The position numbers and the translations under genes are program-made. DNA of 35,622 nt. Origin: a virus. Position 1 is the first letter of the stretch; each line of letters opens with the position of its first letter. Below are positions 1 through 35,622 of the stretch, piece after piece. The DNA lies in IMG/VR virus record IMGVR_UViG_3300028419_000011, positions 1 through 35,622 of that record; one strand, 5' to 3'. The notes below the pieces were generated by a model. The model worked only from the letters and a program-made list of their open reading frames with translations. It made no database searches and was not told where the DNA came from.

Positions 1-141
1 TCTAACGCCATGTGTTTCTATATAAGCGCACTCACCTGCTTGGTTAATGCCTACTATAGGAAGGTCAAGATAACCCGTTAGACTCGAGTATAGAGCGTAT
101 ATCATAACGCCCGTGATTGCTGTTAAATATAAATATCTCAT
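1..141 (-). CDS. Small putative membrane/secreted phage protein, cut by the left edge
   Basis: An open frame of 47 codons begins with ATG at 141-139 and stays open to base 1. It starts one base after the TGA of the gene at 143-361, so the two are probably translationally coupled. The N-terminus (MRYLYLTAITGVMIYALYSS) is hydrophobic and could be a signal peptide or a single membrane anchor; the rest (GYLDLPIVGINQAGECAYIE) looks exported. I do not recognise a family with a known function. If the two ends of the window are joined, the frame continues Ser-stop using the last six bases of the window, giving a complete 48-aa protein. The function is unknown. The evidence is the clean frame, the start context and the tight spacing. 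Confidence 0.6.
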   Translation of the reverse strand, partial: MRYLYLTAITGVMIYALYSSLTGYLDLPIVGINQAGECAYIETHGVR

Positions 142-142
142 C

Positions 143-361
143 TCAATAGACCTCAATCTCATTTTTATAATTCCAAACAATCTCGGAGCCGTCCTCAAAC
201 AATGCGTTGTTGTTCGAGTAGTATTCACCGCTCCACACAATAGAACCCTCGACCTCATAATCACGCTCGCGCAAATCATACACATACGCATCAAAGTCAT
301 CTCCATAACTGCCCGCGTAATTGTCTACAAAGTTTTTATAAAATTTTTCTGCTGTAGTCAT
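143..361 (-). CDS. Small acidic hypothetical protein (72 aa)
   Basis: This 72-aa protein is rich in Tyr, Asp, Glu and Asn and has no membrane segment, signal peptide or cysteine. It lies directly downstream of the GP88-family gene on the same strand (18 bases between) and one base ahead of the small gene at 1-141. That position, in what is probably the first-transcribed part of the leftward unit, suggests an early host-takeover role, but this is only inference from location. I do not recognise a family. The open frame on the opposite strand covering the same bases is a shadow. Confidence 0.6.
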   Translation of the reverse strand: MTTAEKFYKNFVDNYAGSYGDDFDAYVYDLRERDYEVEGSIVWSGEYYSNNNALFEDGSEIVWNYKNEIEVY

Positions 362-379
362 TTTATTTTATCCTCTTAA

Positions 380-1117
380 TCAAACGTGAACCACAAAGCC
401 GCTTTCGTCTTTCTTGGCTTTACCTTTTGCATATAGTGCCGTGATGACGTTAACGCCGTCTTTGTGTCGTATGTCGCTGTCATCTCCATCAACAACGGGC
501 AAGCCATTGAATGTTTTTGGGATTCTCTCTTTGTGACTAAATACCACAGCAATGCGTTTTAATGCCTTATTTGCTTTTGCCTTTTCTACATGCTTTTCAT
601 AACCTTTGATACCACTATAAGAAAACGTAAGGTCGTAGTTTTCTGGAATGTTTTTGCGGTTCGGTATTTTTGTATAATCATAGAATTGAACACCAGGAAA
701 TGCCTCAAAGATGTTAGCGTACTCTTTGCCTTTTCTAATAACGGGTATTTTTTCCCATAGTATGTCACTTGTACCATTTAATCTAATCAATGGCGTGGTG
801 TCGGTCGCTTCCGCTTGTGCTGCTACCATTGAAACAGAATAAACCAAGTCTTTTAAAAAGTTTTCTCTATCATCAAAGAAACGTATGGTTTTATTTATAC
901 GCGCTTGCTGCACATTCGACATTGCACCGCGCCCCGCTGTATAAAGACAAGCTTTTTCGCAACCCGCTACCTTTGCCATAGGGCAGACATTACCGCGTCC
1001 AGCTTGGTTAGCTGGTGCAAGGTAGAGAATACCAGTGGTGTATCCGTATTTCTCACCTTTGCTTGTTTTGGCATCTTTACCAATAGATAAGATGTTTTTT
1101 GGCTTATAACTGTTCAT
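380..1117 (-). CDS. GP88-family phage protein (function unknown)
   Basis: The 245-aa sequence resembles the phage Gene product 88 family. Recognisable features are the N-terminal SIGKDAKTSKGEKYGYTTG stretch, the GILYLAP segment near residues 29-35, and a cysteine cluster C45-x7-C53-x3-C57 (CPMAKVAGCEKACLYTAGRG) followed by an AR-NKT-RFF-D segment. The clustered cysteines could bind zinc or an iron-sulphur centre; that is not established. The biochemical function of the family is not known to me. It is the first gene read leftward from the large divergent intergenic region, with a possible promoter at 1176-1203, so it is probably expressed early. The start ATG at 1117 is preceded by an AGGAT-type ribosome-binding site. 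Confidence 0.75.
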   Translation of the reverse strand: MNSYKPKNILSIGKDAKTSKGEKYGYTTGILYLAPANQAGRGNVCPMAKVAGCEKACLYTAGRGAMSNVQQARINKTIRFFDDRENFLKDLVYSVSMVAAQAEATDTTPLIRLNGTSDILWEKIPVIRKGKEYANIFEAFPGVQFYDYTKIPNRKNIPENYDLTFSYSGIKGYEKHVEKAKANKALKRIAVVFSHKERIPKTFNGLPVVDGDDSDIRHKDGVNVITALYAKGKAKKDESGFVVHV

Positions 1118-1175
1118 TGTATTTTATCCTATTAAGTTAATTTAATACGTCAATCTCGTTGACTTGGGAAACACT

Positions 1176-1203
1176 ATTACATATAAACAATAGCTTGTGT
1201 AAA
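1176..1203 (-). promoter_or_regulatory. Candidate sigma-70 promoter for the leftward unit
   Basis: Read on the minus strand, TTTACA (1203-1198) is separated by 16 bases from TGTAAT (1181-1176). It lies about 60 bases upstream of the GP88-family start. The hexamers are imperfect, so this is a weaker call than the other promoters. No better candidate was seen nearby. Confidence 0.4.
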
Positions 1204-1303
1204 TTATTTTCATTTATTTTTATATCATCAATTTAATCAATAACTTACAGAGCAAATTAATTCTTGACAGACCATAAGGTACTCAAATCAGCGACGGTTT
1301 TTA

Positions 1304-1365
1304 CCAGGTAATATATAGGGTCGAAATAACCCTAATGAACTTTTCCAGGAATACCCAGGAATATA
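1304..1365 (+). repeat. Three short CCAGG(T)AATA direct repeats
   Basis: CCAGGTAATATA begins at 1304, CCAGGAATA at 1345 and CCAGGAATATA at 1355. The last two copies start exactly 10 bases apart, about one helical turn. They could be binding sites for a regulator or replication initiator, but nothing in the sequence proves this and short AT-rich repeats can arise by chance. Confidence 0.35.
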
Positions 1366-1751
1366 ACCAATAATGCACCACACTCAACCCACACCTGTCA
1401 ACTTTCTCAACCGACTATCATAGTAAAGTTACCTTGTCAAGTTTATATTAGTATGCATAAACTGTGCCAAAATAAATTGGCATGAAACTTGCTAGAAGGG
1501 GACGGGGGGGCTGTATGGTGTAGCTCTAGCATATAGTACCACCCCAGATACAAAAAAAGGTAAAATTGAAAAGGGGGGAATTTTGCATATCTATCTATAA
1601 AAAACTAGCCGAGGTGAATAATACCGTAAGATATTGATATATAAATCTATTTACGTATAATTAAATATTATAAGAAAAGGAAATCTGAATAAGATGCTAC
1701 CTCTAATAAGGAATTAAATATTACCCCTTGCGCAGATTCTAGGAAATTTAC

Positions 1752-1849
1752 TAAGGTGTTAAACTAAATGTATAAGTAAATCAATACCTTAAAAATTAAT
1801 GCTTGACAAACTAAATGATATATGATATAATACCACCTTTCTAAGGTAT
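1752..1849. repeat. TAAGGT / ACCTTA elements flanking the rightward promoter (possible operator)
   Basis: TAAGGTGT occurs at 1752-1759, ATACCTTA at 1784-1791 and its exact inverted copy TAAGGTAT at 1842-1849. The last two bracket the promoter at 1803-1831 symmetrically, one upstream of -35 and one downstream of -10. A further TAAGGTA is at 1275-1281. The placement suits an operator or a looping repressor or activator, though no obvious regulator gene is seen in the window. Confidence 0.35.
1803..1831 (+). promoter_or_regulatory. Consensus sigma-70 promoter of the rightward (virion) unit
   Basis: TTGACA at 1803-1808 and TATAAT at 1826-1831 are separated by exactly 17 bases, a full match to the bacterial sigma-70 consensus. 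It lies 112 bases upstream of the first gene of the rightward unit (TTG start at 1944). Use by host RNA polymerase is the natural reading, because no phage RNA polymerase gene is seen. Confidence 0.85.
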
Positions 1850-1943
1850 ATTACCCAGTTAGGTTTAATTATTAGTAATTAGTTATTCTACTGGGAAACA
1901 TTACTAAGATACATTATAAGCAATATCCTTTAAGGGGGTAGTA

Positions 1944-2333
1944 TTGTCTGATTACTCGGAACAAAGAAAGAAAGAAGTTAAAGTCCCTAAGAAAAGAGGT
2001 AGACCACCTAAAGCATTAGTACAGTCCAAAAAGAAAGGAGCTAGACCTCCCGGTAGACCTCCGGGTGATAAGGCTATAATGGATGAGTACAAGGCTAGGC
2101 TTCTAGCGTCTCCCAAGTCTCGTAAGGTTTTAGATACTATACTAGATGCTGCACTAGATGATGAGCATAAACATCAAGCTGCTGCTTGGAAACTTCTAGT
2201 AGATAGACTTATGCCACTTTCTTCGTTTGATGCTAGTTCTGGTGGTGGAGATAAGCCTAGCATTAACATTACTATTTCGGGTGTTACTGAAGTAGAGAAC
2301 GTAATTGATGGAGAAGTTATAGATGGCGACTAG
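1944..2333 (+). CDS. AT-hook DNA-binding protein, putative small terminase subunit
   Basis: The 129-aa protein starts at a TTG preceded by a purine-rich AAGGGGG ribosome-binding site. The N-terminus is strongly basic, with an AT-hook core KKRGRPPK (about residues 16-23) and a second GRPPG (about 37-41), which typically bind the minor groove of AT-rich DNA. The middle is predicted helical and the end is acidic. It is the first gene of the virion unit and overlaps the lysozyme gene by 11 bases, with the large terminase following. Size, DNA binding and location fit a small terminase subunit that recognises phage DNA for packaging, but sequence identity to a known TerS was not recognised. A transcription regulator is the alternative. 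Confidence 0.55.
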   Translation: MSDYSEQRKKEVKVPKKRGRPPKALVQSKKKGARPPGRPPGDKAIMDEYKARLLASPKSRKVLDTILDAALDDEHKHQAAAWKLLVDRLMPLSSFDASSGGGDKPSINITISGVTEVENVIDGEVIDGD

Positions 2334-3186
2334 TTTCGGATTAGGTGATGAACCTGTTATTATCGGTGAAGATATATATACCCAAGAGGATGTACAGAAA
2401 GCTGTAAGAGGTGCTGGTTATTTAGGTACTCCTTCGTATACACAGGAAGATGTACAAAGGGCTGTAATGGATGCTGGTTATTTAGATGCCCCTCCTGAGT
2501 TCTCACAACAAGGTGCTATAGCTCAACTAGAGGCTGACCTAATGAATGATATTATGATTAGAGACCAACTTAGGGAAGAAGAGTTGTTAGGTCAACAGAA
2601 TCTAAAAACAGTTAATATAGTACCACCAGTAAGTAAAGAAATGAGTAATACTGATAAAGTTTTAAATACTATACTAAAACATGAAGGCGGTTTCCAAATA
2701 AGCTCTAAAGATAAAGGAAACTATAATAGTGCAGGAGATTTAGTAGGAACTAATTTTGGTATTTCAGCTCCCGTATATGAAGAGTATACTGGTAAAACTC
2801 CTTCGGTTTCAGATATGAAAAATATAACAGAAGATGAAGCTAGAGAAATATATAAAAAATCTTATATAACGCCTGTAACTAAAAACTTAGGTATACCACC
2901 AGAGTCTGATGTTTTTGAGCAAGTAGTTGATATGGCAGTTAATCATGGGTATCGCAACACTGTACGAATTATTCAGAGGGCAATAGGTAACATTAAAGAT
3001 GATGGTAAGGCTGGACCCATTACTAAAAAAGCTATTTTAAAAGCGATAAAAGATAATCCTATTGGTTTTAACAACTCACTAGTAAACTCAAGGTCAAACT
3101 TCTACAAACAAATTGTTAATAAAAACCCAAGCCAACAAGAGTTTATAAAGGGTTGGTTAGGTAGGGCATCATCTTTTATTAAATGA
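2323..3186 (+). CDS. GH108-type lysozyme (N-acetylmuramidase) with tandem N-terminal motif
   Basis: Residues about 110-275 match the glycoside hydrolase 108 muramidase fold. The catalytic HEGGF segment has Glu121, NFGIS follows near 144-148, ITEDEAREIYKKSY near 168-181, and a C-terminal peptidoglycan-binding portion contains RIIQRAIG and DGKAGPITKKAI. It would cleave the glycan backbone of murein. The first 105 residues are not part of the enzyme: they carry two copies of YTQEDVQ-AV--AGYL (from residues 19 and 39) and an acidic helical linker. A similar doubled motif is at the start of the 1279-aa internal virion protein, which hints at a virion-bound enzyme. There is no signal peptide. It overlaps the large terminase gene by 4 bases and lies about 9 kb from the holin. 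Confidence 0.85.
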   Translation: MATSFGLGDEPVIIGEDIYTQEDVQKAVRGAGYLGTPSYTQEDVQRAVMDAGYLDAPPEFSQQGAIAQLEADLMNDIMIRDQLREEELLGQQNLKTVNIVPPVSKEMSNTDKVLNTILKHEGGFQISSKDKGNYNSAGDLVGTNFGISAPVYEEYTGKTPSVSDMKNITEDEAREIYKKSYITPVTKNLGIPPESDVFEQVVDMAVNHGYRNTVRIIQRAIGNIKDDGKAGPITKKAILKAIKDNPIGFNNSLVNSRSNFYKQIVNKNPSQQEFIKGWLGRASSFIK

Positions 3187-4445
3187 GTAACGACCTCAGT
3201 ATTAAACTACTTCCTTGGCAACAAGAAGTTTGGAATAGTGAAACTAGATTTAAGATAGTAGCTGCTGGTCGACGTACTGGTAAATCCAGACTAGCTGCTT
3301 GGTTACTTATCGTAAATGCTCTACAGCTAGAGAAGGGGCATGTTTTCTACGTAGCCCCTACACAAGGTCAAGCAAGAGATATTATGTGGACTACTCTATT
3401 AGAGTTAGGTCATCCAGTAATCAAGTCTAGTCATATTAACAACCTCCAGATTACATTAGTTAATGGGGCTACCATTAGCTTGAAGGGTGCAGATAGACCA
3501 GAGACTATGCGTGGTGTGTCTCTTAAGTTCTTAGTATTGGATGAATACGCTGATATGAAGCCAGCAGTGTTTGACCAAATCCTTCGTCCTGCCCTAGCTG
3601 ACCAACAAGGTAGTGCTTTGTTTATCGGAACTCCTATGGGTCGTAACCACTTCTATGAGCTGTACAAACAAGCTGAATTAGGAGATGACCCTACACTAGA
3701 GGCTTGGCACTTTACTTCGTATGACAACCCCCTACTAGCAGAAGAAGAGATAGAAGCTGCTAAAAAGACTATGAGTTCTTTTGCGTTTAGGCAAGAGTTC
3801 ATGGCATCGTTTGAGGCAATGGGTAGTGAAATATTTAAAGAAGATTGGGTTAAGTTTAGTGAAGAAGCTCCAGAAATTGGTGACTATTACATTGCTATTG
3901 ACTTGGCTGGTTTTGCAGACGTATCTAAAGCTGCTACATCGAAAGCTAAGAAACTTGACCAAACGGCTATTAGCGTTGTTAAAGTAAATGAAGAAGGGTG
4001 GTACGTAGAAGATATTATCTACGGCAGGTGGGATATTAAAAAGACAGCAGAGAAGATATTTAGGACTGTACTAAAGTATGAACCTATCTCTGTTGGTATT
4101 GAGAAGGGGGCGTTAAAGAACGCTGTACTACCTTATCTTATGGACTTACAAAAGTCTAGGCAGAAGTTCTTTCGTGTAGAAGAACTAACACATGGTAACA
4201 AAAGAAAAATAGATAGGGTCATTTGGGGCTTACAAGGTAGGTTTGAAAATGGTGCTATTACTCTCAACACTGGAGATTGGAACTCAGAGTTCCTAGATGA
4301 ATTATTCCAGTTCCCTAACCCCCTAGTTCACGATGACCTTATCGACTCCCTAGCGTACATAGACCAACTAGCTAAAGTTAGTTACGCGTACGATATAGAG
4401 TATGAAGATGACTTTGAATTTATAGACCCAATAGCTGGATATTAA
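3183..4445 (+). CDS. terL: Terminase large subunit (ATPase-nuclease packaging motor)
   Basis: The 420-aa protein has the two classical terminase domains. The ATPase shows Walker A GRRTGKSR (residues 29-36), Walker B LKFLVLDEYA with Asp120-Glu121, and a coupling motif FIGTPMGR (147-154). The RNase H-like nuclease shows Asp240 in YIAIDLAG, Glu306 in VGIEKGA, and the C-terminal acidic cluster HDDLIDSL (383-390). It pumps DNA into proheads through the portal and cuts the concatemer. It begins inside the lysozyme stop (ATGA overlap) and is followed three bases later by a small virion-type gene and then the portal. The length is short but normal for this group. Confidence 0.95.
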   Translation: MSNDLSIKLLPWQQEVWNSETRFKIVAAGRRTGKSRLAAWLLIVNALQLEKGHVFYVAPTQGQARDIMWTTLLELGHPVIKSSHINNLQITLVNGATISLKGADRPETMRGVSLKFLVLDEYADMKPAVFDQILRPALADQQGSALFIGTPMGRNHFYELYKQAELGDDPTLEAWHFTSYDNPLLAEEEIEAAKKTMSSFAFRQEFMASFEAMGSEIFKEDWVKFSEEAPEIGDYYIAIDLAGFADVSKAATSKAKKLDQTAISVVKVNEEGWYVEDIIYGRWDIKKTAEKIFRTVLKYEPISVGIEKGALKNAVLPYLMDLQKSRQKFFRVEELTHGNKRKIDRVIWGLQGRFENGAITLNTGDWNSEFLDELFQFPNPLVHDDLIDSLAYIDQLAKVSYAYDIEYEDDFEFIDPIAGY

Positions 4446-4448
4446 TGT

Positions 4449-4814
4449 ATGGATATGGAAAAAGTAATACCTTTAGACCTGCCTGATAGGGATGAACTAC
4501 CTAACCTAATCCCTTTCGACCCAGAGACTATGAAACCACAAGATATAGGTTTTGGTCAACCATCTACAGAAATAATAATCTCTGAGGATTCTCCAGATGG
4601 AAAAGTATGGAATATACCTTCTCTATGGTGGAGCCCTGAAGGAGACCCTACTTATGTTTCTCCAAGGACAGCAGCAAGACTAGCGTATAAGTACGAAAAA
4701 GAAAATGAGGTCAAGTTTCCAAGGTTTCCAAAAGGGGCTTATGAAGAGGCTTCGGAAGCAGCTAAAAAAAGCTCCTCTGAAGGAGGGGCAACTAACAGAA
4801 AACTAGCCAACTAG
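4449..4814 (+). CDS. Small conserved virion-region protein (121 aa)
   Basis: The C-terminal two-thirds reads IPSLWWSPEGDP, then V-PRTAARLAYKYEKE, then KFPRFPKGAYEEASEAAKKS. This resembles a short module often met in phage structural and tail-associated proteins, in which a conserved IPT/S segment is followed by two Ala-rich helices. The N-terminal 40 residues are acidic and Pro-rich. It is soluble, has no cysteine, and sits between terL and portal with an 8-base gap to the portal. A structural or packaging-accessory role is inferred from position. The start could also be the second ATG, two codons in. Confidence 0.65.
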   Translation: MDMEKVIPLDLPDRDELPNLIPFDPETMKPQDIGFGQPSTEIIISEDSPDGKVWNIPSLWWSPEGDPTYVSPRTAARLAYKYEKENEVKFPRFPKGAYEEASEAAKKSSSEGGATNRKLAN

Positions 4815-4822
4815 GGTAAAGT

Positions 4823-6781
4823 ATGGAAAATGAAGATAATCTATTGAACAACATTAACCTAGAACAGTGGGTTATGGACAAGTGTGAAGGGTGGCGTGAC
4901 CACTATGACGATAACTATCGTGTATCACATGAAGAGTATTACAGATTATGGCGTGGTATTTGGTCTAAGGAAGATAGCCTAAGACAAACTGAACGCTCTC
5001 GTATTATTACACCTGCACTACAGCAAGCAGTAGAATCGTCTGTAGCTGAGGTAGAAGAGGCAACCTTTGGTAGAGGTAGCTGGTTCGATATTAAAGACGA
5101 TATGCAAGACACTACAGGCTCTCAAGACGTAGAGTTTTTAAAGAATCAACTTTCTGAAGATATGACTTTTGCCAAAGCAAGAACTTGTATTTCAGAATGT
5201 CTTCTTAACGCTGCTGTATACGGTACAGGTATTGGTGAAATCTATATAGAAGAAACCAAAGAAAACATACCAGCTATGCAACCTACACCAGATGGTCAAA
5301 TGCAAGCTGTAGGTGTCATAGAGCGTGATAGGTTCTTAGTTAAGCTACGCCCTATTATGCCTCAGAACTTCCTTATCGACCCGCTAGCTACATCTATCGA
5401 AGAAGCTCTAGGTTGTGCAGTAGATATGTACGTACCACTACATCAAGTAGAGATAGATATTGAAAAAGGTGTCTATCGTGACGTAGATGTAGAGACTGTT
5501 GCAGCAGATGATGACCTAGAAGCTGACCAAGATATTACAATAAACGTAGATGATAGGGTTCGCCTTACTCGCTACTACGGATTAGTTCCGAAAGCCCTGT
5601 TCGATGAGGCAGAAGGTGAAGAACTAGAAGAAGATGAGATTGCTGTAGCGTTAGGTGAAGAACAAGAACAAGAATCTGGCTATATTGAGGCTATGGTAGT
5701 AATTGCTAACGGAGATACCCTACTTAAAGTAGTAGCTAACCCGTTTATGATGCAAGATAGACCTATTGTAGCGTTCAAATGGGATGCAGTACCTAGTAAA
5801 TTCTGGGGTCGTGGTATCTGTGAGAAGGGTTATAACAGTCAAAAAGCCCTAGATACAGAGCTACGTGCGCGTATAGACGCTCTTGCACTTACTGTACACC
5901 CTATGATGGCAGTAGATGCTAGTCGTATGCCTAGAGGCTCTCAGTTTGAGATACGCCCGGGTAAAACTTTGCTTACTAACGGTAATCCAGCAGAGATATT
6001 ACAACCATTTAAGTTTGGTGCTGTAGATAACATTACCTTTACACAAGGCGCACAGCTACAAAACATGGTACAGCAAGCTACAGGTGCAGTAGATACTGTT
6101 GGTATGCAGAACGCTATGAATGGTGAAGCAACTGCTGCTGGTATTTCTATGTCGTTAGGTGCGATTATCAAGAGGCATAAGCGTACGTTACTTAACTTCC
6201 AAGATAACTTCCTAATTCCCTTCGTTACTAAAGCTGCACATCGCTATATGCAGTTTGACCCACAGCTTTACAAAGCACAAGACCATAAGTTTGTAGCTTC
6301 TAGTTCTCTCGGCATCATTGCTCGTGAGTATGAAGTCACACAGCTAGTACAGCTTTTACAAACTATGCCTCCTGAAAGTCCTATGTACAGCTTCCTAGTT
6401 CAATCTATTGTTGAGTCTATGAATCTTACTAAACGGGAACAAATCCTTGCAGGTATCGAGCAAGCTAATCAGCCAAACCCACAAGCACAACAAGAAGAGG
6501 TTATTCGTAAGCAGTTTGAGCTTGAGATTGCCAAGGCTAACTTGCAACAAATCCAACTACAAAATGCAGAGATACAAAGTCGAGTTCAACAAAACAATGT
6601 TGAGACACAGCTACTACCTGTGGCAGAAGAGACTGACCGTATTGAAGCTATTGCTAAGACCCTACCACCTGATGAGTTTGCACAAGCTGTCAAGATGGCA
6701 GAGCTTAGCTTAAAACAGCAAGAGTTAAAAGTAAAAGAAGATATTGTAGAAATGCAAATGAGGAGACCTAATGGTAACTAA
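4823..6781 (+). CDS. Portal protein (head-tail connector)
   Basis: The 652-aa product has the size and composition of podovirus portals: an N-terminal helical segment with RDHYDDNYRVSHEEYYRLW and RSRIITPALQQAVESSVAE, a central segment PRNFLID-like (MPQNFLIDPLAT) and KFWGRGICEKGYNSQKALD, and a long Gln-rich C-terminal helix from about residue 530 that would form the barrel. The portal is the twelve-subunit ring at one capsid vertex through which DNA enters and leaves and to which terminase and the adaptor dock. Its place after terL and before the scaffold and capsid genes is canonical. Its last 11 bases overlap the start of a 46-aa gene. Confidence 0.9.
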   Translation: MENEDNLLNNINLEQWVMDKCEGWRDHYDDNYRVSHEEYYRLWRGIWSKEDSLRQTERSRIITPALQQAVESSVAEVEEATFGRGSWFDIKDDMQDTTGSQDVEFLKNQLSEDMTFAKARTCISECLLNAAVYGTGIGEIYIEETKENIPAMQPTPDGQMQAVGVIERDRFLVKLRPIMPQNFLIDPLATSIEEALGCAVDMYVPLHQVEIDIEKGVYRDVDVETVAADDDLEADQDITINVDDRVRLTRYYGLVPKALFDEAEGEELEEDEIAVALGEEQEQESGYIEAMVVIANGDTLLKVVANPFMMQDRPIVAFKWDAVPSKFWGRGICEKGYNSQKALDTELRARIDALALTVHPMMAVDASRMPRGSQFEIRPGKTLLTNGNPAEILQPFKFGAVDNITFTQGAQLQNMVQQATGAVDTVGMQNAMNGEATAAGISMSLGAIIKRHKRTLLNFQDNFLIPFVTKAAHRYMQFDPQLYKAQDHKFVASSSLGIIAREYEVTQLVQLLQTMPPESPMYSFLVQSIVESMNLTKREQILAGIEQANQPNPQAQQEEVIRKQFELEIAKANLQQIQLQNAEIQSRVQQNNVETQLLPVAEETDRIEAIAKTLPPDEFAQAVKMAELSLKQQELKVKEDIVEMQMRRPNGN

Positions 6782-6911
6782 GCAAGAACTTGATGGGGTG
6801 CTGATAGAAATCAACAACATCCTGAAAGCAATAGATAAACGTATTACAGATTTAGAAAAGGCTTATACACCTAAGCCAGCAACAACTAGAAAGACTACAA
6901 CTAAAAAATAA
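6771..6911 (+). CDS. Small coiled-coil/Lys-tailed protein (46 aa)
   Basis: An ATG at 6771, inside the portal gene's last codons, opens a 46-codon frame ending in TAA at 6909-6911. The start follows an AGGAGA ribosome-binding site at 6761-6766, which is strong support that it is translated. Residues 4-31 (KQELDGVLIEINNILKAI and on) make an amphipathic helix likely to be a coiled coil, and the last 15 residues are Thr/Lys-rich and basic. The function is unknown; a head-assembly accessory is possible from position only. Confidence 0.6.
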   Translation: MVTKQELDGVLIEINNILKAIDKRITDLEKAYTPKPATTRKTTTKK

Positions 6912-6944
6912 ACATAACCACACATACACCTATTGGGAGAATGT

Positions 6945-7199
6945 ATGACACCAGAAAATGTAAAACATTACGAGAACTACTTTGACTTATTTAACACAGA
7001 TGGCTGGTCACAGCTTATGGAGCAAGTTCAAGTAGATAAGGATAACTTCCAGATTGAAGCTATTGCAGATGAAAAGACTTTGTATCAAACACAAGGACAA
7101 CTTTACGTCTTAAATACTTTAATCAACATGGAAGATATGGTCAGGGCAGCGTACGACTCTATTCTAATTAGCGAGAGGGAAGCCGTTAATGGCGAATAG
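6945..7199 (+). CDS. Conserved hypothetical head-region protein (84 aa)
   Basis: I chose ATG 6945 because a GGGAGA ribosome-binding site ends four bases before it; an in-frame TTG at 6933 would add four residues and lies before that site. The protein is acidic and helical, with YENYFDLFNTDGWSQLMEQV near the start. Small proteins of this kind are common between portal and scaffold in marine podoviruses, but their function is unknown to me. The last 11 bases overlap the zinc-ribbon gene that follows, which suggests translational coupling. Confidence 0.65.
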   Translation: MTPENVKHYENYFDLFNTDGWSQLMEQVQVDKDNFQIEAIADEKTLYQTQGQLYVLNTLINMEDMVRAAYDSILISEREAVNGE

Positions 7200-7404
7200 A
7201 ATCTATGACTTTAAATGCTCAAACGGACATATTACTGAACGCTTTATAGGCTCTGAAACACAGACTATAGAGTGTCCTGAATGTGACCAAGATGCAAAGC
7301 GGGTAATTTCTAAATGTTCTTTTGTATTAGATGCTGTATCTGGAGACTATCCTGGAGCAACTATGAAGTGGGCAAGAGAACATTCGAAAGCCGCTAAGAA
7401 ATAA
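7189..7404 (+). CDS. FmdB-like zinc-ribbon protein (71 aa)
   Basis: The sequence begins YDFKCSNGH and continues to ECPECDQDAKRVIS, giving the C-x3-H / CxxC arrangement of small FmdB-type putative regulatory zinc ribbons. Only one full CxxC pair is present; the first pair is C-SNGH, so Cys and His probably complete the site. Such proteins are frequent in phage structural regions, where their role is undefined. It overlaps the previous gene by 11 bases and is followed by a 50-base gap before the scaffold gene. Confidence 0.75.
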   Translation: MANRIYDFKCSNGHITERFIGSETQTIECPECDQDAKRVISKCSFVLDAVSGDYPGATMKWAREHSKAAKK

Positions 7405-7454
7405 TCTTTTAATTTTCCACAATACTTATTTAAGAGTACGGAGTTTATAATATA

Positions 7455-8276
7455 ATGGCAACAATACTAGATACACCAGAGGAATTTAACGAAGAAAATC
7501 TACAAGAAGGCGAAGAGCTTTCTACGTTTGAAGAGCAAGAATCCGTAGAGGACAACCTTGAACAAGAACAAGTAGCAGAAGAACAACCTAAAGAAGAGTA
7601 TATTCTACCAGATAAATATAAAGATAAGTCTGTAGCAGAAATTGTACAGATGCACCAAGAAGCTGAAAAGCTAGTTGGTAGACAAGGCTCAGAAGTAGGA
7701 GAACTTCGTAAGGTTGTAGACGACTTTATTAAAGCAAACCTCGACAACAATACCCACGAAAAACAAGCTGAGGTTGAAGAGATTGATTTCTTTGAAAAAC
7801 CTAAAGAAGCTATTGCACAATCTATATCATCTAATTCTGATATTCAAGAAATTAAACAGATGAAGATAGACATGGCTCGTAGAGATGCTATGAATAGGTT
7901 GGAGCAAGCGCACCCTAACTTTATGGAGACTGCTAAGTCAGAGGGCTTCATAGAATGGGTTAAGGCTTCTAAAGTACGGACAGAACTTTTACAACGAGCT
8001 GACAGTAACTTTGATTTTGATGCAGCAGATGAGCTTCTTTCTACTTGGAAAGAACGAACTCAGGCATCTACAAAGGCACAGGAAGTTGTTGAAAAAGATA
8101 GAGGACAACAGCGTAAGGCTGCTTCTTCTGGCTCTGCTAAAGGAACTGGAGAAAGTAAATCTAAGAAAATCTATCGGCGGTCTGATATTATTAACTTAAT
8201 GCAAAACAATCCTGCACGATACTTAGAATTGTCTGATGAATTAACACAGGCATATTCAGAAGGTAGGGTGCGATAA
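7455..8276 (+). CDS. Capsid assembly scaffolding protein
   Basis: The 273-aa protein is highly acidic in its first 60 residues (Glu/Gln-rich), then predicted to be almost entirely helical, and ends with a basic, Ser/Gly-containing linker and the short helical tail IYRRSDIINLMQNNPARYLE. That profile, and its place directly upstream of the major capsid gene, are typical of podovirus scaffolding proteins. It would guide coat subunits into a prohead and leave before or during packaging. Positively charged helical ends of scaffolds usually contact coat protein; here the C-terminal helix would do so. Sequence conservation in this class is low, so the call rests on composition and position. Confidence 0.85.
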   Translation: MATILDTPEEFNEENLQEGEELSTFEEQESVEDNLEQEQVAEEQPKEEYILPDKYKDKSVAEIVQMHQEAEKLVGRQGSEVGELRKVVDDFIKANLDNNTHEKQAEVEEIDFFEKPKEAIAQSISSNSDIQEIKQMKIDMARRDAMNRLEQAHPNFMETAKSEGFIEWVKASKVRTELLQRADSNFDFDAADELLSTWKERTQASTKAQEVVEKDRGQQRKAASSGSAKGTGESKSKKIYRRSDIINLMQNNPARYLELSDELTQAYSEGRVR

Positions 8277-8304
8277 TCTTAAATTTTTATATAGGTAAAA
8301 TATA

Positions 8305-9246
8305 ATGGCACTTGGTACAAATCATGTAACAAACACAACTGGCGCAACTTTCATTCCAGAGTTATGGAGTGACGAGATTGTAGCTGCTTATAAATCTAAC
8401 TTAGTTCTTGCTAACTTGGTAAATAAAATGCCAATGTCTGGTAAGAAAGGTGATACTTTACATATCCCTAAACCAACTCGTGGTTCTGCTTCTGCTAAAG
8501 GTGCAGAGTCTCAAGTAACTTTGATTGCTGCTACAGAATCAGAAGTTCAAGTCAGCGTCGACAAACATTATGAATACTCTCGTTTAATCGAAGATATTAC
8601 TGATGTTCAAGCTCTAGCTTCTATGCGTAAATTCTATACAGATGACGCTGGTTACGCTTTAGCTAAACAAGTTGATGATGATTTGTTTGCTTTAGGTAAA
8701 TCACTAGGTAATGGTGATGGTTCTGACTGGACTCATAGCAACAGCTTCTATGTTGATGGTGCTAACGGTATTGCTGCTTATGCAGAAGATACTGTAGCTG
8801 CTACTGATATTTTCACAGATTTAGCTTTCCGTGAACTTATCAAGCAACTAGATGATAACGATACTCCAATGGAAAATCGCTTTATTGTTATTCCTCCTTC
8901 AGTTCGTCAAACTATTATGGGTATCGACCGTTACAACTCTAGCGACTTCGTAGATGGTCGTGGTGTTATGAATGGTCAAATCGGTACTTTGTACGGTATT
9001 GATGTTTACGTTAGTTCTAACTGTCCTGTAATTGAAACTGCTGCTAACAACACAGCTTCAGCTATAGATACTAAAGCTGCTATCATTGGTCATAAAGATG
9101 CAATGGTACTTGCAGAGCAAATGGGCGTACGTTCACAAACTCAATACAAGCAAGAGTACTTAAGTAACTTGTTTACTTCTGACACTCTTTATGGTACAGA
9201 GGTTTTACGACCTGAGTCTGCACTTGTTGTAGCTGTTCCAGCTTAG
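8305..9246 (+). CDS. Major capsid protein (HK97-fold)
   Basis: The 313-aa product looks like T7-type marine podovirus coat proteins: TGATFIPELWSDEIVAAY at the N-terminus, VNKMPMSGKKGDTLHIPKP, a middle VDKHYEYSRLIEDITDVQAL, and a late segment with ALVVAVPA at the end. It forms the icosahedral shell. All arginine codons that I read in it are CGN type, unlike the AGA/AGG-rich neighbours, which fits very high expression. It follows the scaffold gene and is followed at once by a strong hairpin terminator, the same arrangement as in T7 where the late terminator lies after the coat gene. Confidence 0.92.
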   Translation: MALGTNHVTNTTGATFIPELWSDEIVAAYKSNLVLANLVNKMPMSGKKGDTLHIPKPTRGSASAKGAESQVTLIAATESEVQVSVDKHYEYSRLIEDITDVQALASMRKFYTDDAGYALAKQVDDDLFALGKSLGNGDGSDWTHSNSFYVDGANGIAAYAEDTVAATDIFTDLAFRELIKQLDDNDTPMENRFIVIPPSVRQTIMGIDRYNSSDFVDGRGVMNGQIGTLYGIDVYVSSNCPVIETAANNTASAIDTKAAIIGHKDAMVLAEQMGVRSQTQYKQEYLSNLFTSDTLYGTEVLRPESALVVAVPA

Positions 9247-9260
9247 TAAGTTCTAACGGT

Positions 9261-9295
9261 ATGGGGGGCTTAATTGCCCCCTGTATTTATTCTTT
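9261..9295 (+). terminator. Intrinsic terminator after the capsid gene
   Basis: GGGGGC (9264-9269) pairs with GCCCCC (9276-9281) around a TTAATT loop, and wobble pairs extend the stem outward. A T-rich tract (TATTTATTCTTTTT) follows. It lies 14 bases past the capsid stop. Partial termination here would set capsid messages above those of the fibre genes downstream. Confidence 0.8.
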
Positions 9296-9335
9296 TTAAT
9301 CTACACACAAATACAGAATATTTAGGAGACTTGCT

Positions 9336-10652
9336 TTGAGTATATACAGAGGTTCAGGTGGTTCAGGAGATGCTACTTCTGATGCTACCATAAATGAAGT
9401 AACAGAGTTAGTACAAGATGCTAATGAGTATAAAAATGAAGCAGCTGCTTCTGCATCTAACGCTGCAACAAGTGCTAGTAATGCTGCTACTTCTGAATCT
9501 AATGCTAGTACCTCAGAAACCAATGCAAGCTCTAGCGAAACAAATGCTGCCACCAGCGAAGCTAATGCAGCAACTTCAGAAACTAATGCAGCTACGTCTG
9601 CTACCAGTGCTTCTACTTCAGCGTCTAATGCGTCAACTTCTGCATCGGCAGCACAGACTGCACAGACAGCAGCAGAAACAGCACAAGCTAGTGCAGAGAC
9701 AGCAGAGACTAATGCTAGTGCATCTGCCACATCAGCAAGCAATTCAGCAAGTACAGCAACTACACAAGCTGGTATAGCTACTACTAAAGCTAGTGAAGCA
9801 TCTACCTCAGCAACTAATGCAGCAACTAGTGAAACCAATGCAGCGAATAGCGCAACAAGCGCAGCAACTTCTGCTACAAATGCAGCTAATAGTGCATCAA
9901 CTGCATCAACAGCAGCAAGCAATGCTTCTACTTCAGAGTCCAATGCTAGTACAAGTGAAACAAATGCAGCAGCCTCAGCAACGTCTGCAAGCTCCTCTGC
10001 CAGCTCCGCATCCTCTAGTGCTACTAGTGCAGCAGGTAGTGCAACAACTGCCACTACAAAGGCTTCTGAGGCGGCTACAAGCGCATCTAATGCCAGCACA
10101 TCAGAAACTAATGCTGCAAACTCTGCAAGCGCAGCTAGTACATCTGCTACTAATGCTAGTACATCAGAGAGTAACGCAGCTACATCAGCTACAAATGCAG
10201 CTTCTTCTGCTAGTGCAGCATCGGATAGTGCTACAGAAGCCTCCACATATGTTGCAGACCAAACAGGCAACGCAGGTAAGTTTTTACAAACAAACGGTAG
10301 TGTTGTTTCATGGCAACCTGCTGTAGAGAAAACATCTTCAACAGGCTCTGCGGTAATTCCATCAGGCACGGAAGCACAACGCGATGGTTCACCAGTTAAT
10401 GGTTACTTTCGTTACAATTCAGACGCTGGTCAGTTTGAAGGCTATGCTGCTGGTGCTTGGGGCGAGATAGGCGGTGGCGGTGGTGGTGCTACAGGCGGCG
10501 GTGGCGACCAAATATTTGTTGAGAACTCACAGACAGTGACAACAGACTATACAATCCCATCAGGTAAAAGTGCGTCAAGTGCGGGACCTATTACAATAAA
10601 TACAGGTGTTACAGTGACTATTTCTTCAGGTAGTGTGTGGGTGGTGTTATGA
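9336..10652 (+). CDS. Tail fibre with long Ala/Ser/Thr heptad-repeat shaft
   Basis: The 438-aa protein starts at TTG with AGGAGA just upstream. Residues 1-40 form a capsid/tail-attachment-like head, residues 41-306 are 38 uninterrupted heptads of the type SNAATSE/TNAATSA, and the remainder is a tip. The tip contains GNAGKFLQTNGSVVSW, a FRYNSDAGQFEGYAAGAW segment, a glycine-rich turn and a beta-rich end (TITINTGVTVTISSG type). Such Ala/Ser/Asn heptad shafts occur in phage side fibres and form extended trimeric helical rods. It would bind the host surface. The gene overlaps the next by 4 bases, so the fibre cassette is coupled. A long open frame on the other strand is an artefact of the repeat. 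Confidence 0.82.
   Translation: MSIYRGSGGSGDATSDATINEVTELVQDANEYKNEAAASASNAATSASNAATSESNASTSETNASSSETNAATSEANAATSETNAATSATSASTSASNASTSASAAQTAQTAAETAQASAETAETNASASATSASNSASTATTQAGIATTKASEASTSATNAATSETNAANSATSAATSATNAANSASTASTAASNASTSESNASTSETNAAASATSASSSASSASSSATSAAGSATTATTKASEAATSASNASTSETNAANSASAASTSATNASTSESNAATSATNAASSASAASDSATEASTYVADQTGNAGKFLQTNGSVVSWQPAVEKTSSTGSAVIPSGTEAQRDGSPVNGYFRYNSDAGQFEGYAAGAWGEIGGGGGGATGGGGDQIFVENSQTVTTDYTIPSGKSASSAGPITINTGVTVTISSGSVWVVL
9456..10253 (+). repeat. 38 coding heptad repeats (21-bp period)
   Basis: The stretch encodes 38 seven-residue units in phase from residue 41 to 306 of the tail fibre. Ala sits at the third position in nearly every unit. Higher-order copies also exist: TTKASEA-TSA-NA-TSETNAANSA occurs near 9782 and again near 10057, but with many different synonymous codons. 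The amino-acid repeat is therefore much better kept than the DNA repeat. Confidence 0.85.
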
Positions 10653-11017
10653 GTCAATTAAACGTAGACAGCATTAAAGACAGAACAGGTACTGACCAAC
10701 CAGACATTGTAGGCGTTGCTAAAGCGTTTGTTAATTTTGATGGAACAGGCACTGTAACCATTCGCAATGGGTTTAATGTAAGCAGTATTACTGATAATGG
10801 CACAGCTAATTACACTGTTAATTTTACTAATGCTATGGTAGACGATAATTACACTGCTACATACGGAGCTAAGTATGCTACAACCACTATTGCTGGGTTG
10901 GTTTGCGAGACGACGGGTACGACAAGGGCTACGACTAGTTTAGGTATTCGAACTTCTAATTCCTCAAGTGCCGCAGCCGTAGATTTACCAGCAGTACAGG
11001 TAGCCATATTCCGCTAA
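10649..11017 (+). CDS. Fibre-domain paralogue 1 (122 aa)
   Basis: I start at ATG 10649, which overlaps the tail-fibre stop as ATGA; an upstream in-frame GTG would add four residues. The N-terminus MSQLNVDSIKDRTGTDQPD is followed by the domain FVNFDGTGTVTIRNGFNVSSITDNGTANYTVNFTNA-type sequence, split here as AFVNFDGTGTVTIR and NVSSITDNGTANYTVNFT, then a variable beta-rich part ending VAIFR. The same domain recurs in the genes at 11477 and 11836. It is common in marine phage fibre tips, and probably forms a trimeric receptor-binding or adaptor tip at the end of the fibre. Binding target unknown. Confidence 0.75.
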   Translation: MSQLNVDSIKDRTGTDQPDIVGVAKAFVNFDGTGTVTIRNGFNVSSITDNGTANYTVNFTNAMVDDNYTATYGAKYATTTIAGLVCETTGTTRATTSLGIRTSNSSSAAAVDLPAVQVAIFR

Positions 11018-11043
11018 TCTCTAAACAAACTAAAGGAACAACA

Positions 11044-11238
11044 ATGGACAAAAGAATTATTTACACAAACGACGAAGGTGGCGTAAGCGTTGTAGTGCCA
11101 TCACCAGAATGGGCAGGTACTATGGAAGAGCTACGCGACAAAGTAGTGCCAGAAGCTAACAAGGCATCTGCTGAGATTGTTGATGTCAGCGAAGTACCTT
11201 CAGACCGTACATTCCGCAACGCATGGGTTCAGGAGTAA
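11044..11238 (+). CDS. Small tail-fibre-associated protein (64 aa)
   Basis: The protein reads MDKRIIYTNDEGGVSVVVPS, then PEANKASAEIVDVSEVPSDR and FRNAWVQE. The pattern of a TNDEGGVSVV strand, a central proline segment, and a terminal DRTFRNAW is one I associate with small conserved proteins encoded next to tail fibre tips in tailed phages. The biochemical role is unknown; a fibre assembly factor is possible. An AAAGGA ribosome-binding site precedes the start. It overlaps the upstream extension of the following gene but not its probable start. Confidence 0.65.
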   Translation: MDKRIIYTNDEGGVSVVVPSPEWAGTMEELRDKVVPEANKASAEIVDVSEVPSDRTFRNAWVQE

Positions 11239-11243
11239 TTGAT

Positions 11244-11477
11244 ATGATTAAAGTAGACGTAAACAAAGCCAAAGACATTACACACGAGAAACGTCGTTCT
11301 AAACGCTCTGAAGAGTTCGCGCCATTAGATGTGCAGGCAACTATCCCAGCCAAAGCAGTAGAAGCTGAAGCAGCTCGTCAAGCTATTCGTGACAAGTATG
11401 ACGCTATGCAAGCTGAGATTGATGGTGCAACATCTGCTGACAAGCTGAAAGAAGTGATTGAACGCGAGGCATTGTAA
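11244..11477 (+). CDS. Small helical tail-fibre-associated protein (77 aa)
   Basis: I choose ATG 11244 because AGGAG lies eight bases before it; an ATG at 11223 would add seven residues and overlap the preceding gene. The protein begins MIKVDVNKAKDITHEKRRSK and has EEFAPLDVQA followed by two long charged helices. Proteins with an HEKRR...EEFAPLDV start occur beside the TNDEGG-type protein in other phages, so the pair is likely functional together near the tail. The stop overlaps the next ATG by one base (TAATG), indicating coupled translation. Confidence 0.65.
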   Translation: MIKVDVNKAKDITHEKRRSKRSEEFAPLDVQATIPAKAVEAEAARQAIRDKYDAMQAEIDGATSADKLKEVIEREAL

Positions 11478-11815
11478 TGGCTGGCTCTTTAAAGTTTGAC
11501 ACTTGGTTGAACGATGACAGCACAGAGAATTATAAGTGTCGTGCTTGGGTGAATTTCAACGGCACAGGTACAGTGGCTATTCGTGCGTCTGGTAATGTAA
11601 GTAGTATTACAGATAATAGTACTGGTGATTACACAGTGAACTTTACTAATGCTTTAGAGGATGCTAATTATACATGTGTGGAATCATGTGGCAGTACAGG
11701 CTTGAGTAGATTTGGCTCGCCAGAGGCTTTTACAACAGTATCAGTGGATGTCAAATGCCAGAGTTCGGTATCCGTTTATGACCCAGAATTTATGTGTGTA
11801 ACAATATTCCGCTAA
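11477..11815 (+). CDS. Fibre-domain paralogue 2 (112 aa)
   Basis: The N-terminus (MAGSLKFDTWLNDDSTENYK) differs from its two relatives, but residues 22-60 carry the same domain, AWVNFNGTGTVAIRASGNVS then SITDNSTGDYTVNFTNAL. The C-terminal part is variable, contains five cysteines counting the N-terminal one and ends VTIFR like paralogue 1. A role as a receptor-binding tip or decoration is inferred. Its cysteines are unusual for the cassette and could form disulphides in the virion or simply be unpaired. Confidence 0.72.
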   Translation: MAGSLKFDTWLNDDSTENYKCRAWVNFNGTGTVAIRASGNVSSITDNSTGDYTVNFTNALEDANYTCVESCGSTGLSRFGSPEAFTTVSVDVKCQSSVSVYDPEFMCVTIFR

Positions 11816-11838
11816 GCCCTAAAGGAGTTAATTAAATG
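11811..11838 (+). repeat. Copy A of a conserved cassette boundary with ribosome-binding site
   Basis: GCTAAGCCCTAAAGGAGTTA followed by ATTAAATG carries the stop of paralogue 2, a strong AAAGGAG ribosome-binding site and the start of paralogue 3. A near copy is at 12255-12284 in front of the coiled-coil membrane gene. Confidence 0.6.
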
Positions 11839-12213
11839 TCACAATTAAACATAAGCACCTTAGCCAACTTAGCAGGCAGTGAGTCTACGCCGATAGCTGA
11901 CGTAGTAAATGGCAGTGCAAGAGCATGGGTGAACTTCAATGGAACAGGCACTGTAGCAATACGGGCTAGTTATAATGTAAGCTCTATCACTGATATTGGT
12001 ACAGGTAATTATGCTATTAATTTTGCTACAGATATGGCAGATATTAATTACTGCCCGACCTCTGGCACTATAGACCCTGCTTTTAGTTCAAACTCTTTAA
12101 CTGGTTATATTGAAAATACCAGCGTTAGCTCAGCAAGGTTTACAGCGAAAGCCTCCAATGGGGGTAGCTATGACATGTCAGCTTACTATGTCTCATTTCA
12201 CGGGAATATTTAA
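11836..12213 (+). CDS. Fibre-domain paralogue 3 (125 aa)
   Basis: The start MSQLNISTLANLAGSES resembles paralogue 1, and the core AWVNFNGTGTVAIRASYNVS then SITDIGTGNYAINFATDM resembles paralogue 2, so it looks chimeric between the two. The C-terminus differs and ends YYVSFHGNI rather than IFR. The gene is followed by a short non-coding stretch that still contains what appears to be the old IFR-type end of an earlier cassette. It probably forms an alternative fibre tip or a co-assembling subunit. Confidence 0.72.
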   Translation: MSQLNISTLANLAGSESTPIADVVNGSARAWVNFNGTGTVAIRASYNVSSITDIGTGNYAINFATDMADINYCPTSGTIDPAFSSNSLTGYIENTSVSSARFTAKASNGGSYDMSAYYVSFHGNI

Positions 12214-12244
12214 TTATGCCATTAATAATTGATACATTTTTGTA

Positions 12245-12259
12245 ACCATACACCGCTAG
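12245..12259 (+). pseudogene. Possible remnant of a fibre-domain gene end (T-I-H-R-stop)
   Basis: Read in one frame, ACC ATA CAC CGC TAG gives T-I-H-R-stop, matching the T-I-F-R-stop end of paralogue 2 and A-I-F-R-stop of paralogue 1, and it is followed by the same GGCTTTAAAGGAGCTAATTAA boundary sequence in shortened form. Paralogue 3 already stops at 12213, so this end is orphaned. It is short, so chance resemblance is possible, but the conserved boundary after it supports homology. Confidence 0.4.
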
Positions 12260-12284
12260 GCTTTAAAGGAGCTAATTAACAATG
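12255..12284 (+). repeat. Copy B of the cassette boundary with ribosome-binding site
   Basis: GCTAGGCTTTAAAGGAGCTA followed by ATTAACAATG matches the boundary at 11811-11838 at most positions. It provides the AAAGGAG ribosome-binding site of the coiled-coil membrane gene that starts at 12282. Confidence 0.6.
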
Positions 12285-12515
12285 GATTTCCAAGATTTAT
12301 TTAATGCAACATTCGCTCTTATATCTATATTTGTTGGCTGGTATCTAAGAGCAGTATGGGATGCTATTAGCAGATTACGTTTAGACATTCAGCAGATAGA
12401 GAGAAATATCCCTAACGTGTATCTTAGACGTGATGATTTTCAAATAGCTCTATCTGACATTAAAGACACTCTTAACCGAATAGAAGATAAACTAGACAGT
12501 AAGGCAGACAAATGA
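12282..12515 (+). CDS. Small single-membrane-segment coiled-coil protein, possibly lysis-related
   Basis: The 77-aa protein has one N-terminal hydrophobic segment (FNATFALISIFVGWYLRAVW, residues about 8-27) and then a charged helix with RLRLDIQQIERNI and a second coil DIKDTLNRIEDKLDSKADK. Such anchored coiled coils are found beside holins in many marine phages and may act as an i-spanin or holin partner, but that is inference. It overlaps the holin gene by 4 bases, which supports co-production and shared timing. It has no lipobox. Confidence 0.65.
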   Translation: MDFQDLFNATFALISIFVGWYLRAVWDAISRLRLDIQQIERNIPNVYLRRDDFQIALSDIKDTLNRIEDKLDSKADK

Positions 12516-12853
12516 TACAGCTAATAACTCTTGTTGGTGAGTTAGCCACTACATGGATGCAAGGCAAAGCAGAAGAAGCTAAGGTCAAGCAGGAAGTAAA
12601 GATTAAAGCTATGCAGTCCGAAGAGAACTGGGAAAAAATGATGGCTGAAGGTAGTAAGACATCTTGGAAAGATGAATGGTTCGTTATTGTGCTTTCTATC
12701 CCTATGATTGGTGCGTTCATCCCTAGCTTAGTACCCTACATTCAAGAGGGTTTCGCAGTTTTAAACTCAATGCCAGAATACTACAAAGGTTTTCTAGCAG
12801 CAGCTATAGCAGCTTCCTTTGGAATCAAGGGCTTAGCTAACTGGAAGAAATAA
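12512..12853 (+). CDS. Holin (3-TM family)
   Basis: The 113-aa protein follows the pattern of the three-transmembrane holin family: an N-terminal hydrophobic stretch, a charged linker KVKQEVKIKAMQSEENWEKM, then SKTSWKDEWFVIVLSIPMIG, PSLVPYIQEGFAVLN, PEYYKGFLAAAIAASFG and KGLANWKK. The SW-DE segment and the P-x-Y(Y)-x5-L-aasFG end are the parts I recognise. It would form lesions in the inner membrane at the end of infection and release the lysozyme. The lysozyme gene is far upstream, so lysis functions are split in this genome. A promoter for the following genes lies directly after it. Confidence 0.8.
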   Translation: MIQLITLVGELATTWMQGKAEEAKVKQEVKIKAMQSEENWEKMMAEGSKTSWKDEWFVIVLSIPMIGAFIPSLVPYIQEGFAVLNSMPEYYKGFLAAAIAASFGIKGLANWKK

Positions 12854-12867
12854 AGTTAAATAAAGAC

Positions 12868-12896
12868 TTGACAAATCATTCAAAATATGATACAAT
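12868..12896 (+). promoter_or_regulatory. Sigma-70 promoter inside the virion unit
   Basis: TTGACA at 12868-12873 and TACAAT at 12891-12896 are 17 bases apart, within the 78-base gap between the holin and the adaptor gene. It would boost or separately time expression of the tail, internal virion and alkB genes. Confidence 0.75.
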
Positions 12897-12931
12897 AAAT
12901 AAAAATTTATTTTAGGAAGTAAATAATAACT

Positions 12932-13579
12932 ATGACTTATTTAGAAACAGTAAATAAAATCCTAAAGAGATTAAGAGAGAGGACAGTTACGTCTGTAGAA
13001 GAAACAGCTTACTCTGCTCTTATCGGTATATTCGTTAATGACGCTAAACAAGTTGTGGAGGAAGCATGGAAATGGTCTGCTTTACGTACTACACTAACGG
13101 CAACTACTACGTCTGGTATTTTTAGTTATGAGTTAAATGGTACTCAGAATAACTTTGACATCCTAGATGTAGTTAATGATACTGATGATTTCTTTCTTCA
13201 GTATAAAGATGCTCATAGCTTTAATGGTTTATTCTTAAACTCTGAGCCAGCTACAGGCTCTCCTTACTACTACAGCTTCAATGGTATTAGTTCTGATGGA
13301 GATACTCAAGTAGACTTATACCCTATACCTGATGATACTTATACGTTACGTTTTAATATGGTACAACGTCAACCTGATTTAGAGGCAGAGGCAGATACTA
13401 TTCAAGTTCCAGCTAAACCTGTAGAGTTATTAGCTTATGCTATGGCTATTGAAGAACGTGGTGAAGATGGTGGTGTTAATCCTGTTACTGCTTACGCTAT
13501 AGCAGAACGTGCCTTATCAGATGCTATTACATTAGATTGCGGTAAGCACCCTGAAGAAATTATCTGGGTGGCACGCTAA
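12932..13579 (+). CDS. Tail tubular protein A / head-tail adaptor
   Basis: The 215-aa protein starts TYLETVNKILKRLRERTV and contains VNDAKQVVEEAWKWSALRTT, DVVNDTDDFFLQYKD and VDLYPIPDDTYTLRFNMVQR. These are landmarks of the podovirus gatekeeper/adaptor family related to T7 gp11. It would form the dodecameric ring between portal and nozzle. Expression is likely driven by the promoter at 12868. Its stop overlaps the following ATG by one base (TAATG), indicating coupling. Confidence 0.82.
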   Translation: MTYLETVNKILKRLRERTVTSVEETAYSALIGIFVNDAKQVVEEAWKWSALRTTLTATTTSGIFSYELNGTQNNFDILDVVNDTDDFFLQYKDAHSFNGLFLNSEPATGSPYYYSFNGISSDGDTQVDLYPIPDDTYTLRFNMVQRQPDLEAEADTIQVPAKPVELLAYAMAIEERGEDGGVNPVTAYAIAERALSDAITLDCGKHPEEIIWVAR

Positions 13580-13932
13580 TGCGGGCTAAGAGTATACTAA
13601 CAGAAAACTTAACTACTGCTGCTCTTACTGATAGTACAGCGTTATTGTATACTGTACCACCTAATACTAAAGCTAAGTGGGTATTAGCATTTATATCTAA
13701 TGGTTCTGGTTCTACTATCTCTAACGTACATTTAGAAATATCTAACGGTGTAGATATAGTTGTACTAGGTTCTAAGTCTCTAGGTTCTGGAGATTTTATA
13801 CAGCTTAAACAAGATGGTGGCTATGTAATGTTAGAAGCTGGTTATGAGATAAGAGGCAATGCTGGTTCTACTGGTGTTAGTTGTATTTTAACTGTGGAAG
13901 AAACTTCTAGTACGGTGACTTATAATGGCTAA
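13579..13932 (+). CDS. Small beta-rich virion protein (117 aa)
   Basis: The protein is Ser/Thr/Gly-rich with alternating hydrophobic residues predicting a beta-sandwich; landmarks are TVPPNTKAKWVLAFISNGSG and LGSGDFIQLKQDGGYVMLE. It lies between the adaptor and nozzle genes, overlapping both. Small beta proteins in this place are usual in marine podoviruses and may decorate or seal the tail or head. I do not recognise a named family. Confidence 0.65.
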   Translation: MRAKSILTENLTTAALTDSTALLYTVPPNTKAKWVLAFISNGSGSTISNVHLEISNGVDIVVLGSKSLGSGDFIQLKQDGGYVMLEAGYEIRGNAGSTGVSCILTVEETSSTVTYNG

Positions 13933-15493
13933 ACCTTTACAAGCTGCATCAATCGTAGCCCCCGGTTTTTTTGGTCTTAATACTCAAGAGGCTGGTGTAA
14001 CACTAGAAGCTGGCTTTGCCTTACAAGCTGACAACTGTGTAATAGATAAGTATGGTCGGTTAGGTAGTCGTAAAGGTTGGGCGTACCGTACAACTCAATT
14101 GGGCGGTGTTGATAATGCTAACGATGGTGTTAATTTATTAGGCACTCACATCTCTTTAGATTTATCTGGTGTTAAAAGAAACTTGTCTTGGAACGCCACT
14201 ACATTTTATAAAGGTTATAGCAATTTAACAGCTATTACTCCTAGTACAACAGATACTATCTCTGCTGGTAACTGGACTGCTGCCAGCCTTAATGACAGAA
14301 CTTACTTCTTTCAACGAGGTTACAAGCCTTTAGTATATACAAACGAGACTACTACAGATGAGTTTAAGTCTATAGACACTTTTACTGGGTATGATGGTAC
14401 ACCACCACAGGCTAACATAGTTATGTCTGCATACGGGCGTTTATGGGCTGCTGATACTAACTCTAATAAAACAGTAGTTTACTTTTCTGACCTGTTAGAT
14501 GGTACTAAATGGGGTTCAGGTAGTGCTGGTCAACTAAACATAGCTGGTACGTTTGCTAAGAACAGTGATGTTATTACTGGGTTAGGCGCACATAACGGTT
14601 TCTTAGTAGTATTCTGTAAGAACTCTATCATGTTGTTTCAAGATAGAGATAGTTTTGAGGCGAGCTTCGATGTTACTACACTCTCTCTAGTAGAGACTAT
14701 TGAAGGTATTGGTTGCATATCTCACAACACTATACAGAATGTTGGCGATGATATTATGTTCTTATCATCTACAGGTGTTAGGTCTTTAGGTAGAACTATA
14801 CAAGAGAAGTCACAACCATTAAGAGATTTATCTAAAAACGTACGTGATGATTTGATTACGTTTGTAGAGAATGAAGGTACAGACACAAACATTAAAGCTG
14901 TGTACTGTCCTAACTTTGCTTTCTATTTACTTTACTTTCCTAGTGCTAGTGTTGCTTACGCTTTTGATACCAGAAGTCCTTTACAAGATGGCTCTCTTAG
15001 AATTACTAAGTGGATAGAAATAACTCATACTAACTTTGTTTATGATTCTGATGAACGCAAGTTACTATTCTGCCAAGCTAATGGTTTAGCTGAATACTTT
15101 GGTTCTCAGGATAATGGTAGTGCATTTAACTTTAAGTATTACACTAACTACTTTGACTTAGGTAATAGTAATATAGCTAAGATAGCTAAAAGGTTGTGTG
15201 TAACATTGATTGCACCAGATAACCAAACATTCGTAACTAAACTAGGCTTTGACTACTCTACTAAATACTTTAGCTACCCTTACGTTATTGAAGGAGAGGG
15301 TACACCCTACTACTTTGGTGAGGATGAATATACAGTAGCGGAGTACACTGGGGGTATTAGTATTAGAACTATAAGTAACCCTGTTGGCGGTAGTGGTACA
15401 GTTATTCAAGGTGGTTTTGAAGCAGAGATAAATGGTGCGCCACTCAGTATTCAAAGACTTGATGTATTTATTAAATCTGGAAGAACACAATAA
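13925..15493 (+). CDS. Tail tubular protein B / nozzle
   Basis: The 522-aa protein opens with SIVAPGFFGLNTQEAGVTLE, then DNCVIDKYGRLGSRKGW, a signature of podovirus nozzle and P22 gp10-type tail proteins (PGF-GLN ... N-V-D--G-L--R-G). The rest is beta-rich, as expected of a beta-propeller-based hexameric tail tube. It is shorter than T7 gp12. It would bind below the adaptor and form the DNA exit channel that docks with fibres. It starts 8 bases inside the previous gene. Confidence 0.82.
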   Translation: MAKPLQAASIVAPGFFGLNTQEAGVTLEAGFALQADNCVIDKYGRLGSRKGWAYRTTQLGGVDNANDGVNLLGTHISLDLSGVKRNLSWNATTFYKGYSNLTAITPSTTDTISAGNWTAASLNDRTYFFQRGYKPLVYTNETTTDEFKSIDTFTGYDGTPPQANIVMSAYGRLWAADTNSNKTVVYFSDLLDGTKWGSGSAGQLNIAGTFAKNSDVITGLGAHNGFLVVFCKNSIMLFQDRDSFEASFDVTTLSLVETIEGIGCISHNTIQNVGDDIMFLSSTGVRSLGRTIQEKSQPLRDLSKNVRDDLITFVENEGTDTNIKAVYCPNFAFYLLYFPSASVAYAFDTRSPLQDGSLRITKWIEITHTNFVYDSDERKLLFCQANGLAEYFGSQDNGSAFNFKYYTNYFDLGNSNIAKIAKRLCVTLIAPDNQTFVTKLGFDYSTKYFSYPYVIEGEGTPYYFGEDEYTVAEYTGGISIRTISNPVGGSGTVIQGGFEAEINGAPLSIQRLDVFIKSGRTQ

Positions 15494-15507
15494 AGGTATT
15501 ATAAGAT

Positions 15508-16218
15508 ATGAGTAATTATGTAAAAGCCACAGACTTTGCTTCTAAGGATGCCTTATTGACTGGCGACCCTTTAAAGATTGTAAGTGGTACAGAAATCAAT
15601 GATGAGTATAACGCTATTCAAACTGCTGTTAATAGTAAAGCAGATATAAATAGCCCTACTTTAACTGGAGTACCTTCTGCTCCCAATGCTGGTGCAGGCA
15701 CTAACACAACACAAATAGCTACTACTAATTTTGTGACTACTGCATTAAACAACTATTCTGCTGTAGTAGATGCTGCAATACTAGCAGCTAAACTAGCACT
15801 ATATCCAGTAGGTTCTATCTATACTAACGCTACTAACTCAACTAATCCAGCTACCTTATTAGGTTTTGGGACATGGACAGCATTTGGTGCAGGTAGAGTC
15901 CCTGTAGGCTTTGATGCTGGTAATACGTTATTTGATGCTGCTGAGGAGACTGGTGGTAGTGCTGATGCTGTTGTTGTTAGCCACACCCACACAGCTACAG
16001 TAACAGACCCCGGACACAGTCATAAACAAACTAATGATAATCTGACTGGTGTTGATAATGATTATTATGGAGCTGGTGCTAGGTATGTTGCAAATGGTCA
16101 GAACACCTCAACAGAGACAACAGGCATTACTGTAGCCAATAGCACAGAGGGCGTTAGTGGTACAGACCAAAACTACCAACCTTACATTACAGTGTATATG
16201 TGGAAGCGCACAGCCTAA
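15508..16218 (+). CDS. Collar/short-tail-fibre-type receptor-binding protein
   Basis: Of 236 aa, residues about 48-80 form a phage fibre repeat (SPTLTGVPSAPNAGAGTNTT, then IATTNFVTTALNNY). The region near 98-140 is YPVGSIYTNATNSTNPATLL, then GFGTWTAFGAGRVPVGFD, a tail-collar domain typical of short tail fibres. It is followed by VSHTHTATVTDPGHSHK, an HxH cluster that in related fibres (T4 gp12/gp37 type tips) binds metal ions. The C-terminus NYQPYITVYMWKRTA is the standard collar end. It would be a second receptor-binding protein besides the heptad-repeat fibre. It precedes the gp13-like gene. Confidence 0.8.
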   Translation: MSNYVKATDFASKDALLTGDPLKIVSGTEINDEYNAIQTAVNSKADINSPTLTGVPSAPNAGAGTNTTQIATTNFVTTALNNYSAVVDAAILAAKLALYPVGSIYTNATNSTNPATLLGFGTWTAFGAGRVPVGFDAGNTLFDAAEETGGSADAVVVSHTHTATVTDPGHSHKQTNDNLTGVDNDYYGAGARYVANGQNTSTETTGITVANSTEGVSGTDQNYQPYITVYMWKRTA

Positions 16219-16219
16219 T

Positions 16220-16645
16220 ATGAAAATTACACATTTCCCTAATCAAGAAGTAGACGTAGTTTGGCACAGAGTAAAAGAATACTTTGAAGGTTGTGCCGAA
16301 TATACTTACGGTAGGTTTACAGCTAATGATATTCGTAACGCTGTAAAGAAAAACCCTAACCAACAATTATGGATAGCTCACGAAGAAGATAAGATATTTG
16401 GTTTTGTTATTACAGAGCCTATGGAGTACCCACAGTTAAAGTCTCTTATTATGCACTTTACTGGTGGTACAGAATTAGAATTGTGGAAGGAAGATATGTT
16501 AAAGACTATACAAGGTTTTGCTTATTCAACTGGTTGTGACATTATTGAGTCGTTAGGACGTAATGGTTGGAGTAAAGTATTTAAAGATGATGGGTTTAAG
16601 TCCCGTTTTACATTTTATGAATTACCAGTACAGGAGATAGTATAA
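16220..16645 (+). CDS. T7 gp13-like / GNAT-fold-like protein
   Basis: I start at ATG 16220, two bases after the collar gene stop; an upstream frame inside the collar gene gives a longer open frame but overlaps its C-terminus. The 141-aa protein has IAHEEDKIFGFVITEPMEYP, a strand-helix run LKSLIMHFTGG, and FAYSTGCDIIESLGRNGWSK followed by FKDDGFKSRFTFYE. The pattern resembles GNAT-like phage proteins related to T7 gp13 (138 aa), and its place immediately before the internal virion proteins matches. Whether it acetylates anything is unknown; the GRNGWSK segment is a conserved feature of that group. The stop overlaps the next ATG by one base. Confidence 0.65.
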   Translation: MKITHFPNQEVDVVWHRVKEYFEGCAEYTYGRFTANDIRNAVKKNPNQQLWIAHEEDKIFGFVITEPMEYPQLKSLIMHFTGGTELELWKEDMLKTIQGFAYSTGCDIIESLGRNGWSKVFKDDGFKSRFTFYELPVQEIV

Positions 16646-17631
16646 TGGGTGGTGGTGGAAAAGGTGGTGGTGATAAACCAGAGATTGACCCTAGAGCAGC
16701 TCGGATGGCTCAGGATGCTGTATTTAAACCTTATACTTTAACGACTGGTGTAGGTAGTACAGAATACGATAAAAAAAATAATGCTTGGTCTACTACCTTA
16801 GACCCAACACTACAAGGGATTCAACAAGCAGGTTATGGTGGTGTGTCAGGACTTATGTCTCAAATTCCTGAAGCCTATGGAAGAGAGGCTGCACAGTTTT
16901 CATTTGATACAGATTTAGCAGGTCGTACCTCTGATATATTCAGAGAGCAGTCTGCATTACTAGAACCATCTTTTGCACAACAAAGACAACAACTACAATC
17001 AGACTTATTTGGTAGTGGTCGTATGGGGCTTATGCTTGCAGGAGAGTCTGCTGGAGCAGGTGCAGGTGGTATGGTAAACCCTGACGCATATGGTCTTGGT
17101 AGAGCACAATCTCAGACGTTAGCTAACCTAGCTGCCCAGTCAAGACAACAAGCACTTGGTGAACAGCAACAAGCGTATGGTATTGAGTCTGGTATCTTTG
17201 GCACTAATGAAGCAATGCAACAACAACGCGCTCAAAACCTACTCCTTGGCTCTACTGGTATGCTTGGGTTTGGTGAAGCTATTACTGCAAGAGAAGCAGA
17301 GCTTATGAAACTCGGTCTTACTGCTGAACAAGCAAGGGGTGCTGCATCTGCTCAAGGGGCTAGTGCATTTGCTCAAGGACAACAGGCTGCTGCTGCAATA
17401 GCACAAGCAACTCCTGAAGAGCCAGACTTACTAGGTCAAGTGTTAGAAGGTGCTGTAAGGGTGGGGGCTGCATACGCTACAGGTGGTATGTCTGAAGCTG
17501 CTCTAGCAGGTACTTCTGCCCTTTCTAGTGGTGGTGGTGGGTTTAACCCTGTTGGTGCATTTATGGGTACTGAGTATGGCACTAACTTTGGCAGTGAGCA
17601 ATCACGTATGCTTGCAGCACAAGACTTCTAG
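16645..17631 (+). CDS. Internal virion / DNA ejection protein (gp14-like position)
   Basis: The 328-aa protein starts with a glycine-rich MGGGGKGGG, has a Gln/Ala-rich helical middle (about residues 90-260), and ends with a small-residue segment VLEGAVRVGAAYATGGMSEA followed by a Gly/Ser tail. Landmarks include SFAQQRQQLQSDLFGSGRMG. Short Ala/Gln-rich proteins of this kind are ejected with the DNA and help form the channel across the cell envelope in T7-like phages. The call rests on composition, size and position as the first of three consecutive virion genes before alkB, not on clear sequence identity. Confidence 0.7.
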   Translation: MGGGGKGGGDKPEIDPRAARMAQDAVFKPYTLTTGVGSTEYDKKNNAWSTTLDPTLQGIQQAGYGGVSGLMSQIPEAYGREAAQFSFDTDLAGRTSDIFREQSALLEPSFAQQRQQLQSDLFGSGRMGLMLAGESAGAGAGGMVNPDAYGLGRAQSQTLANLAAQSRQQALGEQQQAYGIESGIFGTNEAMQQQRAQNLLLGSTGMLGFGEAITAREAELMKLGLTAEQARGAASAQGASAFAQGQQAAAAIAQATPEEPDLLGQVLEGAVRVGAAYATGGMSEAALAGTSALSSGGGGFNPVGAFMGTEYGTNFGSEQSRMLAAQDF

Positions 17632-17689
17632 TAAAAAGACATAACTAATAGTTTAAACAAATAAACACACATACATAGGGTATTATAAA

Positions 17690-18586
17690 ATGGCTGGACT
17701 ATTTGATTTTAAATCAGCAGAAGATATACTAAAGGAGAGGCAGGATGCAACTCGTAAAAATGTTATGGAAGCCTTTAACCAACCGGGGCAATATAAGGTT
17801 AGGGGAGAGCGTGCAGCAAATGCCGTAGGTAAGGCTTTAGGCTTACTTGGTGGTAAGTTATTTGCAGATAGTCCAGAAGAACAAGTGGCTGGACAAATGC
17901 AAAGAGCTAATCAACTTGCACAATCTTTAAAGCCTGTAGAGGGAGAGTCACAATCCCAGTTCTATAATAGAATAGCAGTAAGTTTTAATGATAATGGCTA
18001 CTCTCAAAACGCTTTAAGGGCTCTGTCACTAGCTAAACAGGCAGAGGAGGCTGAGGCTAAAGAAGCTCAGAGACTGAAGGAGCGAGGTGAGTTGTCCGCT
18101 TTCCAAAAAGCACAGATTGATAACCAAGAAGCTAGGATTAAACTGGCACGGGACGAATTGAACCTTTTTAATCCCGGAGGAGGAGCAACCCCACCATCAG
18201 CAAATAACTCATATAAACCCGGAGACGTAATTACAAATGCTGAAGGTAAACAAGTCGTGGTACAACCAAATGGAAGTCTTCTTCCTTTAGCGGTGTCTAG
18301 TGCTCAGGAAGAAGTAGCAGGGCAAGGGTATACTCACGAACCTAGTCAGTTTGATAAAACCCTAGATTTTCTTTATAGTCCTTTTAAAGGTTTGGGAGAG
18401 GCTATGGATAGTCGGGAAAGGGTTGGTCAAGTACAAATGGTTTCAAGGGCTTTAGAAAAGAAGAGTTATAGAGATAGAGATATAGATGCTATGAGAGATT
18501 TAGTCAAACTTCCACAAGAAGAAAGTGGGCTAACAAAAGCAGAGTATAATAAAGCTACAGTGTTAGTAACAGCTAACCCAGAATAA
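17690..18586 (+). CDS. Internal virion protein (gp15-like position)
   Basis: The 298-aa protein is helical, charged and Gln-rich, with MAGLFDFKSAEDILKERQDA at the start and LRALSLAKQAEEAEAKEAQR near the middle. A Pro/Gly linker near residues 165-185 separates it from a more globular C-terminal third. It is a soluble protein with no cysteine and no membrane segment. Its place between the gp14-like protein and the giant internal protein matches T7 gene 15, although T7 gp15 is much larger (about 750 aa). Identity is by synteny. Confidence 0.6.
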   Translation: MAGLFDFKSAEDILKERQDATRKNVMEAFNQPGQYKVRGERAANAVGKALGLLGGKLFADSPEEQVAGQMQRANQLAQSLKPVEGESQSQFYNRIAVSFNDNGYSQNALRALSLAKQAEEAEAKEAQRLKERGELSAFQKAQIDNQEARIKLARDELNLFNPGGGATPPSANNSYKPGDVITNAEGKQVVVQPNGSLLPLAVSSAQEEVAGQGYTHEPSQFDKTLDFLYSPFKGLGEAMDSRERVGQVQMVSRALEKKSYRDRDIDAMRDLVKLPQEESGLTKAEYNKATVLVTANPE

Positions 18587-18598
18587 GAAGGGTATTAA

Positions 18599-21500
18599 AT
18601 GGTATATTCTTATACACAAGAAGAAATTGATGCAGCATTTGGTAATATAAGTACACCTACAGAAACACCCCAAGATGGTACATTTAGTTATACTCAAGAA
18701 GAGTTTGACCAAGCCTTTAGTCCTTCTGGGGGAGACATAGCAACAGGACTTCTTGCTGAATTAGGTGTAGCTACTGGTGGACAGATGGGGGCAATCGCAG
18801 CGGGGGCAGCTATAGGTGGACCTGTAGGTGCGGGTGTAGCTATTGCAGGTACTTTTGGGGCTGGGTTTCTAGGTAGTTTGGTTGCTCAAGAGATAGAGGG
18901 TGGAGAGACTTCTATTGGTAGGGCAACAGCAGGTGGCTTCTTAAACTTTGTAAAAGGTAGTAAATTACTAGAGGGTGTTAATGCTAGTACAAAGATTACT
19001 CCAGAATTAGTAAGGCAAGTAGCAGCATCAGAAGCTAAACGTGGTGCTGCTTTCGGTGCTGGAGAATCTACAGTTGCATCTTTAATAGATACAGGACAAC
19101 TACCAGACGCAGAAAGATTTTTAATGAGTGCTGCTGCTGGTACTATCTTTGGTGGTGGTTTAGGAGCAATTCTACCTAAGGCTACTAAGAGCTTAAGTAA
19201 GTTTGCTGGCAAGACTCCTGATGAGATAGACTTAGATATTACCAATGGTAAGATAACAGAAGAAGATGTAAATGACGTAGAAGAGTTAAACCAACTAGAG
19301 TTATTTAGTGCTGAAGATACCTCTTTGATTGATGCCTACGAACCACGCAAAGTAGAACCTACTACTGAAAAACCAACATTAGAAAAAGAATCTATTACAA
19401 CAGTAGAAGATTACATAAGAAGAAATAGAAGGTTACAACAGAAGATAAAAGACGATGAGGTTAAAGCAGAGTTTGAGGAGAGTAGTAAACTAAAAGATGT
19501 TGACTTTTTTTCTTCTGAGGTTGCTCCAGAAGTTAAGGTTAGGGTTAGTGAAGTAGCAGATACAGTTGCTCAAAAAGAAGCTAACAAAATTCTTGCTGAT
19601 GCTACAAACACAGAAGGTAGCCTCTTCCAAAAAGCCCTTTCTTATTTAGTTCCTAGTAGGATAACTGGACAAGGTGTTCATAATGAAATCTTCCAAGCTA
19701 ATAAAGAGTTATCTGCTGTAAGGGATAGTGCTAGTAAGTTTGCTAGAAACATAACTGAACACTTAGAGCAAAACCCACAAGATGCTGCATTTGTAAATAG
19801 GTTCTTAGTAACAAGAACTATAGAGCCTGAATACTCTAACACTAGATTATCTGCCACTCTTAAAATGTTTGACAAGGAGCTTACTAACCTACAGAAAAAA
19901 TTAGTAAATCAACTTAGTACAGAAAGATTTAATCATTTAGATGTCCAAGAACAAAATGCTTTATTGCGTACTGTTTCAGAGTCTATACTTAAGCCAGAGC
20001 AAAGCTATGTTACTAGGGAGTATAGGGCGTTTATAGATAAGGGCTTTAAGTTTGATGCTAAACAAAAAGAATTAGCTCGTAAAGAGTTGATACAAAAATA
20101 CCTTATTGACAATCCAAAAGAGTCTTTAGAAAAAGCGGAGGCGTTTGCTAATGCAAGACTAAGGACTTTAATAAATGAGTCTAACAGGGCTAGAGGGCTT
20201 GGTGGTAATACCAGAGACAATATCTCAAGACCTAACAATGGAGTAATTAGATTTAAGGAAGATTTAGGCGTAGAAGAAAGAAAGTTTTTAGGTGAGGTAA
20301 TAGACCCAGCAGAGCGTATCAGGGGTAGTTTAGAGGGTGTTGGTAAACTTGTATATAGAAATCAAGTTGATATAAATACTGTAGACCAACTTAAAAAACT
20401 AGGACTACTATCAGATAACCCAGTTAATGATAACACTTACGTTAAGTTAGAATTACCTAGTGGTGTTGTCACAAAAGGCTATGTACCTAACGTAGTTCAA
20501 GCTGCTCTCAATAGGTCTTTTGCATCTGGTTCTTTAGATGATAGTGCAGACGTTACTTCTAGTTTAGTAAGAGATTTATTTTACTCTGCTATTGGTGCAT
20601 CAAAAGCTGTTAAGGTTATTCTTAACCCACCATCGTATGCTGTTAATGCTTATGGTGCTATGACTACAATGTTGGGTATGGGTATGAACCCCTTTTCTAA
20701 AGGTACTGCCAGAGGTTTAAGGTATGCTGCATCTGAGTATAGTTGGCTAGAGAAAAAACTAACTGGCGATACTGAGTTGGGTGTTAAAGAATTGTATCTA
20801 GCTAGAGATGAAATGAAGAAGTATGGTTTAGGTCCTGCTAACGTACTAGAATCTGATATTAGAGATACATTAAACCAAGGCTATTTCTCAAAAAAGTTAA
20901 GTAATATATTTGACCCACTTAGTAAAGCGTACTCCGCTACAGATACAGCAGCTAGGTTTGGTGTATGGACTCACAACCAACAAAGACTTTCTAAAATGTT
21001 TCCTCAAGCTAGTAGAGAACAAATTAAAAGGTCTGCTGCTCAACTTACAAATGACACCTTCCAGAACTACGAGAAGTTAAGCCCTATTGTAAGGGCTGCT
21101 CAAAGGATTGGGGTATTCCCACAGTTCGTAGCCTTTACAGCAGAGTTCTCTAGGAACATATATAACCAAGTAAGGTTTGCTAAACAAATGGCTACAGGTA
21201 AGTTTGGTCAAGAGCTTGGGCTAGATGTATCTAAGGCTAATCAGAAAGCTATGCAAGCAGAGGGTGTAACTAGGTTAGTAGCTTTATCTGGAGTAGTAGC
21301 AGGTACAGAGGCTATGAGACAAGGTTACAACTCTATGAATAATGTAGATGCTGAGACAGAAGCTATGCTTAAAGAGACTGCTGTTGCAGACTTTGATAAG
21401 AACAAGTCTTTGTTGTTTACGTACGACCCAGAAACAAAGGAAGGTTCTTACGCCAATATGTCTTACATTGTACCTCATGCTATTATATCTGAGGTGATGT

Positions 21501-22438
21501 CATCTGCCTTTAAAGATGAACCTTTATCTAACCTAACAGGTATTTTTGTAGACCAGTTTGTAGGTGAGGGTAACTTTGTAGGTCTTAGTGCTTATAGGGC
21601 TATAGATAATAGGGATGCTTACGGTAAGACTATTTCTGATGACCCTGACCAAATGGAGAGCTTTAAAAACCAGCTAGTCTACTTTGTAAATGAAACATTT
21701 AAACCGGGTGCAGTTAGAGAAGGTAATAAGATAGTAGACTCTTTAGTAAGTGATGACCCAAGATACAACTTTGCTGAAATTATGAAGAGGCAGTTAGGTA
21801 ATCGTATAGTAAAGTTTAATGTAAATGACCAAGTAAGGCACAAGATAAGGCATGACTCTAAAGCTATGCGTAACTTAAAAAGTGATTACACTACTGCAAG
21901 AGACTATGATAAGGACTTAACACCTGAAGCATTAGCTAAAGTGTATAAAGATTCTAACGAAGTAAGGGCAAGAGTCTTTGAGCAACTTTCCTCTAAAGAT
22001 GAGAGTTTAAGAAGGTTGGGTTATACAGAGGAAGAAAGAATAGAAGTTTTAAAAGAGGGTGGTATATCTTCTAAAGATATTATTGGCTTATTAGATAGGC
22101 AGTATGTACCAATACCTATCAACAGGGCAGAGTCTACTTCAGAGTTGTTTGATAACTCTATAGCTGGATTACCTAGGGCACAACAAATAAGTAAGATGAG
22201 AGAAGTGTCACAAGGTAATCCATTAGTATTTAAGAAACTAGTTACAGAGTTTAAACGTAGAATAAAAGAAAGTAGGCTTAACCTAGATAGCAGAGATAAG
22301 TTAATTAAAAACTTAAGTGTTAGTGATAGAGCTGACATGATTATGGATAATCCATCTTTATTACAAGAGTTTTATAGAAAGGGTTTGATAAGTAAATCTG
22401 TAATACTAGAACTAAAAGCAAGAGGGTTTAGACAATAA
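18599..22438 (+). CDS. Giant internal virion / ejection protein (1279 aa, gp16-like)
   Basis: This is the longest gene. Residues 1-45 hold two copies of YTQEE-(I/F)-D-A (from residues 5 and 31). Residues about 48-100 form a small-residue membrane-active stretch (GGQMGAIAAGAAIGG and on). The rest is largely helical with many charged coils, as in T7 gp16 (1318 aa), which enters the cell and drives DNA translocation. I see no lytic transglycosylase motif at the N-terminus, unlike T7 gp16, so murein cleavage may be supplied by the GH108 lysozyme, which carries the same N-terminal motif. Arginine codons are mainly AGA/AGG. The gene starts 13 bases after the previous stop with a GAAGGG ribosome-binding site. 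Confidence 0.8.
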   Translation: MVYSYTQEEIDAAFGNISTPTETPQDGTFSYTQEEFDQAFSPSGGDIATGLLAELGVATGGQMGAIAAGAAIGGPVGAGVAIAGTFGAGFLGSLVAQEIEGGETSIGRATAGGFLNFVKGSKLLEGVNASTKITPELVRQVAASEAKRGAAFGAGESTVASLIDTGQLPDAERFLMSAAAGTIFGGGLGAILPKATKSLSKFAGKTPDEIDLDITNGKITEEDVNDVEELNQLELFSAEDTSLIDAYEPRKVEPTTEKPTLEKESITTVEDYIRRNRRLQQKIKDDEVKAEFEESSKLKDVDFFSSEVAPEVKVRVSEVADTVAQKEANKILADATNTEGSLFQKALSYLVPSRITGQGVHNEIFQANKELSAVRDSASKFARNITEHLEQNPQDAAFVNRFLVTRTIEPEYSNTRLSATLKMFDKELTNLQKKLVNQLSTERFNHLDVQEQNALLRTVSESILKPEQSYVTREYRAFIDKGFKFDAKQKELARKELIQKYLIDNPKESLEKAEAFANARLRTLINESNRARGLGGNTRDNISRPNNGVIRFKEDLGVEERKFLGEVIDPAERIRGSLEGVGKLVYRNQVDINTVDQLKKLGLLSDNPVNDNTYVKLELPSGVVTKGYVPNVVQAALNRSFASGSLDDSADVTSSLVRDLFYSAIGASKAVKVILNPPSYAVNAYGAMTTMLGMGMNPFSKGTARGLRYAASEYSWLEKKLTGDTELGVKELYLARDEMKKYGLGPANVLESDIRDTLNQGYFSKKLSNIFDPLSKAYSATDTAARFGVWTHNQQRLSKMFPQASREQIKRSAAQLTNDTFQNYEKLSPIVRAAQRIGVFPQFVAFTAEFSRNIYNQVRFAKQMATGKFGQELGLDVSKANQKAMQAEGVTRLVALSGVVAGTEAMRQGYNSMNNVDAETEAMLKETAVADFDKNKSLLFTYDPETKEGSYANMSYIVPHAIISEVMSSAFKDEPLSNLTGIFVDQFVGEGNFVGLSAYRAIDNRDAYGKTISDDPDQMESFKNQLVYFVNETFKPGAVREGNKIVDSLVSDDPRYNFAEIMKRQLGNRIVKFNVNDQVRHKIRHDSKAMRNLKSDYTTARDYDKDLTPEALAKVYKDSNEVRARVFEQLSSKDESLRRLGYTEEERIEVLKEGGISSKDIIGLLDRQYVPIPINRAESTSELFDNSIAGLPRAQQISKMREVSQGNPLVFKKLVTEFKRRIKESRLNLDSRDKLIKNLSVSDRADMIMDNPSLLQEFYRKGLISKSVILELKARGFRQ

Positions 22439-22439
22439 T

Positions 22440-22724
22440 ATGGCAACTAAGAAAGATAGTAAGCTAAGTAGGATAGGTGTATCAGGTTATAACAAACCTA
22501 AACGTACACCTAATCATCCTACAAAGTCTCATGTGGTTGTAGCCAAGGAAGGCGACAAAACTAAGACCATCAGGTTTGGTCAGCAAGGAGTAAGTGGTGC
22601 AGGTAAGAGTCCTAAGACTGCTGCTGAGAAAGCTAGGAAGAAGTCGTTCAAGGCTAGACACGCTAAGAACATTAGTAAAGGTAAGATGAGTGCAGCCTAC
22701 TGGGCTGATAAAGTTAAATGGTGA
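22440..22724 (+). CDS. Basic conserved phage protein (94 aa)
   Basis: The protein is Lys/Arg-rich: KLSRIGVSGYNKPKRTPNHP, then KSHVVVAKEGDKTKTIRFGQ, and near the C-terminus SFKARHAKNISKGKMSAAYW followed by ADKVKW. This strongly patterned sequence is shared by many tailed phages, but its function is unknown to me. The charge suggests binding to nucleic acid. It begins one base after the giant internal virion gene and precedes a 32-aa Lys-rich gene and alkB. Confidence 0.75.
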   Translation: MATKKDSKLSRIGVSGYNKPKRTPNHPTKSHVVVAKEGDKTKTIRFGQQGVSGAGKSPKTAAEKARKKSFKARHAKNISKGKMSAAYWADKVKW

Positions 22725-22741
22725 TAGGAGGAAATAAATAA

Positions 22742-22840
22742 ATGCCAATGGTAAAAGGTAAGAAGTACCCTTATACAGCAGCAGGTAAGAAAGCTGCAAA
22801 GAAAGCTGCAAAGAAAGGGTCTACTAAAAAACGTAAATAA
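22742..22840 (+). CDS. Very small Lys/Ala-rich protein (32 aa)
   Basis: An ATG at 22742 is preceded by AGGAGG (22728-22733), the best ribosome-binding site in the region, eight bases away. The product MPMVKGKKYPYTAAGKKAAK continues with AKKAAKKGSTKKRK. Similar tiny Lys/Ala-rich proteins occur in virion regions of marine phages. Its charge suggests DNA compaction in the head or binding to nucleic acid, which is inference. It is too short to be called by length alone, so the call rests on the ribosome-binding site and composition. Confidence 0.65.
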   Translation: MPMVKGKKYPYTAAGKKAAKKAAKKGSTKKRK

Positions 22841-22858
22841 ATTTAAAGGTAATATATC

Positions 22859-24037
22859 ATGAAAAAACTTTTAGTTAATATGAGATATTGGATGGCTCCA
22901 CTACTAATCATTGTTACTATGCTTAGTATTATAATGGGTGGGGCTTTTGTATGGGTTGGTGTTGCCTTGTTTGGTGTTGGTATTATTCTTGATACTGCAA
23001 CAATGAATATAAACCCACCCGGTGCAGGTTTCGATGAGAGTGGTGATACAATGGGTATGCCAGCTCTTCAAAACGCTGTGATGTACGTAATGCTACCTGT
23101 CTTCGCTTTACTTCAAGTCGCGCTAGCATGGCGTGTCATGCAGTACGTTGATGCTGTACCTTTGGAAATGACTACAATGCTAGGTCTACCTGTACAGATG
23201 GGTATCACAGGTGTAGAACTTATTGGTGCTGCAATCTCTACGGGTATCTTTGCAGGTATCGGTATTATCTACGGTCATGAGTTATCTCATACTAAAGGTT
23301 TCAGCTTCGTTATCTCTCGTCTTATGATGGGTTTAAGTGGTTCTTCTCACTTCGCGTATGCTCACGTGTACAACCATCATTTAGAATTAGCACATGAAGA
23401 TGACCCTGCGACTTCTCCTCGTGGTCGTTCTATCTACCGTCACTTCTGGTTGTCTCATATGGGTCAATCTAAGTTCTTATACAGAATGGAACAAACTCGC
23501 CTAGCTAAATTAGGTAAGTCTTTCATCTCGCTTGAGAATCGTTGGATTAAAGGTTATCTTATGAGCCTACCTACTATGTTATTATTCACATGGGCTGGTG
23601 GTGCTGTTGGTATCGCGGCTATGTTCCTTGTTTGGACTATTTCAAACTTTGAATTAGAAGCATTGAACTACATGGAACACTATGGTCTTATCCGTGAAAA
23701 AGGTCAGCCAATTGACTACCGTCATTCATGGGATAACGCTAACTTGTTCTCTGCGTGGTTCTTTATAGAGATAGGTAGACAAGGTGACCACCATGACCGT
23801 GGAGAAACACACTTCTGGGAGTTAGATGAAGTAGGTTCTCCTAATGCACGTTGTGGTTACTTTACTGAGTTTGTGGTTGCTTTAATTCCACCTCTATACC
23901 ATTCAGTTATGAAGAGAAAATTAGCAACATGGGATAGAGACTTTGCTACTGAAGGCGAACTACAAATAGCAGCTAAGATTAATGAGCAAGCAGGTTATAC
24001 AATGCCTGAAGGTCACAACTCTTATAAGGCAATCTAA
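22859..24037 (+). CDS. alkB: AlkB/XylM-family membrane non-haem diiron hydroxylase (alkane 1-monooxygenase-like)
   Basis: The 392-aa protein has the normal length and plan of AlkB alkane hydroxylases. Hydrophobic segments lie near residues 11-46, 71-91, 115-138, 233-265 and 335-348. Histidine boxes are H140-ELS-H144, H169-VYN-H173-H174 followed by EDDPATSPRG, and GD-H311-H312-DRGET-H318; NYMEHYGL (270-277) is the AlkB/XylM hallmark. The enzyme class uses oxygen and electrons from rubredoxin to hydroxylate terminal methyl groups of alkanes or related substrates; the substrate here is unknown. In box 3 the usual first His of H-x-D-H-H is Gln308, possibly replaced by H318. It is the last gene of the virion unit, ahead of a strong terminator, and no rubredoxin gene is seen. 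I count 11 CGN and 5 AGA arginine codons, closer to the capsid gene than to the gene two places upstream. Confidence 0.9.
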   Translation: MKKLLVNMRYWMAPLLIIVTMLSIIMGGAFVWVGVALFGVGIILDTATMNINPPGAGFDESGDTMGMPALQNAVMYVMLPVFALLQVALAWRVMQYVDAVPLEMTTMLGLPVQMGITGVELIGAAISTGIFAGIGIIYGHELSHTKGFSFVISRLMMGLSGSSHFAYAHVYNHHLELAHEDDPATSPRGRSIYRHFWLSHMGQSKFLYRMEQTRLAKLGKSFISLENRWIKGYLMSLPTMLLFTWAGGAVGIAAMFLVWTISNFELEALNYMEHYGLIREKGQPIDYRHSWDNANLFSAWFFIEIGRQGDHHDRGETHFWELDEVGSPNARCGYFTEFVVALIPPLYHSVMKRKLATWDRDFATEGELQIAAKINEQAGYTMPEGHNSYKAI

Positions 24038-24064
24038 CTATGTAAGTAATACACACCTACAAAA

Positions 24065-24101
24065 AAGCCCCCAAGGATATTTTCCAAGGGGGCTTCTTTT
24101 T
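24065..24101. terminator. Bidirectional intrinsic terminator between converging units
   Basis: AAGCCCCC (24065-24072) pairs with GGGGGCTT (24088-24095), with GGA/TCC pairing further in. A T tract follows on the plus strand (CTTCTTTTT) and six A at 24061-24066 give a T tract on the minus strand. It therefore ends both the alkB transcript and the leftward transcript. Confidence 0.88.
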
Positions 24102-24110
24102 GCCTATAGT

Positions 24111-24260
24111 TTAGTGTACTTTCTCCTTCGTACCTAACATTGCACTTACCTGAGATTCTAAAATATCAACTAACTCTCTCAGCTCAAGGTAGTTCTTAGC
24201 CCAGCGTACTGGGTCTGCCTCCATTGCATTAGCTAGGTCGTTTACATCTTTTTCAATCAT
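24111..24260 (-). CDS. Small helical acidic protein at the end of the leftward unit (49 aa)
   Basis: An ATG at 24260-24258, three bases after the nrdA stop, opens a 49-codon frame ending at 24111. GAGGGG, formed by the last codons of nrdA, is a ribosome-binding site eight bases before it. The product MIEKDVNDLANAMEADPVRW continues with AKNYLELRELVDILESQV and is probably helical throughout. The function is unknown. Its frame, tight spacing and ribosome-binding site support a real gene that closes the leftward operon just before the terminator. Confidence 0.6.
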   Translation of the reverse strand: MIEKDVNDLANAMEADPVRWAKNYLELRELVDILESQVSAMLGTKEKVH

Positions 24261-24263
24261 ACT

Positions 24264-25961
24264 TTACCCCTCACAAGCTACACACTCTCCAGTTGAACCA
24301 CGAACCCCTGCCTCACTGCGTATGTAGTACAGGGACTTAATATACTTATCTTTAAATGCCAGCTTATGCACTCTACTAATCTCCTCTTCTGGAGCATCTG
24401 CTGGGAAGAATAGGTTGAGGCTTTGTGCTTGACATATAAACTTCTGTCTTACACTAGCTAGCCTAATCAATACCTCTTGGTTAATCTCAAAGGAAGTTTT
24501 GAACACTACCTTCTCTTCATCAGTTAGCCAGTCTACTAGCTGTACTGAACCGTTGTCTGCAATAATAGCGTTGATGTTGTCATCGTTATAAACTCCCTTA
24601 GCTCTCATCAAGTCTACTAACACAGGGTTGATACGGTTAATCTCTCCTGCTGGGCTACCCTGTACAAACACATTCTTATATACAGGCTCGATACCCTGAC
24701 TAACACCACCACAAATAAGCGCACTAGAACTGTTAGGAGCGATGGCTAGGAGGTGTGTATTACGTACCCCTGTACCCTTACACCACTTAGGCTCTCCCTT
24801 CGTCTTAGCGAGCCACTCAGAGCCTTTCTTAGCCTCTTTCTGAATACCTTTAAAGATAGTAGAGTTTAACATGTGTGCTTCCATTGATTCAATATCAATC
24901 ATGTTCTGTTGTAGGTAGCTGTGGAAACCTAGTGTACCTAGACCCAAAGCCCTACCACTCTCTGTAAAACGCACTGCTTTCTCTAAACCTTTAATACCTC
25001 TACCCATCTGTATAAACTCTTCAGCTACACAGTCTAGGAATACAATAGCATTTTGTACTGCGTCTGTATCTTTCCACTCATCATACTTAGCTAGGTTCAT
25101 AGAACTGAGTACACACGTAAAGGTATGGAACTCATCAGCAGGTAGGGTTATCTCTGTACATAGGTTAGAAGCCTTTACAGTTAAACCATGAGTTCTGTAC
25201 GCCTCTGGATTAGCTCTATTCATTCTATCTATAAATACAAAGTAACCTTTACCTGTTACCATCTTAACTTTAAGCGCACGTTGGTATCTAGCAACAGCCT
25301 CTTCATCACCTGACTCTAGTTGCTCGATGAACTTATCTGTTACTAGCCAACCAATGTTACAATCATCTGGGTTGTTTAATGTATGTGCTGCCACTTCCCA
25401 GAAGTCTGTATGCTCTAGTTCGATGTATCCTGCCCATGCACCTCGTCGTGTATTTCCTTGCGACACATCTCTGCTAAGCTGGATATAGTCTCTAAGGACT
25501 GGCAATACCCCAGAAGCATTACCTCCTGAACTGATGGAATCTCCTCTACCTCTAATTGCGCCAAGATAAGATGAAGTTCCAAAACCGTTTTTTGTAAGTA
25601 TTGCAGTTTCTTTTTGTGATTCGTAAAATTCATATACACTATCTCCTACGTAGTTACCTGAACAACTAACTGGACATCCTCTGTTTGTGCCCATGTTAGC
25701 TAGGACTGGTGTAGAACAAGCTAGGTGTCCAGACCAGAGTAGGTTAAAGAATACTCTATCCCAATGGTCTTTGTCAACCCCCATGTGTTTAGCTGCTGTA
25801 CTACTTATGCGTTTATAAATACTATATAAGTCTGGGTACTCCTCTGTTGTGTACTTCTCTTTAAGCAACTGCCAAGCAGAGGTACTATACCATTGTGGTA
25901 GTTTCCCTGTGGCTTGTAGTTGCTTTCGTTCTGCGCTTAGTTCTTCGTATATACTCTTCAT
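24264..25961 (-). CDS. nrdA: Class I ribonucleotide reductase, alpha subunit (short form)
   Basis: I start at ATG 25961, one base after the nrdB stop, giving 565 aa; a longer open frame runs back into nrdB but adds no recognisable sequence. Catalytic features are C100 in RGCPVSCSG, N-L-C268-T-E270 (thiyl radical Cys and Glu), C283 in CVLSSMNL, NSSSALICGGVSQGIEPV, the radical-transfer pair in SLYYIRS, and a C-terminal ECVACEG that would reload electrons from thioredoxin or glutaredoxin. It makes deoxyribonucleotides for phage DNA synthesis. The usual N-terminal ATP-cone domain is absent, so dATP inhibition through that domain should be missing, as in many phage enzymes. It pairs with nrdB directly upstream. 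Confidence 0.92.
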   Translation of the reverse strand: MKSIYEELSAERKQLQATGKLPQWYSTSAWQLLKEKYTTEEYPDLYSIYKRISSTAAKHMGVDKDHWDRVFFNLLWSGHLACSTPVLANMGTNRGCPVSCSGNYVGDSVYEFYESQKETAILTKNGFGTSSYLGAIRGRGDSISSGGNASGVLPVLRDYIQLSRDVSQGNTRRGAWAGYIELEHTDFWEVAAHTLNNPDDCNIGWLVTDKFIEQLESGDEEAVARYQRALKVKMVTGKGYFVFIDRMNRANPEAYRTHGLTVKASNLCTEITLPADEFHTFTCVLSSMNLAKYDEWKDTDAVQNAIVFLDCVAEEFIQMGRGIKGLEKAVRFTESGRALGLGTLGFHSYLQQNMIDIESMEAHMLNSTIFKGIQKEAKKGSEWLAKTKGEPKWCKGTGVRNTHLLAIAPNSSSALICGGVSQGIEPVYKNVFVQGSPAGEINRINPVLVDLMRAKGVYNDDNINAIIADNGSVQLVDWLTDEEKVVFKTSFEINQEVLIRLASVRQKFICQAQSLNLFFPADAPEEEISRVHKLAFKDKYIKSLYYIRSEAGVRGSTGECVACEG

Positions 25962-25962
25962 A

Positions 25963-26916
25963 TTACCATGCAAACCTTGTCTCTTGCCAATCCCTATTAT
26001 AACTGTTCCCCTGTTTATGGAAGAAGTCATGTAGTTGTGGCGTATTAATGTTTTTATAGAACCACTTAGAGATAGGGTCATAGTCTACCTCATACAGTGG
26101 TGCTAACCTTAGTTGTTCAAGGCAAAGGTTTAACCTAGCTTGAATAAAGTTCTTCATCTGTAAGTCTGTGACACCTTTAATCTCACCCTTCTCAAATATC
26201 ATATCAATGATACGGGACTCATGCTCATAGATTTTACCACAGGTCTTATAGATTTTCTTATCTAACTCTTTGTTGTCTAGCTGTTCACTCTCTTCTCTTA
26301 ATGTATTGAATAACCAAGCACCTGCTAGACTGTGTAGGTTCTCATCCCTTACACTGAAGTTAATACCTGCTGCCATGTTGACTAACTTGTTCTTACCCTC
26401 AGCTTGGAAGTGCTTTAGAAAGGCGAAGTTAGAATACAGTACAGCACCTTCTACAATAGAACCAACTGCTAACGAAGCTAACGTATCATCACCTTCAAAC
26501 TGCCTATCTAACCAGTCCATACGTCCACGTAAGGTCTTGTCTTTAACGTAACTATTATAGAACTCCTCAGTGTTTAGGTTCATCACCTCGTTAATCTTGT
26601 TGTAGAAAGGTGCGTGTACGTTAAGTTCAAACATACCAAACACGGAAGCCATACGCTGTATCTCTGGTCGTCTAAACTTATTACGAATAAAGTCTAACCA
26701 GTAGTCATTACCTACGTGTGTTTCATACAAGGTAAATAGTTTTAACACAGTTACTACTCCGTGCATCTCTGCTTCTGTAAGATTGTTGTGTAGGTCATGT
26801 AAGTCCTTATCCATACCAATCTCTTTAGCAGTCCAGAAGATGTCCTCTTGCAACTCTGCAAACTGCTCTGCCTGTGGGTATGCAATAACGTAAGCCTCTT
26901 GTTTGTCTGTAATCAT
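25963..26916 (-). CDS. nrdB: Class I ribonucleotide reductase, beta subunit (diiron)
   Basis: The 317-aa protein has the helical diiron fold. Likely ligands are E65 in LYETHVGN, H101 in FELNVHAPFYN, E156 in GSIVEGAVLY, and E192/H195 in RDENLHSL; Y105 lies four residues after H101, where the radical tyrosine is expected. The first E-x-x-H is unusual: Glu97 is four, not three, residues before His101. The C-terminal tail has a Tyr (NSYNRDW) that could pass the radical to NrdA. It starts at the base next to the mazG stop and ends one base before nrdA, so the genes are co-expressed for dNTP supply. Confidence 0.9.
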   Translation of the reverse strand: MITDKQEAYVIAYPQAEQFAELQEDIFWTAKEIGMDKDLHDLHNNLTEAEMHGVVTVLKLFTLYETHVGNDYWLDFIRNKFRRPEIQRMASVFGMFELNVHAPFYNKINEVMNLNTEEFYNSYVKDKTLRGRMDWLDRQFEGDDTLASLAVGSIVEGAVLYSNFAFLKHFQAEGKNKLVNMAAGINFSVRDENLHSLAGAWLFNTLREESEQLDNKELDKKIYKTCGKIYEHESRIIDMIFEKGEIKGVTDLQMKNFIQARLNLCLEQLRLAPLYEVDYDPISKWFYKNINTPQLHDFFHKQGNSYNRDWQETRFAW

Positions 26917-27231
26917 TTACTCTTCCTTTACAAATATGCCATCTATCATCTGACCCCTACGGTCTTTGATATCATTATAGGCGTGTTCTAAACATTCATC
27001 AATAGATAATTTATGTCTCTCTGCTATGTTGATTAGCACTACAATAATATCACCAATATCATCAATAGGACTTTGCCCTGTAGATAATGAGTCTACTAAC
27101 TCAGTTACCTCTTCGATTAACTTCTTTACTTGTGCTTGGTCATTAGAGCCATTGATTAAGTTCCTTGCATAATGCCAGTTAGTTATCTTCTTAATAGTAA
27201 ACGTAGCCTTTGGGTTTTCATTATTCGTCAT
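26917..27231 (-). CDS. mazG: MazG-like nucleotide pyrophosphohydrolase
   Basis: The 104-aa protein carries the MazG metal-binding pattern: KLIEEVTELVDSL (E-E-x-x-E) followed by DDIGDIIVVLINIA (D-x-x-D) and ending IKDRRGQMIDGIFVKE. It hydrolyses nucleoside triphosphates or related nucleotides to monophosphates; in phages it is thought to shape nucleotide pools or the stringent signal, though substrates vary. Length is that of single-domain MazG. It overlaps the preceding 73-aa gene by 11 bases and abuts nrdB, which fits a nucleotide-supply cluster. Confidence 0.82.
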   Translation of the reverse strand: MTNNENPKATFTIKKITNWHYARNLINGSNDQAQVKKLIEEVTELVDSLSTGQSPIDDIGDIIVVLINIAERHKLSIDECLEHAYNDIKDRRGQMIDGIFVKEE

Positions 27232-27442
27232 TCCAATCTTCCTCTTCCATCATTTGTACTACCTCTATCTTATACACAAGTCCGTAACCAATAATCCACT
27301 GTACTAAGAATGCGTGTTCGTATAGTTTATACTTAGGATTAAATATATCATCGTACTCTACATAAGTTGTAAACCCTATAAAAGGTAGCCAGAAGCCAAA
27401 CAGGTTCTTACCAAACAACTTAATAGGGTTACTAGTATCCAT
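27221..27442 (-). CDS. Hypothetical aromatic-rich protein (73 aa)
   Basis: The protein has hydrophobic aromatic patches (GKNLFGFWLPFIGFTTYVEY, HAFLVQWIIGYGLVYKIEVV) and an acidic end EEEDWNDE. Membrane association or a small beta fold are both possible. I do not recognise it. It starts one base after the DUF3310 gene and overlaps mazG by 11 bases, so it belongs to the nucleotide-metabolism stretch. Confidence 0.6.
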   Translation of the reverse strand: MDTSNPIKLFGKNLFGFWLPFIGFTTYVEYDDIFNPKYKLYEHAFLVQWIIGYGLVYKIEVVQMMEEEDWNDE

Positions 27443-27443
27443 A

Positions 27444-27794
27444 TTATCTACTCCAGTTTTCTAATATCTTCTCAAGGTAGTGAATAGCTTTCTTAATATC
27501 TTCTTCTCTACTACCTTTGGTTCTGAGCAAATACTTAAGGGCATTGCCCTCGTAGAAATCTAAATGATAAGCATCAATAATATCCCAAGGTTGTATTAGA
27601 TGTTTCTTATAATGGTCTCCACCTACCTGTTTGTCCGATGCTCTCTCTTCATAGTGTAACCCATCATTGCCGTTCTGCCCAATGATATCTATTCTACTTG
27701 TAGCTTTACCACAAACACCCTTATTGATTAGGTCATATCTACCTAAATCTTTCATACGTTGTTCTTCTTCTGGTGTCATTATATCAATTTCCAT
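27444..27794 (-). CDS. DUF3310 protein (SaV-like)
   Basis: The C-terminal 60 residues match DUF3310: DKQVGGDHYKKHLIQPWDII, then DAYHLDFYEGNALKYLLRTK and EEDIKKAIHYLEK. The family is common in phages, often fused to or next to nucleotide-metabolism genes, and has no proven function. An internal ATG five codons in is an alternative start. The gene overlaps the metallophosphatase gene by 11 bases. Confidence 0.85.
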   Translation of the reverse strand: MEIDIMTPEEEQRMKDLGRYDLINKGVCGKATSRIDIIGQNGNDGLHYEERASDKQVGGDHYKKHLIQPWDIIDAYHLDFYEGNALKYLLRTKGSREEDIKKAIHYLEKILENWSR

Positions 27795-28545
27795 AACGCT
27801 CTCCTAAATACGATAAACTAACTGGCATTTCATCAAAGCTACCATTATTAACTTCGTTTAACATCCAAATACCTTTCCAACTACCATTACCCTGACTACC
27901 TAAGTAAGCCTCGTCATGTTGATAAAAGATACCAGCAAAGATGCCAGTCAATGCAGTACCATCACCACGCTTACTAAAGGCTATGTCCCTGTCTTGTACA
28001 TGACCCATCACACAACTCATGTGTTTCTTAGTAAGCATAGCCCTAGCACTTGATACTGGTCTACCCATAACACCACTGGTAAAGAAGTGGCAGAAGCCAA
28101 CACCCTCAATGATTACTGGTTCTTTATAATCTATAACTTCCCAGTCATCTAGGTTAAGGTCTTTATAACCAATCACATCTTCTAGTACAGCATCGCTTTC
28201 TACTGCACGTTCTATTCTTTCTTCATGGTTACCCATTGTAAATACCATACGTGGTTGCCATAACTTCTTCTTATTACGTTTCAACCTTTTCATTTCTTTC
28301 TTGATAGGTTCTAGTAATAAATCCATAGCCAGGTTACCTGCATCTACATCATCCTTATATCGTCTACCTTCAAAAGACTTCTTGCCTTTATCATAAGAGG
28401 ATAAGCTAGGCATATCCCAATGGTCTCCAAGGTGTACGATAACATCTGGCTTCTTCTCTGCAATGTACCTACCTGCATACAGTAGATGTTCCATAGGCAC
28501 ACCCTTCTTAACCTGTGTATCGGGTATCACTACAATCTTAGTCAT
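27784..28545 (-). CDS. Metallophosphoesterase
   Basis: I take the second ATG (28545), eight bases after AGAGGA; the first ATG at 28551 is only two bases after it. The 253-aa protein has the calcineurin-like metallophosphatase motifs in order: IPDTQV near the start (D-x-Q), VHLGDHWD (GD), FTMGNHEE (GNHE) and MGHVQD (GH-x-Q). Two metal ions would cleave phosphoesters. Possible roles are a DNA exonuclease-type activity or a nucleotide/protein phosphatase; the sequence does not decide this. It overlaps the zinc-ribbon gene by a few bases and is in the DNA metabolism stretch. Confidence 0.85.
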   Translation of the reverse strand: MTKIVVIPDTQVKKGVPMEHLLYAGRYIAEKKPDVIVHLGDHWDMPSLSSYDKGKKSFEGRRYKDDVDAGNLAMDLLLEPIKKEMKRLKRNKKKLWQPRMVFTMGNHEERIERAVESDAVLEDVIGYKDLNLDDWEVIDYKEPVIIEGVGFCHFFTSGVMGRPVSSARAMLTKKHMSCVMGHVQDRDIAFSKRGDGTALTGIFAGIFYQHDEAYLGSQGNGSWKGIWMLNEVNNGSFDEMPVSLSYLGERYGN

Positions 28546-28834
28546 AGTCATAGTCCTCTAAGTAGTCCAAGAAAGCATCTTCATTGGCTTTGAATAAGTC
28601 TTCCTTATTAAAGTCTAACTCAAGTTCATTATACTCTTCGTCTGTTACGTCTTCAACAAAACCTTCAGGTAGTAAACCTCTTAGATAAAGTTCGTTTAAT
28701 AAGTCGGTCATTTCAGTTATTTCTAACACACTAGCTTTACCTCCACACTCAGAACAGTTTCTACTATACCCAACTACTTCATACTCTGGGTCTTCCGCAC
28801 CACATTTGTAACATATCTTATTCACATTTCTCAT
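28538..28834 (-). CDS. Zinc-ribbon protein with acidic tail (98 aa)
   Basis: Residues 8-31 form a four-cysteine ribbon, CYKC then CSECGG 16 residues later. The C-terminal half is acidic (LEDYDYD end). A role in nucleic-acid or protein binding is plausible; no enzyme domain is seen. The cysteine spacing is too short for a rubredoxin. The gene overlaps the endonuclease I gene by 17 bases and the metallophosphatase by a few bases. Confidence 0.65.
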   Translation of the reverse strand: MRNVNKICYKCGAEDPEYEVVGYSRNCSECGGKASVLEITEMTDLLNELYLRGLLPEGFVEDVTDEEYNELELDFNKEDLFKANEDAFLDYLEDYDYD

Positions 28835-29228
28835 CCTCTTTCACCCATTCAATAGGAACTTTCCCAATAGCATACTTAATCTTACGCTTATCACACCACT
28901 CGCTATACTTCTGTGTTTTCTTTTTGGTAGTCCACCCATCTTTTTGAAACAGCATTCGTATATCTAGGTCTGGGTTACACTTAATAACAGACTCCATCTT
29001 GGTACGGTCACTGGGCTTAAACCATCCCTTGACTTCAATGTATATACCATTAGGTAATCTAAAGTCTGTAAGGTACTTAGCCTTTTGTAATACGTGTTGA
29101 CTGCCACAATCTAAACACTCCATCTTCCTAGTAGTTCTTTTGTTATATAGTAACGTAGTACATTCATAGGTAAAGTCTTTAAGGTCTTTAGCTACACGTT
29201 CTTCAAACTTGCTTCTAAACTTGTGCAT
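28818..29228 (-). CDS. Endonuclease I (T7 gp3-like Holliday-junction resolvase)
   Basis: The 136-aa protein aligns with T7 endonuclease I (149 aa): SKFEERVAKDL (Glu9), TDFRLPNGIYIEVKGW with D55, E65 and K67 (the same numbers as the T7 catalytic residues), DLDIRMLF, and SEWCDKRKIKYA followed by VPIEW. It cuts branched DNA and, in T7, helps break down host DNA and resolve recombination before packaging. A CLDCGSQH insertion (C38, C41, H45) sits where T7 has the short linker before strand 55, so zinc binding is possible. It lies beside the 5'-3' exonuclease gene, as in T7 logic. Confidence 0.88.
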   Translation of the reverse strand: MHKFRSKFEERVAKDLKDFTYECTTLLYNKRTTRKMECLDCGSQHVLQKAKYLTDFRLPNGIYIEVKGWFKPSDRTKMESVIKCNPDLDIRMLFQKDGWTTKKKTQKYSEWCDKRKIKYAIGKVPIEWVKEDEKCE

Positions 29229-29234
29229 AAACCT

Positions 29235-29930
29235 TCACCCCCTTATATCCATAGGCATCTTCACATCTTTTTGAAGCATCCAAAGAAGTTGCGTATTCTG
29301 TACCATACGTTGATACCACCCTTCTCCGAACTCAGATTCATAGTAGCTTTCAATAGTAGCATCTCTATCCTTACTCTCAGCCAATATCTTCTCAGCTTTC
29401 TTAATCCCGATTCCACGTATTCCAATAATGTTATCAACTTTATCTCCCATTAGCATTTGCATATAGAACCATTTTATTCCTTCTTCTGGTGTTACTGTAG
29501 TCCACTCTTTCTTAACAAAGTTATAGTGTTTTCCAGCTACCATAAGTAAGTCTTTATCTATACTTGCTATAACAGTTTCGTCTGTTTGATTAAGTGCAAG
29601 GGCATCGTCAGCTTCCATGCCTTCGATAACCTCTGCCTTAAAGTGCTTAACCATATAATCCCTTATGGCTTGGTAGTGAATAGGTTTAGCTGTACCTTTA
29701 CGATTAGCTTTGTACTCACTATCAACTTTTAGTCTAAAGTTATTTTTTCCTGTTAGGAATAACCTATAACTATCAGCACCCGTATCTTTAATCATACCAT
29801 TGATAAACCTCTTGGTACTGTGTAAAGCATAGGGCAAAGGTTCTGGTACAATGTTTCCATCATCATCCTTCCTCTGTGTTGCAAACCCTATACGATACAC
29901 AATAACATCACCATCAATTAGCAGTTGCAT
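29235..29930 (-). CDS. 5'-3' exonuclease (FEN/T7 gp6 family)
   Basis: The 231-aa protein shows the metal-binding acids of the family in order: LLIDGDVIVYR, YKANRKG, EGMEADDALAL, VIASIDKDLLM and GDKVDNIIGIRGIG, the last being the helix-hairpin-helix that grips DNA. It would remove RNA primers and digest host DNA from 5' ends. It is followed by endonuclease I and preceded, with a one-base overlap, by the SSB gene. Confidence 0.9.
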   Translation of the reverse strand: MQLLIDGDVIVYRIGFATQRKDDDGNIVPEPLPYALHSTKRFINGMIKDTGADSYRLFLTGKNNFRLKVDSEYKANRKGTAKPIHYQAIRDYMVKHFKAEVIEGMEADDALALNQTDETVIASIDKDLLMVAGKHYNFVKKEWTTVTPEEGIKWFYMQMLMGDKVDNIIGIRGIGIKKAEKILAESKDRDATIESYYESEFGEGWYQRMVQNTQLLWMLQKDVKMPMDIRG

Positions 29931-30565
29931 TAGAATGGAATATCGTCTTCTACACCAGCAAGTTCTTCTAACGACTCTGGTGCATCAATTCGTCTTCCAT
30001 GAGTCCATAGTGGTAATCCAAACATATTAGCTTGTGCTGGGTTTTCCATATCATCTGCATCGCCAGTACAGCCATCAGTAATAAGTCCAGCTTCTACACC
30101 GTCCTTATACTTGGCAGGTATAGGTGTTAGGTAGTCGATATTGTCGTATGTGCGATGAGAATTAGCACCCTTTCCTTTGTTATGAACAATCACTACGTTA
30201 CAAGGCTCATTAAGCACACTATCCCAGTCTGCCACTACTCCCTCTACTGCTGCTTGGTCAAACACCTTGAAGTATTTCAACTCGTTACCGCGCTCAGTCA
30301 ACTGATGGAACACGTTAAAAGCCTCTGTCCATAACAATCTAGGTTTTTCTTTACCATCAATCTCCACAGTCTGTCCTATAATCTCAATACCTAAAGCCAG
30401 TTGCTGTGCTGGTGGTCTCTCCTCCTCTTTGTTGTAATCACGCTTCTGCATACCTAAGTCTGCTACATATCGTAGTCTACCCTCATGCTCACCTGCTTCT
30501 AGGTTTACATATTCTAAATCACTACGCTCAGTTGTTTGTTGTTCGCCACGTCTTTTAATAGCCAT
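29930..30565 (-). CDS. Single-stranded-DNA-binding protein (gp2.5-like)
   Basis: The 211-aa protein has an OB-like beta-rich N-terminus (EGRLRYVADLGMQKRDYNKE, PRLLWTEAFNVFHQLTERGN), and ends with an acidic tail EELAGVEDDIPF. The terminal DDIPF is the same as the interaction tip of bacterial SSB, which recruits replication and repair enzymes. It would coat ssDNA during phage replication. It is next to the exonuclease and downstream of the polymerase. A candidate promoter lies just before it at 30604-30632, giving it a separate expression boost. Confidence 0.82.
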   Translation of the reverse strand: MAIKRRGEQQTTERSDLEYVNLEAGEHEGRLRYVADLGMQKRDYNKEEERPPAQQLALGIEIIGQTVEIDGKEKPRLLWTEAFNVFHQLTERGNELKYFKVFDQAAVEGVVADWDSVLNEPCNVVIVHNKGKGANSHRTYDNIDYLTPIPAKYKDGVEAGLITDGCTGDADDMENPAQANMFGLPLWTHGRRIDAPESLEELAGVEDDIPF

Positions 30566-30603
30566 TTGTTATTTTGTCCTCTATTGTTGGAATAACAGTT
30601 GTA

Positions 30604-30632
30604 ATTGTCTCATACTTTTTTGTATTTGTCAA
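30604..30632 (-). promoter_or_regulatory. Sigma-70 promoter before the SSB gene
   Basis: On the minus strand TTGACA (30632-30627) is followed after 17 bases by GACAAT (30609-30604) with an extended -10 TG upstream. TTGACA overlaps the polymerase stop codon. It faces the SSB gene (start 30565). Confidence 0.6.
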
Positions 30633-32473
30633 TGTATTTCTGCATAAGTTTTACCAAAATCTACATCTACATCTAACCTCCTCTTAAGTTTTAATGTATC
30701 GTTTACTTTCCCTACACAGGTTTTTAGGTACTTAATGACTTCTTTTCTATACCCTAAAGGTGAATCAATAATAACCTCATCGTGAAACTGTGCTAACAAC
30801 TTCACATCCTTTTTCAATATCTCCTTTACCCACATATCAAAACAGTAAGTGCCAGTACCTTGGTTAAGTGTACTAAATATATCCTTCTTGCTTCGTAGTT
30901 CATAGTATAAACCACTCACTGGGTTAAGTAACCATAACTTACCATTTACATTCTTAGTAATCTGCTCTTCTGCTATCGCTTTTAGACTCCAGTTCCTACT
31001 CCAATATGCTTTGTGTAATGCCTCCCCCTCTTTAAGCGTAGCCTCTGCCCCCCTGGCAATAGTCTGTGCTCCTGCACCATACGTACTGGCATAGTTAGTA
31101 GTCTTACCTTTATGCCTTTGTGCTGTTAGCATAGCCTCATCGAACTTACTAAAGTCCTTAGCCTTGTAAGCATCAGCTTGTTCTTGTGTTAAGAACTTAG
31201 CCTCTACTGCAATGTCCAAATGCGGGTCAAACCCCTCTTTGTTCATCTCCTCTACATAGTCAGGGTCTATAGGCATCATATAATGCTGCTTAGTCCTGTC
31301 TTCTAAACTACTCATATCACTACCACATAACTCCCTACCCTCTCTTATCGTCAGTAAGCTACGTATCTCACTACCATACGGCATACGTGGACTAGGAATG
31401 TTTACACACACTGCGTGCTTGAACCTAAGCGTGTTAGTCAAGCCTTGTATAGCAGCTATAACATAACCTTCCTCGTCACAGTTCTTAATTAACCCAGATA
31501 CTAATGCTACCCGATGTCCTAACACCCCAAGTTCTTCTAGGTTCTTTAACTCTGGGTGTTTGTCTACCATTCTAATAACAGACGGGCATAACATATCACC
31601 TTTCTTTATCTGTGGTATCTTACGTTGTTTCTGTTTACCCTGTAAATCATAACCATCTTCTACATACTTGAAGGTCTGTGGCTTCCAACCTAAACTAAAT
31701 AGCCAATCTTTAATCTGCACTGGTGAAGTAGCTTTCGGGTCTTTAAAACCATTAGGTATTTTATGTTTAGCATAGCTATTAAAGTTAATATCATACTCTG
31801 CACACACTTTAGACCACCTCTTACCCGCTTCTGATAGTGTACCATCCTGTTTAAAGGGCTTCTGTGGGCGTGTAACGTCCTTAAACACCTGTACTGGTGG
31901 CATAGTAGCTTCAAGAGATTTAACAGCCTTAGATTGCTTCTCAGTAAGTTCTACTAATAAGCTGTTAGCTTTATCCACATCTAACTTCCACTTGTTTTGC
32001 TCTTGTAACATAGCACAGTGCATTTTAAATGTAAGGTACTCTACCAACTGGCTGTAGTCATTGCCGTACAGTGCAACCAGGTGTTGCTCTTGTAGTTGCC
32101 AGAGCCTAGTGTTAATCTTAACATCCTCACTACATCTGTGTATGTACTCTTCTTCGCTTAAGTTATCCCAATCTTCTATAACTGGTTTAGGTATTCCAAA
32201 GTCCTCGCCCCAGTCTGCTAACCCATGCTTGTTACGTTCAGCAAACAGATACCAACTTAATGTTAGTGTGTCGATTAGCTTAGCTTTAATCTTAATGCCT
32301 AATAACTTCTCTAGCACTGGTACATCATACCGAATAATGTTATGCCCGATAAGTACATCATCTTCTGTTAGATTAACAAAGAAGTCTTTTTGTACCTGCT
32401 TACCATTAGCCACCATACAATGTATCTTGTCTGGGTTTAAGCCATTTGCTTCAATGTCAAATACGTAATTCAT
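30629..32473 (-). CDS. DNA polymerase A family (T7-like, with 3'-5' exonuclease)
   Basis: The 614-aa protein has exonuclease motifs FDIEANG (D6/E8), GHNIIRYD (about 43-50) and CSEDVK (D117), then polymerase motif A GSDMSSLEDR (D386), motif B RHKGKTTNYASTYG (453-466) and motif C QFHDEV (564-566). The residue equivalent to E. coli Pol I Phe762 is Tyr461. It is shorter than T7 polymerase (704 aa). It replicates phage DNA with the primase-helicase and SSB. It starts one base inside the nuclease gene (TAATG overlap). Confidence 0.94.
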   Translation of the reverse strand: MNYVFDIEANGLNPDKIHCMVANGKQVQKDFFVNLTEDDVLIGHNIIRYDVPVLEKLLGIKIKAKLIDTLTLSWYLFAERNKHGLADWGEDFGIPKPVIEDWDNLSEEEYIHRCSEDVKINTRLWQLQEQHLVALYGNDYSQLVEYLTFKMHCAMLQEQNKWKLDVDKANSLLVELTEKQSKAVKSLEATMPPVQVFKDVTRPQKPFKQDGTLSEAGKRWSKVCAEYDINFNSYAKHKIPNGFKDPKATSPVQIKDWLFSLGWKPQTFKYVEDGYDLQGKQKQRKIPQIKKGDMLCPSVIRMVDKHPELKNLEELGVLGHRVALVSGLIKNCDEEGYVIAAIQGLTNTLRFKHAVCVNIPSPRMPYGSEIRSLLTIREGRELCGSDMSSLEDRTKQHYMMPIDPDYVEEMNKEGFDPHLDIAVEAKFLTQEQADAYKAKDFSKFDEAMLTAQRHKGKTTNYASTYGAGAQTIARGAEATLKEGEALHKAYWSRNWSLKAIAEEQITKNVNGKLWLLNPVSGLYYELRSKKDIFSTLNQGTGTYCFDMWVKEILKKDVKLLAQFHDEVIIDSPLGYRKEVIKYLKTCVGKVNDTLKLKRRLDVDVDFGKTYAEIH

Positions 32474-32898
32474 TACAAAACCTTTATGCTTGTGCCAACT
32501 ATCAAGTCTACCTTTATAAGATAGGCTTTTTTGCTATGCCTATCACCCTTACCTACGAATGAAACTAACCTAAGTTTATTATCTTTGATAACTTTGTGCA
32601 ACCTTTCTGGTGTGGTCACTATTATCTTATCACCTGTGTGGAACACCCACCTATAGGCTTTAGTTGTGGATAGGGCAGAAGGCTTACCGTTAAACTCTAC
32701 TTCTACTACGATGTTCCCAGTCTCTTGGGATTTAATGTCATACTTAACCTCGACACCCTGCTTTATGCTGGGTATATATAAGTCCCAGTCTTTGCAGTAT
32801 CCCTCCACCTTGTAAGCATCTGGATACTTGTTTTTTATAATATCAAGTACCTCCAACTCTATCGCTTCTCCCTTCTTTAAGTCTCGTTGAAAACTCAT
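32473..32898 (-). CDS. PD-(D/E)XK-type nuclease
   Basis: The 141-aa protein has the compact nuclease core EGYCKDWDLYIP followed by KQGVEVKYD: an Asp in the first strand and an E-x-K in the next. An earlier Glu in GEAIELEVLDII may complete the site. It is of the RecB-like or resolvase-like class; the exact substrate cannot be told. Its position, between primase-helicase and polymerase, suggests a role in recombination, replication or host-DNA breakdown. It overlaps the polymerase start by one base. Confidence 0.75.
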   Translation of the reverse strand: MSFQRDLKKGEAIELEVLDIIKNKYPDAYKVEGYCKDWDLYIPSIKQGVEVKYDIKSQETGNIVVEVEFNGKPSALSTTKAYRWVFHTGDKIIVTTPERLHKVIKDNKLRLVSFVGKGDRHSKKAYLIKVDLIVGTSIKVL

Positions 32899-32926
32899 AG
32901 CTCTTACGTGCCCCTATACCCAAACA

Positions 32927-34579
32927 TCATACTTCTAAGTACGTGATAGTCTTCTCATCGAAGTACACATCACACTGGTAGTTCTGACCGAAGTCTCTAT
33001 CAAATAACATATAAAACTCACTGATGTTGTGCTTATCTTCAGGGCAATCAGGGCTTCTATCCCTGCTAATACCATGACCATAATGCGCCCACTTCTCCAT
33101 TGCTCTACTGCCTGTGAACTCATGGCTCAACACCCTACCACCTTGCTCATGTGAGCGTGAACCTTTAGGCTTAGGATTGACGTGACTATAACAAAAGATA
33201 GTAATTGGATATTTCATCACCAAGTCTGCCATGTCTGTCATTATCTCGTTCAGTTTATCATTCGCTTCGCTTGCTGTAAACATACTAACCAGTGCTGTAA
33301 GTGGGTCTAAGATAAAGATGTTGATGCCATCGAGCAAGTGCATTTCCTCCATAGCTATTCTTATGTCCTGCCAATCACGACTTGCGCTTCTATCATAAAA
33401 CCTTACCCTGCCTTGCATTGACATCAACGTGTACTTTAACATTTCTGGGTCATAGCTAACATCAGGTCTTGAATAGTCTATCCTATCGTGCTTACCCGCC
33501 AGCTTCTTAGCTGTCTTAGCTGGTGCGTTTTCCAAGTCAAACATACCCACTTTTACCTTTTCATTATAAACTAGGTGTTCTACTAACTGATGCTGGTGGT
33601 CTGTCTTACCAATCTTAGGTGCTGCCCCTACTATGTGTATAGTGTTGGGTCTGATACCGAAACAAGCCCTTGTAACTGTATTCCACGGAAAGGATAAGCC
33701 CATCTTAGGCTTTTCCAATGCCTTGTCGATGAAGTCCTCAATATCTAACACTTCACCTTGTCTAATAGGCTTACTATCCCATACTGCTGCTTGATATAAC
33801 TCCTTTCCTCTGTCGGCTAATAACATATCATTAGCATCTTTTAATGGTAGGTTTGCGACCTTAAACAATGGAAAAGATTTAATGATATCCTTTGTAGCCT
33901 TGTTACCAGCTTCATCATTATCTAAAACCAGGATAACCTCGTTGTACTTCTCTACGAAGTCCCGATTGTTTACCATATCTTTTAGTGCAGATGACGCGCC
34001 ACGTGTAAGTGATACGACCGAAGGAAGGTATTGTTTGTACTTGGCTGGAGTATTGTCAATAATGGTCTGGTATAACGCCATAGCATCACATCTGCCTTCC
34101 GTAATGAACAGCTTGTTACTGCCGTTCTTACTGGCTAGGCTCTTGCCCCATAAATCAACAGCACCTTTTCTATCCCCTAACGCTTTAAAGTCTTTGGTTG
34201 CTACCTCTCTGACCTCATAGCCCGTAACCTCTCCCCCTTTAGTGTCTGGATAGTAGTGGTGGGTGATGGTCTTGCCGTCTGACTCACTCAATGCCACTCT
34301 AACACTGTATAGTTCAGCTATCTCCTGCCTTATACCCCTATCCGATAGCTCACGAAAGGGAAGTTTGCTATAGTCTATGTTCATTTCTTTAGCCTTCTGC
34401 TTTGGTCTAATACTTGTTATGTTGTCATTGGGTGGGAAGTAAGTCTGACACGCAAAACAATAGCTATCATCAGGCTGATTGTCGTAACTATACACTTGGT
34501 TGCCATCCCCACTCCCACAATCAGGACAAGGGATTTTGTGGCTCAGTTGTCCTCTCTCTCTTTGTTCTAAGTTATTCAT
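32927..34579 (-). CDS. Primase-helicase (T7 gp4-like)
   Basis: The 550-aa protein has an N-terminal zinc finger (C18, C21, C41, C44), a TOPRIM primase domain (E161 in FITEGRCDA, D220/D222 in LVLDNDEAG), and a RecA-like hexameric helicase with Walker A GAAPKIGKT (318-326), Walker B FILDPLTALV, and the later HEQGGRVLSHEFTGSRA arginine-finger region. It unwinds the fork and makes primers. It starts about 50 bases after the promoter at 34627-34655. Walker A has Pro-Lys-Ile in place of the usual residues but keeps the Gly-Lys-Thr core. Confidence 0.93.
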   Translation of the reverse strand: MNNLEQRERGQLSHKIPCPDCGSGDGNQVYSYDNQPDDSYCFACQTYFPPNDNITSIRPKQKAKEMNIDYSKLPFRELSDRGIRQEIAELYSVRVALSESDGKTITHHYYPDTKGGEVTGYEVREVATKDFKALGDRKGAVDLWGKSLASKNGSNKLFITEGRCDAMALYQTIIDNTPAKYKQYLPSVVSLTRGASSALKDMVNNRDFVEKYNEVILVLDNDEAGNKATKDIIKSFPLFKVANLPLKDANDMLLADRGKELYQAAVWDSKPIRQGEVLDIEDFIDKALEKPKMGLSFPWNTVTRACFGIRPNTIHIVGAAPKIGKTDHQHQLVEHLVYNEKVKVGMFDLENAPAKTAKKLAGKHDRIDYSRPDVSYDPEMLKYTLMSMQGRVRFYDRSASRDWQDIRIAMEEMHLLDGINIFILDPLTALVSMFTASEANDKLNEIMTDMADLVMKYPITIFCYSHVNPKPKGSRSHEQGGRVLSHEFTGSRAMEKWAHYGHGISRDRSPDCPEDKHNISEFYMLFDRDFGQNYQCDVYFDEKTITYLEV

Positions 34580-34626
34580 AATAATTAATTAATTCCTAAT
34601 AATAATAAATATAAATAAGAAAATTT

Positions 34627-34655
34627 ATTTTATACTATTTTAACACTTCTGTCAA
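34627..34655 (-). promoter_or_regulatory. Sigma-70 promoter before primase-helicase
   Basis: On the minus strand TTGACA (34655-34650) and TAAAAT (34632-34627) are 17 bases apart. TTGACA lies in the end of the upstream 41-aa gene, and the -10 in the short AT-rich gap. It faces primase-helicase (start 34579). Confidence 0.72.
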
Positions 34656-34760
34656 GTCCACATTCTCGGACTCTACTTCTTCCCAGTAGAACTGATTAAG
34701 GTGGTTGTCTTGTTCGTAAACTGGTACTGATAGTTCATCTAACTCTTTTTGTAATTCCAT
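34635..34760 (-). CDS. Small acidic protein (41 aa)
   Basis: I start at ATG 34760, two bases after the methyltransferase stop; a longer frame begins inside the methyltransferase gene. The product MELQKELDELSVPVYEQDNH continues with LNQFYWEEVESENVDLTEVL and is strongly acidic. The function is unknown; small acidic proteins are sometimes DNA mimics, but there is no specific sign here. Its 3' end carries the -35 box of the next promoter. Confidence 0.5.
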   Translation of the reverse strand: MELQKELDELSVPVYEQDNHLNQFYWEEVESENVDLTEVLK

Positions 34761-34762
34761 AA

Positions 34763-35356
34763 TTATTTTCCCCATTGTTGTGCCATAGCATCGGCTATAC
34801 CTTGATAAGTAGTGCTTCTTATTTTCCACCTGTCTGGACTTGGTGGTAGGTAGTGCATACGCTGCCTATCTTTTATTGGTAGTTTCATCATATCATCATG
34901 TACGTTATCTGTATCACATAGCGGCTCTAAATTATGCAGAAACAAGCCCGTCTTCTTTTGCTCCATATGACCAAACTGGAAGGGCTGCACATAAATTGGC
35001 TTTGGCATATCAGCCATGCGAGGCAACACCCCAACTGGGTTTTCAAAGCACACTTTTGGGGCTACCTCTTTGCACCTCTGCCACAGATTCTCAGTCCATT
35101 GTACCGAGTCTAGCCTTTCCTGATACTTTGGCTGTCCTTTGCCGTACCACGCATTGCCACTAACAGCTAATGCTGTACACGGTGGGTGGGCTATTATAAG
35201 GTCATAACTATCTCCTAATAAGTCAAAAACATCACCCCGATAATGTTTTCCAGGTTTTTCGGTGGGTAGTAGGTCACAGCTTATAGCATCATGACCTTGT
35301 TTAGCAAAAGCATCTCTGACTACTCCACTGTACTCGCAAGCTATTAAAACTTTCAT
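34763..35356 (-). CDS. DNA methyltransferase-like (C5-cytosine type fold)
   Basis: The 197-aa protein starts MKVLIACEYSGVVRDAFAKQ, an AdoMet-binding strand-loop, then HYRGDVFDLLGDSYDLIIAH, PPCTALAVSGN (Pro-Cys motif IV) and CFENPVGVL (ENP, like motif VI of C5 methyltransferases). It lacks a large target-recognition domain, so it is about half the length of normal C5 enzymes. It could modify phage DNA against host restriction, but the catalytic identity is a family inference and small phage proteins of this type are little studied. Its start overlaps the preceding gene's stop by one base. Confidence 0.75.
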   Translation of the reverse strand: MKVLIACEYSGVVRDAFAKQGHDAISCDLLPTEKPGKHYRGDVFDLLGDSYDLIIAHPPCTALAVSGNAWYGKGQPKYQERLDSVQWTENLWQRCKEVAPKVCFENPVGVLPRMADMPKPIYVQPFQFGHMEQKKTGLFLHNLEPLCDTDNVHDDMMKLPIKDRQRMHYLPPSPDRWKIRSTTYQGIADAMAQQWGK

Positions 35357-35577
35357 TATCGCCCCTTATTATTAACAGTAAACTTTTGCGGTCTGTTTTC
35401 AAGATACCATATCTCGTCAAACAGTTCACCTTTGATTGTCTGAAGCTGCATCACTGACATTGTATCAACTATATAATCATAACCCGACTCTTCCCTATCT
35501 AATACAATCAAAGCTCGGTCTATCTGTTCAATAATACGTAGTTTCTTTGCTGTTACTTTATCCGCTGTGATTGTCAT
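35356..35577 (-). CDS. Hypothetical helical protein (73 aa)
   Basis: The protein reads MTITADKVTAKKLRIIEQID, then LDREESGYDYIVDTMSVMQL and ends FTVNNKGR; it is mostly helical and charged. I do not recognise it. An AAGGGG ribosome-binding site precedes the start. If the ends join, it would follow the 48-aa gene now cut at the left edge. It overlaps the methyltransferase by one base, so it is probably the same transcript. Confidence 0.6.
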   Translation of the reverse strand: MTITADKVTAKKLRIIEQIDRALIVLDREESGYDYIVDTMSVMQLQTIKGELFDEIWYLENRPQKFTVNNKGR

Positions 35578-35622
35578 TATTTTACCCCTTCATAGTTTCT
35601 TATTTGTCTAGCTAGTTTAAGA

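Follow-up and report, generated by a model that had tools for sequence, protein, structure and literature searches.

Our analysis reveals two proteins with doubled YTQE-type units near their N-termini in the DNA of an uncultured marine-type phage, and we give about even chances to the view that each doublet serves as an N-terminal adaptor specific to the lineage, that both use one type of unit, and that their likeness reflects convergence rather than a proven common partner. The window, that is, the whole stretch of 35,622 nucleotides analyzed, was represented by 43 non-overlapping chosen genes (10,833 aa). One of the two proteins is a 287-aa lysozyme (2323..3186; + strand, as for all coordinates written in this form) with YTQEDVQKAV at residue 19 and YTQEDVQRAV at residue 39. 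The other, a giant protein of 1279 aa (18599..22438), carries YTQEEIDAAF at residue 5 (18611..18640) and YTQEEFDQAF at residue 31 (18689..18718). The span of the lysozyme doublet, 2377-2487, agrees with the original prediction, which went on to propose that the repeat could be a common tag that packages both proteins into the virion.

The four units contain every YTQE encoded by the 43 genes, and they are also the only matches in this gene set to [YF][TS]xE[ED] followed by a hydrophobic residue. As 10-mers, the repeats within the two proteins have self-scores of 47 and 42, far above shuffled sequences (maximum 35 in 300 null genomes). The match between lysozyme and giant scores 34, which is unremarkable across all gene pairs (null median 33, 95% 37), but comparison of the giant N-terminus with all other N-termini gives p = 0.01, and comparison of doublet with doublet under permutation of columns gives p = 2e-4, the observed value being reached by 0/5,000 permutations. 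A looser 9-residue pattern has 4 occurrences where 0.07 are expected. The two doublets are more alike than composition predicts, and both are N-terminal and restricted to one clade. The repeats differ in extent: in the lysozyme, YTQE is merely the start of a 20-residue unit, YTQEDVQ-AV--AGYL--P (unit 1, YTQEDVQKAVRGAGYLGTPS, 2377..2436; unit 2, YTQEDVQRAVMDAGYLDAPP, 2437..2496), while the unit in the giant has about 10 residues. The five-residue core YTQE[DE] common to both genes might point to a recent copying of the repeat from gene to gene at the DNA level. However, no two copies have the same third positions across the five common codons (Y T Q E E/D), and the likeness ends at the motif, so the resemblance lies at the protein level, with selection acting on the protein, and we reject recent DNA copying as highly improbable.

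In the lysozyme, the doublet belongs to a larger N-terminal module (residues 1-93, 2323..2601) that stands in front of the enzyme. The protein has the murein hydrolase domain expected of an endolysin (Pfam Glyco_hydro_108, 1.6e-16; residues 115-209, 2665..2949) together with a PG_binding_3 match (2.8e-12), and its net charge is divided between -13 in the module and +7 in the catalytic part. Near-identical modules precede four enzymes, with the alignment breaking at residue 94: GH108 (window, L012-L015), two types of Pesticin (L018-L022 and the divergent L016 and L017) and GH24 (L045 and L056). The two GH24 proteins each retain one repeat unit, unit 1 being missing, and their contigs also lack the giant. 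The module is present in 13 viral contigs and was not found in bacterial genomes; searches of cultured phages gave no credible matches to it or to the N-terminus of the giant. Its second half, which includes a conserved long predicted helix (residues 60-93, 2500..2601; predicted helix 62-97), has a pN/pS of 0.06-0.13 wherever the compared pair carries differences at both types of site. Low-confidence helices are also predicted within the repeats (21-30 and 41-50), beginning directly after the T of YTQE; the mean pLDDT of the AlphaFold model is 48.5, and we take the helices as a hint only. From this model we infer that the T may cap a short helix.

The lysozyme gene lies between a putative small terminase (1944..2333; assigned by position and relatives, no Pfam match) and the large terminase (3183..4445; Pfam Terminase_6N, 3.7e-18). 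Phages whose large terminases are 74-85% identical carry bare GH24, M15 peptidases, CHAP+LysM, GH19+LysM or LysM-Pesticin proteins in this slot; G014 (85%) has a bare GH24 and G009 has LysM-Pesticin, and the slot proteins of other relatives begin with LysM or a signal-peptide-like N-terminus. Since sister phages place module-free lysozymes here, the position is most simply read as an endolysin slot, in which the module is dispensable for the endolysin role. The slot as a whole behaves as an exchangeable murein hydrolase cassette of GH108, GH24, Pesticin, CHAP, GH19 or M15 type (window; relatives L084-L162, L263, L266). In a look-up for a holin, a 113-aa protein with long hydrophobic stretches (12512-12853) had phrog_2524, of unknown function, as its sole match. 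The use of LysM or signal-peptide-like N-termini elsewhere in the slot is also what one would expect if the module were only a domain that binds the cell wall or membrane or holds the enzyme, its likeness to the giant being pure chance. The all-pairs 10-mer test fits such a reading; the doublet test does not, and no known binding domain in Pfam or PHROG covers the module, which makes this explanation unlikely.

Elsewhere in the window, most of the product of 13925-15493 is covered by a match to phrog_5107, labeled as an amidase (6.6e-32), and it matches structural families too; the label is probably a mis-annotation, and otherwise the gene would encode a second murein hydrolase. Beside the portal gene, a 121-aa protein (4449-4814) aligns with part of an endolysin PHROG of 2185 positions (2.1e-9), a hint that it has a domain in common with giant phage proteins. 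Also in the window, 10637-11017, 11477-11815 and 11836-12213 encode three small proteins that share A[FW]VNF[DN]GTGTV and look, by this motif, like paralogues arranged in tandem within the tail region.

The giant itself matched no Pfam or PHROG family, and in particular no murein hydrolase in either, in keeping with the earlier suggestion that it lacks a murein-cutting activity of its own. Its affinity emerges at the level of fold. A model of the C-terminal 740 residues, built from a 37-member alignment (mean pLDDT 74.7), matched predicted viral proteins whose annotation includes large polyvalent protein associated domains in Foldseek searches against BFVD (best E 5.9e-21; A0A6J5MWX5, E 3.8e-20; TM about 0.4-0.6, and 0.43-0.59 for the best hits), and a fold search of the PDB gave no match. 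For polyvalent proteins, packaging in the virion and injection along with the DNA have been inferred (PMC5512222); like them, the giant is very large, is encoded beside virion genes and has matching folds in its C-terminal 740 residues. Unlike them, it shows no LPD sequence-profile match: no Pfam LPD was found in the giant of the window, nor does one appear among the families listed for the 37 aligned members, and an LPD38 profile matched none of 7 records in a search whose controls were equally silent. N-terminal repeats are likewise not mentioned in the part of that account consulted. By its modeled fold, the family is polyvalent-protein-like, and its place among virion genes agrees with this. 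Similarity to T7/P22 ejection proteins was limited to one weak match (0.0022) among eight giant-family members, with no PDB match. No member was found in bacterial genomes, and the only relative found among cultured phages is in Phage C75C1, where the tag is absent.

In L269 (G002; 3933-7517) the giant is only 43% identical to that of the window, beside downstream genes that are 85-100% identical, which suggests replacement of the giant by recombination. The protein directly upstream of the giant is almost completely different in the window (17690-18586) and L268 (11460-12470), with 24% identity over 204 residues, in two phages whose giants are 99% identical. As a candidate partner of the tag, this adjacent 298-aa protein was rejected: its G001 copy is 24% identical with the giant at 99%, and so does not co-vary with the tag. 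Downstream of the giant, the window encodes an alkane 1-monooxygenase AlkB-like protein (22859-24037; PDB 8sbb, E 1.4e-29; NYMEHYG motif), which is also found in G002 (95% identical) and G014 (87%) and is absent from that position in G001; a literature search for phage-borne alkB in the role of an auxiliary metabolic gene returned only work on bacterial bioremediation.

Of particular interest is the N-terminus of the giant family. In the window, residues 1-44 (18599..18730, net charge -8) precede a conserved Gly/Ala-rich segment with invariant alignment columns (18731..18904), where the alignable part begins. Across the family, the region before the conserved S-x-G-D-I Gly/Ala-rich stretch is short, hypervariable and acidic: it is net negative in 38 of 39 members and neutral in the other, while the remainder of the proteins is mostly neutral to positive. 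Lineage-specific tandem repeats occur in 10 of 37 distinct N-termini, the window included (p<0.01 versus shuffles); for seven, the p value is the lowest that the test can give, and nowhere else in any of these proteins is there a 69-aa stretch that repeats more strongly than the N-terminus. The repeat units are all different (LTPEEEEELAQLEAEFG, ITFDDE, YDFSGFDEIQ, VFDDIVSQR, IDLSVLDEP, EFGTPV, TATNPxTGE, YTQEExDxAF and others); that of the window is kept as YTQEE[IV]DAAF (first unit) in L003, L004 and L073 and as [YF]TQEE[FVI]DQAF (second unit) in relatives. Lineage-specific N-terminal repeats not exceeded elsewhere in the protein support the idea of a replaceable peptide tag, and by analogy with the capsid targeting sequence of T4 and with P1 DarB the segment looks like a packaging tag. 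N-terminal head-targeting peptides as such are already known. A narrow search of the open-licence literature found neither hypervariable tandem-repeat head-targeting peptides in a polyvalent-like family nor a lysin whose acidic module is independent of its enzyme.

How widely is the unit shared? A relaxed scan, run over 2.9 million viral contigs, detected N-terminal doublets in two further clear cases, and otherwise mostly tail-fibre and unrelated internal matches. One is a giant in which YTDEELYAIAGIEPPQ occurs twice, encoded in the same small, middle, giant gene order (L321); the other is a 112-aa protein (L349). A further N-terminal doublet, of YT-x-E-type units, was seen in L229. The recurrence of YT-x-E-E helices at such N-termini, apparently with independent origins, favors convergence. 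Single motifs of the YTQE[DE] type are present in many unrelated phage proteins, mostly away from N-termini. The occurrence of the motif in many non-virion proteins, which the original prediction had named as evidence against itself, therefore holds for the single motif and does not extend to the N-terminal doublet. A 2035-aa phage protein in L046 (3633-9740) starts MKYIWNNNEYTQEDIDAALEATGQ, a giant with a single N-terminal YTQED helix.

The alternative that the two N-termini form a common docking tag, binding a single head protein, for instance scaffold, core or portal, is a serious one, if less probable than convergence; the lysozyme would enter the head along with the polyvalent giant and cut through the cell wall when the phage infects, and the same enzyme may then double as endolysin. 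The doublet test speaks for it, as do the occurrence of both doublet-bearing genes on one contig, seen in the window and in G042 alone, and the conservation of the module across four enzymes at the low pN/pS given above. The internal proteins IPI-III of T4 similarly keep only their capsid targeting sequence, a short N-terminal peptide that is sufficient for packaging (PMC9026906, PMC3012670). In the giant polyvalent protein DarB of P1, the first 30 residues suffice to direct packaging into the head; the signal is described without removal by a protease, and the Dar proteins are reported to have no consensus N-terminus in common (PMC9024508). The scaffolding columns of P22 are a proposed docking site for ejection proteins. 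On the other side, the unit is unshared in every other lineage tested: no second ORF carried the unit of the giant in the contigs, mostly not known to be complete, of seven other repeat-bearing lineages, and matches between N-termini were significant in 0 of 18 contigs. L019 and L268, from one metagenome, were considered as a single genome and rejected, the exact match covering only 40 bases at a contig end inside a longer overlapping region. Moreover, the lysozyme slot of sister phages works without the module, a variant of the lysozyme carries just one unit, and the lysozyme units begin at residue 19 rather than at the very N-terminus. The tags on the giants of related phages are unrelated to one another and unique to the giant, so a common packaging tag is just one possibility. 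In sum, the proposed tag gains from the likeness of the doublets, their N-terminal position, the replaceable look of the segment in the giant and a module kept independently of its enzyme, and loses from the module-free lysozymes and from tagged giants that stand alone in their contigs.

Returning to convergence, the unit would be a short, acidic helix with the T of YT-Q-E as its cap, and the likeness would come from independent arrival at such a capped-helix peptide. The doublet of the giant would be the form that this lineage gives to a fast-changing tag on a polyvalent-type protein, which we infer to be packaged and injected. While the head assembles, the tag would most likely dock on its scaffold or core, as a capsid targeting sequence would; a candidate partner is a scaffold-like protein (7455..8276) that has a weak PHROG head scaffolding match (0.008) and precedes the major head protein. 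The lysozyme doublet is part of a constant 93-residue module before a swappable murein hydrolase; this module would most likely anchor or position the endolysin, and in its place sister phages have LysM or no such part at all. Two observations weigh on this account: the doublet likeness (p 2e-4) counts against convergence and needs accounting for, and strict conservation of a module with exchangeable cargo is equally expected of a packaging tag. A broader proposal, which we put forward tentatively and regard as doubtful, is that of a podovirus-like group with a protease-free, tandem-repeat capsid targeting tag, in which each lineage would place its own short acidic peptide, repeated, on a polyvalent giant that is packaged, with one lineage or more also tagging an exchangeable lysozyme for co-packaging. 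No prohead protease profile matched among the structural-gene proteins scanned.

How giant proteins are chosen for podovirus heads is poorly understood, and a tag that changes by lineage on a conserved body offers natural experiments by which the docking partner could be identified. Should the same tag recruit the lysozyme, this would be a modular way to arm the virion with any murein hydrolase, and proteins could be loaded into phage heads with a simple tag.

Compared with known systems, the lysozyme resembles modular endolysins (GH108, GH24, Pesticin and LysM fusions) in its fixed N-terminal half, exchangeable catalytic half and slot beside the terminase genes, and differs from them in that the fixed half is acidic, repeat-bearing and predicted to be helical, with no known cell-wall-binding domain. 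The tag of the giant, like the signal of P1 DarB, is N-terminal on a giant of polyvalent type, although the part of the DarB report consulted describes no repeat (PMC9024508). The capsid targeting sequence of T4 is a single copy of 10-19 residues that is cleaved by the prohead protease, whereas the units described here are in tandem and their packaging role is putative; it shares with them an N-terminal position on otherwise unrelated proteins and is conserved while its cargo diversifies (PMC9026906, PMC3012670).
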